Origin: Ensifer adhaerens
Lineage (GTDB): Bacteria > Pseudomonadota > Alphaproteobacteria > Rhizobiales > Rhizobiaceae
DNA: 53,013 bases
Assembly: GCF_001270265.1 (NCBI RefSeq)
Contig: NZ_LGAP01000040.1
Coordinates: forward strand, 1 to 53,013
Direction: 5' to 3'
Of the stretch, positions 1 through 53,013 are shown one piece after another (position 1 is the stretch's first letter; the number at the start of each line of letters is the position of its first letter). The position numbers were made by a program, and so were the translations under genes. The notes beneath the pieces were generated by a model. That model was not told the DNA's origin, ran no database searches, and saw only the letters and a program-made list of their open reading frames with translations.

Positions 1-47
1 ATCGGATTTGCGTTACCGCGATAAACCGGATAGCGGTTTACGCTTGG

Positions 48-124
<77 letters not shown>

Positions 125-130
125 AATTAA

Positions 131-164
131 AAAGCCCGCACGGTAAAACCGGCGGGCTTTTTTT
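131..164 (+). terminator. Rho-independent terminator after the tRNA
   Basis: GCCCGC at 134-139 pairs with GCGGGC at 152-157, the stem is extended by CGG/CCG around a TAAAA loop, and a run of seven T follows. It starts 10 nt after the tRNA CCA and would end the rrn/tRNA transcript. Confidence 0.9.
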
Positions 165-198
165 GTTGTCCAGCCCTCAAACCCGCGCACCCCTAAGC

Positions 199-1182
199 TC
201 ACCCAAAGCAAAGTCCTGATGCTGAGCGTAGTGCCGCAAGTCCGGCGGGTCCAAGAAAGTCTTCACTGCGTGTGGAGCGGCGAAAGTTGTCGAAGTAGAG
301 CGTCCATTCGCCTTGGGCTGCCGAGCGGTACGGGCCGAACTTGAAATACTGTCGAGAGCCAAGCCCATGTTCGTCATGCCCGATATGGCCTCGGACCGTC
401 ACAATCCAGCGGTCGTTGGCGAAGAGTTCGATATGCCCTGTGCCATCCGGTCCCGGCTGGGTCATCACTGCAAAGTCAATCCATCCACTATGCGGCGCCG
501 GCAGCTCACTACCCCTGTGGACGACGGTGATGCGATCCGTGTGGGTCGTGAACAGGCGCCCGTCCTGTGGCTTCCAGCCAGGGTCGGTGGCAACCAGCGC
601 ACGCATCTGCCGCTTTTCCGGCCGCAGAAAAACCGGCGTGAGGGACGATGTGTCGGTCGACAAAGAAGAGCGCCGAGGGATCACCGGAAAAGTGGTCTCA
701 ACGGTCGCAAAGAGTCGGCCGCGAACGAGACGAAGCGCCAGGAACGGGCTGTAGTCACCCCTCGCCTCCGGACCGATCTCGCGCTTCCATTGGGCGATCA
801 GATGGCGGTGGTCCCCTTGCGGGATGGGATCGGCAAACCTGACGGAAAAGCCGTACCAGACCGCCTTGTCATATGGTACGCGTAGAGTCGTGCGTTCCCA
901 CACCTCCGCTCGCTCGCTTCGATCGTCTTCGCCCTCCCAGAGCGGTCGGACGCTTAGCTTCAACGCGCCAGCACTACCAAAGGTGACGTCGCGCTGAAAT
1001 TCGACCGAGCCTGCACGTTGCTCGACATTGTCGCGGTAATAGAGCCCACCCATAGGCGAGAAGCTGTCGTCTTCGAAGCCGTCAACAAGGTTGGCTTCCC
1101 AGGACAACGGCGTCGTAGCGTCGCCGTTCCCGTCAGGTGCGTTGCCAGCGGTATCCAATTCCGTCTCCTCCATATCATCCAT
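199..1182 (-). CDS. polysaccharide lyase-like protein (heparin lyase I / alginate lyase-type fold)
   Basis: A 327-residue protein, probably a beta-jelly-roll glycan lyase. The pattern matches the 'polysaccharide lyase / heparin lyase I family': an early strand with DGFEDDSF, then GALKLSVRPLWEG, SERAEVWER, a WYGFSVRFADP strand, QWKRE, a later SGWIDFAVMTQPG and a terminal YFKFGPYR...YFDNFRR stretch. RAE, QWK and YFKFGPYR resemble the substrate-groove residues of that fold. No clear signal peptide is visible; the N-terminus (MDDMEETELDTAGN) is acidic. An upstream start at 1269 is in frame but would overlap the next gene by 67 nt, so 1182 is preferred. The substrate cannot be told from sequence. 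The gene reads toward the tRNA terminator. Confidence 0.6.
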   Translation of the reverse strand: MDDMEETELDTAGNAPDGNGDATTPLSWEANLVDGFEDDSFSPMGGLYYRDNVEQRAGSVEFQRDVTFGSAGALKLSVRPLWEGEDDRSERAEVWERTTLRVPYDKAVWYGFSVRFADPIPQGDHRHLIAQWKREIGPEARGDYSPFLALRLVRGRLFATVETTFPVIPRRSSLSTDTSSLTPVFLRPEKRQMRALVATDPGWKPQDGRLFTTHTDRITVVHRGSELPAPHSGWIDFAVMTQPGPDGTGHIELFANDRWIVTVRGHIGHDEHGLGSRQYFKFGPYRSAAQGEWTLYFDNFRRSTRSEDFLGPAGLAALRSASGLCFG

Positions 1183-1202
1183 ACTCGCAACGTATTTTGT
1201 GC

Positions 1203-1649
1203 TTAAAGCGCCCTTCCTATCTTGCGGCAGTCCATTGCGAGCCTCCGGTCGGCGATGTGGTCGTTGCACCGGGTTAGGTAGCAGCCGTTGTTCGATTTCA
1301 ATCGACCGGTCCCACCGCAGACGTCACAAGTGTGGTAGGATCGCTCCGCAATCTCGCGGTAGATCACACCAAGCGCGGCGGCTACTTCTGCCGACGGCCG
1401 ATAGCCATTCGTCGGACTGAGATAGCAGCGGAGACCGCCCCATTTTTCCTCTATTTGCCGAATGTAGACCTTGGAAAGCAGCCCGTGGTTGGCGAGGAAG
1501 ACTTCGACGCGCCGCAAATACTCTTCGATCAATTCGTTCCAGCCCGTGTTCGCTGTCAGGAAAAGGGACCAAGCCTCCTCGCTCGTGTTTGGATCGAAGA
1601 GGCCAGCATAAGTTTGGCGAATGTGCACGACGAACTCCGCATGTGTCAT
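1203..1649 (-). CDS. conserved hypothetical protein with a Cys-rich zinc-ribbon-like C-terminus
   Basis: A 148-residue soluble protein that I do not recognise by name. The N-terminal two thirds is helical (MTHAEFVVHIRQ, WNELIEEYLRRVEVFL) and includes EEKWGGLRCYL. The C-terminal part has HTCDVCGGTGRL followed about 10 residues later by CYLTRCNDH, a CxxCxGxG plus CxxxC arrangement that could hold one zinc, as in DnaJ-type ribbons. It lies 20 nt upstream of the lyase-like gene on the same strand, so the two are probably co-transcribed. Function unknown. Confidence 0.6.
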   Translation of the reverse strand: MTHAEFVVHIRQTYAGLFDPNTSEEAWSLFLTANTGWNELIEEYLRRVEVFLANHGLLSKVYIRQIEEKWGGLRCYLSPTNGYRPSAEVAAALGVIYREIAERSYHTCDVCGGTGRLKSNNGCYLTRCNDHIADRRLAMDCRKIGRAL

Positions 1650-2061
1650 GCAGAGGCTCCTTTCGTATGAACCCGGGTTGGCAAGAACAGTCAGTTGCTG
1701 AGAGATGATAGCCCCGACGGCCGACCTGGCTGCCAGTGCGGTTATGTTTTAGCAAAGTGTCCTGCACGCCAGTGACATCAGACAAAATCAATCTGCTTGA
1801 TCGTTGGATCGGGTAACTTCAGGCTGCTTCAAGTCATATTCTTGCGGACGACTGCTTTCCAAATAGCCTTCAAAAGAAGTTCTATACTTCTATAGTGTGG
1901 TAACTTAGTCTTGCCATTTCACGCCAAGCTCGCTCAAACGGGGACAAAATTCCGTTGGCCTCAGCACGCGGACATCTCCCGCGTCCGGGCGACGAACAAC
2001 GGCCAGAACCGCGCACCCTAACGAAGACGGAAAAAACGTCGCCGGATCGTGCAATTTTGCC
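1650..2061. other. intergenic region, no gene recognised
   Basis: About 410 bases upstream of the hypothetical protein and of the metal-type promoter. I see no convincing coding frame. The AT-rich part around 1860-1910 could hold a promoter for the leftward genes. A divergent MerR-type regulator would be expected here next to a metal-ATPase promoter, but none is present. Confidence 0.4.
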
Positions 2062-2092
2062 TTGCAGCTCTAGTCGCTAGAGGTGGTAGCTT
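2062..2092 (+). promoter_or_regulatory. MerR-family-type promoter/operator (Zn/Cd/Pb efflux type)
   Basis: The -35-like TTGCAG (2062-2067) and -10-like TAGCTT (2087-2092) are separated by exactly 19 bp. That is the overlong spacer typical of MerR-family activated promoters. The spacer carries the perfect inverted repeat CTCTAG-TCG-CTAGAG (2068-2082), which closely resembles CadR/ZntR/PbrR operators. It lies 28 bp upstream of the ATG of a decayed P-type ATPase with a strong SD (AGGAGG, 2109-2114). Architecture and target fit; the regulator itself is not in the window. Confidence 0.7.
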
Positions 2093-2119
2093 GGTGTCAA
2101 GATATGCAAGGAGGAGATC

Positions 2120-2376
2120 ATGCAGGCAATATTCGCGAAAACCGCTATCGGCTTGAGGGCATGGATTGTGCCTCCTGCGGCTCGAAGATCGACACCGCCG
2201 TTAGGCGCATGTCGGGCGTCGAGGATGTCTCGGTTTCCGTTGCCGCAGGCAACGATGTCGGTGCAGCCGAGACGAGCGAACCCCGTATTGTAGTCGTGTT
2301 CGACGGCGGCGGCCTTGCCGAGAGGCAGGCCGCCTATGACAAGCGGGTAGTGGGTTGTTTCCGGCGGTTGGTTTAA
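2120..2376 (+). pseudogene. remnant of a metal-translocating P1B-type ATPase (N-terminal HMA domain)
   Basis: An ATG at 2120 follows a good SD (AGGAGG, 5-nt spacer), but its frame does not encode a metal-binding domain. In the neighbouring frame, from about 2137, the protein reads NRYRLEGMDCASC then SKIDTAVRRMSGVEDVSVSV, a clear HMA domain with the GMDCASC metal-binding loop of ZntA/CadA-type ATPases. One small indel in the first about ten codons therefore separates start and domain. Similarity stops near 2250, and a stop follows at 2374. The transmembrane, actuator and DKTGT parts are absent, replaced by the end of the convergent membrane-protein gene. This is a truncated, frameshifted relic. 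Confidence 0.75.
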
Positions 2377-4856
2377 CTCACGAACGGTTCCGATTCCGAT
2401 AAGCCTTGCGAGGTCTGCTGATCGTATCGGTCCCACGGCCCGGCGAGTAAGGCCGGGGCGACAAGATAGAGGATGGTGGCGATCGTCACGACGCCAGTGA
2501 AGCCGACATGCATTGCAAGCAGTGCGGCGAGGATCGCGCTCAGCACCGACGCACAGCCATTGATCCCCCACGCCCAGGGAAGAAATTCCTCGGAGCGTGC
2601 GGCGGTGTGGCCGAGGCCGAGGGGGAACGGCATGCCCATGAAGACGGCGAGCGGCGCTATGAGGAGGAGTGCGATTGCGATCTTCGCAGCATCCGGGAGT
2701 GCCAGCAGGCGTTCGAATATCAAGGGCAGCGCAAGCAGGTAGGTACCAGCCAGGAATGCGATCACCACGACAGCGAGGGTGATGCCGCGCACGGCCGATC
2801 CGCGTCCGACCGTCGCCACCCAGCGTGCAGCCAGGGCGCTACCGAGACCTGCGAAGGCAAGGAAACCCGCAAGCACGACAGCGACAGCGTAGAGCGGATG
2901 GCCGAGGAACAGCACGAAGCGCTGGATGAAGGCGATCTCGATGAAGAGGAAGGCCAGGCCCAAGGCAAGGAAATAGAGCCCCAAGCGCAGCCGAGGTACG
3001 GCTCTCCCGAGCGCGCGCCGGCAAAGCCGGAGCGGCAGCAGGATCAGGACGACACTGAGGATCGCGGCCTGGATGAGCGTCGCCACCAGGATCAGGTAGC
3101 CCCAGTCGAGCATCGCTGCCCCACCTTGGGTGCGCAGCGTCAGGAGTTCGGGCAAGGCGCGCCAACGGAAAAAGTCGAAGAAATAGGGCCGATCGTCAGT
3201 GGCCGGTGCAATATCGAACTTGTAGCGCTCGATGAAGTCGGCTCGCTCAGGGCCGAGGAGAGCAAGGGCTCCCTCGTAGAGATATTCCTGGTCGAGTTGA
3301 TTGTAGCGGTTCACATCGCTCGCAGAGATGCCCGGCACCCACGAGATGTCAAAGAAATTCTCGCCCGCGAAGCCGCGGATGGCTGCAATGTCTTCGCCCG
3401 TGAACGGCGACTTGGCGAGGAGCAAGGTTGCGGTATTCCAGCTCCGGATCAGCGCCAGGTGCCAGCCGGGCTGGGACACGCCATCCGCTTCAAGCGCTGC
3501 GGTTGCAGTGGCGAACAGCTTGAGGATGTCGCGCGGCGGCACCCGCAGCCATCGCGTGATGGCGACGACGCCATCTGGTTTCAGTACCGCCAGATAATCC
3601 CGCAGTGCCTCCACGGTGTAGGTGTAGTTCTCATGCATGCTTTGCACCCCGGCCGCGGCTGCGCTGAAGGAGTCAAGGAGCGGCATCTGGATCAGGTCGT
3701 AACGCTCGCCAGCGGTCGCAGCGAAGGCGCGCGCCTCGGCTAGATGCAGATGCACGTTCGGTCGGCTGAAGATGCCGCCGACGAAGTTCGCGAAGCGATT
3801 GCGAGCCAGGTCGATCATCTGCGGGTTGACCTCTACAGCGTCCACGATATCGGCTCCGGCACGCAGCGCCAGCAGGACCTGCTCGCCGCCACCAGCACCG
3901 AGGACCAGCATTCGCGGCCGCGCGAGCATGCGGTACGGGAGCGCCGCCGTCGTCCGGTCGAGATAAGCGACCGTCGCCGGATCGCCGCTATAGGCGGTCA
4001 TCGCCGTAATACTATCGCCATCGCTGAAGACGGCGAGTTGCGCGGGCGGCTCTTGGGTGTTGGCGAGGCTGAGGCCCGGCGCGTGCCGGAAAGGGACGCT
4101 CGGGCTCTCCACGACTGTCAGTAGTCCGAGCGGGCTTGATCGCTCCTCGACCACCCGCGCATTCGGGACGTCGAGAGCCATGCTTAGGCCCTTGTACTGC
4201 GACATGTGCGGGCCGGTGGCCGTAAAGGACGGTGGCAGCCACACCGCGATGACCGCTGCTGCAAGCCCGAGGCTGCCCGCGGCGAGCCGCCGATGGCGAG
4301 CCATGCCCGTCGCGGCGAGGGCAGCCGCCGCAAATCCCAACGCCGCGATGAAGCGCAGTGCCGCAGAGGGAAAGACTAGGAACAGGAGTCCGACGGTGCC
4401 CAGTGCACCGACCCCAGCGCCGACCAGGTCGAAGGCATAGACGCGTCCGATCTGGCCAGGATGGCGGCTGAAGGCAAGGCCGATACAGGTTGCACCAAAG
4501 AAGAACGGCAGGACCAGGAGAGCATAGCTGGCCGCGAGCCAACCGAGCTGGCCCGGATTCCAGACGACCTCGAGCGCGTTGAACGGCAGGCGTTCGGCGC
4601 CGGCGAAGCTTGCAACCGCAGTGATGCCGAACAGCGCTGCCGACGCTGCGAAGGCGGCCGGGTACCGTTTCAGCAGAGGGCGGCGGGCCAAGGCAACGAA
4701 CGTACCGCTCGCGCCGAAGCCCAGGAGTGCGATGCTTATGATCATATAGGCAAATTGATGCCACTGAATGATCGAAAAGAGCCGCATCAGCAGCACTTCG
4801 TGAGCAAGGGTTGCCGCCGATATGAGACCAACCGGCAGTAGGCGCCCCGCTCTCAT
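2373..4856 (-). CDS. polytopic membrane protein with a spermidine synthase-like (SAM-binding) domain
   Basis: An 827-residue protein. About seven hydrophobic helices (residues 5-205) are followed by a Rossmann-type SpeE-like domain (about 210-600) and then about six or seven more helices. The soluble domain has the nucleotide motif LVLGAGGGEQ with the acidic VEVNP after the second strand, then QMPLLDSFSAAAAG and ENYTYTVEALRDYL, typical of 'spermidine synthase with membrane domain' proteins. Arg/Lys-rich loops fall after helices 2, 4 and 6, so positive-inside counting puts the catalytic domain in the periplasm. The start overlaps the stop of the isoaspartyl methyltransferase gene by 4 nt (ATGA), indicating translational coupling. 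The substrate is unknown; it could be an aminopropyl- or methyltransferase. Confidence 0.8.
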   Translation of the reverse strand: MRAGRLLPVGLISAATLAHEVLLMRLFSIIQWHQFAYMIISIALLGFGASGTFVALARRPLLKRYPAAFAASAALFGITAVASFAGAERLPFNALEVVWNPGQLGWLAASYALLVLPFFFGATCIGLAFSRHPGQIGRVYAFDLVGAGVGALGTVGLLFLVFPSAALRFIAALGFAAAALAATGMARHRRLAAGSLGLAAAVIAVWLPPSFTATGPHMSQYKGLSMALDVPNARVVEERSSPLGLLTVVESPSVPFRHAPGLSLANTQEPPAQLAVFSDGDSITAMTAYSGDPATVAYLDRTTAALPYRMLARPRMLVLGAGGGEQVLLALRAGADIVDAVEVNPQMIDLARNRFANFVGGIFSRPNVHLHLAEARAFAATAGERYDLIQMPLLDSFSAAAAGVQSMHENYTYTVEALRDYLAVLKPDGVVAITRWLRVPPRDILKLFATATAALEADGVSQPGWHLALIRSWNTATLLLAKSPFTGEDIAAIRGFAGENFFDISWVPGISASDVNRYNQLDQEYLYEGALALLGPERADFIERYKFDIAPATDDRPYFFDFFRWRALPELLTLRTQGGAAMLDWGYLILVATLIQAAILSVVLILLPLRLCRRALGRAVPRLRLGLYFLALGLAFLFIEIAFIQRFVLFLGHPLYAVAVVLAGFLAFAGLGSALAARWVATVGRGSAVRGITLAVVVIAFLAGTYLLALPLIFERLLALPDAAKIAIALLLIAPLAVFMGMPFPLGLGHTAARSEEFLPWAWGINGCASVLSAILAALLAMHVGFTGVVTIATILYLVAPALLAGPWDRYDQQTSQGLSESEPFVS

Positions 4857-5605
4857 TGGGCCCTACCTCCCCTCAGCGGCACAAAGGCCACCGGCAGCAG
4901 CTGCCGGGTCGTGATGCTTCCGTCCCGTCGCTTCTCGACCAGCATGAGAAACTGGGTCGCGAAGGGGCCTCCCACGGGGACGACCATCCGGCCCCCCTTG
5001 GCAAGCTGCTCGACCAGCGGCGGCGGGATGTGACTGGCAGCGGCAGTCACCACGATACCGTCGAAAGGCGCGTGCGCAGGCCAACCATAGTAACCGTCGC
5101 CCACCTTCACCTCGACATTGTCGAAGCGGAGCTCCGCCAATCGGGCGGCCGCCCTTTCGCCCAGTTCGGGTATGATCTCAATCGAGTAAACCTTCGCTGC
5201 GAGCGGCGACAAGACGGCTGCCTGATAACCCGAGCCAGTGCCGATCTCGAGGACAACGTCGCCAGGCCCGACGTTGATCAGGTCGGTCATCAGCGCGACG
5301 ATGAAGGGCTGCGAGATGGTCTGGCCGTATCCGATCGGCAGTGGCCGATCTCGATAGGCCGCGCCGCGCTGCTCCTCGGGCACAAAAAAGTGGCGCGGCA
5401 CCTTTCCCATCGTCTGCAGCACAGCCGGATCGATGCCCTGGCCCTCGACGGCTGACGGCGCCGAGCGGGCGTGCCATTTGATCGTCTCGATCATCGCTGC
5501 ACGCTCGGCGAGACGATCCTGAGCGGGCGCGGATGTCGAAACCATGGCGGCAGCGCTCGCGAGAACCGCCGCCAGTAACGCTTTGCACAGGGCTAGTGGA
5601 CGCAT
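4853..5605 (-). CDS. pcm: protein-L-isoaspartate O-methyltransferase, predicted exported
   Basis: A 250-residue protein of the PCMT family, which methylates L-isoaspartyl residues with S-adenosylmethionine as the first step of damaged-protein repair. The sequence shows PRHFFVP, the family loop GYGQTISQPFIVALM, the SAM motif VLEIGTGSGYQAAVL, YSIEIIPEL and GGRMVVPVG. The chosen start gives a classic signal peptide (MRPLALCKALLAAVLASAAA, cleavage near SAPA-QD) and has a GGGAGAG ribosome site; an upstream in-frame start at 5779 lacks this logic. Normal cytosolic Pcm has no signal sequence, so this copy is probably periplasmic. It is coupled to the spermidine-synthase-like membrane protein by a 4-nt overlap. 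Confidence 0.9.
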   Translation of the reverse strand: MRPLALCKALLAAVLASAAAMVSTSAPAQDRLAERAAMIETIKWHARSAPSAVEGQGIDPAVLQTMGKVPRHFFVPEEQRGAAYRDRPLPIGYGQTISQPFIVALMTDLINVGPGDVVLEIGTGSGYQAAVLSPLAAKVYSIEIIPELGERAAARLAELRFDNVEVKVGDGYYGWPAHAPFDGIVVTAAASHIPPPLVEQLAKGGRMVVPVGGPFATQFLMLVEKRRDGSITTRQLLPVAFVPLRGGRAQ

Positions 5606-5845
5606 GAGCTCTCTCCCGGCTCTGACGCCGAGTATAGTGGCCGCGGAGGCAATTTTGAAGAAACCTCGCTCGGTTCTCTGCCACTCTCCAGCTTGAGACT
5701 TCACAACAAAGCGATGGCGCTGACGGAAGTGGTCGCGCCTACTATAACCGTTCACTCTCGATGATTGCAGAACCTTCAAGAGTTGCTGTACTTAACACGA
5801 TTGGGGAGGGAGTTGGCAGGTGAGAAAGGAGCGCTGTTGAAAGGC

Positions 5846-6068
5846 TTACTGGCCGCTTCCTGCCGTTCTTGTGGCCGGTTCAGGGCATTCGTGGTGAATG
5901 CCCGGCCGTAGGATCATGCGCGCCCTAGATGCCCGCGTCCTTGTAGGTTCCGACAATCTTCCACTTCTCACGCGTCGCCTGTTCGCGGCAGATGCGGAAC
6001 TGGTCCTCAATGGAAGCTTCGCGCTGATTGTCTGAGGAGTAGCGCGCATAAAGGGCAACACGAGTCAT
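5846..6068 (-). pseudogene. remnant of a large serine recombinase (N-terminal resolvase domain)
   Basis: From ATG 6068 the frame encodes 47 residues beginning MTRVALYARYSSDNQ, then SIEDQFRICREQA and IVGTYKDAGI, and stops at TAG (5925-5927). This is the start of a resolvase/large serine recombinase, with the catalytic serine region YARYSSDNQ and the QxxxCREQA helix. Directly after the stop the family motif continues in another frame as ARMILRPGI, so a frameshift has broken the gene. Similarity ends soon after, so most of the protein is missing. It points to a past mobile element here. Confidence 0.8.
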
Positions 6069-6081
6069 CGGGCCATTCTTC

Positions 6082-6460
6082 CTATGCAACCTTGTCGAGT
6101 CGGCTTGGCCGTATCAGAACCTCGGCCGAGATACCGAGACGGGCATGCAATTGGCGGATCGATGTCGATCGACAGGCTACGCTTGCGATTAAGCATCCGC
6201 CACCCGATTGCGCGGGCCGATCATCGGTTCGAGATCCTTGCGGTCGTCCCTTGCTGTTCCATGCGGAAGCGGATCGCCTCCACCGGATCGGGCGGGTCCA
6301 TCGGATAGTGCTTCGCCTCATAGACGTCGATGAGCGTCGCCAGCACGTCAAGCCGATCGCCTTCCGGCGTTCCGCTCTTCGCGCCCCATAGCCGCTCGAC
6401 TTCGGCCAGCGCTTCCTCGTAATCCGCTTCTGTGCGGATCGGGTTCAGGTCATTCGCCAT
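6082..6460 (-). pseudogene. higA: decayed HigA-type antitoxin
   Basis: The first 70-odd residues read intact (MANDLNPIRTEADYEEALAE, then DRLDVLATLIDVYEAKHYP and PPDPVEAIRFRMEQQG). This is the N-terminal half of HigA/COG5499 antitoxins that precedes the helix-turn-helix. The frame is then lost near TTARISNR. The rest can be followed only by changing frames, ending as IRQLHARLGISAEVLIRP, the usual HigA C-terminus. At least two small indels are needed. A HigB relic overlaps upstream, and the recombinase relic starts 13 nt downstream. Confidence 0.8.
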
Positions 6461-6610
6461 GCTCGATCTCCTTTACGTCGATTTTGTCGCAAGTCTTGTG
6501 CGTGCCGACCCACTTGATCCAGACGATGCCCTGCTCAAAAATCCGTTTGCGGTCGAGGGCGGCAATACCTCGATGCTTATCCTGTCCCGTTTGAGTGCCA
6601 TGGTCTCCAA
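6450..6610 (-). pseudogene. higB: C-terminal remnant of a HigB-type toxin
   Basis: The last about 50 codons of this frame read QDKHRGIAALDRKR...IVWIKWVGTHKTCDKIDVKE, the end of HigB mRNA-interferase toxins (IVWIKWxGTHxxYDKIDV). The stop overlaps the antitoxin start by 11 nt, the usual higBA coupling. Upstream codons in this frame do not match HigB, and no toxin start was found in other frames, so the N-terminal half is lost. With the broken antitoxin the locus should be inactive. From 6611 to 6857 I see nothing recognisable. Confidence 0.7.
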
Positions 6611-6857
6611 CAATCCCTTGCCGATAACTGGCTGAGACAATCGAAGAACCGTTTTGCGGAGAAAGAATAGTGCTTCGGCGGAAGTGTGCGGCAGTTAGGA
6701 TGCTGTAGCGTACAAAAGGGATGGTCTGAAACTGCGGAAGATCGCCAATGAAGATCGAAACGAGGTAGTCGTTCGAATCTGTCACGCTCCGCCGCGCAGG
6801 AATATAGGTTTTGGTCGAGAACTTCCGAGCAGAAGTCCGCCGTGCCGTGCCAGGAAA

Positions 6858-7769
6858 TCAACGACGGACATAATCCTTGAGGAAACGGAGCCAGGCCCGG
6901 ATTTTCTGCGGGACCATCTGCATGGGCAGGTGCATAGCGTAAATCTGGTGATCGGGGAAGCGATAGGACGGCAGGGCGTCGGCCAACGTGCCCTTGGCGA
7001 GTTCTGGCGCCACGAACCAGTCAGGCAGAAGCGCAACGCCTGCGCCGGCAACCGCCAGCGCCTTGACTACCGATGCGTTGTTGGCAAGTAGCCGGGACTG
7101 ACGAGGCACCTCGAACGCGCATTCGCGCCCTTCTTCGTCGAACATTGTCCAGCTTTTCACATGGTCGACGGTGGCATTGCTGATGTGCGGCAGCGCGCTC
7201 AGCATCTCGGGCGTACCAACGACAGTTCCCTCAACGCGGGCGATGATGTCCGGCGACGCGACTGGCCTGAGCTGATACGTCCCCAGGTGCACACCGGCAT
7301 ATGGCGAGGTCTGGAATTGCTCGTTACGCCCCAGCCGGATGGCGACGTCAAAGCGGTCGCGCAGGAGGTCGACATTCGTCGGATAGGCTTCGAACTGGAC
7401 GTCGAGGTCTGGATGCAGCGCGGTGAATTTCTGAAGCGCCGGAGCGATCACCGCGACGCCATATTCAACAGTCGATGTCAGGCGTAAGCTGCCGCTCAGC
7501 ACCGTTTGCTCCGTGCGCGCTTCGGCAATCGCCTCATCGGCTTCCGTGAGAATGCGTAGGCAGCGCGCATAGAACCGTTCGCCGGCATCGGTCAGAGCAA
7601 GGCTGCGCGTGGTGCGATGAAGGAGCGTGACGCCCAATTCGCTTTCGAGCTGCTTGACGTTGAAACTGACGGCGGCTCTGGCCTGATTGAGTTGCTTGGC
7701 AGCCGCTGTGAACGATCCTGTTTCGACGACTGCTCGGAAAACAGTCAGGCGATCAAGACTCACCGCCAT
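6858..7769 (-). CDS. LysR-family transcriptional regulator
   Basis: A 303-residue LysR regulator. The N-terminal winged helix (LDRLTVFRAVVETGSFTAAAKQLNQARAAVSFNVKQLESELG) is followed by LLHRTTRSLALTDAG. The substrate-binding half begins near residue 90 (GSLRLTSTVEYGVAVIAPALQKF) with VDLLRDRFDVAIRLG. It is closest in style to the AaeR/CrgA-like group. MAVSLDRL at 7769 is chosen as start because the helix-turn-helix should begin within a few residues of it; an in-frame ATG at 7802 would add an unlikely extension. It is divergent from an MFS exporter 115 bp away, its probable target. Confidence 0.9.
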   Translation of the reverse strand: MAVSLDRLTVFRAVVETGSFTAAAKQLNQARAAVSFNVKQLESELGVTLLHRTTRSLALTDAGERFYARCLRILTEADEAIAEARTEQTVLSGSLRLTSTVEYGVAVIAPALQKFTALHPDLDVQFEAYPTNVDLLRDRFDVAIRLGRNEQFQTSPYAGVHLGTYQLRPVASPDIIARVEGTVVGTPEMLSALPHISNATVDHVKSWTMFDEEGRECAFEVPRQSRLLANNASVVKALAVAGAGVALLPDWFVAPELAKGTLADALPSYRFPDHQIYAMHLPMQMVPQKIRAWLRFLKDYVRR

Positions 7770-7817
7770 GCACGCACTCCAATTGGTAAATAAATACGAC
7801 AAGTGATGTAGAATTGT

Positions 7818-7835
7818 ATCGTCTTATTCGACGAT
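7818..7835. promoter_or_regulatory. candidate LysR operator in the divergent gap
   Basis: A perfect 6-6-6 inverted repeat, ATCGTC-TTATTC-GACGAT, lies between the divergent LysR gene and the MFS gene. Position and symmetry fit a LysR-type binding site. The assignment rests only on symmetry and context. Confidence 0.4.
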
Positions 7836-7884
7836 TTGAAAGGGAATATCCCTGCGGGCGTCATTCCTATCGAAGGTTTTCCCG

Positions 7885-9237
7885 TTGTCCGCCCGCTCCC
7901 GAATCGCCACCCTCTATCTTCTCGGCTTTGCCGTCGATCTCGCGAATATGTTCATCTTCAATGCCGCCCTGCCGGCGTTGCAGCGGGAGCTGAGCGCATC
8001 GGTGGTGCAGCTCGCCTGGGTCGGCACGATCTACATGCTCGGCCTGACTGTCGCCATTCCGCTGGGGAGCTGGCTTGCGCGCCGGATCGGCGAACGCCGC
8101 GTGTTCATTGCCTCCCTGCTCATTGTGGCGGTGGGCGGCATCGGCGGGGGCATGGCCACTGGGATTGCGACGCTTCTCGCCTGGCGGCTCGTTCAGGGTC
8201 TCGGCGGAGGACTGCTCGTGCCGGTCGGCCAGAGCATGGCCTATCGCGCCTATCCGCCGGAAGACCGCGCCCATCTGACGGCCGTGATCATGACGGTTGC
8301 GCTGCTGGTGCCGGCACTTTCACCCGCCATCGGCGGGATCGCGGCCGATTATGTGTCCTGGCGCTGGGTGTTTATCGGCGTTGCGCCACTGGCAGCGGCG
8401 ATAGCAGCATTGGCCCTTGCCTGGGCGCCGGTCGATCGGTTGGCGGAAGCGAAGCCGGCGCTCGACATTCCCGGCTTCCTGCTGAGCGCCATCACCCTGT
8501 TTTGCCTTCCCCTTGGCCTGACGCTCATTAGTCAGACGGGAAGCGGCGTTCATGCCGCGATTGTCCTTGCCTTGGCGATTGTCGCGGGCGTTGCCTATGT
8601 CCGCCATGCGCTGCGTTCGCGCGAGCCGCTGCTTGATCTACGTCTGCTCTCCGATCCGATGCTCAAGACTGGCAGTATCATCTACCTGTGTGTGCCGGGC
8701 GTTTTCACGGGCGTAAACCTGATCGCCTCCCTGTACTTGCAGGACCGCCTTGGTCTGACGGCCACACAGACGGGAATGCTTATGCTCCCATGGGCAGCCG
8801 CATCCTTCGTCGCCATCATGTCCACGCGGCGGCTGTTCGCGTCCCGAGGCCCGCGCCCGCTCTTTCTTGTCGGCATGACCGTCACCTGCGCCGGCGTGCT
8901 GCTGTTGGCCACACCATTCGCCGGATTGTTCACCGTCAGGATCGCGTCCTTTGTTGCAATGGGCTTCGGAGCGAGCCTTTGCACTTCCACGGCCCAGACG
9001 GCAACCTTTACGTCGGTTCGGACGGAACGGATGGCAGAGGCAAGTGCGCTGTGGAACATCAACCGTCAGCTCAGTTTCTCGCTCGGTGCGAGTGTGCTGG
9101 GAGGCTTGCTGGGGCTTTTCCTCGCGACCAGCGGCGGCGCGGCCGATGTCCTGCCCTACCGCTACTGTTTTGTGATCGCTGCCGTTCTGATCGTGTTTCC
9201 GCTGCCCTTCGTTCTGCGTCTGCGGCGAGCCGATTAG
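7885..9237 (+). CDS. MFS drug-efflux transporter (EmrB/QacA-like, DHA2 type)
   Basis: A 450-residue inner-membrane transporter with 12-14 predicted helices. The first helices (YLLGFAVDLANMFIFNAALPALQREL, VQLAWVGTIYMLGLTVAIPLGSWLARRIGERRVF) carry the MFS motif A-like GSWLARRIGERRV. VQGLGGGLLVPVGQSMA and LVPALSPAIGGIAADYVSWRW (motif C-like) follow. This is the layout of proton-driven multidrug exporters. The start is probably TTG at 7885 preceded by GAAGG 8 nt upstream; the frame is closed by a stop at 7837 and no ATG fits. The NTF2-like gene follows after 44 bp. Confidence 0.88.
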   Translation: MSARSRIATLYLLGFAVDLANMFIFNAALPALQRELSASVVQLAWVGTIYMLGLTVAIPLGSWLARRIGERRVFIASLLIVAVGGIGGGMATGIATLLAWRLVQGLGGGLLVPVGQSMAYRAYPPEDRAHLTAVIMTVALLVPALSPAIGGIAADYVSWRWVFIGVAPLAAAIAALALAWAPVDRLAEAKPALDIPGFLLSAITLFCLPLGLTLISQTGSGVHAAIVLALAIVAGVAYVRHALRSREPLLDLRLLSDPMLKTGSIIYLCVPGVFTGVNLIASLYLQDRLGLTATQTGMLMLPWAAASFVAIMSTRRLFASRGPRPLFLVGMTVTCAGVLLLATPFAGLFTVRIASFVAMGFGASLCTSTAQTATFTSVRTERMAEASALWNINRQLSFSLGASVLGGLLGLFLATSGGAADVLPYRYCFVIAAVLIVFPLPFVLRLRRAD

Positions 9238-9281
9238 CGCGCGTAGCCCATTCTTTCACAATGTCCGACAAGGAGCCGAAC

Positions 9282-9680
9282 ATGACCGATACTGAAAAAT
9301 TCTTCCGTGAGATTGTCGATATCCACGTTGCGATCGAACGCTGGTTCACCGGGGCGGCCCGCCCCGCCGATCTGCCACAACTGCTCGAACGCTTCTCGCC
9401 TAAGTTTCGCATGATCTCCATGCAAGGGACCGCTCTCGGCAAACAGGGTGTGAGTGAATTGTTCGGCCGCCTGCATGGGAAACGCCCGGAGCTGCGGATC
9501 ACGGTCGACGAGATGCAGATCAGTCATGAATGGACGGGCGGAGCCTGTGTCACCTATCGCGAGACGCACGCGGATGCGAGTGGGGTTCAAACCGCAAGGC
9601 GCTCGACCGTCGTGTTGGAAGTCTCCGCAGATGGTTCCCTCCAGTGGCGGCATCTGCATGAAACGCCGATTACGGCTTAG
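9282..9680 (+). CDS. NTF2-like / SnoaL-like (DUF4440-type) protein
   Basis: A 132-residue single-domain protein with the cone-shaped NTF2 fold pattern: an N-terminal helix (EKFFREIVDIHVAIERWFTG), LLERFSPKFRMISMQGTALGKQGVSELF, then strands ACVTYRETHADAS, RRSTVVLEVSADG and LQWRHLHETPI. Such proteins are small-molecule-binding or cyclase-like enzymes; no function can be given. ATG 9282 has AAGGAG 6 nt upstream and is preferred over ATG 9261 in the same frame. It is probably co-transcribed with the MFS gene. Confidence 0.7.
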   Translation: MTDTEKFFREIVDIHVAIERWFTGAARPADLPQLLERFSPKFRMISMQGTALGKQGVSELFGRLHGKRPELRITVDEMQISHEWTGGACVTYRETHADASGVQTARRSTVVLEVSADGSLQWRHLHETPITA

Positions 9681-9877
9681 GCAATTCTGCGATGCCCCTT
9701 GCGCACTATCCTCTCCGTAGCTTTCCTTAATAAAAATCGAAAAACCATTAAATCGACCGTTCTGGACACTTTTTACAACGACTACACACCGCAACGAGAG
9801 CCTCTCCAAACTCGAACACGACGCACTTCGCCGCAGCGAGTTGTCAGCCAAAAGCAAACAGCGACTTGCAGAGAGTG

Positions 9878-9915
9878 TTGGTTTGGGTGGTTGCGTGCCC
9901 CCGCCACCAAACCAA
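9878..9915. repeat. inverted repeat / hairpin, partly matching the tRNA-fMet 3' end
   Basis: TTGGTTT-G-GGTGG (9878-9890) pairs with CCACC-AAACCAA (9904-9915), giving a 12-bp stem with one bulged G and a 13-nt loop. The 16 nt at 9896-9911 match 15 of 16 positions of the tRNA-fMet 3' end plus flank at 111-126. It may be part of a composite terminator or a trace of an attachment site. Confidence 0.5.
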
Positions 9916-9916
9916 A

Positions 9917-9944
9917 AAAGGCCGCCCCGAAAGGACGGCTTTTT
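9917..9944. terminator. bidirectional Rho-independent terminator
   Basis: GCCGCCC (9921-9927) pairs with GGACGGC (9933-9939) with one mismatch around a CGAAA loop. A run of A precedes the stem and five T follow it, so it could act in both directions. It would separate the MFS/NTF2-like transcript from the nuo operon. Confidence 0.75.
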
Positions 9945-10206
9945 GTTTGGCTTGCGAGCCGCATGGAGAGGGTCGCCCCTCTAGCCGCTTCCGGTGGAGT
10001 TTTGTGACTTTCGCGCCCGGCGTTTGCATAAAGCCCTCGAGAGCTGTCGCGCCACGATCGGACCAGCGCAGCCCGCTCAGCCACCGACAATAATCTTGTG
10101 AAAAATCCGATACTAGGGCACAATTTATGAACGCATCTGAAGTGCGGCGCTATTTCCAATCCGGCCGTCTCGCCGAGTGACAGTTCGCGCCGGAGGGGCG
10201 GCGTCG

Positions 10207-10707
10207 ATGGATCAGGGGTTCTTTCTTCTGTTCGCTACGGTGGCCGTGGTCGCGGCCCTGATGGTCGTCGTGGCGCGGAATCCGGTTCACAGCGCATTGG
10301 CGTTGATGGCTTGTTTTCTGCAGATCTCCGCAATCTTCATCATGCTCGAGGCGCCGTTGCTCGCCGTCATCCAGATCTTCGTCTATGTCGGCGCGATCAT
10401 GGTGCTGTTCCTATTCGTGATCATGATGATCGATGTGCGGGAAGCCGTCTTGCAGCGGTTCGTGCCGGGCGGTAGCCTTCCAACTCTCGTGCTGCTCGTC
10501 CTGCTTGGGATCGAGATGCTCGTGCTGGTGCTCCGGAGCGACCGTTTTTCCGTCACCGAGCCTGTCGCGACGCGCGGCGGCGATGCGATCAGACAGCTCA
10601 GCACGACGCTTTTTGCCGACTATCTCCTGCCGTTTGAAGCCGCCTCCGTGATCCTGCTGGCGGCCCTGGTCGGCGCCATCGTGCTGGCGCGGAAGGGGTC
10701 GGGGTGA
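10207..10707 (+). CDS. nuoJ: NADH-quinone oxidoreductase subunit J
   Basis: A 166-residue, five-helix membrane subunit of complex I that packs with NuoA, K and H. It shows the family's [10 protein letters not shown] and the conserved TM3 stretch [20 protein letters not shown]. The start at 10207 has GGAGGGG 8 nt upstream. It is the first gene of the rightward nuo operon; its TGA stop overlaps the ATG of the nuoK frame by 1 nt (TGATG). Confidence 0.95.
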
Positions 10708-11008
10708 TGGTTCCGCTCTGGTGGTATATTTTGCTCGGAGTGGCCCTATTCGTGATTGGAGCGGCGGGGGTTTTTCTCTGACGCAAAATTTTTGTTTTGT
10801 TGTTGTCGCTGGAGGTGGTGCTCCACTCGGGCAACATCAACTTCATCGCTTTCGGCCGTCAGTACGACGATTTCCGCGGGCGATTTTTTTGATCTTCGTC
10901 ATCGCAATCACTGCGGCGGAGGGTGCCGTCGCCCTCGGTATCTTGGTCGCCCTTGTGAGGAACAAATCCACCCTCAAGGTCGACGATGTGACCATGATGA
11001 AAGGATAG
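10707..11008 (+). pseudogene. nuoK: NADH-quinone oxidoreductase subunit K, disrupted
   Basis: The frame opens as a normal NuoK ([20 protein letters not shown]) but meets an in-frame TGA at 10779-10781, after GVFL. The same frame then continues as NuoK ([20 protein letters not shown]) until 10881-10890, where a single missing base next to a T7 run shifts it. The remainder ([20 protein letters not shown], ending VDDVTMMKG) lies in the next frame and stops at 11008. Both halves are about full family length (100 residues). The region around the TGA is oddly T-rich, with several replacements of usual residues. NuoK carries conserved membrane glutamates needed for pumping. It is either truly broken or contains sequencing errors. 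Confidence 0.85.
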
Positions 11009-11012
11009 CGGC

Positions 11013-12476
11013 TTGGACCCGGAGTCAACGATCCGGCCGCTGCTTGCCGTCGCCGTTCCGGCTCTGGCGGCCCTGGCGGTTGTCCTTCTGAACAACCGCG
11101 AGGAACTCCGCGACGTCGTCTCGCCGTTGGCCGCGATCGCCCTGTTTGCGGTTGTCGCCTCGATGGCGCCCCCAGTGCTGGCGGGCGGGACCGTCGCTTT
11201 GCGCCTTTTCGAGATACTGCCGGGGATCGACTTCGCTTTCCGCGTTGATGCGCTCGGCATGGTCTTTGCCACAGTCTCGTCACTTCTATGGATCGTGGCC
11301 GCGATCTATTCCATCGGCTACATGCGGCACCTGAACGAGCATGCGCAGACCCGGTTCTTCGCCTGTTTCGCCACCAGCCTCGCAGCGGCCGTCGGGGGCG
11401 CCTTCGCGGCCAATCTGTTTACGCTGGTGATCTTCTACGAGGTGCTCAGCCTCGTTACCTATCCGCTCGTCTACCACCACGAGGACGAAGAGGGATGGAC
11501 GGGCAGCCGCAAGTACCTCGTCTATCTGATGGGCGCGTCGAAAAGCGTGCTACTCGCCGCGCTGGCGCTGACCTACCACATTACGGGGTCGCTGGACTTT
11601 GTGGCGGGGGGGCTGCTGGCGGAGGTAGATGCCTCGGCGGCGCTGCTGACGGTCGTCTATTTCTGCTATCTTTTCGGCTTCGCCAAGGCTGCTGTGATGC
11701 CCATGCACGCATGGCTGCCTGCCGCGATGGTGGCGCCGACGCCAGTCAGCGCGCTCTTGCATGCGGTGGCCGTGGTCAAGATGGGCGTCTTCTGCGTCCT
11801 GCGCGTGGTGTTCCATGTTTTTGGCGTCGAGCTGGTCGGCAAGCTGGGCCTCGGCATAGCCACGGCCTATCTGGTCTCGTTCACCATCCTGATGGCGTCG
11901 GTCTACGCCCTGACCCGGGACGACCTGAAGGCCAGGCTCGCCTATTCGACGGTGAGCCAGCTCTCCTATATCGTGCTGGGTGTGGTTCTGTTGTCGCCGG
12001 CCGCAATGGTCGGCGGGATCATCCACATTGCAGCTCATGCCTTCTCAAAAATCACACTCTTTTTCTGCGCCGGGTCGATCTATTGCGCGTCCGGCAAACG
12101 GAACATCAGCGACATGGCCGGTATCGGCCGCAGGCTGCCCTGGACGATGGGGGCATTCTTTGTCGGCTCGCTCAGCATGATCGGGGTGCCGCCGACCGCG
12201 GGCTTCGTCAGCAAGTGGTATCTGGCGCTGGGCTCTGTGGAGGCGGGGGAGATGGCATTCCTGATCGTGCTCTTAGTGAGTTCGGTCCTGAACGCCGCCT
12301 ACTTCCTGCCGGTCAGTTATGTCGCCTTTTTCGGGACGGAGGTGCAGGAAAGTCCGGCGACGATCCGCGAAATTCCGATGATGACGATCCCGCTGGTCGC
12401 AACCGCCATCTTGTCGATGCTGATGGGCATCTTCCCCGGCTATTTTCTCGCTCTGGCGGACGGAGTGGTCAAATGA
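11013..12476 (+). CDS. extra antiporter-type pump subunit (MrpD/NuoL-like) of the complex I cluster
   Basis: A 487-residue protein with about 14 helices and the proton_antipo_M domain. Key pump residues are visible: Glu143 in the TM5 motif VIFYEVLSL, Lys225 in GFAKAAVMPMHAWLP (His232 after it), Lys256 in AVVKMG, and Lys in GFVSKWYL on TM12. It is closest in style to monovalent cation/H+ antiporter subunit D rather than to NuoL, M or N, all of which have their own counterparts here. It lacks the long NuoL-type C-terminal tail. The likely start is TTG 11013 with AAAGGA 7 nt upstream, just after the nuoK stop. It overlaps the next gene by 4 nt. Confidence 0.88.
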   Translation: MDPESTIRPLLAVAVPALAALAVVLLNNREELRDVVSPLAAIALFAVVASMAPPVLAGGTVALRLFEILPGIDFAFRVDALGMVFATVSSLLWIVAAIYSIGYMRHLNEHAQTRFFACFATSLAAAVGGAFAANLFTLVIFYEVLSLVTYPLVYHHEDEEGWTGSRKYLVYLMGASKSVLLAALALTYHITGSLDFVAGGLLAEVDASAALLTVVYFCYLFGFAKAAVMPMHAWLPAAMVAPTPVSALLHAVAVVKMGVFCVLRVVFHVFGVELVGKLGLGIATAYLVSFTILMASVYALTRDDLKARLAYSTVSQLSYIVLGVVLLSPAAMVGGIIHIAAHAFSKITLFFCAGSIYCASGKRNISDMAGIGRRLPWTMGAFFVGSLSMIGVPPTAGFVSKWYLALGSVEAGEMAFLIVLLVSSVLNAAYFLPVSYVAFFGTEVQESPATIREIPMMTIPLVATAILSMLMGIFPGYFLALADGVVK

Positions 12477-12727
12477 TCAAGCGCGTCGTCGACTTCTTTG
12501 GTGACGAAGAATATGCGAGGCAGCGCCGCCGACTGTTCTATCTGGTGCTCGTCCTCATCGCCATCGCCGACTTTCTGGTTTCTCGCGAACACGCCGAATA
12601 CCTGTGGGACCGTCTGCCTGGCTGGTCTGCCGTCTACGGCTTCGGCTCCTGCGTGCTTTTGATTTTCGTTTCCAAGTTCCTCGGCCATCAGGGTGGGCTC
12701 ATGCGGCGCGAGGACTATTATGACTGA
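12473..12727 (+). CDS. small two-helix membrane protein of the antiporter module
   Basis: An 84-residue protein with a basic start (MIKRVVDFFGDEEYARQRRR), one helix (LFYLVLVLIAIADFLV), a short periplasmic turn (WDRLPGWSAVYGF), a second helix (GSCVLLIFVSKFLG) and the tail MRREDYYD. I recall proteins with this WxxxPGFxAxYG...EDYYD pattern beside paired MrpD-like antiporter genes; no function is known to me. The start overlaps the previous stop (ATGA) and its end overlaps the next ATG by 8 nt, so it is embedded in the pump module. It may be an accessory subunit linking the two antiporter-like proteins. Confidence 0.8.
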   Translation: MIKRVVDFFGDEEYARQRRRLFYLVLVLIAIADFLVSREHAEYLWDRLPGWSAVYGFGSCVLLIFVSKFLGHQGGLMRREDYYD

Positions 12728-14480
12728 TCTCATCCATCCGGGCCTGATCTTCATTCTCGGCGCGCTGCCGATCCCGTTGCTCAGTGGGTCGATCCGCAAG
12801 GCCTATCTGCTGCTGATTCCGGCGCTGGCGATCCTCGCCGTGCTTGCGATGCAGCCGGGCAGCTATGGCGAGATGCAGTTCATCGGGCAGGAAGTGCTGA
12901 TCGCGAAGGTCGACAAGCTGAGCATCGTCTTCGCCACCGTTTTCACCATCATGGCGCTGATCGGAACGGTCTACGCGCTGCACCTGCCTCACGCTGACCA
13001 GCATGTCGCCGCATTCGTCTACGTTGGCAGCGCGCTCGGTGTTGTGTTTGCCGGCGATTACCTGACCCTGTACCTGTTCTGGGAAGGCATGGCATTTGCC
13101 TCTGCCTATCTGGTCTTCGCCCAGGGCGGCCGGCAGGCGGTCGCCGCCGGTTTCCGCTATCTCATGGTCCACATCACCGGTGGGGTGGCCCTGCTCGGCG
13201 GCATCATTCTCCACGGGCTCGCCACCGGCTCGCTGCTCTTCGGCCCGATCGAGGGGGGAATGGGCGTGGGCGCCTATCTGATTCTTGCCGGATTCCTGCT
13301 CAACGCGGCGGTGCCGCCGCTCAACGCCTGGCTGACCGACGCCTATCCGGAGGCGACCGTCACTGGGGCGGTGTTCATGAGCGCTTTCACCACCAAGACC
13401 GCCGTCTACGTGCTGGCACGGGCGTTTCCGGGCACCGAGCTTCTGGTCTGGCTCGGCACCGCGATGGCGCTTTACGGCGTCATCTACGCGGTGCTGGAGA
13501 ACGACTGCCGGCGACTGTTGGCCTATCACATCGTCAGTCAGGTGGGCTACATGGTGGCGGGCGTCGGCATCGGGACCGAGATGGCTGTGAACGGGGCGAC
13601 CGGCCATGCCTTCGCGCATATCCTCTACAAGGCGCTTTTGTTCATGGGTGCCGGGGCGGTAATCTACGTCACCGGCCGTCGCAAGCTCACCGAGCTTGGT
13701 GGGCTCTACAAAACCATGCCGATGACCGTGGCGCTCTATATGGTCGGTGCCTTCGCGATTTCGGCATTCCCATTCTTCTCCGGCTTCGTCACCAAGTCGA
13801 TGGTGGTGGCCGCCGCCGGGCAGGATCATCGGGCGCTGGTGGTGCTGGCGCTGACGATGGCGTCGTCGGGGACGTTCCTGCACACCGGACTGAAGCTCCC
13901 GTACTACATGTTCTTCGGCACGGACCAGAAGCTGGAGGCGCGGGAACCGCCCGGCAACATGCTGGTCGCGATGGGCATGGCAGCGGTGCTCTGCATCGCG
14001 ATCGGGGTGTTCCCCCAGATGCTTTACGCGCTGCTGCCGTATCCGGTCGACTTCGAACCCTACACTGGCGTCCATGTCACCGAGAGCCTTGGCGTGCTGA
14101 TGTTCACCGCGTTGGGGTTCGTGTTGTTCCTCAAGGCGCTCGATCCCGAGAACACGATCAGCCTCGACACTGACTGGTTCTACCGCAAGGGCGCGCGGGT
14201 CTTCATGTGGATCGCTGAAAAACCGCTGGCGCGCTACGAGAAGGCGGTGAGCGACGTGTCCGAGACCGCGGCGCTGCCCTTCCTGCATGGGGCCGCACGG
14301 GCGGGACTGCGAATCGATCTCACCGGCGTGGACGCCATCGTGAACGGCGTCGCCCGCTCGATCCTGCGCGGCGGCGGGGCGCTGCGTCGGCTTCAGACCG
14401 GCGTTGTGACGCACTATGTGCTGGCGATGATTGTCGGTGTGATCGCAGCCGTTGCCGTCTTCGCCGTGGCGTGGCGGTAG
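12720..14480 (+). CDS. nuoL: NuoL-position antiporter-type subunit with MrpD-like core
   Basis: A 586-residue pump subunit. The core resembles cation/H+ antiporter subunit D: Glu122 in LYLFWEGMAF, then NAAVPPLNAWLTDAYPEATVTG, Lys226 in SAFTTKTAVYV, HAFAHILYKALLFMGAG and GFVTKSMVV. The usual TM7 lysine position is Asn195 and the following His is Asn. The C-terminus looks like NuoL: after WFYRKGARV an amphipathic segment of about 70 residues leads to VNGVARSILRGG, RRLQTGVVTHY and a last helix, the pattern of the lateral helix plus TM16. It is the only NuoL candidate in the cluster. The start at 12720 overlaps the small protein gene by 8 nt. Confidence 0.85.
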   Translation: MTDLIHPGLIFILGALPIPLLSGSIRKAYLLLIPALAILAVLAMQPGSYGEMQFIGQEVLIAKVDKLSIVFATVFTIMALIGTVYALHLPHADQHVAAFVYVGSALGVVFAGDYLTLYLFWEGMAFASAYLVFAQGGRQAVAAGFRYLMVHITGGVALLGGIILHGLATGSLLFGPIEGGMGVGAYLILAGFLLNAAVPPLNAWLTDAYPEATVTGAVFMSAFTTKTAVYVLARAFPGTELLVWLGTAMALYGVIYAVLENDCRRLLAYHIVSQVGYMVAGVGIGTEMAVNGATGHAFAHILYKALLFMGAGAVIYVTGRRKLTELGGLYKTMPMTVALYMVGAFAISAFPFFSGFVTKSMVVAAAGQDHRALVVLALTMASSGTFLHTGLKLPYYMFFGTDQKLEAREPPGNMLVAMGMAAVLCIAIGVFPQMLYALLPYPVDFEPYTGVHVTESLGVLMFTALGFVLFLKALDPENTISLDTDWFYRKGARVFMWIAEKPLARYEKAVSDVSETAALPFLHGAARAGLRIDLTGVDAIVNGVARSILRGGGALRRLQTGVVTHYVLAMIVGVIAAVAVFAVAWR

Positions 14481-14488
14481 GAGGTGCG

Positions 14489-15964
14489 ATGGGATTCCCG
14501 CTACTCAGTCTCATCGTATTCACGCCCGTCGCCGGGGCAGCGGTTCTGATGTTTTTGCGCCGTGACGATGCGGTGCGATGGACAGCACTGGGTGTCACCA
14601 TCCTCGACCTCGCTCTCTGCTTAGCCATGCTGGCCAGCTTTGACACCACCACCCATGAGATGCAGTTCATCGAGAAGCGCCCGTGGGTGCCCGCGCTTGG
14701 GATCACATATGCTCTCGGCATCGACGGAATAAGTGCGCTCTTCGTGTTCCTGACTGCGCTTTTGGGCTGGATCTGTGTGCTTGCCTCGTGGGCCGCGATC
14801 GACCGCAAGGTGAAGGAGTTCATGGTCAGCCTACTGGTCATGCAGGCGTTGATGCTTGGCGTGTTCTGCGCGCTCGACCTGTTCTTGTTCTACGTCTTCT
14901 GGGAGGCGATGCTGATCCCGATGTACCTGATCATCGGCGTCTGGGGCGGCGAAGGCCGAGTCTATGCAGCATTCAAGTTCTTCCTCTACACGCTGGCGGG
15001 AAGCCTCCTATTCCTAATCGGTATCATCGTGCTCTATTTCCACGGCGGCGAGACCTTCGACATCCTCGCCCTGACAGCGCAGGATTTGCCGTTCCAGGTC
15101 CAGTCCTGGCTGTTTTTCGCCTTCCTAATCGCCTTCGCGGTCAAGGTCCCCATGGTCCCGGTCCATACCTGGCTGCCGGATGCCCATGTGCAGGCGCCGA
15201 CGGCGGGCAGCATCATCCTGGCGGGAGTGCTCCTGAAAATGGGTGCGTACGGATTCCTGCGGTTCTCGCTGCCGATGCTGCCCGAGGCGTCAGTGCACTA
15301 TTCGACGCTGATGCTGGCACTTTCGGCGCTTGCGATCGTCTATGGCGGGTTGCTTGCGCTGGCGCAGGACGACCTGAAGAAGCTGGTGGCCTATTCGAGC
15401 ATCAGCCACATGGGCTTCGTGACGTTAGGGATTTTTGCGCTGAACCTGCGCGGGCTTGAGGGCGGCATCCTGCAAATGTTCAATCATGGCGTAACGACGG
15501 GCGCGTTGTTCCTGTTCGTCGGTCTGATCTACGAGCGGACACACACTCGCAGCATGGCGGAATATGGCGGGTTGATGAAGGCGGCGCCGGTTTATACCGC
15601 GTTTCTTGCGTTGTTCGTCCTGTCGGCGATGGCGCTGCCGGGAACGAATTCGTTCGTGGGCGAGTTGCTCGTGCTGTCGGGAGGCTTTGCGGCCGACCTG
15701 GCCGCCGGCGCGACCGCCGTTTTGGGCGCATTGCTAGGCGCGGCCTATCTGCTTGGCATGTATCGGAAAGTCGCGCTTGGTCCGGCCAGTGTCGGCGCCC
15801 GGTTCAGCATACGCGATGTGAATGCCCGCGAGATGGCCGCGATCCTGCCCCTGGCCGTCTTCGTGCTTTGGGTCGGGCTCTATCCGAAACCCTTTCTCGA
15901 CATTATCGATGCCTCCGCGAAGCATCTGCTGATGCAGGTGCACGCTAAGGGGAGCGGCCAATGA
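14489..15964 (+). CDS. nuoM: NADH-quinone oxidoreductase subunit M
   Basis: A 491-residue, about 14-helix proton-pumping subunit of complex I. It has the NuoM signature GIDGISALFVFLTALL, Glu in FYVFWEAMLIPMYLIIGVWGG on TM5, Lys in AFAVKVPMVPVHTWLPDAHVQAP on TM7, Lys in VLLKMGAYGFLR on TM8 and the NuoM-specific Glu in NSFVGELLVL on TM12. The start at 14489 has AGGAGG just upstream. It overlaps nuoN by 4 nt (ATGA), so expression is coupled. Confidence 0.96.
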   Translation: MGFPLLSLIVFTPVAGAAVLMFLRRDDAVRWTALGVTILDLALCLAMLASFDTTTHEMQFIEKRPWVPALGITYALGIDGISALFVFLTALLGWICVLASWAAIDRKVKEFMVSLLVMQALMLGVFCALDLFLFYVFWEAMLIPMYLIIGVWGGEGRVYAAFKFFLYTLAGSLLFLIGIIVLYFHGGETFDILALTAQDLPFQVQSWLFFAFLIAFAVKVPMVPVHTWLPDAHVQAPTAGSIILAGVLLKMGAYGFLRFSLPMLPEASVHYSTLMLALSALAIVYGGLLALAQDDLKKLVAYSSISHMGFVTLGIFALNLRGLEGGILQMFNHGVTTGALFLFVGLIYERTHTRSMAEYGGLMKAAPVYTAFLALFVLSAMALPGTNSFVGELLVLSGGFAADLAAGATAVLGALLGAAYLLGMYRKVALGPASVGARFSIRDVNAREMAAILPLAVFVLWVGLYPKPFLDIIDASAKHLLMQVHAKGSGQ

Positions 15965-17400
15965 CCGCCGCCGCGCTCTTCCAGTCGGTGCTAGCGAGCC
16001 TGCCCGAGATCGTGGTGATCACTGGGGCCTGCATCCTGCTGATCTTGGGACAGTTTCTGCGGAAGGGGCAGGAACCTTTCCTTGTCTGGGCTTCCGTCGC
16101 GGTCGTGCTGATTGCCGCCTTTGTGACACTCATGCTGGCAGGCGAGGTGCAGCGGGCCTACACGGGCATGTTCATCGCTGACCGCTTCGCGGTCTTCTTC
16201 AAGTTTGTATTCTACCTAGCCACCGTTCTGACATTCCTGCTTTCGCGGCGATATGCCGAGATCGAAGGGATCGGGAGCAGCGAATACTATGTCCTGCTGC
16301 TTCTTGCGCTTTCGGGAATGATGATCATGGCCTCGGCGACCGACCTCCTGTCGGTCTATGTCGGCGTCGAACTGATGGCGATCTGCACCTATGTGCTGAC
16401 CGGCTTCCTGCGGCGAGAGCAGCGGTCGAACGAAGCGGCGCTGAAATATGTGATCCTTGGCTCGGTCTCGACCGGGATTTTCCTGTACGGCGTTTCGCTG
16501 GTCTACGGGCTCACCGGCACCACACAACTGGACGCGATGGCTGCGGTGGTGACCGGCGATCCGCTCGATCCCGGATTGCTGCTGGCTGTGGTCTTCATCG
16601 TCGCGGGGTTGGTCTTCAAGGTCGGCGCGGTGCCGTTTCACATGTGGGTACCGGACGTCTATGAAGGCGCGCCGACAACGATCACCGCCTTCATGTCGGT
16701 GGGCCCCAAGGCGGCGGGGTTCGCGGTGATCCTGCGGGTGTTCCTCAACCCGCTGTTCGCGACCTCAAACGTTTGGATTATCGTCGCGGTCATTGCGGTG
16801 GTGACGATGGCGCTCGGCAGTTTCGTGGCGCTGGTGCAGGATAATTTCAAGCGCCTGCTGGCCTATTCCAGCATCGCCCATGCCGGGTTCGCCATTTTCG
16901 GCGTGGTGGCCGGCGGTACCGACGGGATCGCCAGCGTGATGCTCTACCTATTGATCTACTCTTTCATGAATCTCGGCATTTTCGGCATCGTCATCATGAT
17001 GCGGAACGGCGATTTCTCGGGCGAGATTATCGAAGACTACGCGGGTTTCGCCAAGTCGCGTCCCGGATTGGCGCTTCTGATGCTGCTCTATCTGTTCTCG
17101 CTGGCCGGTATTCCGCCGACGGCCGGGTTCTTCGCCAAGTTCTACGTCCTGGTCGCGCTCGTCGAGCGCGGTTTCGTCATGCTGGCGGTGATCGCAGTGC
17201 TGCTGAGCGCCGTCGCCGCCTACTTTTACATCCGCATCGTCATGGTGATCTACATGCGGGAGCCGGAGAGGGCGTTCGACCCGGCACTGACGCCCTTGGT
17301 CCGCGCCACGCTCGCCTTCACCGCCGTCGGCACCATCGGCATCGGCCTATTCCCGGCGTGGTTTCTGAGGCTTGCCCAGCACTCGGTGTTTGGGGGCTAA
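15961..17400 (+). CDS. nuoN: NADH-quinone oxidoreductase subunit N
   Basis: A 479-residue pump subunit with the proton_antipo_M domain. Visible are Glu in VYVGVELMAICTYVLTGFLR (TM5), Lys in VFKVGAVPFHMWVPDVYEGAP (TM7), NFKRLLAYSSIAHAGF in the discontinuous-helix region and Lys in PPTAGFFAKFYVL (TM12). Length and motifs are normal for alphaproteobacterial NuoN. A 154-bp gap follows before nuoA, the largest within the rightward nuo set, so a secondary promoter could lie there; I found no convincing consensus. Confidence 0.96.
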   Translation: MTAAALFQSVLASLPEIVVITGACILLILGQFLRKGQEPFLVWASVAVVLIAAFVTLMLAGEVQRAYTGMFIADRFAVFFKFVFYLATVLTFLLSRRYAEIEGIGSSEYYVLLLLALSGMMIMASATDLLSVYVGVELMAICTYVLTGFLRREQRSNEAALKYVILGSVSTGIFLYGVSLVYGLTGTTQLDAMAAVVTGDPLDPGLLLAVVFIVAGLVFKVGAVPFHMWVPDVYEGAPTTITAFMSVGPKAAGFAVILRVFLNPLFATSNVWIIVAVIAVVTMALGSFVALVQDNFKRLLAYSSIAHAGFAIFGVVAGGTDGIASVMLYLLIYSFMNLGIFGIVIMMRNGDFSGEIIEDYAGFAKSRPGLALLMLLYLFSLAGIPPTAGFFAKFYVLVALVERGFVMLAVIAVLLSAVAAYFYIRIVMVIYMREPERAFDPALTPLVRATLAFTAVGTIGIGLFPAWFLRLAQHSVFGG

Positions 17401-17554
17401 TCGATTGGATTTGCAATGATCCGCCCGGCAGAATAGACTGGGAGTTCAAGAAAGGACAGCCCAAGTCCCTTCCCTGGGCGACGCATGACCGGTCCGGAAT
17501 TGGGTCGGTTGCGGCCTGAGGAAAGCCCTCGGCGGGTGAACGGGGCAACGCGAT

Positions 17555-17920
17555 ATGGTTGCGATGGAGTTCCTCCCGGTTCTTGTCATGGTCGCCGGAA
17601 TTGTTCTGGTGGCGGGGGCGACGCTATTTGTCTCTTCGCTGCTGCGTCCGTCCAATCCCTATCCTGAGAAGAACATGCCCTATGAATGCGGCATGGACCC
17701 GGCAGGCGAGGCCGCCGGAGGCCGCTTCCGGGTGCAGTTCTTTGTTCTCGCAATCCTGTTGGTCGTCTTCGATGTCGAAACGATGTTCCTCTTTCCCTGG
17801 GCCGTCGTGCTGCAAGACATCGGGCTGGTCGGCTATGTCGAGATGTTCGTCTTCATATTGCTGCTTCTTGTGGGCTTCGCCTACGCCTGGCTGAAGGGAG
17901 CGCTGGAATGGGAGGCGTAA
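17555..17920 (+). CDS. nuoA: NADH-quinone oxidoreductase subunit A
   Basis: A 121-residue membrane subunit with three helices. The conserved loop [16 protein letters not shown]...[28 protein letters not shown] carries the Cys of the quinone-site loop and the DVE motif of the family. Two in-frame ATG codons (17555 and 17564) are possible; neither has a strong ribosome site, and the first is used. Its end overlaps nuoB by 13 nt. Confidence 0.95.
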
Positions 17921-18411
17921 ACAATGCGATCCGCGACAGCGTGCTGTTCACCACCGCCGAGAGCGTCATCAACTGGAGCCGAAAATCAGCGCTGTGGCCC
18001 GAGACCTTCGGTATTGCCTGCTGTGCCATCGAGATGATTTCGGCGGGGTGCGCCCGTTACGATCTCGATCGGTTCGGCGTGGTGTTCCGGCCATCACCGC
18101 GCCAGTCCGACGTGATGATTATCGCCGGTACCATAACCCGGAAATTCGCGCCCGTTGTACGCCGGCTCTATGATCAGATGCCGGAACCACGCTGGGTTAT
18201 CGCAATGGGCACCTGCGCTATATCGGGCGGGGTCTACAACACCTACGCCGTGGTGCAGGGGGCGGAGACCTTTGTGCCGGTGGACGTGCATGTTCCCGGC
18301 TGCCCGCCACGGCCCGAGGCGCTGATGCATGGCATCCTCCTGCTTCAGGAGAAGATCAAGAAATCCCGAGCGCTGGCCGGGACGCCTCTGGACCGGATCG
18401 CGGTGCCATGA
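17908..18411 (+). CDS. nuoB: NADH-quinone oxidoreductase subunit B
   Basis: A 167-residue peripheral subunit that holds the terminal [4Fe-4S] cluster N2 next to the quinone site. The four ligands are visible: the tandem Cys38-Cys39 in GIACCAIEM, Cys103 in MGTCAISGG and Cys132 in VPGCPPRPE. The start at 17908 ([10 protein letters not shown]) overlaps the end of nuoA, and its stop overlaps the nuoC start by 4 nt. Confidence 0.96.
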
Positions 18412-18944
18412 GCGTGGAGACACCCCTCAATCTCACCCTGATCACGGAGCACTTCGGCAACGCAATCGACGATCTTGGCTTCGCGCATGGTGTTCACGCC
18501 TTCGCCGCTCCGCCTCAGATGATCGTCGAGCTTTGCCGGTTTCTGAAGGAACACCCGGCGCTGCGGTTCAATTTCCTGTCGGACATCTGCGGGGTCGATC
18601 ATTACCCTGAGGTGCCGCGCTACGAGGCCGTGTACCACCTCTACTCGCTGCCGAACAAATGGCGCGTTCGCATTAAATGCCGCCTCGACGATCCGCCACG
18701 GGTCCCATCGGTGACGGGCGTCTGGCGGACCGCCAATTGGCATGAGCGCGAAGCCTGGGACATGTACGGGATAAGGTTCGAGGGCCACCCCGACTTGCGG
18801 CGGATCTACATGTGGGAAGGCTTCGAGGGCTTCCCTCAGCGCAAGGACTTTCCGCTTCGCGGCTACAAGGACGAGCTGAACCCGTTTGGCGCCGAAGGCC
18901 CGCCGCCGACGCGGCCCGACCTCGCGACCAAGAACATTCCATAA
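18408..18944 (+). CDS. nuoC: NADH-quinone oxidoreductase subunit C (30 kDa subunit)
   Basis: A 178-residue hydrophilic subunit of the Q module. It shows [29 protein letters not shown] and the family hallmark [25 protein letters not shown], followed by PLRGYKDE. It is separate from NuoD, unlike the fused NuoCD of enterobacteria. The start overlaps nuoB by 4 nt. Confidence 0.96.
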
Positions 18945-18973
18945 GGGAGGCCGCTCCACGCCGGGAACTTGAG

Positions 18974-20188
18974 ATGACCGAAGTCACGGAACTGAGCAGG
19001 CCGGAAGGCGAAGCGCTCGACACCAAGGAGGTGCTCCTTAATCTCGGCCCACAACATCCCAGCACACACGGGGTGCTGCGGCTGGTCCTTGAGCTCGACG
19101 GCGAATATGTCGCTCGCGTGGATCCGCATATCGGCTACCTCCACCGCGGCACAGAAAAACTGGCCGAGAGCTTCACCTACACCCAGATTTTTCCGCTGAC
19201 CGATCGGCTCGATTACGTCTGCCCGCCGTCAAACAACCTGGCTTTCGCGCTCGCGGTGGAGAAGCTCCTGGGCATCAAAGCGCCGATCCGCGCGCAATAT
19301 ATCCGCGTGCTGATGGCCGAACTGGCGCGGATCTCCGGTCATCTCCTGATCACCGGCGCGCTGCCGCTGGATCTGGGCGCAATGACCGCGTTGCTCTACG
19401 CCATGCGCGAGCGCGAAATGATCATGGACCTCTTAGAGATGATCAGCGGCGCGCGGATGCACACCTCCTTCTGCCGGGTCGGCGGTGTACGCGAGGATCT
19501 GCCCGACGGTTTTTTCCCCAAGATCAGGGAGTTCTGCGACATCTTCCCAAACCGGATCCGCGACTATGAACGGCTGATCGAGAACAACCCGGTGTTCCTG
19601 AAGCGCACGCAGGGAATCGGCGTGATCACCGCCGAAGACGGCATTGATTTGGGCCTGAGCGGCCCGAACCTGCGCGCCTCCGGCGTCGACTGGGACATCC
19701 GCCGCGACGAGCCCTACGAGATCTACGACCGGCTCGACTTCAACGTCATCACCCGCAACGAGGGCGATTGCTACGCGCGCTGGCAATGCCGGGTCGAGGA
19801 GATGCGCGAGAGTGTGCGCATCATCGAACAATGCCTCGAGCAGATGCCCGAGGGGCCGTTCCAGATCGACATGCCGACGATCGCTTTCCCAGTGGACAAG
19901 GACAAGGTGCATTGTTCGATGGAGGCACTGATCCAGCACTTTGACCTGTCGGCGTATGGCTTCAAGGTGCCGAAGGGCGAAGTCTATTCGGCGATCGAGG
20001 CGCCAAAGGGCGAGCTCGGGTTCTACATCATCAGCGACGGGTCGGAAAAACCGTTCCGCATGAAGGTGCGGGCACCGTCGTTCGTCAACCTGCAGGGCCT
20101 GTTCGGGACGAGCAATGCCCACTACCTGGCCGACATGATCGCCGTGCTGGGCAGCCTCGACCCGGTGATGGCCGAGGTCGACAAGTAG
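18974..20188 (+). CDS. nuoD: NADH-quinone oxidoreductase subunit D (49 kDa subunit)
   Basis: A 404-residue subunit that, with NuoB, forms the quinone-binding cavity. It shows LNLGPQHPSTHGVLRLVLELDGE, the PHIGYLHRGTEKLAE histidine loop, RICG-region equivalents (ELARISGHLLITGALPLDLGAMT) and RMHTSFCRVGGVREDLP. The C-terminus PSFVNLQGL...DMIAVLGSLDPVMAEVD is typical. The start at 18974 gives MTEVTELSRPEG, a short extension before the conserved domain. Confidence 0.96.
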   Translation: MTEVTELSRPEGEALDTKEVLLNLGPQHPSTHGVLRLVLELDGEYVARVDPHIGYLHRGTEKLAESFTYTQIFPLTDRLDYVCPPSNNLAFALAVEKLLGIKAPIRAQYIRVLMAELARISGHLLITGALPLDLGAMTALLYAMREREMIMDLLEMISGARMHTSFCRVGGVREDLPDGFFPKIREFCDIFPNRIRDYERLIENNPVFLKRTQGIGVITAEDGIDLGLSGPNLRASGVDWDIRRDEPYEIYDRLDFNVITRNEGDCYARWQCRVEEMRESVRIIEQCLEQMPEGPFQIDMPTIAFPVDKDKVHCSMEALIQHFDLSAYGFKVPKGEVYSAIEAPKGELGFYIISDGSEKPFRMKVRAPSFVNLQGLFGTSNAHYLADMIAVLGSLDPVMAEVDK

Positions 20189-20205
20189 CGGGAGATTTGG
20201 ACGCG

Positions 20206-20718
20206 ATGAACATGCGCGAAAAGATCGAAGTGGCGGCGGCGCGTTATCCGGACCAGCGCTCGGCGATCATGCCCGCGCTTCTGATCGCGCAGAAGGAACA
20301 TGGCCATCTGCCCGGCCCCGTTCTGGAAGAGGTCGCCGACATCCTCGGCGTCGAGCGGATCTGGGTTTACGAGCTGGCGACGTTCTACACACTCTTCCGC
20401 ATCGAGCCAGTGGGGGTGTTCCACTTGCAGCTCTGCGACAATGTATCCTGCATGCTGCGTGGATCGGAAGACTTGCTGAGGCATCTGGAGGCGGTGCTGG
20501 GGATCAAAAAGGACGGCACGACCCTGGATGGACTGTTCACGCTTTCGACCGTCGAATGCCTCGGCGCTTGCGAGATGGCCCCGGTGATGCAGGTCGGCGA
20601 CGATTATCATGGCGGCCTCGACATCGCGCGGATCGACGCGCTGTTGGAAAGGCTGCGGGCGATGACGGGGCAGGCGATTGGCGCCGATCCCGCCACCACA
20701 ACACCGCCGGGAGAGTAG
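20206..20718 (+). CDS. nuoE: NADH-quinone oxidoreductase subunit E (24 kDa subunit)
   Basis: A 170-residue thioredoxin-fold subunit of the NADH module that carries the [2Fe-2S] cluster N1a. The four cysteines are in LQLCDNVSCML and VECLGACEMAPVM. The N-terminal helical part has HGHLPGPVLEEVADILGV and ELATFYTLFR. ATG 20206 is used; TTG 20197 and ATG 20212 in the same frame are alternatives, with GGGAG at 20190-20194. The nuoF start follows after 4 nt. Confidence 0.95.
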   Translation: MNMREKIEVAAARYPDQRSAIMPALLIAQKEHGHLPGPVLEEVADILGVERIWVYELATFYTLFRIEPVGVFHLQLCDNVSCMLRGSEDLLRHLEAVLGIKKDGTTLDGLFTLSTVECLGACEMAPVMQVGDDYHGGLDIARIDALLERLRAMTGQAIGADPATTTPPGE

Positions 20719-20722
20719 CGCC

Positions 20723-21988
20723 ATGACAGAACCCGTCCTTCTCAGGAACGTGGACATGCCGGATGGCCACCTGCTCGCGACCTACGAGGCCGGCGGCGGC
20801 TACCAGGCACTGGCGAAGGCGGTTCACGAGCACACGCCCGACGAGATCATCGATCTTGTCAAGAAATCCAACCTGCGCGGTCGCGGCGGGGCCGGATTCC
20901 CAACCGGAATGAAATGGAGCTTCGTGCCGAAGCGCGCCGGCAAGCCGAAATACCTGTGCTGCAACGCCGATGAGGGCGAGCCGGGCACATTCAAGGACCG
21001 GATCATCATGGAGCGTGACCCGCACCAGTTGATCGAGGGCATGGCTATCAGTGGCTACGCGATCGGGGCTGAAACCGCCTATGTCTACATCCGCGGGGAA
21101 TACGCGCTGGCGATCCGGCGGCTCGAGCAGGCGCTCGCCGAGGCCCATGCGAAGGGGTATCTGGGAAAGCGGATTCTCGGCTCGGATTTCAATTTCACCG
21201 TGCATATCCATTGCGGCGCCGGTGCCTACATCTGCGGCGAGGAGACAGCGATGCTCGACGCGCTTGAAGGCAAGCGCGCGCAGCCGCGCTTGAAACCGCC
21301 GTTTCCGGCGGTCGAAGGGCTCTACGCCAGCCCGACCGTCATCAACAACGTCGAAACATTGGCCTGCGTTCCGCATATCGTGGCGCGGGGGCCAGACTGG
21401 TTCCGCGGCATCGGCCCGGACAAAAGCCCCGGTCCGAAGCTCTACTGCCTCAGCGGCCAGGTGCGCAAACCGGGCCTTTACGAGCTGCCGATGGGCATAC
21501 CACTACGCGAACTGGTCGAGGACCACGCCGGCGGGCCGCTGCCGGGGCGCAAGATCAAGGCCGTGATCCCCGGCGGGGTCTCGGCACCGCTGATCCCGGA
21601 ACGTGGGCTGGACGTTGGAATGGACTTCGACTCGCTGGCCGCCGCCGGTTCGATGCTCGGTTCGGCCGGGGTAATCGTAATCGACGACTCGACTTGCATG
21701 GTCAAGGTCGCCACCCGGATCATCGAATTCTTCCACCATGAGTCCTGCGGCAAGTGCACCCCGTGCCGCGAAGGGCTCAATTGGGTTGTAAAAGTGCTGC
21801 GCCGGGTCGAGGCGGGGCAGGGGGGGCCGGGCGATCTGGAACAGCTGGAGGCGCTCTGCAAGGGCATTTTCGGCAACACGTTCTGCGCTCTGGGCGATGG
21901 TGCAGCCATGGGGCTGCGGGCGGCACTCACGCATTTCGAGCATGAATTCGTCGCCCATATCGAGGAGCGGCGGTGCCCGTTTCACTGA
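20723..21988 (+). CDS. nuoF: NADH-quinone oxidoreductase subunit F (51 kDa, FMN/NADH-binding)
   Basis: A 421-residue catalytic subunit that oxidises NADH. The sequence shows the glycine-rich NADH loop GRGGAGFPTGMKW, the FMN site CNADEGEPGTFKDR, GAYICGEETAMLDALEG and the N3 [4Fe-4S] ligands in SCGKCTPCREG plus a later Cys in FGNTFCALGD. Length is normal. The start at 20723 has GGGAG 9 nt upstream. Confidence 0.97.
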   Translation: MTEPVLLRNVDMPDGHLLATYEAGGGYQALAKAVHEHTPDEIIDLVKKSNLRGRGGAGFPTGMKWSFVPKRAGKPKYLCCNADEGEPGTFKDRIIMERDPHQLIEGMAISGYAIGAETAYVYIRGEYALAIRRLEQALAEAHAKGYLGKRILGSDFNFTVHIHCGAGAYICGEETAMLDALEGKRAQPRLKPPFPAVEGLYASPTVINNVETLACVPHIVARGPDWFRGIGPDKSPGPKLYCLSGQVRKPGLYELPMGIPLRELVEDHAGGPLPGRKIKAVIPGGVSAPLIPERGLDVGMDFDSLAAAGSMLGSAGVIVIDDSTCMVKVATRIIEFFHHESCGKCTPCREGLNWVVKVLRRVEAGQGGPGDLEQLEALCKGIFGNTFCALGDGAAMGLRAALTHFEHEFVAHIEERRCPFH

Positions 21989-22018
21989 GGAGCGCAAGGA
22001 GAAGGCCACAGGAAAGCA

Positions 22019-24637
22019 ATGGTTAGCATCACGATAAACGAACAAACGCTGGAAGTGGAGGCGGGCTCTACCGTGCTGCAGGCTGCCGAGCGTTTGGGGA
22101 TCGACATCCCGACCTTCTGCTATCTGAAGCGGCTGCCGGCGCTGGCCTCCTGCCGCATGTGCCTGGTGGAGATCGAGGGCCAGCGGCGACTGCAGCCCGC
22201 ATGCGCGACCGCGGTCATTGACGGCATGGTGGTGCGGGCGAGCACGCCGCTGATCGAGGAAACACGCTCTTCCATGCTCGACATGCTGCTCGCCAACCAT
22301 CCCCTCGACTGCCCGATCTGCGACAAGGGCGGCGAGTGCGAGCTGCAGGACCTGGTGATGGCGTACGGGCCCCGCGAAAGCCGGTTCCGTGATGCCAAAC
22401 GTGTGTTCCACTCCAAGGACATCCGCCTCAGCCCGGTCATCATCATGAATGTCAACCGCTGTATCCAGTGCCAGCGCTGCGTCCGGATGTGCGAGGAAGT
22501 GGTCGGCGCTGTCGCCTTGGGCACTGTCGAAAAAGGCATGGATACCGCCGTGACCGGCTTTGAAGGCAGTCTCGCGAGTTGCGACCAATGCGGTAATTGC
22601 GTCGAGGTCTGTCCGGTCGGCGCGCTGATGAGCTTTCCTTATCGCTACAAGGCGCGGCCGTGGGATCTGGCCGAGACCGACACAGTCTGCCCGCATTGCG
22701 GCACTGGCTGCCAGCTGACCGTCGGCACGCGCAAAGGCGAGTTCATGCGGGTCCGTTCGAAACAGGAGCATGGGGTCAACCGGGAAACGCTCTGCGTGCG
22801 GGGACGCTTCGGCCTCGATTTCGTCGGGAGCCGGGACCGGATCAAACGGCCGATGGTCCGTCGTGATGGCGCCCTCGTTCCGGTTTCCTGGGAAGAAGCG
22901 GCGGACTATCTGCGGCGGCGGCTCTCGGCCGTCGAAGGAAAGGTTGCGGGCGGGCTGGCCTCGCCGCGCCTTCCCAACGAGGTTCTTTATCAGTTCCAGA
23001 AAGTGATGCGGACGGTGTTCCGCACCAACAACATAGACTGCGCGTCTCGCTGGTCCACACCTTTCGATGCGCTCGGCCCATTGGTGGCGAGCTTCTACAC
23101 GCGCGCGCCGCTGGAAGACGTGATCGGCAACGACTGCGTGCTGGTCGTCGGTGGCAACGTGACCGAGGAAAACCCGGTCACCGAATATCTGCTGCGGGAC
23201 TGCGCGCGGCGACGGCAGACCGGCTTGCTCATGCTCTCGGCGCGGCCATCCCGTCTGGACGCCGATGCCCGGACGGTCGTTCGCGTTCCGCCGGGTGGTG
23301 AGGCGGCGGGCCTTGCCGCAGTGGTCGCCTGTCTCGTTGCGCCGGCCAGTCAGGCCTTGCCGGGCGATGTTCCAGTGGATATCGGCACGCCAACCGGCAA
23401 GCTGGGAGCAACCGATGGTGACGGGCCGGACCGCGTAGCCGCTGCGCTCTTGGACAGCGGGAGCGTCACCGTTCTTGTCAGCGTCGATCTCCTGAGGTTG
23501 CCACTGGCCCGCGCGGCATTACAGCAGATCAACAAGCTGCTGCGGATTCTTCGTGCCCTCGGCAAGGATCTGGCGATGCAATTCCTCTTTGATCGTGCCA
23601 ACCAGCTGGGCGCCTGGGACATGGGGGTTCTACCGACGGCGCTGCCGGGACTGCGTGCCGTCGCCGATGATGCTGCGCGCGCAACTTTCGAAAGGGCCTG
23701 GGGCGCCGGGATCCCGTCTGAACCGGGCGCAGACTTCGAGACCATGCTGGAGCTCTGCGACGGCGGGCGGATGGGGGCGCTCTATATCGTTGGAAGCGAC
23801 CCTCTGATGAGCTATCCCGATCGAAAACTCGTGACGCGGGCGCTTGGCGCCGTCGATCTCCTGATCGTGCAGGACGCATTCCTCACGGATACGGTGGGGC
23901 TTGCCGATGTGGTGCTGCCCGCAGCCAGTTACGGCGAAGAATCCGGCACCTTCACCAACAATGAGGGCCGGACCCAGAAAGTCTGCAAGTTCCGCGAAGC
24001 CGTCTTCGAGGCACGGGGCAATCTGGCGATCCTCGACTTCGTCGCGGCGCTTCGAAACCAGCAGTTGCGGTCGTCAACGCAAGGCGAAATCTTCGACGAG
24101 ATGACCCAATTGGTTCCGGCCTATCAGGGGCTGACGCTGGACGGGCTTGGTACTGACGGAGCATTTACCAGATCGGTCCCGACACCACCGGCTGATGAGT
24201 TTCTCGCGTCGCCGCCTGCCGTTCCGAATGCCGGCGACCGGCTCATGCTGATCACCGGCAACTGCCTGTTCCACAACGGATATCTTTCCGAACGCTCCGC
24301 GATCCTGAATACGGTTGCGGCCGACCCATATGTCGAGATGAGCGCGCGCGATGCCGCGCAGCTTGGTCTTTCGGATCGCGATCACGTGGTCGTGCGATCC
24401 ACCCAGGGTGAACTGAGAGCGCAGCTCAAGGTCAACAGGCACTTTCCCAGGGGGCTCGTGTTCGTGCCGGAAAACTACAGAGACCTGCGTCTCAACAGCC
24501 TGATGCGGCAGGGCGAATACCCTTGTCCGGTGGAGGTTGAAAAGGTGCACGCTGCCTTCGATGCGGCTGCGGGAGCCGCGGCGGCACCTGAAAATCCCGG
24601 CCGAGGCATTGCCGAGCTTCCGGGCAGTCCACCCTAA
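22019..24637 (+). CDS. nuoG: NADH-quinone oxidoreductase subunit G (long, molybdopterin-oxidoreductase-like)
   Basis: An 872-residue subunit, longer than the about 690 residues of the usual alphaproteobacterial NuoG. The N-terminal [2Fe-2S] domain has CYLKRL...SCRMCLVE...PACAT, then HPLDCPICDKGGECELQD with the His-Cys3 cluster, and two 4Fe-4S motifs (CIQCQRCVRMC, CDQCGNCVEVCPVG). CPHCGTGC near residue 222 begins a complete molybdopterin-oxidoreductase-like domain with a C-terminal dinucleotide-binding domain (LMLITGNCLFHNGYLSERS). The CxxCxxxC motif suggests the extra cluster N7. It is the last gene of the rightward operon and meets the CBS gene tail to tail. Confidence 0.95.
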   Translation: MVSITINEQTLEVEAGSTVLQAAERLGIDIPTFCYLKRLPALASCRMCLVEIEGQRRLQPACATAVIDGMVVRASTPLIEETRSSMLDMLLANHPLDCPICDKGGECELQDLVMAYGPRESRFRDAKRVFHSKDIRLSPVIIMNVNRCIQCQRCVRMCEEVVGAVALGTVEKGMDTAVTGFEGSLASCDQCGNCVEVCPVGALMSFPYRYKARPWDLAETDTVCPHCGTGCQLTVGTRKGEFMRVRSKQEHGVNRETLCVRGRFGLDFVGSRDRIKRPMVRRDGALVPVSWEEAADYLRRRLSAVEGKVAGGLASPRLPNEVLYQFQKVMRTVFRTNNIDCASRWSTPFDALGPLVASFYTRAPLEDVIGNDCVLVVGGNVTEENPVTEYLLRDCARRRQTGLLMLSARPSRLDADARTVVRVPPGGEAAGLAAVVACLVAPASQALPGDVPVDIGTPTGKLGATDGDGPDRVAAALLDSGSVTVLVSVDLLRLPLARAALQQINKLLRILRALGKDLAMQFLFDRANQLGAWDMGVLPTALPGLRAVADDAARATFERAWGAGIPSEPGADFETMLELCDGGRMGALYIVGSDPLMSYPDRKLVTRALGAVDLLIVQDAFLTDTVGLADVVLPAASYGEESGTFTNNEGRTQKVCKFREAVFEARGNLAILDFVAALRNQQLRSSTQGEIFDEMTQLVPAYQGLTLDGLGTDGAFTRSVPTPPADEFLASPPAVPNAGDRLMLITGNCLFHNGYLSERSAILNTVAADPYVEMSARDAAQLGLSDRDHVVVRSTQGELRAQLKVNRHFPRGLVFVPENYRDLRLNSLMRQGEYPCPVEVEKVHAAFDAAAGAAAAPENPGRGIAELPGSPP

Positions 24638-24659
24638 TTGACGCTGCCGGTTTGTGCCC

Positions 24660-25100
24660 TCAGTGATAGGCGGTCCCGGCGATGTATTCGTGCATCGCCT
24701 GTTCGTTGCGCAGCGCCTCTTCGAGGCGATGCTTGACCACGTCGCCGATGCTCACCACGCCGACAGGAGCGCCGCCATCCATGACCAGCACATGGCGTGT
24801 GCGCCAATTGGTCATGATTGCCATCACAAAGGGCAGAAAATCCTCTGTCGAGCACGTCGCCACATTGCGGTTCATGATGTCTGCGACCCGCATAGTGGGC
24901 GCGTCGAGTCCGTATTCGGCCACCGCATTGCAGCAGTCCCGCTCTGACAGCGTGCCCAGGCATTCCCCGGGCGAACGGCTGACAACCACGAAGCCGATGT
25001 TGTTCTCCCGAAACAGCCGCAGGACTTCTACCATCGTCTGATCCGGCGTAACCGAGATGAGTTCGGGAGACTTGGTTTTCAAGATTTGGCAGACATGCAT
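24660..25100 (-). CDS. two-CBS-domain protein next to nuoI
   Basis: A 146-residue protein made almost entirely of a Bateman module. The first CBS domain runs about residues 10-65 (ELISVTPDQTMVEVLRLFRENNIGFVVV...LGTLSERD) and the second about 75-130 (ADIMNRNVATCSTEDFL...RHVLVMDGGAPVGVVSIGDVV). Such modules bind adenosine nucleotides (AMP, ATP, NAD or SAM) and switch partners. It has no DNA-binding or enzyme domain. It follows nuoI on the - strand after 45 nt and is probably in the nuoH-nuoI operon, so it may sense adenylate or NAD state for this complex I. That role is inferred. Confidence 0.85.
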   Translation of the reverse strand: MHVCQILKTKSPELISVTPDQTMVEVLRLFRENNIGFVVVSRSPGECLGTLSERDCCNAVAEYGLDAPTMRVADIMNRNVATCSTEDFLPFVMAIMTNWRTRHVLVMDGGAPVGVVSIGDVVKHRLEEALRNEQAMHEYIAGTAYH

Positions 25101-25145
25101 CTGAGCCTCCTGTCGACGCGTTCCGGCTTGACGGTGGACGCGCGC

Positions 25146-25712
25146 TCACGTTTGCCGGATATTTCGCCACCAGTTGTACCCCTGCAGCTCGCTCGCCTCG
25201 ACCAGAACGTCCTTTTCGGTGCTCAGGCGCGCCGCGACTACAGCGCCGCCGGTCGCAGCCTTGCCCGGCTTGCCGAGCAGGTCGTCGCGCCCGATGATCA
25301 GATCACGCGAGGAAAAACTCGAGAACTCATACTGCTGGCCAAGCGCGATCGCATCCGCCGGGCAAGCATCCTCGCACAGCCCGCAGAACAGGCACCGGGC
25401 CGTGTCGATTTCAAATTTTGCCGGGCGACGGTTGCCCTTCTCGTCCTCGTAGGGGATGACTTCGATGCAGTCGCAGGGACAGATCCGCGCGCAGAGTTCG
25501 CAGGCCACGCATTTGATCTCGCCCTCCTCGTCGCGCTTTAAGAAGTGGTGCCCGCGGTAACGCGGATAAGGCAACCATTTTTCCTTGTCCGGATATTGCA
25601 TGGTCACGGATCTGGAGAACATGTAGCCGAACGTCAGAGCCAAAGCTTTCCCCAGATCGGCGAAGAACGCCCAACCGATCCATGTTCCAACTCTGTCTCC
25701 TGCGTGCGACAT
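25146..25712 (-). CDS. nuoI: NADH-quinone oxidoreductase subunit I
   Basis: A 188-residue ferredoxin-like subunit that carries clusters N6a and N6b between NuoG and NuoB. Two 4Fe-4S motifs are visible: CVACELCARICPCDC and CLFCGLCEDACPADA. The N-terminal amphipathic helix (IGWAFFADLGKALALTFGYMF) anchors it to the membrane arm. It is 10 nt downstream of nuoH, opposite in direction to nuoJ-nuoG. Confidence 0.96.
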   Translation of the reverse strand: MSHAGDRVGTWIGWAFFADLGKALALTFGYMFSRSVTMQYPDKEKWLPYPRYRGHHFLKRDEEGEIKCVACELCARICPCDCIEVIPYEDEKGNRRPAKFEIDTARCLFCGLCEDACPADAIALGQQYEFSSFSSRDLIIGRDDLLGKPGKAATGGAVVAARLSTEKDVLVEASELQGYNWWRNIRQT

Positions 25713-25722
25713 CGCCGCCCCG

Positions 25723-26724
25723 CTACGGAGCCGCTGTGGCCCCTAAAAGAACACCTGTAATAATTATGTTCGCCATCGACAGAGGAAGCAAGACTTTCCA
25801 TCCGATCGCCATCAGCTGGTCGTAGCGATAGCGGGGGAAAGTGAAGCGGAACCATATGAATACATAGATGAAGAACGCGACCTTGAGCGCAAACCAGAGA
25901 AGCGGCGGCAAGGGAAGCAGCACGCCGTTCCAGCCGCCGAAGAACAGGATCACCACCAGGACCGACACCAGCAGCATAATGGCATATTCGCTGACCATGA
26001 AGAACGCAAAGCGGATACCGCTGTACTCGGTGTGGAACCCTGCCCCCAGATCGCCTTCCGCTTCCGCCAGGTCAAAGGGAATGCGTTGCGCTTCGGCCAA
26101 TCCCGCGACGAAGAACACGAAGAAGCCGACCGGTTGGTAAACGATGTTCCAGACATCGGCTTGCGCCCGCACGATCTCGAGCAGGCTCATGGACTGCGCC
26201 AGCATGACCACGCCGATGACCGCGAACCCCATCGGGATCTCGTAACTGATCATCTGCGCGCAGGTTCTGAGGCTGCCCAGGACTGCGTATTTGCTGTTGG
26301 CGGCCCAGCCGCCGAAGATGACGCCATAGACCTCGATCCCGATCACCGCGAAGACGAAAAGGAGCGCCACATTCATGTTGGAGACGTAGAGCGTAATTTC
26401 GGCGCCGAGGACCGAGACGGTTTCGCCGAAGGGGACCGCGACAAACACCACGAAGGGTGGGGCAAGCGCCAGGATCGGCGCCAGTTTGAAGAGGAAGCGA
26501 TCGGCGTCGGCCGGGATATGGTCCTCTTTGGTTAACAGCTTGATCCCGTCCGCTACCGGCTGCAGCAGCCCGTGCCAACCCACACGCATTGGCCCCATAC
26601 GCTGCTGGATGTGGCCGGCGATCTTGCGTTCCAGCCAGGTCAGCGGCAAGGGCAGCAGTAGCAGGATCGCAATCAGAAACGCGACCTTGAAGACGATCAG
26701 GCCAAGAGCGACGATAAGTTCCAT
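25723..26724 (-). CDS. nuoH: NADH-quinone oxidoreductase subunit H
   Basis: A 333-residue, eight-helix subunit at the junction of the two arms, lining the quinone entry. It shows PLTWLERKIAGHIQQRMGPMRVGWHGLLQPVADGIKLLTKED, the GWAANSKYAVLGSLR loop, EAQRIPFDLAEAEGDLGAGFHTEYSG and the C-terminal FIWFRFTFPRYRYDQLM. It is first of the leftward nuoH-nuoI-CBS set; no strong ribosome site is seen in front of ATG 26724. Confidence 0.96.
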   Translation of the reverse strand: MELIVALGLIVFKVAFLIAILLLLPLPLTWLERKIAGHIQQRMGPMRVGWHGLLQPVADGIKLLTKEDHIPADADRFLFKLAPILALAPPFVVFVAVPFGETVSVLGAEITLYVSNMNVALLFVFAVIGIEVYGVIFGGWAANSKYAVLGSLRTCAQMISYEIPMGFAVIGVVMLAQSMSLLEIVRAQADVWNIVYQPVGFFVFFVAGLAEAQRIPFDLAEAEGDLGAGFHTEYSGIRFAFFMVSEYAIMLLVSVLVVILFFGGWNGVLLPLPPLLWFALKVAFFIYVFIWFRFTFPRYRYDQLMAIGWKVLLPLSMANIIITGVLLGATAAP

Positions 26725-27133
26725 GATCAGCGGCTACTTATTCATCGGGTTGAAACGACGCCCGGACTTTGGCTCCGGCTATACGTCGAACACTACGCTT
26801 ATCTTCACGGTACAGCGACGATGCGTCACTTGCAAAGCGGAAATCATTTCCATCCCTGTTGGCGCTTAGTGCAAACGACTTCAACCAACACAAACGTCGG
26901 CAGACCATCGATCCGATCCCAGATTGAACGGCTCGAACATTTCACATTCGGGTACAGTGGCGAGACACAAGTCATCCCGCGGCAACTCGCGATTTTTGCC
27001 CAGACGTTGATGCATCCGCCGAATGACAGACACACTGCCGTCTCATGTCAGGCGGCTGTTCATACCCAACCGCACCAATTGAGAACGGCGCCAGCGCGGC
27101 CGAGAGGTGCAGGTGCAGCGGCAACGGCCGCAG
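26725..27133. other. intergenic region upstream of nuoH, no gene recognised
   Basis: About 410 bases holding the presumed promoter of nuoH on the - strand. Neither strand has a frame I can support as a gene, and no clear FNR/FixK-type box (TTGAT-N4-ATCAA) is visible. Confidence 0.4.
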
Positions 27134-27589
27134 TCATTCCCTGCCGGTGCGGCCGTGCCAGGGGTCTGGCCCCGGATCACGCCCGGCGGCCACCTCGGCC
27201 AACCGGCCGAGGTAATGGGCCCAGCCTTCCGCATGACCGGCGCACTGCTCGGCATTGGGCAGGCCAGTATGGGTCAGGCGGAGCAGCGTTCCGTCCGGTT
27301 GTTCGACGAGGTCGATCTCAACAAGGCTTGATGCCGGCGGTACCACTTCGCTGTCGTCCCAGCCGAAGCTGTATACCAGGCGGTGCACCGGCACCACCTC
27401 GCGGAAGGAGCCGCGGGCGAAGCGGGCACCGGTTACATTGACGAGATAGAGCCCACCGCGCTGCGGCTCGATCTGCGCCTCCGTTCCCATCCAGCGCAGG
27501 ATCTTCTCAGGATCGGTCAAGAGGGCGAATACCGCGGCGGGGGGCGCCGGGGTGAGCGCTTCGCGGCGCACGATGAGGGCGTCTTGCAT
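27134..27589 (-). CDS. SRPBCC / AHSA1-type domain protein
   Basis: A 151-residue protein of the START-like SRPBCC fold, binding hydrophobic ligands. The N-terminal strand and helix (ALIVRREALTPAPPAAVFALLTDPEKILRWMG) and the later strands (GGLYLVNVTG, GSFREVVPVHRLVYSFGW, TLLRLTHTGLP) with the C-terminal helix (GWAHYLGRLAEVAAG) are as in AHSA1-domain proteins. It is divergent from the cyclase gene, 153 bp away. The physiological ligand is unknown. Confidence 0.85.
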   Translation of the reverse strand: MQDALIVRREALTPAPPAAVFALLTDPEKILRWMGTEAQIEPQRGGLYLVNVTGARFARGSFREVVPVHRLVYSFGWDDSEVVPPASSLVEIDLVEQPDGTLLRLTHTGLPNAEQCAGHAEGWAHYLGRLAEVAAGRDPGPDPWHGRTGRE

Positions 27590-27742
27590 CGGCTTCCCCC
27601 TTTGTTGCGATGGCCTGCCCCGACTTCGGCACAGGATGGACGGACATCGGGTCAGGTCCTTTTACGATGATAGACCTAGGGGGCTACCTGCGCTACCACA
27701 CGCGTGGATGACAGGTTAGGGGACCTGACGGTATGATCGTGC

Positions 27743-28801
27743 ATGGATCTGCCCACACATCTCGCCTGGCTGGTGGACGAGGCCAGCGCCTCGCGTGGCC
27801 CCGACCGGTTCCTTTCCGACCTCGGTGGCCGGCTGCTGGCCGACGGCTTTCCGTTGGTCGGTGGTGCCCTGACACTGGCGGTGCCGCATCCGATCGTCGC
27901 CCGCCGCACCTGGCTTTGGCAAGCGGAGACCGGAGAAGTGATTGAGGCGCTGGGCTTTGCCGCCGGCCCGCCCAACCAGGCTGGCGGCGGCTGGCTGAGC
28001 ACACTTGGTCCGGTGCAGGAGGATAAGGTCGGCCAAGCACCGGACAGGCCGGTGCTGGGTTGGGCCGGCGCGCGGTCATTCGGTCCTGCCGAGATCGGCC
28101 GACTGCAGCAGGCGGCGCGCTTCGCTGCCGCGCCCTTGGCTGCCTTGGCTGAGCGGGCTGCACTGGCGACGCTGCTCGAGGCCTATCTCGGGCGACGTAG
28201 TGCCGCCCGGGTGCAGGCAGGCGCGCTGCGCCGCGGCACCGGCGAGACCATCCGCGCTGTGCTGCTTTGTGCCGATCTGCGGAACTTCACAGCGCTGTCC
28301 GAGGTGACGGAGCCTTCGGCGATGATCGCTGTCCTCGACGCCTGGTTCGACCGCGTTGCCGGTGCGATACACGCCTTCGGAGGCGAGGTGCTGAAGTTCA
28401 TTGGCGATGGCGTGCTGGCGATCTTCCCCGTTGCCAGCTCACCGGCCGACGCCTGCGAGGCGGCGTTGCGCGCGATCGTCGCTGCCCGTGCGGGCATGGC
28501 CCATCTCGATGCTGTGCGGCAGGCGCAGGGACTGCCGCCGCTGCCCTTCGGTGCGGCGCTGCATCTCGGAGAAATACTGTGGGGCAATATCGGAGCGGCC
28601 GACCGGCTGGACTTCACCGCCATCGGTCCTGCGGTCAACTTGGTCAGCCGACTTGAGGGGCTGTGCCGGCCGCTTGGCCGGTCGGTGCTGATCTCGGGCG
28701 CGGTCGCCGCCGAGACCATCATGCCGTTGGTGCCGCTGGGCGAACACACGCTGCGCGGCATTGCAGCGCCCTGCGCAGTCTTCACCTTGCCGGATGCTTG
28801 A
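27743..28801 (+). CDS. class III adenylate/guanylate cyclase domain protein
   Basis: A 352-residue soluble protein. Residues 1-165 are an unrecognised sensor-like region. The C-terminal cyclase homology domain starts near 170 (RAVLLCADLRNFTALSE, first metal Asp) and continues with GGEVLKFIGDGVLAIFP (second metal Asp). The catalytic Asn and Arg lie in AIGPAVNLVSRLEGL, where the common GDxVN is GPAVN. It would make a cyclic nucleotide from ATP or GTP. No ribosome site is evident; an ATG at 27733 is in another frame. The following 286 bases to 29087 show no gene. Confidence 0.85.
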   Translation: MDLPTHLAWLVDEASASRGPDRFLSDLGGRLLADGFPLVGGALTLAVPHPIVARRTWLWQAETGEVIEALGFAAGPPNQAGGGWLSTLGPVQEDKVGQAPDRPVLGWAGARSFGPAEIGRLQQAARFAAAPLAALAERAALATLLEAYLGRRSAARVQAGALRRGTGETIRAVLLCADLRNFTALSEVTEPSAMIAVLDAWFDRVAGAIHAFGGEVLKFIGDGVLAIFPVASSPADACEAALRAIVAARAGMAHLDAVRQAQGLPPLPFGAALHLGEILWGNIGAADRLDFTAIGPAVNLVSRLEGLCRPLGRSVLISGAVAAETIMPLVPLGEHTLRGIAAPCAVFTLPDA

Positions 28802-29087
28802 GCTGTTCGTGGCCGAAGCAGATCGTCGGCAGGATTGCCCCGGTGGACCCAACGCTAACCCAAGTCAACGTCGGGCGCTTTCGCAGCTATTCAAAGTGCT
28901 ACGGCGACCTTTGCACGTCTGATAAGAAGCGCGGCGCTGTAAGAGACCCATGTGCGGGCAGTGCGTCGCCAAAGGAACCGTCACACCGGCCTTGTCCGCA
29001 AGGCGGAAGCGGCCATCCATGAAGCGAAGACATCTTCCGCTCGCCGCTTTGATGTTTTGCCAGCCCAGTGGCCGTCCAGCGGCAAAA

Positions 29088-29855
29088 TCAGCGTAGCATC
29101 TCTGCGAGGCTCTCCGGCTTGCCTGCCGGCCGAGCGAGCTCCAGGCCCGACAGGAGGTCAAGCAGATGTTCCTTCATCAGGTCGGCAGCCTTAGCGGACT
29201 CGCCTGCCTCGATGGCGTCGACGAGTGCATGATGCGCGTGGCTTTCGCAGGTTGTGTCGCGCCGCTTCCAGTAAAGAGCAATAATTAGCGAGGAGTGGGA
29301 GACGAGATCACGGACGAAGCCGGTCAGAACGCAGTGGCCGGCAATTTCCGCGATACCCACATGAAATCGCGCCGATAACATGATCGCGTCGCTGTCGCGG
29401 CCGGCATGCAGCGCCTCATGCTCCTTGTCGAGATGGCGGCGCAGCAGCAATATGTCCTCCGGTTTAGCCACTTCTGCGGCAAGTGCGGCGACTTTGGGTT
29501 CGATCAATGCGCGCGCTTCGAAAACCTCGCGCGCCTCTCTGGTTGACGGCTGAGCGACAAAGGCACCGCGATTAGGTTCCAGTCGTACGAGACGGTCGTG
29601 GGCCAGCGCCTGAAGGGCGGCCCGGATGACCGTGCGGCTGACCGAATAGATCGATGCAAGCTCGTCTTCCGGCAGCTTCGTGCCCGGAGCGAGCCGATGT
29701 GCGACGATTGCGTCCCGCAGCCCGTGATAGATCGGCGACCAACGCGTGGCCGGCATCCGACTATGGATTTCCGGATCAAGTATCGGCGACATATTCATCG
29801 TTTCTGGCGGGCTCGCCTTTTGTCTCGCTCGCCGACGGACAACGTCCTTGGGCAT
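29088..29855 (-). CDS. GntR-family regulator (FadR/FCD subfamily)
   Basis: A 255-residue regulator. A winged helix near residues 40-105 (YHGLRDAIVAHRLAPGTKLPEDELASIYSVSRTVIRAALQAL, then RLVRLEPNRGAFVAQPS) is followed by the all-helical FCD ligand-binding domain. FHVGIAEIAGH and HHALVDAIEAG supply the metal-binding histidines typical of FCD. It is the last gene of the leftward racemase/Liv transporter set, 12 nt after the racemase gene, so it probably controls that set in response to its substrate. An internal ATG at 29798 is an alternative start. Confidence 0.9.
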   Translation of the reverse strand: MPKDVVRRRARQKASPPETMNMSPILDPEIHSRMPATRWSPIYHGLRDAIVAHRLAPGTKLPEDELASIYSVSRTVIRAALQALAHDRLVRLEPNRGAFVAQPSTREAREVFEARALIEPKVAALAAEVAKPEDILLLRRHLDKEHEALHAGRDSDAIMLSARFHVGIAEIAGHCVLTGFVRDLVSHSSLIIALYWKRRDTTCESHAHHALVDAIEAGESAKAADLMKEHLLDLLSGLELARPAGKPESLAEMLR

Positions 29856-29867
29856 CCCGATGCATCC

Positions 29868-30611
29868 TTATTGAAGCTTGCTCAACCCCGGCGACAATGG
29901 CGCGTAGTGACCGGCAAATTGCTTAACGAGTGGCGTGGCATAACCGCCGACCTTCGAGGTTCTCAGACCCAAAGCGCAGATGGTTTCGGCAAGCTTGACC
30001 GCACAGGCCACACCGTCAAGCACCGGCACCCCATATTCGCTCGAAAGCTGGTGGGCCAAATCGGCCATCCCGGCACAACCGAGTACGATCGCCTCTGCTT
30101 TGTCTTCGGCGATCGCACGGGCAATTTCAACCGAGATCTTTTGACGGGCTTCAGAACCCGGCTCTTCGAGGTCAAGTACGGCGACATCCGACGCCCTCAC
30201 CTTGGCGCAGCGAGAGGACAGGCCGTATTTCGATAGATTGTGCTCGATCGCCGGCACTGAGCGCGCGAGCGTGGTGACGACGCTGAACTTACCGGCAATC
30301 AACGTTGCAAGGTGAAACGCCGCTTCGCCTATTCCAATCACCGGTGCGCTTGTAGCGCAGCGCGCCGCATCGAGACCCGTATCGTCGAAACATGCGATCA
30401 CGTAGGCGTCCATATCGCCTGCCTTAAACATTTCGGCGAGAATGCCAGGCACCACGAAGGCCTCATCGAAGTAGCCCTCGATGCTTGGTGGGCCGTCCTC
30501 GGGATTGACTGCGATGATCCTGGTTCTGGCCGACGCCGCGATCTTTGCTGCCTTGCCGATCTTGCCGGTCATCGAGGCCGTCGTGTTGGGATTTATGACA
30601 AGGATGCGCAT
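29868..30611 (-). CDS. Asp/Glu/hydantoin racemase family protein
   Basis: A 247-residue enzyme of the cofactor-independent two-cysteine racemase superfamily. It starts MRILVINPNTTASMT, the hydantoin-racemase signature. The first catalytic position appears as CFDDTGLDAAR near residue 74, and the second catalytic Cys lies in IVLGCAGMADLA. Homologs racemise 5-substituted hydantoins or act on amino or dicarboxylic acids. Placed between a GntR regulator and a Liv-type importer, it probably works on the imported compound, possibly a hydantoin or related amide. Confidence 0.85.
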   Translation of the reverse strand: MRILVINPNTTASMTGKIGKAAKIAASARTRIIAVNPEDGPPSIEGYFDEAFVVPGILAEMFKAGDMDAYVIACFDDTGLDAARCATSAPVIGIGEAAFHLATLIAGKFSVVTTLARSVPAIEHNLSKYGLSSRCAKVRASDVAVLDLEEPGSEARQKISVEIARAIAEDKAEAIVLGCAGMADLAHQLSSEYGVPVLDGVACAVKLAETICALGLRTSKVGGYATPLVKQFAGHYAPLSPGLSKLQ

Positions 30612-30623
30612 GTCTGGTCCTAC

Positions 30624-31346
30624 CTACACTTCGCCGCCGAGATAGAGATGCCTGACACGGTCGTCATTCAGCAACTCGACCGAATTTCCGCTGAGCGCCA
30701 CCTTGCCGGTCGTCAACGCGTAGGCACGCTGGGAGATCCGCAGCGCCATGCGCGAGTTCTGTTCGACAAGCAGCACGCTGACCTTTTCGTCGCGATTGAT
30801 CGCCACGATTGACCGCGCGATGTCCTGGACCAGCTTCGGCGCGACGCCGAGCGACGGTTCGTCGAGCAGCAGCAAACGGGGGCGTGCCATCAGCGCTCGG
30901 CCGATCACCAGCATCTGCTGCTCGCCGCCGCTCATCGTCCCCGCCTGCTGCGAGTAACGCTCCTTGAGCCGCGGGAAGCGCGTCAACACCATATCCATAC
31001 TTTGCTGTATCTCGGCCTTGTCGGAGCGCGTGAAGGCACCCATCAGAAGGTTGTCGCGCACCGTCATGAAAGGGAAGACACGACGCGCTTCCGGCACCAT
31101 GGAGATGCCCATGCGGACGATCTCATCCGGCGCGATGCCGTCAATACGGTTGCCGCGATAGCGGATCTCACCCTTACGGATCTTTCTAAGCCCGGTGATG
31201 GCACGCAGGATCGACGACTTGCCCGCCCCATTGGCGCCGATCAGCGCGACGGTCTCACCTTCCTTAACCTCGATCGACACGCCTTTCAGGGCATAGACGT
31301 GGTCGTAATAGAGCTCGACGTCATCGAATTTGAGAAGCGGTTCCAT
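30624..31346 (-). CDS. livF: branched-chain amino acid-type ABC transporter ATP-binding protein LivF
   Basis: A 240-residue ATPase with Walker A GANGAGKSS, signature MSGGEQQMLVIGRALM, Walker B LLLLDEPSLGVAP and the LivF-like ending GNSVELLNDDRVRHLYLGG. It couples ATP hydrolysis to the LivH/LivM channel. It starts 3 nt after the livG stop within a tight leftward operon (SBP-H-M-G-F-racemase-GntR). Confidence 0.93.
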   Translation of the reverse strand: MEPLLKFDDVELYYDHVYALKGVSIEVKEGETVALIGANGAGKSSILRAITGLRKIRKGEIRYRGNRIDGIAPDEIVRMGISMVPEARRVFPFMTVRDNLLMGAFTRSDKAEIQQSMDMVLTRFPRLKERYSQQAGTMSGGEQQMLVIGRALMARPRLLLLDEPSLGVAPKLVQDIARSIVAINRDEKVSVLLVEQNSRMALRISQRAYALTTGKVALSGNSVELLNDDRVRHLYLGGEV

Positions 31347-31349
31347 GGC

Positions 31350-32129
31350 CTACAATCCGATCGATTCGTCTTCGGCACCGAGATAGGCTTCGATGACCTT
31401 TGGGTTCTGCTGGATTTCCGCCGGGGTACCCTCGGCGATCTTCTGACCGAAGTTGAGCACGACGATGCGGTCGGAAATGTTCATGACGGCCGGCATATCG
31501 TGTTCAACCAGAAGCACGGTAATGCCGCGTTCGCGCAGCTTGCGCACGATTTCGACCGCGCGCCTGGTCTCGTCGTGGTTCATACCGGCGAAGGGCTCAT
31601 CGAGCAGGATGACGGAAGGATCTGTGGCAAGCGCGATGGCGATGCCGAGCGCCCGCAGATGCCCGTGGGGCAGGTTGCTGGCGATCTCGGCCTGCATCGC
31701 CTCCAGTCCAAGGAAGGCGAGAATCTCGTCGGCGGATCTGCCGAAGGCGTCCAGATCGCTGCGCGCCGAGGCACTGCCGAAGTAAAAGCCGACGAGGCTG
31801 GCGCGGGACCGCAGATGGTGAGCCGTCACGACGTTGTCGCGCACGGTCATGTCCTTGAAGATTGTGGTCTCCTGGAATGTCCGCACCACACCCTTTCGAG
31901 CGGTGATGTGCGGCGACAGCCCGGAGATCCGCTCGCCCTTGAACTTCACTTCTCCTTCGGTCGGCCGCAGGAAGGAGGCGATCAGCTTGAACAGGGTCGA
32001 CTTGCCGGCGCCGTTCGGCCCGATGACTGAAAGGATCTCGCGCTCGCGCACCGAAAAGGAGACGTCGTTGACCGCGACGAGCCCGCCGAAACGTTTGGTA
32101 AGGCCGATGACTTCGAGAATGTCGGTCAT
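31350..32129 (-). CDS. livG: branched-chain amino acid-type ABC transporter ATP-binding protein LivG
   Basis: A 259-residue ATPase. It shows LTKRFGGLVAVNDVSF, Walker A GPNGAGKST, the LivG-type GVVRTFQETTIFKDMTVRDNV, Walker B VILLDEPFAGMNHDE and the H-loop LLVEHDM. The signature motif reads LPHGHLRALGIA instead of the usual LPYGQQR or LSGGQ, a noticeable but probably functional change. The stop lies 3 nt before livF. Confidence 0.93.
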   Translation of the reverse strand: MTDILEVIGLTKRFGGLVAVNDVSFSVREREILSVIGPNGAGKSTLFKLIASFLRPTEGEVKFKGERISGLSPHITARKGVVRTFQETTIFKDMTVRDNVVTAHHLRSRASLVGFYFGSASARSDLDAFGRSADEILAFLGLEAMQAEIASNLPHGHLRALGIAIALATDPSVILLDEPFAGMNHDETRRAVEIVRKLRERGITVLLVEHDMPAVMNISDRIVVLNFGQKIAEGTPAEIQQNPKVIEAYLGAEDESIGL

Positions 32130-32133
32130 GGTG

Positions 32134-33114
32134 CTAGCCGCTCCTCTTGCCGGGCAGAGCTAGGCTCAGCAGGCCGTTGGGTAGGACCAGAATCAGCACG
32201 ATCAGCACTGTCGAGAAGATCAGGAGCTGGAATTCTCCCGCCTGGAACAGCACGTCCCAGCCGAAATAGAGAACAAAGGTTCCAAGCATCGGTCCGAGCA
32301 CATAACCAAGCCCGCCGAGGAAGCAATTGAGCATGAAATTGACCGAGTCGGCGACCGTGAAGCTCGACGGATAAATCGACTGGGAGATCGATGCGAACAT
32401 CGCCCCGCCGACGCCGCCGAGGAAAGACGAGAGCGCATAGGCGACCACGCGGAGGTAGGCGATATTGACGCCGATCGACGAGGCGAGCTCCTCGTTCTGC
32501 TGCAGCGATTGACAGAGCTGGCCGATGCGCGAATGGGCGAGCCGATAGAGACCGAGGAAGCAAAGCGCCATCAACAATACAGCGACGATGTAAAAGGCAA
32601 GCCGGGGATTGGCGAGGCTCGCGAAATCCGGAACGAGGGTGATGCCGAAAAGGCTTATGCCGGCCGGCAGGGGGATGCTGACGATGCCTTTGGCGCCGTT
32701 GGTGATCGGCATGGCAAGCGCAAGCAGGCGCGCGACTTCCGTCAGCACCAGCGACACCATGGCAAAATAAACGCCGCGCAGGCGCAGAATCGGCAGACCG
32801 ATGAGAACGCTGGCAACAGCGCAGAACAGGCCCGCCAGAGGCAGGGTCAGCCAGAACGACACACCATAATTCGTCACCAGGATGGCGGAGACATAGCCGC
32901 CCATCAGCGCGTAGGCGCCCTGGCCGATATTGATGCGACCGATATAGAAGGTGATCCACACGCCTGCGCTGATGATGCTGAGAAGGGCGACCGAGGTCAG
33001 CGTGTAATAGAGGTCGCTGCGGCCGGTGATGCTGATCAGCAGCGGGACAGCCACAAGCAGCGCCAACAAGAACAGGGCGGCGGAGACGATCCTGACGGTC
33101 GACGATTTACGCAT
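32134..33114 (-). CDS. livM: branched-chain amino acid-type ABC transporter permease LivM
   Basis: A 326-residue membrane permease with about ten helices. Visible are ISAGVWITFYIGRINIGQGAYALMGGYVSAIL and the EAA-like cytoplasmic loop QNEELASSIGVNIAYLRVVAYALSSFLGGVGGAMFA. The C-terminus (GPMLGTFVLYFGWDVLFQAGEFQLLIFSTVLIVLILVLPNGLL) is typical of LivM. It lies between livH and livG with 4-nt gaps. Confidence 0.93.
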   Translation of the reverse strand: MRKSSTVRIVSAALFLLALLVAVPLLISITGRSDLYYTLTSVALLSIISAGVWITFYIGRINIGQGAYALMGGYVSAILVTNYGVSFWLTLPLAGLFCAVASVLIGLPILRLRGVYFAMVSLVLTEVARLLALAMPITNGAKGIVSIPLPAGISLFGITLVPDFASLANPRLAFYIVAVLLMALCFLGLYRLAHSRIGQLCQSLQQNEELASSIGVNIAYLRVVAYALSSFLGGVGGAMFASISQSIYPSSFTVADSVNFMLNCFLGGLGYVLGPMLGTFVLYFGWDVLFQAGEFQLLIFSTVLIVLILVLPNGLLSLALPGKRSG

Positions 33115-33118
33115 GATA

Positions 33119-33985
33119 TCAGCCCCACGGTTTGCCCATCAGCCCGTGCGGGCGGATGCTCAGGAAGGCCATGAGCAGCGCGAAGATGACGAGATAGGTG
33201 ACGTCGCCATATTCGCGCAGCACGGTGAGGCCGACCGATTCCATCATCCCGAGGATGAAACCACCGGCAATTGCGCCGCCAACCACGCCGGCGCCGCCGA
33301 TCATCACCATCAGAAACGCCTTGATCGAAATCGGTCCGCCGATGCCGGAGTTGACGCCGGTGATGCTGACCAGCAAACCGCCGACGACACCGGCGAGCAT
33401 TGCCCCGAGTGCGAAGCCGATCATGGAATAGCGCTCGACCTTGACACCCATCAGCTGCGCGGCAATGCGGTCTTGCGCCAGCGCCCGCATGGCGCGGCCC
33501 GGTTTGCTGTATTGCATATAGAGCATGAAGGCGGCGATCATCAGTATCGCGATCAGGCCGACGACGATGCGATCGTAAGGCAAGATCACACTGTCGGAGA
33601 TGAAAACGCCGCTGACGATCTTCGGCACGCCGCGCTGTTTCTCGCCGAATAGCAGCAATATGAGGGCATCGAGGAAAAATGCGGTGGCAGCGGCGAGCAG
33701 CATCGTGCTTTCCTCGCGCTTGCTGCGTCGGATCACCGGCCGGAAAAGGAATTTCTCCATCAGCGCGCCGACGATCGCCAGCGATACCCCCGAACAGATC
33801 AGCGCAACCAGGAAGGGCAGCTTGAGCTGACCGTAGATCGAGTATGTCACGAAGCCACCCAGCACGTACATCTGCCCGTGCGCGAAGTTGAGAACGTTCA
33901 TGAGCGCGAAGATCAGTGTCAGCCCGAGCGCGATCAGCGCATATTGGGCACCCAGATACAGTCCGTTGGCAATGACCTGTTCCAT
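33119..33985 (-). CDS. livH: branched-chain amino acid-type ABC transporter permease LivH
   Basis: A 288-residue permease. It starts with the LivH pattern ANGLYLGAQYALIALGLTLIFALMNVLNFAHGQMYVLGG and has RAMRALAQDRIAAQLMGVKVERYSMIGFALGAMLAGVVGGLL and the C-terminal VFALLMAFLSIRPHGLMGKPWG. It follows the binding-protein gene across a 69-bp gap that holds a perfect 26-bp palindrome. Confidence 0.93.
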   Translation of the reverse strand: MEQVIANGLYLGAQYALIALGLTLIFALMNVLNFAHGQMYVLGGFVTYSIYGQLKLPFLVALICSGVSLAIVGALMEKFLFRPVIRRSKREESTMLLAAATAFFLDALILLLFGEKQRGVPKIVSGVFISDSVILPYDRIVVGLIAILMIAAFMLYMQYSKPGRAMRALAQDRIAAQLMGVKVERYSMIGFALGAMLAGVVGGLLVSITGVNSGIGGPISIKAFLMVMIGGAGVVGGAIAGGFILGMMESVGLTVLREYGDVTYLVIFALLMAFLSIRPHGLMGKPWG

Positions 33986-34007
33986 GGCGGAAAATCCGAT
34001 CGCCGGG

Positions 34008-34033
34008 GAGGTTCGGGACCGGTCCCGAACCTC
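34008..34033. repeat. perfect 26-bp palindrome between binding-protein and permease genes
   Basis: GAGGTTCGGGACC is followed directly by its exact reverse complement, so the transcript can form a stem of about 11 bp with a tetraloop. It lies 21 nt after the stop of the substrate-binding-protein gene and 22 nt before livH. No T-run follows. A stabilising or partial-attenuation hairpin that keeps binding-protein mRNA in excess over permease mRNA is the likely role. Confidence 0.8.
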
Positions 34034-34054
34034 GATTGACTTAATCAGGCAACG

Positions 34055-35254
34055 TCAGTCCACTTCGCCGACGAACAACGTCTCGAACTTGCCGTCCTTG
34101 AACTCGGTCACCACCATCGGCACGGAGACCTGGCGCTTCTGGCCGAACGAGGTCGTGCCGACATATTTCAGCATGCCGTCCTTGGCGTAGGGATTGGGCG
34201 CGGAGAAGCTGTCGATGGTCTTCTTGAACTCGGCCACGTCGTCTATCGCCTTGGGGTTCGCCTTGAGCGTTTCGATGATGTATTCGAGCGCGTAGACCTT
34301 GGTGTTGGACTCATCATTATATTCGCCGAACTTCTTGGTGTAGCGTTCGATGAACTCCTCCATCAGTGGCGTACGGATCTCCGGGGTCGAAGCGCCGCCG
34401 ACGGAGATGAAGCCGTTGGCGAGTTCACCAGCGCCTTCCTGCAGCACGGTCGCGTCCTGCGCCGTTTCTGCCGAGATCAAGCCCTCATAGCCGAGTTCGC
34501 GTGCCGCGCGGATCAACAGCGGCGCATTGGCGGGGGCCACACCGGACAGGACGAGCAGATCCGGTTTCAGTTGGACGATCGGCGTCAGCACCGGTGTAAA
34601 GTCGCGTGTGTCGTTCTGGTAGGTATCGGTCTCGGCGACCACTTCCAGCCCGAGTTCCTTGGCTGCAGCGACGCCGCTGTCACGCTGGCTGATCGGGTCG
34701 GATTCGTTGGCGGCGATGAAAGCCACCTTCTTCACACTCTTGTTTTCCTTCAGATATTTGTAGATTGCCGGTCCGGACTGATAATTGGCGACCATGCCGA
34801 GGACCGCATTCGAGGCCGGTGCGACATAAAGCGATTTCGGGAAGGCGTAGGGGAAATAGATGATCCCCTTGGATTCCGCCACAGGACGAACGGCCGCCGC
34901 GCCGTCATCGACATTCGGTCCGACGACATAATGGATGCCTTCCTGTGCCATCTTCTCCATGCCGGCGATGGCCCGCTTGGGATCCTTCTGGTCGTCGAAG
35001 GTCACGATAGTGATGTTGTAGGTGTCGTCGCCGATCTTCACGCCGCCGGCCTCGTTGAGCCAATCTGCGCGCGTCTGCATCGAGCGGACGTTGGATGTAC
35101 CCCAGGCCGCGGCGGGACCGCTGGTCACGCCGACGAAGCCAATCTTGAGTTCCTTGTTCTCGGCTTGTGCGGGAAAGGTGCTTGCGACTGCAATTGCCAG
35201 GATCGAAACGGCGCCGAGCGCCAACGATTTCAATGTCGAGCGTCTGTTGATCAT
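34055..35254 (-). CDS. Liv/urea-type ABC transporter substrate-binding protein
   Basis: A 399-residue periplasmic protein of the LivK/AmiC-like family (Peripla_BP_6). MINRRSTLKSLALGAVSILA...FPAQA is a signal peptide with an RR near its start. The mature part begins ELKIGFVGVTSGPAAAWG and has DDQKDPKRAIAGMEKM and PNVDDGAAAVRPVAESKGI. Start 35254 has GGGGAG 4 nt upstream and gives a good signal sequence, so the longer in-frame start at 35302 is rejected. The ligand is not identifiable; the linked racemase hints at an amino-acid-derived amide or hydantoin. First gene of the operon. Confidence 0.92.
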   Translation of the reverse strand: MINRRSTLKSLALGAVSILAIAVASTFPAQAENKELKIGFVGVTSGPAAAWGTSNVRSMQTRADWLNEAGGVKIGDDTYNITIVTFDDQKDPKRAIAGMEKMAQEGIHYVVGPNVDDGAAAVRPVAESKGIIYFPYAFPKSLYVAPASNAVLGMVANYQSGPAIYKYLKENKSVKKVAFIAANESDPISQRDSGVAAAKELGLEVVAETDTYQNDTRDFTPVLTPIVQLKPDLLVLSGVAPANAPLLIRAARELGYEGLISAETAQDATVLQEGAGELANGFISVGGASTPEIRTPLMEEFIERYTKKFGEYNDESNTKVYALEYIIETLKANPKAIDDVAEFKKTIDSFSAPNPYAKDGMLKYVGTTSFGQKRQVSVPMVVTEFKDGKFETLFVGEVD

Positions 35255-35945
35255 CTCACTCCCCATTTTTGGCATCCGGCACGAAATGGCGCGGCGGATC
35301 ACAATAAGGAAACGCTAAAATAGTTTATTGTCAACATAATACGCAAGCATTGTATACGATGTGTGCGTGATGGACGGGCGTCGGCCGAGATGCCATCGGG
35401 CATGTGCTCGCGCGCTGCCCTGAGACGCACGCAGCACGTGTCCCATCCACAAAGCCGTAGGCTGGCTCTTCAAGAGCCTTCAGAGGTCGAGTGCCGCGCC
35501 GCTCCGTAAATCGCATTGTGCGATATGTCATGATCTGAGCGAGATGCCGCGAAATTGGTGTATGCAAAGCGGCCGTCCCGTCCGATAGGGGCCGCAATTG
35601 CAAGGTTTGCGGCTCGTTCCGCGCAAGGCAGCTGAATAGAACGGTGGAAGGCAGTTGGGCATCGCCACCGGTCACCAACAACATGTAGGCGGAGGTCCAC
35701 GCAACGATGAAGGGAGCCGATCCAGCGCATCGCGCGGATTGAACCGAGGAATAGCCGCGATCTCTTGCCCCGTCGAGAAGTTACGAGCTTTTTGGGGCTG
35801 GACCCTGGTGTCGACGCGCTGGCCGAAACAGCTGCAGGGTCAGCCGTAAAAGCCGCCGTCCTTAGCCGATGTCATGTCGTCGGGCACCAGGTCGCCGCCG
35901 ATGTCGTCGCGCTCATTGACTGCTACTCCGGCGGATCCGTTGGGA
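35255..35945. other. gene-poor stretch upstream of the Liv-type operon
   Basis: About 690 bases with no gene I can support on either strand. The AT-rich part around 35315-35360, which includes TTGTCAACATAATACGCAAG, is the probable promoter region of the leftward transporter operon. A TTGTATACGATGTGTGC stretch lies just behind it and could hold a GntR site, but no clear GntR consensus can be defined. Confidence 0.35.
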
Positions 35946-36173
35946 TCAAGCATCCTTGTCGAGCTCGGTTGCATTTCGAAGAGCGTCCTGCATCCTTGCG
36001 CGCCAACCGGTGCCGGATGCTTTGAACCAATCGACTACGTCGGTATCGACATTGAGGGTGAGTTTCGTCGTGGAACCGTCGGAGGGCAGAGTTTTCTTCT
36101 TAAGTGCTCGCGGACGTTCCAGAACCTGCTGCACCAAGTCGCCGGTAGCTCGTGTGGAAACTACTTTAGCCAT
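35946..36173 (-). CDS. orphan BrnA-like antitoxin
   Basis: A 75-residue protein. The C-terminal half, TKLTLNVDTDVVDWFKASG-TGWRARMQDALRNA, matches the ribbon-helix-helix pattern of BrnA antitoxins (LNVDxDVVxWFKxxGxGxxxRMxxxLR). The N-terminal half is basic and disordered. No BrnT toxin is found upstream or downstream on either strand, where brnT normally precedes brnA. It may be a relic or may counter a toxin elsewhere. AAGG lies just before the ATG. From 36174 to 36415 there is nothing else recognisable. Confidence 0.65.
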   Translation of the reverse strand: MAKVVSTRATGDLVQQVLERPRALKKKTLPSDGSTTKLTLNVDTDVVDWFKASGTGWRARMQDALRNATELDKDA

Positions 36174-36415
36174 ATGCCAGCCTTATGCTGTTCTGCATGG
36201 TCATGCCTCCGCCTAACTGGCTTATCATTTCTTGCCTCGTGCGACCACACGTTATTCGACCATCACCTGCTGGACGTAGTCATCCTGCCAAGCTGTTGTG
36301 TTCCAAGCGCGTAAAGCGCGTCCTGGGCGGACCCACGATAGCCTCCTACTTGTGTTCGCGATCGATGACAGCTTTCGAAGCATTGCGTTTCTGTTGTTAG
36401 ATCGGGTCCGGTACG

Positions 36416-37312
36416 TCAGCCGGCGGGGACGTATTTTCTCCAGCCATGCTCGCTGCGAAAGCCCAACACTTCACGGGCCTTCCGGTTCGACAGCAGCGTC
36501 TCGAATTCGCCGAGTTCCCGCTTGAGCGGCACGCCCGGATAGAAACGGTCGATTAGTTCGCGGGTCGGCAGATCGGAAGAGGTGTCATCGCTGGCTGCGT
36601 TGAAGATCTGGAACCCCAGCCCATCCTTCTCCACCGCGCGAAGCGTGATCTGACCGAGGTCGCGCGCATCGATGTAGCTCCACGCGATGCGCTTGCGGAA
36701 GCCCGGATTTGCGAACCATCTGGGAAACAATTCGTACTCATGCGGTTCAATGACGTTGCCGATGCGCAAGGCGTAGATGTCGATGCCGCTGCGCAGGGCG
36801 AAGGCGCGTGCCGTCTGTTCGTTGACGACCTTCGACAAGGCATAGCTGTCCATCGGGTCGACATCGTATTCCTCATCGAGCGGAAAGTATGCGGGGCTGC
36901 GGGGCTCGTTGGCGAAGACGAGACCGTAGGTCGTCTCGCTGGATGCGATGACGACCTTGCGGATACCCAGTTTCGCGGCCGCTTCAATGACGTTGTAGGT
37001 GCCGAGTGCGTTGACGCGGAAAAGTTCGTTGTCGGGAGCGATCATGATGCGCGGAATGGCGGCAAAGTGTACGACGGCGTCGATCGGCTGCGGCCTCAAG
37101 GATGGGTCGAACTCGTGCAGCCCGGTGTAGCTCGACAAGGCGTTGAAGACTTGCCCGCTATCGGTGATATCGGTGATGAGCGTCCTGACGTTCGGGTTGT
37201 CAAGCGGTCGGGTGTCGAGATTGAGCACCTGGTGACCTCGTTCGACGAGATATTGCACGACATGGCGGCCGGCTTTGCCGCTGCCCCCGGTGAAGATGAT
37301 CCTCTTTGTCAT
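36416..37312 (-). CDS. NAD-dependent epimerase/dehydratase family protein (extended SDR)
   Basis: A 298-residue extended SDR. The Rossmann motif FTGGSGKAGRHVVQYL is at the N-terminus, VVHFAAIPR marks the following strand, and the active site is SSETTYG with YALSK (Tyr-x-x-x-Lys) near residue 140. The short length and the Thr/Ser-rich active site resemble uronate-dehydrogenase-like or sugar-lactone-forming SDRs rather than UDP-sugar epimerases. Start 37312 has GAGAG upstream; a longer in-frame start is rejected because it overlaps the divergent gene. It belongs to a sugar-uptake cluster; substrate unknown. Confidence 0.85.
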   Translation of the reverse strand: MTKRIIFTGGSGKAGRHVVQYLVERGHQVLNLDTRPLDNPNVRTLITDITDSGQVFNALSSYTGLHEFDPSLRPQPIDAVVHFAAIPRIMIAPDNELFRVNALGTYNVIEAAAKLGIRKVVIASSETTYGLVFANEPRSPAYFPLDEEYDVDPMDSYALSKVVNEQTARAFALRSGIDIYALRIGNVIEPHEYELFPRWFANPGFRKRIAWSYIDARDLGQITLRAVEKDGLGFQIFNAASDDTSSDLPTRELIDRFYPGVPLKRELGEFETLLSNRKAREVLGFRSEHGWRKYVPAG

Positions 37313-37460
37313 TCTGCTCTCCACATTTTGCGAGATCGGTAGATAGTGTCTGTCGGCAGGCCGAAGAGAATTGGCCCGCCCATTGGCAAAGGCCACCCGA
37401 GCGGCCGGCCGGCGGAAGCGACCCGGTGTAGCTGTCGAAAGGCCACGGAACGAGGGGCGA

Positions 37461-38393
37461 ATGATGAGCAGCAAAATGGATGCGGGCGAACGGATCGGAT
37501 TTATCGGCATCGGCCTCATGGGGCACGGCATCGCCAAGAACATCGTCGAGAACGGCTATCCGCTTACCTTTCTCGGACGCAGCAAGCGGGCGCCGGCGGA
37601 GGATCTCGTCGCCCGGGGCGCCGTCGAGGTTTCGACGCCGCGCGACGTTGCGGTCCGCTCGACGGTCGTCTTCCTCTGCGTAACGGGCTCGCGTGAAGTC
37701 GAAGCGATCATCCGCGGCGGCGAGGGCCTGAAGTCGGCTATGCGCCCCGGTTCCGTGATCGTCGACTGCTCGACATCCGACCCAGGCTCGACGCTTGTGC
37801 TCGCCCAAGAACTCGGCGAATGCGATGTCGGCTACGTCGATGCGCCCCTGAGCCGGACCCCGAAGGAAGCCTGGGCCGGAACGCTCGACACGATGGTGGG
37901 CGCTTCCGACGAACTCTTCGCGCGCGTCAAGCCGATACTCGATACCTGGGCCGGGCGCATCGTTCATGTCGGAGAGACTGGCGACGGGCACCGCGTGAAG
38001 TTGCTCAACAATTTCATCTCGCTCGGCTACGCGGCGCTTTATTCCGAAGCGTTGGCGCTGGCAAAGAAGGTGGGCATCTCGCCAGCGTGCTTCGACAGCA
38101 TCATCCGCGACGGCCGCATGGATTGCGGCTTCTACCAGACCTTCATGCGTTGGACGCTGGAGGGGGATCGTGATGCGCATAAGTTCTCCCTCGCCAATGC
38201 GCTCAAGGACCTGACCTACCTCGAGTCGATGGCTCACGCGGTCGGCATGGCAAACCCGCTCGGCAACGCCGCGAAGAATGCTTTCGCCGGCGCCGTCGCC
38301 GCCGGTGCCGCTGATCAATACGTTCCGATGCTGGCGACGCATGTCGCTCGCGTCAACGGGGTCGACCTGACACCGCCCGCGCCAGCGCCATAA
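37461..38393 (+). CDS. 3-hydroxyisobutyrate dehydrogenase-family NAD(P) oxidoreductase
   Basis: A 310-residue beta-hydroxyacid dehydrogenase. It has the N-terminal Rossmann motif IGFIGIGLMGHGIAKNI, VDCSTSDPGST, the substrate loop DAPLSRTPKEAWAGTLDTMVG (in place of the usual DAPVSGG) and the catalytic lysine in GHRVKLLNNF. Family members oxidise 3-hydroxyisobutyrate, tartronate semialdehyde or related sugar acids. ATG ATG at 37461/37464 with GAGGGG upstream. It is divergent from the SDR gene and lies in the sugar cluster, so a hydroxy sugar acid substrate is likely. Confidence 0.9.
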   Translation: MMSSKMDAGERIGFIGIGLMGHGIAKNIVENGYPLTFLGRSKRAPAEDLVARGAVEVSTPRDVAVRSTVVFLCVTGSREVEAIIRGGEGLKSAMRPGSVIVDCSTSDPGSTLVLAQELGECDVGYVDAPLSRTPKEAWAGTLDTMVGASDELFARVKPILDTWAGRIVHVGETGDGHRVKLLNNFISLGYAALYSEALALAKKVGISPACFDSIIRDGRMDCGFYQTFMRWTLEGDRDAHKFSLANALKDLTYLESMAHAVGMANPLGNAAKNAFAGAVAAGAADQYVPMLATHVARVNGVDLTPPAPAP

Positions 38394-38465
38394 AGTCGCT
38401 GCGCGGGCTCTGCCGAATATGAAGACTTTGTCCGGGCGCCCGCGACCGGGGCCCTGACGAGACCG

Positions 38466-39455
38466 TCACTTCTGGATGCACGTGTCGACTGTGTCCTTGG
38501 TGCATTCATCAAGACCGGTGAACACCGGATCTTCCACCGGCTTGCCGGCGATCAGGTCCAGCATGACAGACGGCGCCTTGTAGCCCATTTCGAACGGGCG
38601 CTGCCCGACGAGAGCCGTCACCAGCCCTTCACGCGCGATGGCCACCTCGTCACCGATCGTGTCGGCGGCGCCGATGACGAATTCGTTCTTGGCAATCTTT
38701 TCCGCGATCGGTTTGAACAGATCGCGATAGGGTTGCGGTGCGCCGAACAGCGGCCAGCCACCCATGATGCCGAAGGCATCGAGGTCCGGATTGGCGGCGA
38801 GAATATCCGTCATCGCCTGCACGCCCTTGGCGCCGTCGTCATTGGTGAAGACCGGGCAGCCTGCAACTTCCGTCCAGCCTCCCTCGCCCTTCAGTTCCGC
38901 CAGTCCCTCCTGACCGGTCAACGTGTCGCGCATGCCCTGGGCTCGGCGCAGAATGTTGTCTGCCCCGGGATTGCCTTCGATCGTGCAGATCTTTCCGCCA
39001 CTCGGCTTGGCCTTCTTGATGTATTCACCGATCCGTGCGCCCATCAGGTAGTTGTCGGTTCCCAGATAGGTCTTGCGCAGGGCCGAGTCCTCCTTGGCGA
39101 GGTCTGCGTCGAGCGTCATGACCGGGATCGTCGGGTTTGCGGTCTTCAGCGTCTGAGCGATGAGTTTGGCATTGGAGGGCGAAATGGCGATTGCAGCCGT
39201 GTCGGCCTTGCCGAGCATGTCCTGAACGATCTGCGCTTCGCCCGCCTCGTCGGACGTCGAGGCCGGGCCGGTATAGAAGCACTCATACTCGGAATCCGGA
39301 TTTTCCTTGTTCCATTTCTGGCAACCCTGGTTGATCGCTTCGAAGAATGGGTTGTCGAGGCCTTTCACGACGATGACGAGCTGCTTCTTGGCCAGTGCCT
39401 GACCGGCACAGAGCGCCAGGACGGCAACGGCGGCCAGCAATATTGTCTTTCTCAT
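38466..39455 (-). CDS. sugar ABC transporter substrate-binding protein (ribose/fructose type)
   Basis: A 329-residue periplasmic protein with signal peptide MRKTILLAAVAVLALCAGQALA and a type I sugar-binding fold (Peripla_BP_4). VVKGLDNPFFEAINQGCQKW, ISPSNAKLIAQTL, MTLDADLAKEDSALRKTYLGTDNYLMG and the late GAADTIGDEVAIAREGLVTALVGQRPFEMG are typical of FrcB/RbsB relatives. Cys occurs in the mature protein (four visible), unusual for this family and able to form disulfides. Start 39455 has GGGAGG upstream. It faces away from its ATPase and permease genes, which lie beyond the SDR gene. Confidence 0.9.
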   Translation of the reverse strand: MRKTILLAAVAVLALCAGQALAKKQLVIVVKGLDNPFFEAINQGCQKWNKENPDSEYECFYTGPASTSDEAGEAQIVQDMLGKADTAAIAISPSNAKLIAQTLKTANPTIPVMTLDADLAKEDSALRKTYLGTDNYLMGARIGEYIKKAKPSGGKICTIEGNPGADNILRRAQGMRDTLTGQEGLAELKGEGGWTEVAGCPVFTNDDGAKGVQAMTDILAANPDLDAFGIMGGWPLFGAPQPYRDLFKPIAEKIAKNEFVIGAADTIGDEVAIAREGLVTALVGQRPFEMGYKAPSVMLDLIAGKPVEDPVFTGLDECTKDTVDTCIQK

Positions 39456-39502
39456 TCTTTCCTCCCGTTGAACAAGCGGACAGCATCTGTCCGCGGCACA
39501 AA

Positions 39503-40483
39503 TCAACCCGGATACCAGACAACACGAGGATCGTTCGGCGGACGCTCGTATTGCCAGGCCGAGTCGATAAGCTTTTCGAGATCGTAGTCAGGGCGCCAGT
39601 CCAGAAGGTACTTCGCCTTGCTGTTGTCCATCCAATTGGAGTGGAAGGCGCTCGGAACGTCGACCGAGCCGAGGCCGCGCGTGCGTGCGAGGTAGCTTGC
39701 GACCTCGCCATAGTCGACCGGGCGGTCCATCGATATGTTGAAGAGTTGCCGTTCGGCGTGCGGGTTGTCGATCGCCTTGAGGATCGCCGAGACCAGGTCG
39801 CCGACATGCACGAAATTGCGTTTGAGCGGCCGGCCATCGGCATCACGCAGGAGCGGCACGGTGCCGGCCTCGGCGTATCGTCGCGCTTCTGCGGGCGCAA
39901 AAAAGGTCTTCCAGTCGGGGGCGCCGAAAACATCGTCGCCGAACGACAATGTCTGTTTGAAGTCGTCCTTCTCCATGATCCACGGCGCACGCAGGCAGCA
40001 ACCGTTCGTGCCATATTGAACCACGTACTGCTCGAGCATCACTTCCTCGAGGACCTTCGACAGCGCGTAGCAACCGGGATAGGCGCGGTGCGGCGTCTTC
40101 TCCGTCACGGGACCATCGTGGCGGTAGAAGAAATGGCCGATCGCCGCGTCCCCACCGATGAGGATGAACTGGCGTGCGGAAGGACTGGTCCGGAACGCCT
40201 CGAGCAGCCAGAACAATCCCTTGATCGTGATGTCCATGACAGCGTCGGGCGTTTCCTTGCAGGTGGCGAGGTGCACGACATGGGTGACGCCCTTCATTGC
40301 CGCTTCGGCGACTTCGCGGTCGGCGATCGTCCCGCAGACCACGTCCAGCCGCTCTGACGGATCGAGCAAGCGATTGTGGCAGAGCGCACGGATCTGCGCC
40401 TGCGAAAAAAGCGGATGGTCAAGCAGCCCCGCGATGAGGTTCCGCCCGACCTTGCCCGTTGCACCGGTGACAAGGATCAGCAT
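39503..40483 (-). CDS. NAD-dependent epimerase/dehydratase family protein (second SDR)
   Basis: A 326-residue extended SDR with LVTGATGKVGRNLIAGLL at the N-terminus, THVVHLAT, and the Tyr-x-x-x-Lys pair in CYALSKVLEE. The C-terminal part (NFVHVGDLVSAILKAIDN, LFNISMDRPVDYGEVASYL) is of the GDP/UDP-sugar epimerase type. Start 40483 has GGAGG 5 nt upstream. It precedes the binding-protein gene on the - strand (47 nt apart) and is divergent from the transporter ATPase gene. The two SDRs of the cluster are clearly different proteins. Confidence 0.87.
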   Translation of the reverse strand: MLILVTGATGKVGRNLIAGLLDHPLFSQAQIRALCHNRLLDPSERLDVVCGTIADREVAEAAMKGVTHVVHLATCKETPDAVMDITIKGLFWLLEAFRTSPSARQFILIGGDAAIGHFFYRHDGPVTEKTPHRAYPGCYALSKVLEEVMLEQYVVQYGTNGCCLRAPWIMEKDDFKQTLSFGDDVFGAPDWKTFFAPAEARRYAEAGTVPLLRDADGRPLKRNFVHVGDLVSAILKAIDNPHAERQLFNISMDRPVDYGEVASYLARTRGLGSVDVPSAFHSNWMDNSKAKYLLDWRPDYDLEKLIDSAWQYERPPNDPRVVWYPG

Positions 40484-40671
40484 GCTCGCCTCCAACCGAT
40501 AGCTAATATACAGGGCAACGTCTATTTGTCATACAAAACAGTTGCTCGGCAAAGGACGTCATTGACGCCTTCATAAGGATTTGCGTAAATAAGATGTCGA
40601 CCGCTGGGTGAAGACCGAGGAACGATCGCGCCCCTTGGCGTACCGGCGCGCTTCGGGAGGCGAGACGGCTG

Positions 40672-41412
40672 GTGGCGATACTCGAGCTTACCAACATTTC
40701 CAAACACTTCGGCGCCATCCAGGCGGTCAACGACGTTTCGATTTCACTGGAAGCGGGGCAGGTGGTTGGCCTCATGGGAGACAATGGCGCCGGCAAGTCG
40801 ACGCTGGTCAAAATGATTGCCGGGAACTACCGCCCAAGCCAGGGCACGATACGGCTCGACGGCAGCGAAATCGTGCTGCATCGGCCGATAGAGGCGCGAC
40901 AGCACGGCATTGAAATCGTTCACCAGGACCTGGCGCTCTGCAATAATCTTACGGCGGCGGCGAACGTTTTCCTTGGGCGCGAGCTGAGGCGCGGCTTCGG
41001 CCCTTTGCGTGTGCTGGACTACAAGGCGATGTACAGACGCGCAGGAGAAATCTTCAGGGAGCTCCGATCCGAAACCCGCCCCCGCGATCTCGTCAGGCAA
41101 ATGTCCGGCGGGCAGAGGCAGGCGGTCGCGATCGCGCGAACGATGATCTCCGAGGCAAAGATCGTGCTCATGGACGAACCGACGGCCGCCATTTCGGTGC
41201 GCCAGGTTGCCGAGGTGCTGCATCTGATCCGAGAACTGCGCGACCGCGGCATTGCGGTCGTGCTCATCAGCCATCGCATGCCGGACGTTTTTGATGTCGC
41301 CGATCGCGTCGTCGTCATGCGGCGCGGCCGAAAGGTCGCCGACAAGCCTATCGCGCAGACGTCGCCCGAAGAAGTGACGGGATTGATTACCGGCGCCATC
41401 GAAAGAGGATGA
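40672..41412 (+). CDS. sugar ABC transporter ATP-binding protein, single-domain (FrcA-like)
   Basis: A 246-residue ATPase with one nucleotide-binding domain, as in rhizobial FrcA, unlike the double-domain RbsA. It has Walker A GDNGAGKST, Q-loop HQDLALCNNL, signature MSGGQRQAVAIARTM, Walker B IVLMDEPTAAI and H-loop LISHRM. The start is GTG 40672 with GGGAGG 11 nt upstream. The permease gene follows after 37 nt, and the binding protein is encoded nearby on the other strand. Confidence 0.92.
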   Translation: MAILELTNISKHFGAIQAVNDVSISLEAGQVVGLMGDNGAGKSTLVKMIAGNYRPSQGTIRLDGSEIVLHRPIEARQHGIEIVHQDLALCNNLTAAANVFLGRELRRGFGPLRVLDYKAMYRRAGEIFRELRSETRPRDLVRQMSGGQRQAVAIARTMISEAKIVLMDEPTAAISVRQVAEVLHLIRELRDRGIAVVLISHRMPDVFDVADRVVVMRRGRKVADKPIAQTSPEEVTGLITGAIERG

Positions 41413-41449
41413 GCGCAGGTTATGCCGCCTTGGAGGAATGCGAGGGACA

Positions 41450-42448
41450 ATGGCAACGACGCTCGACCAGACAATCGCTCAGAAACAACGCACGCTGGGC
41501 GCTGCAATCCTCGCCAACCAGACCTTCTGGGTGTTGCTCGCAGTCGTGCTGGCATGCATCTTCCTCTCTTTCGCGACAGATTCGTTCGCGACGGCGAAGA
41601 ACCTTTACAACATCACCCGCAACACCACCTTCGTCGCAATCATTGCCCTCGGCATGACCTTGGTTATCATCACCGGGGGCATCGACCTGTCGGTAGGGTC
41701 GGTGTTGTGCCTATGCAGCATGGTCCTCGCGGTGGTCATGCATTCCGGCTACAGCATCGAGGTCGGGATTGCCGCTTCGGTGGCAACGGCGCTCCTCATC
41801 GGTGCTTTCAACGGTGTGCTCATCGCCTATGTCGGCTTTCCCCCTTTCGTGGTCACGCTCGGTATGCTTTCGATCGCGCGAAGTCTGGCGATGGTCGCGT
41901 CCAACAACACGGTCGTTTTTCAGTTCGGTCCGGACCACGATAAACTGCTCGCTCTTGGCGGCGGGGCCTGGCTGTTCGGCATCGCCAACCCGGTGATCTA
42001 CATGATCGTGCTGGCCCTGCTGACCGGTTTCGTCCTTCGGTGGACGAGGCTCGGCCGTTACATCTACGCCATCGGCGGCAACGAACAGGCGGCAACTGCC
42101 ACCGGTATTCCCGTGCGCTTGATAAAAGTCGGCGTCTATATGATTTCGGCCCTTTCAGCCGGCGTTGCCGGCATCATCCAGACCGGCTGGCTCGGAGCGG
42201 TGACGACCAATATCGGCGCGGGCATGGAACTGCAGGTCATCGCAGCGGCGGTGATCGGCGGCGCCAACCTTGCCGGCGGCGTCGGCACGGCCTTTGGTGC
42301 ACTGGTCGGCGCGGCGCTCATCGAGGTGATCCGCAATAGCCTCGGGCTGCTCGGCATCAACGCCTTCTGGCAGGGAGCGTTCATTGGTGGAGCGACTATC
42401 CTTGCGGTCCTGTTCGACCGCATCCGCAATTTCCGGCAGACCGAGTAG
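41450..42448 (+). CDS. sugar ABC transporter permease (RbsC/FrcC-like)
   Basis: A 332-residue permease with about eight to ten helices (BPD_transp_2). It shows FATAKNLYNITRNTTFVAIIALGMTLVIITGGIDLSVGSV, the ribose-permease hallmark, VGFPPFVVTLGMLSIARSLAM and the cytoplasmic loop TRLGRYIYAIGGNEQAATATGIPV. An ATG at 41438 in frame follows GGAGG too closely; ATG 41450 (MATTLDQ) is preferred. Forms an importer with the preceding ATPase and the - strand binding protein. The short gap to the next gene (42449-42587) shows nothing notable. Confidence 0.93.
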   Translation: MATTLDQTIAQKQRTLGAAILANQTFWVLLAVVLACIFLSFATDSFATAKNLYNITRNTTFVAIIALGMTLVIITGGIDLSVGSVLCLCSMVLAVVMHSGYSIEVGIAASVATALLIGAFNGVLIAYVGFPPFVVTLGMLSIARSLAMVASNNTVVFQFGPDHDKLLALGGGAWLFGIANPVIYMIVLALLTGFVLRWTRLGRYIYAIGGNEQAATATGIPVRLIKVGVYMISALSAGVAGIIQTGWLGAVTTNIGAGMELQVIAAAVIGGANLAGGVGTAFGALVGAALIEVIRNSLGLLGINAFWQGAFIGGATILAVLFDRIRNFRQTE

Positions 42449-42587
42449 CTCCCCGATTTCACGGAGCCTAATGGCGCAGCCCAACGCGTGAAATTCGGAG
42501 ATCAGGTGCAGCAGATACTTCACCTTGTTCGTCTAACGCAGACAGTCAGAAGCCGAAGCAACCTTCTTGCTCGAGCGCGTCCTACGC

Positions 42588-43559
42588 CTATTGAAATTTC
42601 TCAGAGTGCTCGGTTGGGCTGCCGATCAAGCCATGGCCGGGGACAAGGTTGTATTCCGGGTCCAGCCAGGGCGGGTTTTCCGCGTACATTTCGGCAATCA
42701 GCCGTTTCACGAGGTCTATATACCGCGAATTGTCCCCGATCCGGTGGCTGAGGATGACCGGTGAGGTTGCGCCCTTTCCCTCAAGCAGTCGATAGTGCAC
42801 GTCCGAACGCATCTGGCGCGCGGATGAGGGGATGATGCACACGCCGGCTTCGGCGGCGACCAGTCCGAGGGCGGTCTGGATTTCCCGCACTTCCTGAACC
42901 TCGGCCGGGCGCGCGTCATGACTTTGCAGTAGGCTCAGTACGTGGTCGGCATAGCCGGGTCGAGGCTCCTTGGGGTAGACGATGACCTTCTGACCGGCAA
43001 GGGCGGCGACCGGAAGCGGCGATGGTTCCTCGGCCAGCGGCGTGTCTTTCGGTATTGCCACGACAAGGCGTTCCTCGCGCAACACGATACCGACCACGTT
43101 CGGGTCGCTGTGCCGCAGGCGACCAAAACCCATGTCGATGCGGCCCTCCTTGAGCGCGGGGATTTGCTGGACGGAGACCATTTCCAACAGCTGGATATCC
43201 ACTTCCGGGGCGTGCTGGCGCAGTTTTCGCACCAGCGAGGGCAGCCCGCCGTACAGTGTCGAGGCAACGAAGCCGATGGACAGGACGCTGTTCTGGTTCA
43301 AGCCGACCCGGCGGGTTGCCGCTTGCATCTGTTCGACCCGACCGAGGACCTGAAGCGCCTGTTCATAGAACAGACGCCCTGCTTCCGTCAGCCTGACGGG
43401 GCGGCTCTTGCGGATGATGAGCGGTACGCCCAGGTCCTCCTCAAGCAACTGGATCTGCCGGCTCAAGGGCGGTTGGGCGATGTGCAGCATCTGGGCTGCG
43501 CGGGTAAAGTTTCGCTCACGTGCGACGGCTACGAAATAGCGAAGCTGGCGAAGATCCAT
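42588..43559 (-). CDS. catR: LysR-family regulator of the cat/ben cluster (CatR/BenM-like)
   Basis: A 323-residue LysR regulator. It begins MDLRQLRYFVAVARERNFTRAAQMLHIAQPPLSRQIQLLEEDLG, the CatR/CatM/BenM-type helix-turn-helix, followed by LTEAGRLFYEQA. The effector domain begins near residue 90 (LSIGFVASTLYGGLPSLVRKLR) as in the muconate-responsive group. ATG 43562 one codon upstream is equally possible. It is divergent from catB with a 25-bp dyad of BenM type between them. It probably activates catB-benK in response to cis,cis-muconate or benzoate. Confidence 0.88.
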   Translation of the reverse strand: MDLRQLRYFVAVARERNFTRAAQMLHIAQPPLSRQIQLLEEDLGVPLIIRKSRPVRLTEAGRLFYEQALQVLGRVEQMQAATRRVGLNQNSVLSIGFVASTLYGGLPSLVRKLRQHAPEVDIQLLEMVSVQQIPALKEGRIDMGFGRLRHSDPNVVGIVLREERLVVAIPKDTPLAEEPSPLPVAALAGQKVIVYPKEPRPGYADHVLSLLQSHDARPAEVQEVREIQTALGLVAAEAGVCIIPSSARQMRSDVHYRLLEGKGATSPVILSHRIGDNSRYIDLVKRLIAEMYAENPPWLDPEYNLVPGHGLIGSPTEHSEKFQ

Positions 43560-43647
43560 CATTTTGCTCTCATCCCTTATCCCGGAGTCCCAGCTGTCGA
43601 CGATATGCTGCACTGCGGGAAGTGCAGATAAGGTGGCATTTTTTGGG

Positions 43648-43672
43648 CTATTATACCAGAAAGGTATCATAG
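43648..43672. promoter_or_regulatory. CatR/BenM-type operator in the catR-catB gap
   Basis: A long interrupted palindrome: CTAT-N-ATACC-N5-GGTAT-N-ATAG. Its core ATAC-N7-GTAT equals the consensus of the Acinetobacter BenM/CatM sites. It lies 86 bp upstream of the regulator start and 51 bp before the chosen catB start, so it could serve both autoregulation and activation. Confidence 0.8.
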
Positions 43673-43723
43673 CAGATGCAATTGATGTTGGACGAGACTG
43701 CGTGCCCGGCGCAAAGTCGCCTC

Positions 43724-44914
43724 ATGAACACGACCTTGACATCCGTTGTCCCGACCGCAGCAGCGTTCCCCCTCGTAGAACGGGTCGAGACGCTGCTCGT
43801 CGATCTGCCGACCATCCGGCCGCACAAGCTCTCGGTGGCGACCATGAACGGCCAGACCTTGATGCTGGTCAAAGTCCATTGCAGCGACGGCATCGTCGGT
43901 ATCGGCGAAGGCACCACGATCGCGGGGCTGGCCTATGGCGGCGAAAGCCCGGAAAGCATGAAGCTCGCCGTCGATACCTATTTCAGGCCCGTCATGGTCG
44001 GTCAGGACGCGACCACCGTGAGGGCGCTGATGGCGCGCATCGGCAAGATGGTCAAGGAAAACCGCTTCGCCAAATGTGCGGTTGAAACCGCGCTGCTCGA
44101 CGCACATGGCAAGCGGCTCGGCCTGCCTGTCAGTGAGTTGCTGGGCGGTCGCATGCGAAGCCGCCTGCCTGTCGCATGGACGCTGGCGTCTGGGGATACG
44201 AAGACGGACATTGCCGAGGCCGAGAAGATGCTCGACCTGCGCCGGCACAGGATTTTCAAGCTGAAGATCGGAGCAAGGCCCCTGCGCCAGGACATCGCCC
44301 ATGTTGCGGCCATCAAGCGGGCGCTGGGCGAGCGTGCCTCGGTGCGGGTCGATGTGAACATGGCGTGGAGCGAGACGGATGCCGCCTACGGCATGGCCGC
44401 CTTGGCGGACGCCGGTTGCGACCTGGTCGAACAGCCGGTCGCCTCGGCTGCGGCACTGGCGCGGCTCGTGCGTCGCTTTCCCGTCGCGCTGATGGCCGAT
44501 GAATCGCTGCACGGCCCCGAAAGCGCCTTCGAACTCGCGAAAGTCAGCGGTGCGGACGTGTTCGCCGTCAAGATCGAGCAAAGCGGCGGGCTCTTCAATG
44601 CCCAGCGGGTCGCGACCATCGCGGACGCAGCCGGCATCGGCCTTTATGGAGGCACCATGCTCGAAGGGGCCTTCGGCACGGTGGCGTCGGCGCAGGTGTT
44701 CTCGACCTTCGCCAACCTTCAATGGGGGACCGAGCTGTTCGGACCGCTACTGCTGACCGAAGAGATCCTGACGACACCGCTTAACTACAGCGAGTTTGAG
44801 CTGACCGTGCCCTCAGGACCTGGGCTCGGTATCGAACTGGACGAAGAGCGTCTGGCCTTCTTCACGCGCGATGGGCTGCGCAAGACGGTCAGCATTGCCG
44901 GGCAGGGAGGCTGA
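43724..44914 (+). CDS. catB: muconate cycloisomerase
   Basis: A 396-residue enzyme of the enolase superfamily that converts cis,cis-muconate to muconolactone in the catechol branch of the beta-ketoadipate pathway. Visible catalytic parts are the KxK pair Lys179/Lys181 in RIFKLKIG, metal ligands Asp210 (VRVDVNMAW), Glu236 (LVEQPV) and Asp259 (MADES), and Lys283 in VKIEQSGG. An ATG at 43676 is in frame but lies 3 bp from the operator and would leave no room for a promoter, so 43724 is preferred; neither has a good ribosome site. Two nt separate it from catC. Confidence 0.95.
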   Translation: MNTTLTSVVPTAAAFPLVERVETLLVDLPTIRPHKLSVATMNGQTLMLVKVHCSDGIVGIGEGTTIAGLAYGGESPESMKLAVDTYFRPVMVGQDATTVRALMARIGKMVKENRFAKCAVETALLDAHGKRLGLPVSELLGGRMRSRLPVAWTLASGDTKTDIAEAEKMLDLRRHRIFKLKIGARPLRQDIAHVAAIKRALGERASVRVDVNMAWSETDAAYGMAALADAGCDLVEQPVASAAALARLVRRFPVALMADESLHGPESAFELAKVSGADVFAVKIEQSGGLFNAQRVATIADAAGIGLYGGTMLEGAFGTVASAQVFSTFANLQWGTELFGPLLLTEEILTTPLNYSEFELTVPSGPGLGIELDEERLAFFTRDGLRKTVSIAGQGG

Positions 44915-44916
44915 AC

Positions 44917-45207
44917 ATGCTCTTTCATGTGCTCATGGATGTGAACATTCCCGACGATCTGCCGCAGGCCGAGGCGGCCGACATCATCGCCCGGGAAAAG
45001 GCCTATTCGCAGGACCTGCAGACGAGCGGCAAGTGGCGACACATCTGGCGAATTGTCGGCCAGTACGCGAACTACAGCGTCTTTGACGTCAAGGACAACG
45101 CGGAACTGCACGAGATACTCTCTGGCCTTCCGCTGTTTAAATTCATGGACATCGAGGTGACGCCGCTCGTGCGGCATCCCTCGGCGGTCCGCGAGGACGA
45201 TAGCTAA
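44917..45207 (+). CDS. catC: muconolactone delta-isomerase
   Basis: A 96-residue protein of the normal CatC length; homologs form a decamer and isomerise muconolactone to 3-oxoadipate enol-lactone. Typical pieces are MLFHVLMDVNIPDDLP, REKAYSQDLQTSGKWRHIWRIVGQYANYSVFDV and LFKFMDIEVTPLVRHPS. GGGAGG lies just upstream and overlaps the end of catB. Confidence 0.97.
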   Translation: MLFHVLMDVNIPDDLPQAEAADIIAREKAYSQDLQTSGKWRHIWRIVGQYANYSVFDVKDNAELHEILSGLPLFKFMDIEVTPLVRHPSAVREDDS

Positions 45208-45281
45208 AACCGTCTTTGGCGGTGGCCCGGGAGGACGCGAACCGCGCCAGTTTTCTGAGCAATCCAAGAGGAGGATGAAAA

Positions 45282-46220
45282 ATGAACGTGCAGATCTTCG
45301 ACAGGCCGGAGATACAGGACTTTCTTAAGGTCCTGAGCGGCCTCGACAACAACGGCGGCAATCCGCGTGTCAAGCAGATCGTCCATCGGATCATGTCCGA
45401 CCTGTTCAAGGCCATCGACGATCTCGACATCACCCCCGATGAATACTGGACCGGCATCGCCTGGCTCAACGAGATCGGCGCCACCAGCCAGGCCGGCCTG
45501 ATCTCGCCCGGTCTTGGTCTCGACCATTTCCTCGACGAGCGCCTTGACGCGATCGATGAGGCTCTCGGCATCGAAAACCCGACTCCGCGCACCATCGAAG
45601 GCCCGCTTTATGTGGCAGGTGCGCCCGTATCGCACGGATTTGCCCGTCTCGACGACGGCACCGACGAAGACGGCCACACCCTGATCATGCATGGCACCGT
45701 CTTTGGCGTCGACGGCAAGCCGTTGCCGGGGGCCACCGTCGAAGTCTGGCACTGCGACACCCGCGGCTTCTATTCGCACTTCGACCCGACGGGAAAGCAG
45801 GCGCCGTTCAACATGCGCCGCACGATCGTCGCCGACGAAAAGGGCTGTTACAAGTTCCGCAGCATCGTGCCGCACGGCTATGGCGTGCCGCCGGGCAGCC
45901 CGACCGAGCGGTTGTTGTCGGCACTCGGCCGCCATGGCCAGCGCCCGGCGCATATCCACCTGTTCATCAGCGCCGACGACCATCGCAAGCTGACGACCCA
46001 GATCAACATTGAAGGCGATCCGCTGGTCGACGACGATTTCGCCTATGCGACGCGAGACGGCCTGGTTCCGGCCGTCATCGAGCGGACCGACGAGGCCAGC
46101 ATCAAGGCCAATGGCCTGACCGGCCCCTTTGCGGAGATCACGTTCGACATTCACCTCACGGCCCTGGTGAACGGTGTCGACAACCAGATCAACGAACAGC
46201 GCAAGCGCGCGGCCGCCTGA
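45282..46220 (+). CDS. catA: catechol 1,2-dioxygenase
   Basis: A 312-residue intradiol dioxygenase that opens catechol to cis,cis-muconate using Fe(III). An N-terminal helical lipid-binding/dimer domain is followed by the beta-sandwich catalytic domain. The iron ligands fall exactly at the family numbers: Tyr164 (RGFYSHFDP), Tyr200 (PHGYGVPP), His224 and His226 (RPAHIHLF). GPLYVAGAP and HGTVFGVDGKPLPGATVEVWH are also typical. GAGGAGG is 7 nt upstream of the start. A strong GC hairpin follows the stop. Confidence 0.97.
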   Translation: MNVQIFDRPEIQDFLKVLSGLDNNGGNPRVKQIVHRIMSDLFKAIDDLDITPDEYWTGIAWLNEIGATSQAGLISPGLGLDHFLDERLDAIDEALGIENPTPRTIEGPLYVAGAPVSHGFARLDDGTDEDGHTLIMHGTVFGVDGKPLPGATVEVWHCDTRGFYSHFDPTGKQAPFNMRRTIVADEKGCYKFRSIVPHGYGVPPGSPTERLLSALGRHGQRPAHIHLFISADDHRKLTTQINIEGDPLVDDDFAYATRDGLVPAVIERTDEASIKANGLTGPFAEITFDIHLTALVNGVDNQINEQRKRAAA

Positions 46221-46231
46221 GCGGCAAAACC

Positions 46232-46251
46232 GGCGGCCCGGAGGGGCCGCC
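46232..46251 (+). repeat. GC-rich hairpin between catA and benA
   Basis: GGCGGCCC (46232-46239), loop GGAG, and GGGCCGCC (46244-46251) form a perfect 8-bp stem 11 nt after the catA stop. There is no U-tract, so full termination is unlikely. It may stabilise the upstream cat message or partly attenuate ben expression. Confidence 0.6.
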
Positions 46252-46328
46252 ACTCTGACAATCATCGTCATAAACGACTGCGTTGCAAAGGCTGCGCCCG
46301 AAGGTGCGCGCTTTGCGGGAGATAGATC

Positions 46329-47687
46329 ATGTCTGCGATCATCGACAAAGCCCGGGACCTCAATCATCTGCTCGCCACCGCCGTGCAGGACGACAAGGAA
46401 GCCGGCATATTCCGTTGCCGCCGGGATATCTTCACCAACGAAGACCTGTTCGAGCTGGAGATGAAGCACATCTTCGAAAGCAACTGGGTCTATCTGGCCC
46501 ATGAGAGCCAGATTCCGGAAAACAACGACTACTACACGACCTATATCGGCCGTCAGCCGGTGGTCGTCACTCGCGACAAGCAAGGCCAATTGCATGCCGT
46601 CATCAATGCCTGCGCGCATCGAGGCGCGATGCTGTGCCGCCGCAAGCATGGCAACAAGGGCAGCTTTACCTGTCCCTTCCACGGCTGGACTTTTTCCAAC
46701 AGCGGCAAGCTGCTCAAGGTCAAGGACGAGAAATCCACGCAGTACCCGCCGCAGTTTGCCAAGGATGGCTCGCACGATCTGAAGCGCGTCCCGCGGTTCG
46801 AAAGTTATCGCGGCTTCCTGTTCGGCAGCCTCAAGGAGGACGTGCCGGCGCTCAAAGACTACCTCGGCGAGACGAAAGTCATCATCGATCAGATTGTCGA
46901 CCAGGCGTCAGAGGGGCTCGAAGTGCTGCGGGGCAACTCGTCCTACATCTATGACGGCAACTGGAAGCTGCAGATGGAGAACGGCTGCGACGGCTATCAC
47001 GTCAGCTCCGTGCACTGGAATTACGCCGCCACCATGGGCCGGCGCAACGAGGAGGGCACGAAGGCGGTCGATGCCAACAGTTGGAGCCGCTCGGTCGCAG
47101 GGGTCTACGGGTTCGAAAACGGTCATATCCTGTTGTGGACCAACACCATGAACCCGGAGGTCCGGCCGGTCTACAACCGCCGGGAAGAGATCATCGCGCG
47201 CGTCGGTGAGGACAAGGCGGATTTCATCGTCAACCAGACCCGCAATCTCTGCCTCTATCCGAACGTCTTCCTGATGGACCAGTTCAGCACGCAGATCCGC
47301 GTGACGCGGCCGATCAGCGTCGACAAGACCGAGATCAGCATCTTCTGCTTCGCGCCGAAAGGCGAAAGCGCCGCAGACCGTGCGCTGCGCATCCGTCAGT
47401 ACGAGGATTTCTTCAACGTGTCCGGCATGGGCACGTCCGACGACCTGGAAGAATTTCGTGCCTGCCAACAAGGCTATGCCGGAACCGCAGCGCTCTGGAA
47501 TGACCTGTCGCGTGGCGCGCCGTTGTGGATCGACGGCCCCGACGAAAACGCCAAACGCATGGGCATCGAGCCGCTCCTGTCTGGAGAGCGCAGCGAGGAC
47601 GAAGGTCTTTTCGTCCGCCAGCACGAATACTGGGCCAAGGTGATGCGCGATGCGCTCGTGGCCGAGAAGCAAGGAGTGGTCGCATGA
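46329..47687 (+). CDS. benA: benzoate 1,2-dioxygenase large (alpha) subunit
   Basis: A 452-residue Rieske oxygenase alpha subunit that dihydroxylates benzoate to the 1,2-cis-diol acid. The Rieske [2Fe-2S] site is [26 protein letters not shown]. The mononuclear iron site includes the histidines in [14 protein letters not shown]. Length and motifs fit BenA rather than anthranilate or toluate homologs, although XylX/AntA cannot be fully excluded. GGGAG precedes the ATG; the stop overlaps benB by 4 nt. Confidence 0.95.
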
Positions 47688-48172
47688 GCATCTCCTACGA
47701 CGCCATCCGCGCCTTCCTCTACCGGGAAGCGCGCCTTCTGGACGATCGCCAATGGGACGAATGGCTGACCTGCTATGCCCCTGACGTGACCTATTGGATG
47801 CCGGCCTGGGACGACGATGATCAACTCACCGAAGACCCGCACTCTGAGATCTCACTGATCTACTACCCAAGCCGCGACGGGCTGGAGGACCGGGTGTTTC
47901 GCATCAAGACCGAGCGCTCCGGCGCCTCCACGCCAGAACCGCGCACCAGTCACAACGTGACCAATGTCGAGGTGCTGGAGGACCGGGGCGATGAGGTCGA
48001 CGTGCGCTACAACTTCCAAACCTTGAACCATCGCTACAAGGTCACCGACCAGTTCTTCGGAACCATGTTCGTCACGCTGCAAAAGAGCGGCGACAGGCTT
48101 CTGATCGCGAACAAGAAGATCGTGCTGAAGAACGATTACATCCGCCAGGTCGTCGACGTCTATCACCTCTGA
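47684..48172 (+). CDS. benB: benzoate 1,2-dioxygenase small (beta) subunit
   Basis: A 162-residue NTF2-fold subunit that completes the alpha3-beta3 oxygenase. Typical motifs are [59 protein letters not shown] and the C-terminal [26 protein letters not shown]. It is coupled to benA by an ATGA overlap. Confidence 0.96.
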
Positions 48173-48214
48173 CGAGCGTCGTCGGCCGGCACAAGGACTG
48201 AAGAGGAGGGTTCC

Positions 48215-49237
48215 ATGAGCTGCCACAAGATCGCATTGAACTTCGAAGACGGGGTGACCCGTTTCATCGAATGCAAGGACGGCGAGAAAGTGCTCGATGC
48301 CGCCTTCCGCAACAAGATCAACCTGCCGATGGACTGTTCCGACGGCGTGTGCGGCACCTGCAAGTGCCGGGCCGAGAGCGGCAGCTACGACCTCGGCGAA
48401 GACTTCATCGACGATGCGCTGACGGCGGATGAGGCGGAGAGCGGTCTCGTTCTGACCTGCCAGATGAAGCCGACTTCGGATTGCGTGGTCGCAGTTCCCA
48501 CGACATCGGCGGCCTGCAAGACCGGGCAGCAGAAATTCTCCGCGACAGTTACACGGGTGAGCCCGCACAATGACGCGGCGATCGTGCTCGAGCTCGACGT
48601 GGACGCAGCACCCGCCTTCCTGCCTGGCCAATACGCCAACATCGACGTGCCGGGCAGCGGCCAGAGCCGCTCCTATTCGTTCAGCACGGCGCCAGGGGAA
48701 GGGGGCATCGGCTTTCTCATCAAGAAGATACCCGGCGGGCTGATGAGCAACTGGCTGGAGCGCGCCGAGGTCGGAACGACGCTGCAAGTGACCGGGCCGC
48801 TCGGCAGTTTCTACCTCCGCGACGTCCAAAGGCCGCTGCTGTTCCTTGCCGGCGGTACCGGGCTCGCCCCGTTCCTGTCGATGCTGGAAGTGCTCGCCCG
48901 CGAAAACTCAAAGCAACGCATCCACCTGATCTATGGCGTCACGCGCGACCTCGATCTGGTTCTCGTCGATGAGATAGAGACCTATACCAAGCGGCTTGCC
49001 AACTTCAGCTTTGTCACTGTCGTGACCGAGGAAGCCTCCAACCATCCACGCAAGGGCTGGGTCACGCAGCACATGCCGGCCGACGTGCTGAATGGCGGTG
49101 ACGTTGACGTCTATCTCTGCGGTCCGCCGCCGATGGTCGATGCTGTCCGCAGGTATTTCGACGACAGCGGCGTGAGGCCGAACAGCTTCCACTACGAGAA
49201 GTTTACGCCCAATGCGGTCGTGAAGGAGGCCGCATGA
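48215..49237 (+). CDS. benC: benzoate 1,2-dioxygenase electron-transfer (reductase) component
   Basis: A 340-residue NADH reductase feeding electrons to BenAB. An N-terminal plant-type ferredoxin domain (CSDGVCGTCKCRAESG plus a later Cys in LVLTCQMKP) is followed by an FAD domain (RSYSFSTAPG) and an NAD domain (LFLAGGTGLAPFLSMLEVL, CGPPPMVDAVR). This three-domain order is that of BenC/XylZ. GGAGGG precedes the start, and the stop overlaps benD by 4 nt. Confidence 0.96.
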   Translation: MSCHKIALNFEDGVTRFIECKDGEKVLDAAFRNKINLPMDCSDGVCGTCKCRAESGSYDLGEDFIDDALTADEAESGLVLTCQMKPTSDCVVAVPTTSAACKTGQQKFSATVTRVSPHNDAAIVLELDVDAAPAFLPGQYANIDVPGSGQSRSYSFSTAPGEGGIGFLIKKIPGGLMSNWLERAEVGTTLQVTGPLGSFYLRDVQRPLLFLAGGTGLAPFLSMLEVLARENSKQRIHLIYGVTRDLDLVLVDEIETYTKRLANFSFVTVVTEEASNHPRKGWVTQHMPADVLNGGDVDVYLCGPPPMVDAVRRYFDDSGVRPNSFHYEKFTPNAVVKEAA

Positions 49238-50022
49238 GCGCGCCGTGCTTTAAAGATCGTTTTGCCGGCAAGGTGCTGATTGTGACCGGCGCCGCACAGG
49301 GCATCGGTCGGGCGGTGGCGATCCGCGCAGCGCGTGAGGGCGGACGGGTTGTTTTCGTCGACCGCTCCGACCTCGTCGCCGATGCTGCGGCCGAGGTTCC
49401 GGATGCGGAAACCGCGGCTTTCAACGCCGACCTGGAAACCTATGAGGGCGCCGCCGCCGCCATGCGCTTTGGCGCGGACACCTTCGGCGGCATCGATGTC
49501 CTGATCAATACTGTCGGTGGGGCGATCCGCATGCGCCCCTACGGCGAATTCGAGCCGCAGCAGATCGATGCGGAGATCCGCCGGTCACTGATGCCGACGC
49601 TCTATTGCTGCCATGCGGTGCTGCCACATCTGTTCGCGCGCGGTGGCGGCACCATCGTCAACGTCTCGTCGAATGCGACGCGCGGAATCCATCGCGTGCC
49701 CTATTCGGCGGCAAAGGGCGGCGTGAACGCCATCACCCAGTCGCTTGCCATGGAGCTGGCCGATCGTAACATCCGCGTTGTCGCCACGGCGCCGGGCGGA
49801 ACCGAGGCGCCGCCGCGCCGTATTCCGCGCAATGTCAACGGCGATAGCGAAGCCGAAAAGGGCTGGATGGGCGAGGTGGTGCAGCAGGTGAAGCAATCCA
49901 GCTTCATGAGGCGGTACGGGACCATCGAGGAACAGGTGGCGCCCATCCTGTTCCTCGCCTCGGACGAGGCGTCCTACATCACCGGAAGCGTGCTGCCGGT
50001 TGCCGGGGGAGATCTCGGCTGA
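49234..50022 (+). CDS. benD: 1,6-dihydroxycyclohexa-2,4-diene-1-carboxylate dehydrogenase
   Basis: A 262-residue classical SDR that oxidises and decarboxylates the benzoate diol to catechol with NAD+. It shows the glycine-rich VTGAAQGIGRAVAIRAA, NTVGG, NVSSNATRG and the catalytic Tyr-x-x-x-Lys in YSAAKGG, and ends with the SDR pattern SYITGSVLPVAGGDLG. The gene order with benABC fixes the function. Confidence 0.96.
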   Translation: MSAPCFKDRFAGKVLIVTGAAQGIGRAVAIRAAREGGRVVFVDRSDLVADAAAEVPDAETAAFNADLETYEGAAAAMRFGADTFGGIDVLINTVGGAIRMRPYGEFEPQQIDAEIRRSLMPTLYCCHAVLPHLFARGGGTIVNVSSNATRGIHRVPYSAAKGGVNAITQSLAMELADRNIRVVATAPGGTEAPPRRIPRNVNGDSEAEKGWMGEVVQQVKQSSFMRRYGTIEEQVAPILFLASDEASYITGSVLPVAGGDLG

Positions 50023-50066
50023 AGACTTGAGACATGAATGCGTAACGGACTCGGGGAGGAGTGATC

Positions 50067-51398
50067 ATGCGCACCATCGATGTGAATGAAGCGATAGACA
50101 ACAATCCGTTCGGAGGCTTTCAGTGGCTGGTGGTCGCGCTCTGCGCACTGCTGCTGATCGTCGACGGCTACGACGTCTTTGTCGCCGGCACCGTGCTGCC
50201 GACGCTGATTGCCGAGTGGGGTTTGACCAAGCCGCAGGCCGGCGCACTCCAGGCCTGGGCGTTGTTCGGCATGATGTTCGGCGCCCTCTTCTTCGGGTCG
50301 CTTGCCGACAGGATCGGCCGCAAGAAGGGCATAGCGATCAGCTTCCTGCTGTTCACTGTGTCCACACTGCTCACCGGCTTTGCCAACTCGCCGGGTGAGT
50401 TCAAGATCTTCCGGTTCGTCGCCGGTCTCGGTTGCGGCGGACTGATGCCGAACGCGGTGGCGCTGATGAACGAATATGCACCCAAGCGCCTTCGCGGCAC
50501 CATGGTGGCCATCATGTTTTCCGGCTACTCGGTCGGCGGGATGGTCGCGGCAGGTCTCGGCATTGGCCTCATTCCGCAATTCGGTTGGAAGCCGATGTTC
50601 TTCGTCGCAGCGCTGCCATTGCTGCTCTTGCCGGTCATTCTGTGGAAGCTGCCAGAATCGCTCGGTTTCCTCATCCGCCAGGGCGAACAGGAAAGGGCGA
50701 AACAGATCTATGCGAAGCTCGCCCCCGCAGCAGCCCTTGGCCGCGACGACAGGCTGGTCTTCTCCGAAACCAAGGGCGCGTCTGCATCGATCGCGGAACT
50801 GTTCCGTCACCAGCGCACGTTGCGTACACTCATGCTTTGGACCGCCTTCTTCTGCTGCCTGCTGCTCGTTTATCTCCTGTCGTCCTGGTTGCCGAAGGTG
50901 CTGCAGGAAGCCGGTTATGCGGAGAAGGCAAGCCTGCTCAGCCTCTTCTCGCTCAATTTCGGAGGCATGGCCGGCGCGATCGTCGGAGGCTGGCTGGGCG
51001 ACCGCTTCGGCCTGCCGAAGGTGGTGGTGGGCTTCTTCGTCGCCGCCACCGCATCCATTGCATTGATCGGCCTCAACCCGCCGGCGGGGATCCTGTTCCT
51101 GATGGTCTTCGTTGCCGGCGCCACCACCATCGGCACGCAGATCCTGCTCTATGCCAGCGTGGCGCAACTCTACAACCTCTCGGTCCGTTCCACCGGGCTC
51201 GGTTGGGCTTCGGGCGTAGGCCGTATCGGCGCCATCGTCGGCCCGACGCTCGGCGGCGTGCTGCTGGCGCAGGAATTTCCGCTTCAACAGAACTTCCTGA
51301 TCTTCTCGATCCCGGCGGCGATCGCCGCCTTGGCCATGCTGGTGTTCGCGGTCAGTAATGCCCGTCGGTCCGCCGCTGTTCGGTTAGCCGCAGCATGA
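50067..51398 (+). CDS. benK: benzoate/aromatic acid MFS transporter (AAHS family)
   Basis: A 443-residue, 12-helix symporter of the aromatic acid:H+ family. It has VVALCALLLIVDGYDVFVAGTVLPTL, the AAHS hallmark LLxxDGYD in TM1, and motif A GSLADRIGRKKGIAIS. FVAGLGCGGLMPNAVALMNEYAPKRLRGTMVAIMFSGYSVGG and the later GWLGDRFGLPKV also fit. It probably imports benzoate; PcaK-like specificity cannot be excluded. Start 50067 has GGAGG 7 nt upstream, better than the in-frame GTG at 50061. Confidence 0.9.
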   Translation: MRTIDVNEAIDNNPFGGFQWLVVALCALLLIVDGYDVFVAGTVLPTLIAEWGLTKPQAGALQAWALFGMMFGALFFGSLADRIGRKKGIAISFLLFTVSTLLTGFANSPGEFKIFRFVAGLGCGGLMPNAVALMNEYAPKRLRGTMVAIMFSGYSVGGMVAAGLGIGLIPQFGWKPMFFVAALPLLLLPVILWKLPESLGFLIRQGEQERAKQIYAKLAPAAALGRDDRLVFSETKGASASIAELFRHQRTLRTLMLWTAFFCCLLLVYLLSSWLPKVLQEAGYAEKASLLSLFSLNFGGMAGAIVGGWLGDRFGLPKVVVGFFVAATASIALIGLNPPAGILFLMVFVAGATTIGTQILLYASVAQLYNLSVRSTGLGWASGVGRIGAIVGPTLGGVLLAQEFPLQQNFLIFSIPAAIAALAMLVFAVSNARRSAAVRLAAA

Positions 51399-51536
51399 GG
51401 TGCAGAACGATGACCGGGAGACGCTGACAACTCATCGCGGATGGGCCCGCGGCCACTCTGGCCGGTGCGGAGCGGGCGGGACCATCCGCAATCGGAGCGC
51501 CAATCCCTAGCCTCCGACAACAGGAGTATTTGAAGC

Positions 51537-52394
51537 GTGGCTTTTCTTGAACTTCCTAATCACCGTCTCCACTATCGTATCGACGGAGCCGCGATTGGCG
51601 GCTCTGACAAGCCCTGGCTGATGTTCTGCAACTCGCTCGGCACCGACATGCACATGTGGGATGCTCAGGTGGATGCGATGTCGCGGCATTACCGCGTATT
51701 GCGTTACGATCGTCGCGGTCACGGCCAGTCGTCTGCACCGCCTCCCCCCTACAGTCTCTCCGACCTCGGTGGCGATGTCATTGCGCTGCTCGACGCGTTG
51801 GATATCGAGCGGACGCATTTCTGCGGCTTGTCGATCGGCGGTCTCACCGGGCAGTGGCTGGGCATTCATGCCCGGGAGCGCTTGGGCAAGGTCGTCATAT
51901 GCGCGACCGCTGCGAAGATCGGCACTGCGGAAAGCTGGGCAGCGCGCATCGAGGCTGTGCGAACAGAAGGGCTTGGCGCGCTGGTGCCAGCTACGGCCGA
52001 ACGCTGGTTCACACCGCAGTTCAACGTTTCTGGGGCCTGTGATGTCGCCAAGGTGCTCGACAGTTTCGTCGCCACATCGCCCGATGGATATGTGGGTTGC
52101 TGCGCCGCCCTGGCCACGGCGGACCTGCGAAAAGACCTTGTGCGGATCGAAAATCCCTTGCTTGCCATCTCCGGCGAGGACGATCCGGCTTGTCCGCCGT
52201 CCGATCTGGAAGGCATCGCCGCTTGCGTGCGGCGAGGCCTTCACCTGTCGCTGCCCGGACGGCATATCGTCAACATCGAGTCCGCCTCCTTGTTCAACGC
52301 AGTGCTTCTAGAGTTCCTCGGGAGTGACGTGCAGCTTGTTCGTGTACAGGATTTTCGACCACAGCCAGTTCTCGCTGAGCATACCGAAACCTGA
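51537..52394 (+). CDS. catD: 3-oxoadipate enol-lactonase
   Basis: A 285-residue alpha/beta hydrolase that hydrolyses 3-oxoadipate enol-lactone to 3-oxoadipate (CatD/PcaD). It shows LMFCNSLGTDMHMWDAQV (oxyanion loop), YDRRGHGQSSAPPPPYSLSDLGGDV, the nucleophile elbow FCGLSIGGLTGQWLG, the acidic ISGEDDPACPP and a terminal His in GRHIVNIESASLFN. It is about 20 residues longer than usual, with an unmatched tail (FRPQPVLAEHTET). The start is GTG 51537 with AGGAG 10 nt upstream. The last pathway steps (CoA transferase, thiolase) are not in this window. Confidence 0.9.
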   Translation: MAFLELPNHRLHYRIDGAAIGGSDKPWLMFCNSLGTDMHMWDAQVDAMSRHYRVLRYDRRGHGQSSAPPPPYSLSDLGGDVIALLDALDIERTHFCGLSIGGLTGQWLGIHARERLGKVVICATAAKIGTAESWAARIEAVRTEGLGALVPATAERWFTPQFNVSGACDVAKVLDSFVATSPDGYVGCCAALATADLRKDLVRIENPLLAISGEDDPACPPSDLEGIAACVRRGLHLSLPGRHIVNIESASLFNAVLLEFLGSDVQLVRVQDFRPQPVLAEHTET

Positions 52395-52915
52395 TCCACG
52401 GAAGGCTGCTTTCTATTCCGACGATAGTTGCACTTCGCCCGGCAGCCTCATGGCGTCTGTTCGCACGAAAATAGATAGTGAGGAGGAAAGCGTGCGCCAT
52501 CGTTTCGGTGGACGCAGCGGAACTCGGTCTTACCTGAAAGGGAGCCTGGCGCGCCACAGCGGGGCGTCGGTACCCGGGGCGCTTGCTCCCAGTCGCCTCG
52601 TCACGGAAGATCTCACGGCACCCCGTGGCGAGGTCAGCGCCAGTAAGCTCCGTCGACCGCGGGACTTGAGGGAAGGGTAACGGAGATGGCTATAACCACC
52701 TCTTGCACAAACTGAGCGGCTTGAAATGGTCGTGGCGATGGGTTGGCACTGTCTCGTCGGGTGGTGATTTCGGTCCTGTTGCGGCAAGAATCCCGGAAGG
52801 CGGGCATTTTTGGTCGGGTGCTTTTGCGCGTTTCCCCCTGTTGATAACTTCCGTCTGTATTTGGTGTTTGTTTTCAGATGGTTGTTCGATCTTGGTTGTT
52901 TTTTGAAATTGGCTG
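52395..52915. other. gene-free stretch before the rrn promoter
   Basis: About 520 bases with no supportable gene. GAGGAGGAAAGC followed by GTG at 52492 looks like a translation start, but the frame behind it (VRHRFGGRSGTRS...) matches nothing I know and fits no family. The AT- and G/T-rich part from about 52800 on is typical of upstream regions of rRNA promoters. Confidence 0.4.
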
Positions 52916-52944
52916 TTGACGTGTGTGAGGGGGTGGGTCTATAA
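52916..52944 (+). promoter_or_regulatory. ribosomal RNA operon promoter
   Basis: TTGACG (52916-52921), a 17-bp G-rich spacer and CTATAA (52939-52944) form a near-consensus sigma-70 promoter. The following leader with GAGGGCGGCGGCGCTGCTGG and GACGACGATCTTC is the pattern seen in front of 16S rRNA genes in rhizobia. The 16S gene itself would begin beyond the window; only about 70 nt of leader are present. Confidence 0.8.
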
Positions 52945-53013
52945 GCCCGATCACTGAACGAGGGCGGCGGCGCTGCTGGCGACGACGATCTTCGCTCTAG
53001 AGTTTCCTTGATT

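What the first reader, a model, noticed from the sequence alone, without database searches (positions are those of the whole stretch)
11013..17400. Complex I cluster with four antiporter-type pump subunits
The genes at 11013, 12720, 14489 and 15961 all have the proton_antipo_M pattern with the TM5 Glu and TM12 charge. Standard complex I has three such subunits (L, M, N). Variants with extra pump subunits have been described in the literature and are proposed to pump more protons per NADH or to drive reverse electron flow. The extra subunit here is MrpD-like rather than a duplicated NuoM, which may make it a different kind.
Basis: partly seen in the sequence, partly recalled or inferred. Interest (0 to 1): 0.75.

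Follow-up and report, generated by a model that had tools for sequence, protein, structure and literature searches.

The report
Complex I with Mrp-derived extra pump
This rhizobial gene cluster encodes a respiratory complex I in which the usual end pump has been replaced by two pumps and a small protein of the kind found in sodium/proton antiporters; the variant was already described as "green complex I", but the sequence suggests how the swapped-in part was fitted.

Summary
In detail: 11013, 12720, 14489 and 15961 are four antiporter-type genes in a complex I cluster, J-K-D1-hyp83-D2-M-N-A-B-C-D-E-F-G plus convergent H-I-CBS. There is no NuoL: D1 (11013) and D2 (12720) are both Mrp-type. This is the published "green complex I" of rhizobia, nearly identical to annotated plasmid copies (D2 97.6%), so it is not a new kind. 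New detail: D1 with D2 (and mostly hyp83) also occurs in Mrp-type operons outside nuo clusters (116 loci), and green D2 nests among those. Its last ~50-60 residues, however, match canonical NuoL ends (30-37 bits in 19 of 19 rows; stand-alone D2 at most 7.5), and its C-terminal stretch is ~20-25 residues longer (102-105; NuoL 76-86; stand-alone D2 71-87, three rows 90 in another alignment). That fits a fourth antiporter subunit in one arm. Caveat: D2 has Asn in place of the TM7 Lys (79 of 79 relatives), so a fifth proton per NADH is not assured; D1 keeps all four key residues. The window's nuoK carries a stop and a frameshift, absent from 88 of 88 other loci: sequencing error or recent inactivation.

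The parts
10207..10707 (+). nuoJ
   Evidence: PF00499 132 bits (read from 10177); homologue annotated NuoJ in E. canadensis
10707..11009 (+). nuoK, disrupted in this contig: in-frame stop at codon 25 and a one-base deletion near codon 55-58
   Evidence: stop-free over at least 90 residues in 88 of 88 other green loci examined
11013..12476 (+). D1: MrpD-like antiporter subunit (487 aa), full set of pump residues E143, K225, K256, K401
   Evidence: PF00361, NCBIfam PRK08375.1-1 839 bits, tree, residues
12473..12727 (+). hyp83: conserved 84-residue protein, helical, probably two membrane helices (inferred); no Pfam or NCBIfam family
   Evidence: low-confidence model; profile hit in 9 of 9 green and 104 of 116 stand-alone loci
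12720..14480 (+). D2: Mrp-type antiporter subunit in NuoL's place (586 aa); E122, N195 (TM7 Lys lost), K226, K359; NuoL-like lengthened C-terminus
14280..14477 (+). D2 residues 521-586: envelope of the match to canonical NuoL C-termini (aligned core 537-583)
14489..15964 (+). nuoM
   Evidence: NDH_I_M 634 bits; tree with own and E. coli NuoM
15961..17400 (+). nuoN
   Evidence: NDH_I_N 514 bits; tree
17555..17920 (+). nuoA
   Evidence: PF00507 126 bits
17908..18411 (+). nuoB
   Evidence: reading frame within the 17686-18411 ORF; synteny with annotated nuoB
18408..18944 (+). nuoC
   Evidence: PF00329 165 bits
18974..20188 (+). nuoD
   Evidence: PF00346 392 bits
20206..20718 (+). nuoE
   Evidence: nuoE_fam 183 bits (read from 20197); start by synteny
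20723..21988 (+). nuoF
   Evidence: ORF; synteny with annotated nuoF
22019..24637 (+). nuoG with two ferredoxin-type C-x2-C-x2-C-x3-C motifs (residues 148, 188)
   Evidence: NuoG 481 bits; motifs
24660..25100 (-). CBS-domain protein, conserved neighbour
   Evidence: ORF; homologue annotated CBS domain-containing protein; not scanned with Pfam itself
25146..25712 (-). nuoI
   Evidence: 4Fe-4S domains; annotated NuoI in homologues
25723..26724 (-). nuoH
   Evidence: PF00146 398 bits

Best explanation
It is a green complex I: an NADH:quinone oxidoreductase whose membrane arm ends in an Mrp-type cassette instead of NuoL. Proposed order along the arm: H/J/K/A - N - M - D1 - D2, with the small hyp83 protein near the D1/D2 junction. 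The cassette D1-hyp83-D2 is shared with a stand-alone Mrp-type operon (in the one scanned with Pfam: MnhE-MrpF-MnhG-MbhD/E-MnhB-MrpC-D0-D1-hyp83-D2); in the complex, D0 is absent and NuoM/NuoN stand in its place. D2 looks like a chimaera: an Mrp-type core carrying a NuoL-type end of the lateral helix and final membrane helix, joined so that the C-terminal stretch is about 20-25 residues longer, enough for the lateral helix to reach along one more subunit. Shown by sequence: gene content, phylogeny, the NuoL-like tail, the added length, the residue sets. Inferred: the subunit order, one continuous arm with four antiporter subunits, and the graft as the cause of the length. Likely function: redox-driven ion pumping with M, N and D1 each having a full residue set, and D2 an altered pump (TM5 Glu, TM8 and TM12 Lys, no TM7 Lys) that anchors the lateral helix. 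Four to five H+ per NADH, or reverse electron flow at high proton-motive force in symbiosis or low oxygen, are inferences.
For: Family scores and missing NuoL. Same gene order in annotated plasmids of Ensifer, Phyllobacterium and Rhizobium and by reading in S. meliloti pSymA. 80 of the 80 named loci kept (of 183 relatives) have D1, hyp83 and D2 next to other nuo genes. D1 relatives without a nuo cluster in 13 of 13 plus 103 of 107 further loci; operon content of one by Pfam. Tree: green D1 with stand-alone D1 100/100, green D2 with L071 stand-alone D2 100/99, M and N with canonical M and N. C-terminal stretch 102-105 in 19 of 19 green rows (17 distinct genes) and 115 of 115 database green proteins, against 76-86 in 31 of 31 NuoL and 71-87 in 103 of 107 stand-alone D2, the other 4 cut short. 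NuoL tail profile: green 29.6-37.5 bits in 19 of 19 rows, stand-alone at most 7.5 (103), shuffles at most 9.9; 79 named green D2 18.9-39.1, other antiporter proteins at most 6.5. Residues conserved in 79 of 79 D2 and 80 of 80 D1. dN/dS 0.05-0.28 in nine genes.
Against: nuoK is broken in this contig, so this very copy may not work. D2 lacks the TM7 Lys, so the number of working pumps is open. No close solved structure was found by sequence (best matches are other antiporter-family chains), and the AlphaFold model has block pLDDT 41-54 from residue 471 on, so the long lateral helix is not shown structurally. In the tree green D1 is sister to the stand-alone D1 group (its support 87/82), not nested in it, so the direction of transfer rests on D2 alone. 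Similarity of the tails by convergence is not excluded. The stand-alone profile also scores green D2 ends at 16-23 bits, above shuffles (at most 8.2), as expected of a join but also of a shared anchor.
Confidence: 0.8

Rival explanations
1. Same four-antiporter architecture, but D2 does not pump: it is a structural end cap that holds the lateral helix, so the complex still moves about four H+ per NADH. D1 takes over the NuoL pumping role.
For: TM7 Lys replaced by Asn in 79 of 79 named green D2 and 43 of 43 rows of alignment A2, while D1 keeps E, K, K, K in 80 of 80.
Against: TM5 Glu, TM8 Lys and TM12 Lys of D2 are invariant in the same set, and the Asn is also present in 120 of 120 database D2 relatives closest to L071 (their gene context was not seen), which may well transport ions.
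Confidence: 0.35
2. The complex is non-functional in this strain: nuoK is inactivated and the operon is at an early stage of decay.
For: In-frame stop at codon 25 plus a one-base deletion in nuoK; a canonical nuo operon exists elsewhere in the genome.
Against: No uncompensated indel against E. canadensis in the other operon genes (a two-base gap pair near the end of nuoF cancels out) and open frames for them; dN/dS 0.05-0.28 in nine of them. The changes in nuoK are clustered and rich in changes to T (9 of 19), which looks as much like a local sequencing or assembly error in a 99-contig draft as decay.
Confidence: 0.2
3. 11013 is an unrelated Mrp gene caught in the cluster; the complex has the usual three pumps with D2 as NuoL.
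Against: D1, hyp83 and D2 are kept together inside nuo clusters in 80 of the 80 named loci kept, from alpha-, beta-, gamma- and deltaproteobacteria by record title; D1 has all pump residues in 80 of 80; D2's C-terminal stretch is longer by about one subunit's worth.
Confidence: 0.05
4. The cassette brings its cation along: the distal part moves Na+ (or K+) rather than H+, making a mixed-ion complex I.
For: D1 and D2 are most like Mrp-type antiporter subunits.
Against: The authors of the Mrp structure place the Na+ path around the MrpA C-terminal domain and MrpF, apart from the MrpA-N/MrpD proton paths (PMC7419157, passages); no MnhB, MnhE, MrpF or MnhG was found among the products scanned or in the annotated homologues.
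Confidence: 0.08

Closest known systems
[quoted passage not shown] not held here; known through passages of PMC9040806, PMC7415380, PMC4967309)
   Same: Two MrpD-like subunits in place of NuoL, rearranged gene order, NuoG with an additional 4Fe4S cluster, second operon beside the standard one
   Different: No difference in gene content was seen; this copy has a disrupted nuoK. The NuoL-like tail, the length comparison, the shared stand-alone cassette and the beta/gamma/delta hosts were not in the passages read
Nitrospira 2M complex I (Chadwick et al. 2018; not held; via PMC9040806 passages)
   Same: Four antiporter subunits; an insertion in the lateral helix of the distal subunit
   Different: There the extra subunit is a second NuoM and NuoL is kept; here one NuoM and no NuoL
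Complex_I_3 of Ca. Manganitrophus (PMC9040806 passages)
   Same: Two MrpD-like subunits closest to the rhizobial ones
   Different: Five pumps (also two NuoM) and a further 26-residue insertion in the MrpD2 lateral helix
Stand-alone Mrp-type operon with three MrpD-like genes in Alphaproteobacteria
   Same: D1, hyp83 (in most) and D2 homologues in the same order
   Different: The one scanned has MnhB, E, F, G, MbhD/E, MrpC and D0; no nuo cluster; shorter D2 C-terminus without NuoL-like tail
S. meliloti pSymA nuo cluster and Mesorhizobium ICEMspSymAA22 nuo cluster (PMC8627217, one passage)
   Same: pSymA has the window's arrangement, and the ICE cluster has the arrangement of pSymA
   Different: Replicon of the present 53-kb contig is unknown

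Membership tests
Green complex I | Two MrpD-like subunits replace NuoL | tested here: met
   definition from PMC9040806 passage
Green complex I | Rearranged nuo gene order | tested here: met
   J-K-D1-hyp83-D2-M-N-A-B-C-D-E-F-G with convergent H-I-CBS, same as three annotated plasmids; 'peculiar rearrangement' in PMC7415380 passage, which does not spell the order out
Green complex I | Additional 4Fe4S cluster in NuoG | tested here: met
   two C-x2-C-x2-C-x3-C motifs (148, 188); none of that pattern in the genome's canonical NuoG or E. coli NuoG; feature from a PMC4967309 figure legend
Green complex I | Coexists with a standard NUO14 operon | tested here: met
   canonical nuo operon with L, M, N at G000:C1
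Green complex I | Complete set of intact core subunits | tested here: inconclusive
   the others read as open frames, nuoK disrupted, error or decay
Green complex I | Upregulated in symbiosis | not testable with these tools
   expression claim from PMC7415380 passage
2M complex I | Second NuoM with NuoL retained | tested here: not met
   of the four antiporter products one is over the NDH_I_M cutoff and none over NDH_I_L
Canonical NUO14 complex I | A NuoL over the NDH_I_L cutoff (407.5 bits) | tested here: not met
   D1 199.5, D2 141.4
Mrp cation/proton antiporter | MrpB, E, F, G subunits in the operon | tested here: not met
   no MnhB, MNHE, MrpF or MnhG hits among the products scanned; annotated homologues list only nuo genes, D1, hyp, D2 and CBS in the cluster
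Mrp cation/proton antiporter | MrpD-type subunits by sequence | tested here: met

The most novel reading that the evidence does not exclude
Green complex I arose by swapping NuoL for a three-gene cassette (D1-hyp83-D2) from a stand-alone Mrp-type operon, while the end of NuoL (last part of the lateral helix and the final membrane helix) was kept and grafted onto D2. The join lengthened the lateral helix by one subunit's worth, and hyp83 became an undescribed extra subunit of the complex. Lateral-helix length would then be a sequence ruler for the number of antiporter subunits in any complex I.
Probability: 0.55. Interest if true: 0.55.

Novelty: already known. Interest (0 to 1): 0.35.

Why it matters
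Complexes with more antiporter subunits are a natural test of how redox energy is shared among pumps. Green complex I is found on plasmids of many tractable rhizobia, so H+/2e- of three- and four-subunit arms could be compared in one strain. The apparent graft and the added length give concrete predictions for a cryo-EM structure, and the conserved TM7 Lys to Asn change in D2 makes the question of whether every antiporter subunit pumps directly testable.

Tried and rejected
Searched for NuoL in the cluster: none over the cutoff. Considered R. sphaeroides complex IE as the closest relative: in PMC4859585 the terms 'antiporter', 'NuoL' and 'Mrp' do not occur in the main text. The primary papers by Degli Esposti (two) and Chadwick were not held, so I cannot say whether they already report the NuoL-like tail or the length. 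Among the papers listed or read in passages none was seen to report the NuoL-like tail of D2; only listings, abstract starts and passages were seen. The region search for the D2 C-terminus listed the best 120 of 430, close green D2 proteins, and said nothing about NuoL. The hyp83 model is too poor to interpret (pLDDT 59.6). Foldseek with the D2 model only confirms the antiporter fold, best MrpA chains.

Errors of mine and their repair: one search counted 5 of 10 same-genus rows on the wrong strand; one search replaces it. In one search three stand-alone rows (L153, L160, L162) gave 90 residues where one search gave at most 87, so those counts depend on the alignment. The nuoK line was computed one base out of frame and is discarded; one search replaces it. 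The 88-of-88 count could have run across stops; one search repeats it on stop-free frames with the same result. Alignment A1 held one D1 row among D2 rows and was not used further. The strict motif count failed on 64 of 110 stand-alone rows and was replaced by the alignment-based count. In one search the single NuoL row was misaligned (111) and is not used. NuoM numbering is one too high.
Full report
What is there. The plus-strand run is nuoJ, nuoK, D1 (11013-12476), an 84-residue gene hyp83 (12473-12727), D2 (12720-14480), nuoM, nuoN, nuoA-B-C-D-E-F-G (to 24637); nuoH, nuoI and a CBS-domain gene follow on the minus strand (B, F and CBS named by synteny). All four antiporter products are over the PF00361 cutoff. 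NuoM and NuoN are canonical (634 and 514 bits over cutoffs of 263.8 and 332.6). D1 and D2 are not NuoL: they pass two MrpD-type NCBIfam cutoffs and stay far below NDH_I_L. The genome has a separate canonical nuo operon (C1) and other loci with antiporter domains on C48, C22 and C14; 13 PF00361 matches in all (contents by blastp).

It is a known variant. tblastn of D2 finds 106 plasmid records (E up to 1e-60), 100 with at least 80% coverage; 99 of 106 are at 80% identity or more, the best 97.6% in Ensifer canadensis pT173d, and 7 are haloarchaeal below 60%. Three annotated homologues have the same gene order and S. meliloti pSymA reads the same. [quoted passage not shown] PMC7415380 (passages) says about 70 Alphaproteobacteria, mostly Rhizobiaceae, have it next to NUO14; PMC4967309 (figure legend) gives NuoG an additional 4Fe4S cluster, which the window's NuoG fits (two C-x2-C-x2-C-x3-C motifs; none of that pattern in the two canonical NuoG proteins compared). 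PMC8627217 (one passage) finds the pSymA arrangement on a Mesorhizobium symbiosis element.

Distribution. In 61 genomes from the neighbourhood, D2 matches at E up to 1e-60 in 24: 11 of 16 of the same genus (own included) at 82% or more, and 13 of 45 others at about 45-53%. In those 13 a third MrpD-like gene D0, D1, hyp83 where detected and D2 occur, and no nuo genes in the stretches fetched; in L054 D2 lies about 3.5 kb from D1. In 385 genomes of the class, D1 matches in 105 at E up to 1e-90. Of the 107 matches other than the window's own, fetched are in nuo clusters (L059-L062) and 103 are not. Some of these stretches end at contig ends; L153 has canonical-type nuoA-B-C in the opposite direction nearby, L107 a weak NuoG match (23%) and L159 a NuoK-like match (38%, possibly MrpC). 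Over the 116 stand-alone loci D0 was found in 115 and D2 in 110; D0 was absent in 9 of 9 green loci. hyp83 is found by profile in 104 of the 116 and in 9 of 9 green loci. The one stand-alone operon scanned with Pfam is MNHE-MrpF-MnhG-MbhD/E-MnhB-MrpC-D0-D1-hyp83-D2. A named scan with D1 of L062 found 183 relatives, of which the best 80 were kept; all 80 show D1, hyp83 and D2 beside other nuo genes. Besides rhizobia their titles include Ruegeria, Leisingera, Parasedimentitalea, Pelagibius, Moritella, Azoarcus and a deltaproteobacterial MAG. In Moritella, Azoarcus and others H-I-J-K-D1-hyp83-D2-M-N is contiguous; H and I are not next to J in rhizobia and Ruegeria within the stretches seen, and are on the other strand in L210.

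Phylogeny. A tree of 78 rows (13 of the 116 stand-alone loci, 5 green loci plus the window, canonical, Mrp and Hyf proteins; 540 columns, IQ-TREE, drawn with midpoint root) joins green D1 with stand-alone D1 (100/100) and nests green D2 inside stand-alone D2, next to L071 (100/99). Green M and N join the genome's own and E. coli M and N. Against a clean story: green D1 is sister to, not inside, the stand-alone D1 set (87/82); three stand-alone D2 rows (L153, L163, L165) have long branches, two of which meet; ten rows depart in letter make-up.

The C-terminus of D2. From a conserved Asp (D485) to the end there are 102-105 residues in 19 of 19 green rows (17 distinct genes; L060 was dropped because its D2 is cut by the contig end) and in 115 of 115 database green proteins of at least 560 residues; 76-86 in 31 of 31 canonical NuoL (E. 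coli and the best 30 of 47 genomes with a match); and 71-87 in 103 of 107 stand-alone D2 of at least 500 residues, 4 being cut off. Three of these (L153, L160, L162) counted 90 in an earlier alignment. Among 79 named green D2 (L202 too short), 76 have 100-105 and three have 110, 121 and 189 through run-on tails; 7 of the 79 are also in the first set. In 120 database D2 proteins closest to L071, 117 have 76-80, others 69, 74 and 101; the 101 is a run-on tail. A profile of the 31 NuoL ends gives green D2 29.6-37.5 bits (19 rows), stand-alone D2 at most 7.5 (103) and shuffled sequences at most 9.9; the 79 named green D2 score 18.9-39.1 while the MrpA protein that was listed, Hyf, M, N and D1 proteins score at most 6.5 (the second MrpA gave no listed score). 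The match covers residues 537-583 in the window and 527-584 in L061 and L062, whereas residues 482-517 of L061 and L062 match the stand-alone profile; the window's own row scores 14.0 bits with that profile, its range fell outside the printed output. The best solved relatives of this tail are NuoL of Mycobacterium and Paracoccus (8e9g_L, 8qby_L; E 0.02 and 0.07, weak). I read this as a graft of a NuoL end onto an Mrp core, which also explains the added length; twenty-five residues of helix are about 37 angstrom, roughly one antiporter subunit (that width is recalled). The Nitrospira 2M NuoL and the Manganitrophus MrpD2 have comparable insertions (passages).

Residues. At the positions of E. 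coli NuoM E144, K234, K265, E407 the window has D1 E, K, K, K; D2 E, N, K, K; M E, K, K, E; N E, K, (K one column off), K (the choice of positions is recalled, the role of such residues is in PMC7419157 passages). In 80 of 80 named D1 the set is E, K, K, K and in 79 of 79 named D2 it is E, N, K, K. Of 13 stand-alone D2 in the tree set, 6 have Asn, 6 Lys and 1 Ser at the TM7 position. So D1 looks like a full pump, while green D2 lacks the TM7 Lys in every copy examined.

nuoK. The window's copy has a TGA at codon 25 and a one-base deletion about 100 bases later, with 19 substitutions in the first 55 codons against E. canadensis (11 codons nonsynonymous, stop included, 6 synonymous; 9 of 19 changes are to T). 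A stop-free frame covers at least 90 of 100 NuoK residues in 88 of 88 other green loci (a few are the same gene fetched twice, such as L062/L196). Nine other genes compared with E. canadensis have dN/dS 0.05-0.28. Error and recent loss cannot be told apart here.

Structure. The AlphaFold model of D2 (43 rows) has mean pLDDT 75.2 but block means of 41-54 from residue 471 on, so it does not test the helix; Foldseek ranks MrpA chains first. hyp83 is modelled as helices at pLDDT 59.6 only.

Verdict. What the sequence adds, as far as the passages read allow comparison, is the shared stand-alone cassette, the NuoL-like lengthened tail of D2, the conserved loss of its TM7 Lys, and hosts beyond rhizobia.

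Noticed in passing
window 10707-11009: nuoK carries an in-frame stop and a one-base deletion with a cluster of T-rich substitutions; stop-free in the 88 other green loci examined.
   Followed up: yes
L044-L056 and 103 of L059-L165: A stand-alone Mrp-type operon with three MrpD-like genes and (mostly) hyp83 is common in Alphaproteobacteria; D2 relatives close to L071 also carry gammaproteobacterial names (Thioalkalivibrio, Wenzhouxiangella, Natronospira), whose gene context was not seen. No paper on it was looked for.
   Followed up: partly
L211 (Azoarcus), L237/L238/L244 (Moritella), L245 (deltaproteobacterial MAG), L202/L221/L265: Green complex I clusters in records titled as beta-, gamma- and deltaproteobacteria, with H-I-J-K-D1-hyp83-D2-M-N contiguous in several.
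   Followed up: partly
window 24660-25100: A CBS-domain gene accompanies the green cluster in the three annotated homologues and lies between nuoI and nuoJ in nine named loci, many of them Rhodobacterales; function unknown.
   Followed up: no
plasmid records: Seven haloarchaeal plasmids (Natronorubrum and others) encode D2 relatives below 60% identity.
   Followed up: no
L043 (G000:C14:94000-106000): The genome also has a cluster with HyfB-, HyfF-, NuoD- and NuoB-like proteins, perhaps a group 4 hydrogenase-like complex.
   Followed up: no
window 6858-9680: LysR regulator, MFS transporter and NTF2-like genes upstream of the cluster are shared with Ensifer canadensis pT173d but are not annotated there in Phyllobacterium zundukense or R. 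lentis.
   Followed up: no
L269: D2 and nuoH each appear as two pieces in a Rhodobacteraceae MAG, probably frameshifts.
   Followed up: no
L262 (Rhizobium freirei): A minus-strand ORF whose best match is E. coli NuoL lies next to nuoJ of the green cluster.
   Followed up: no
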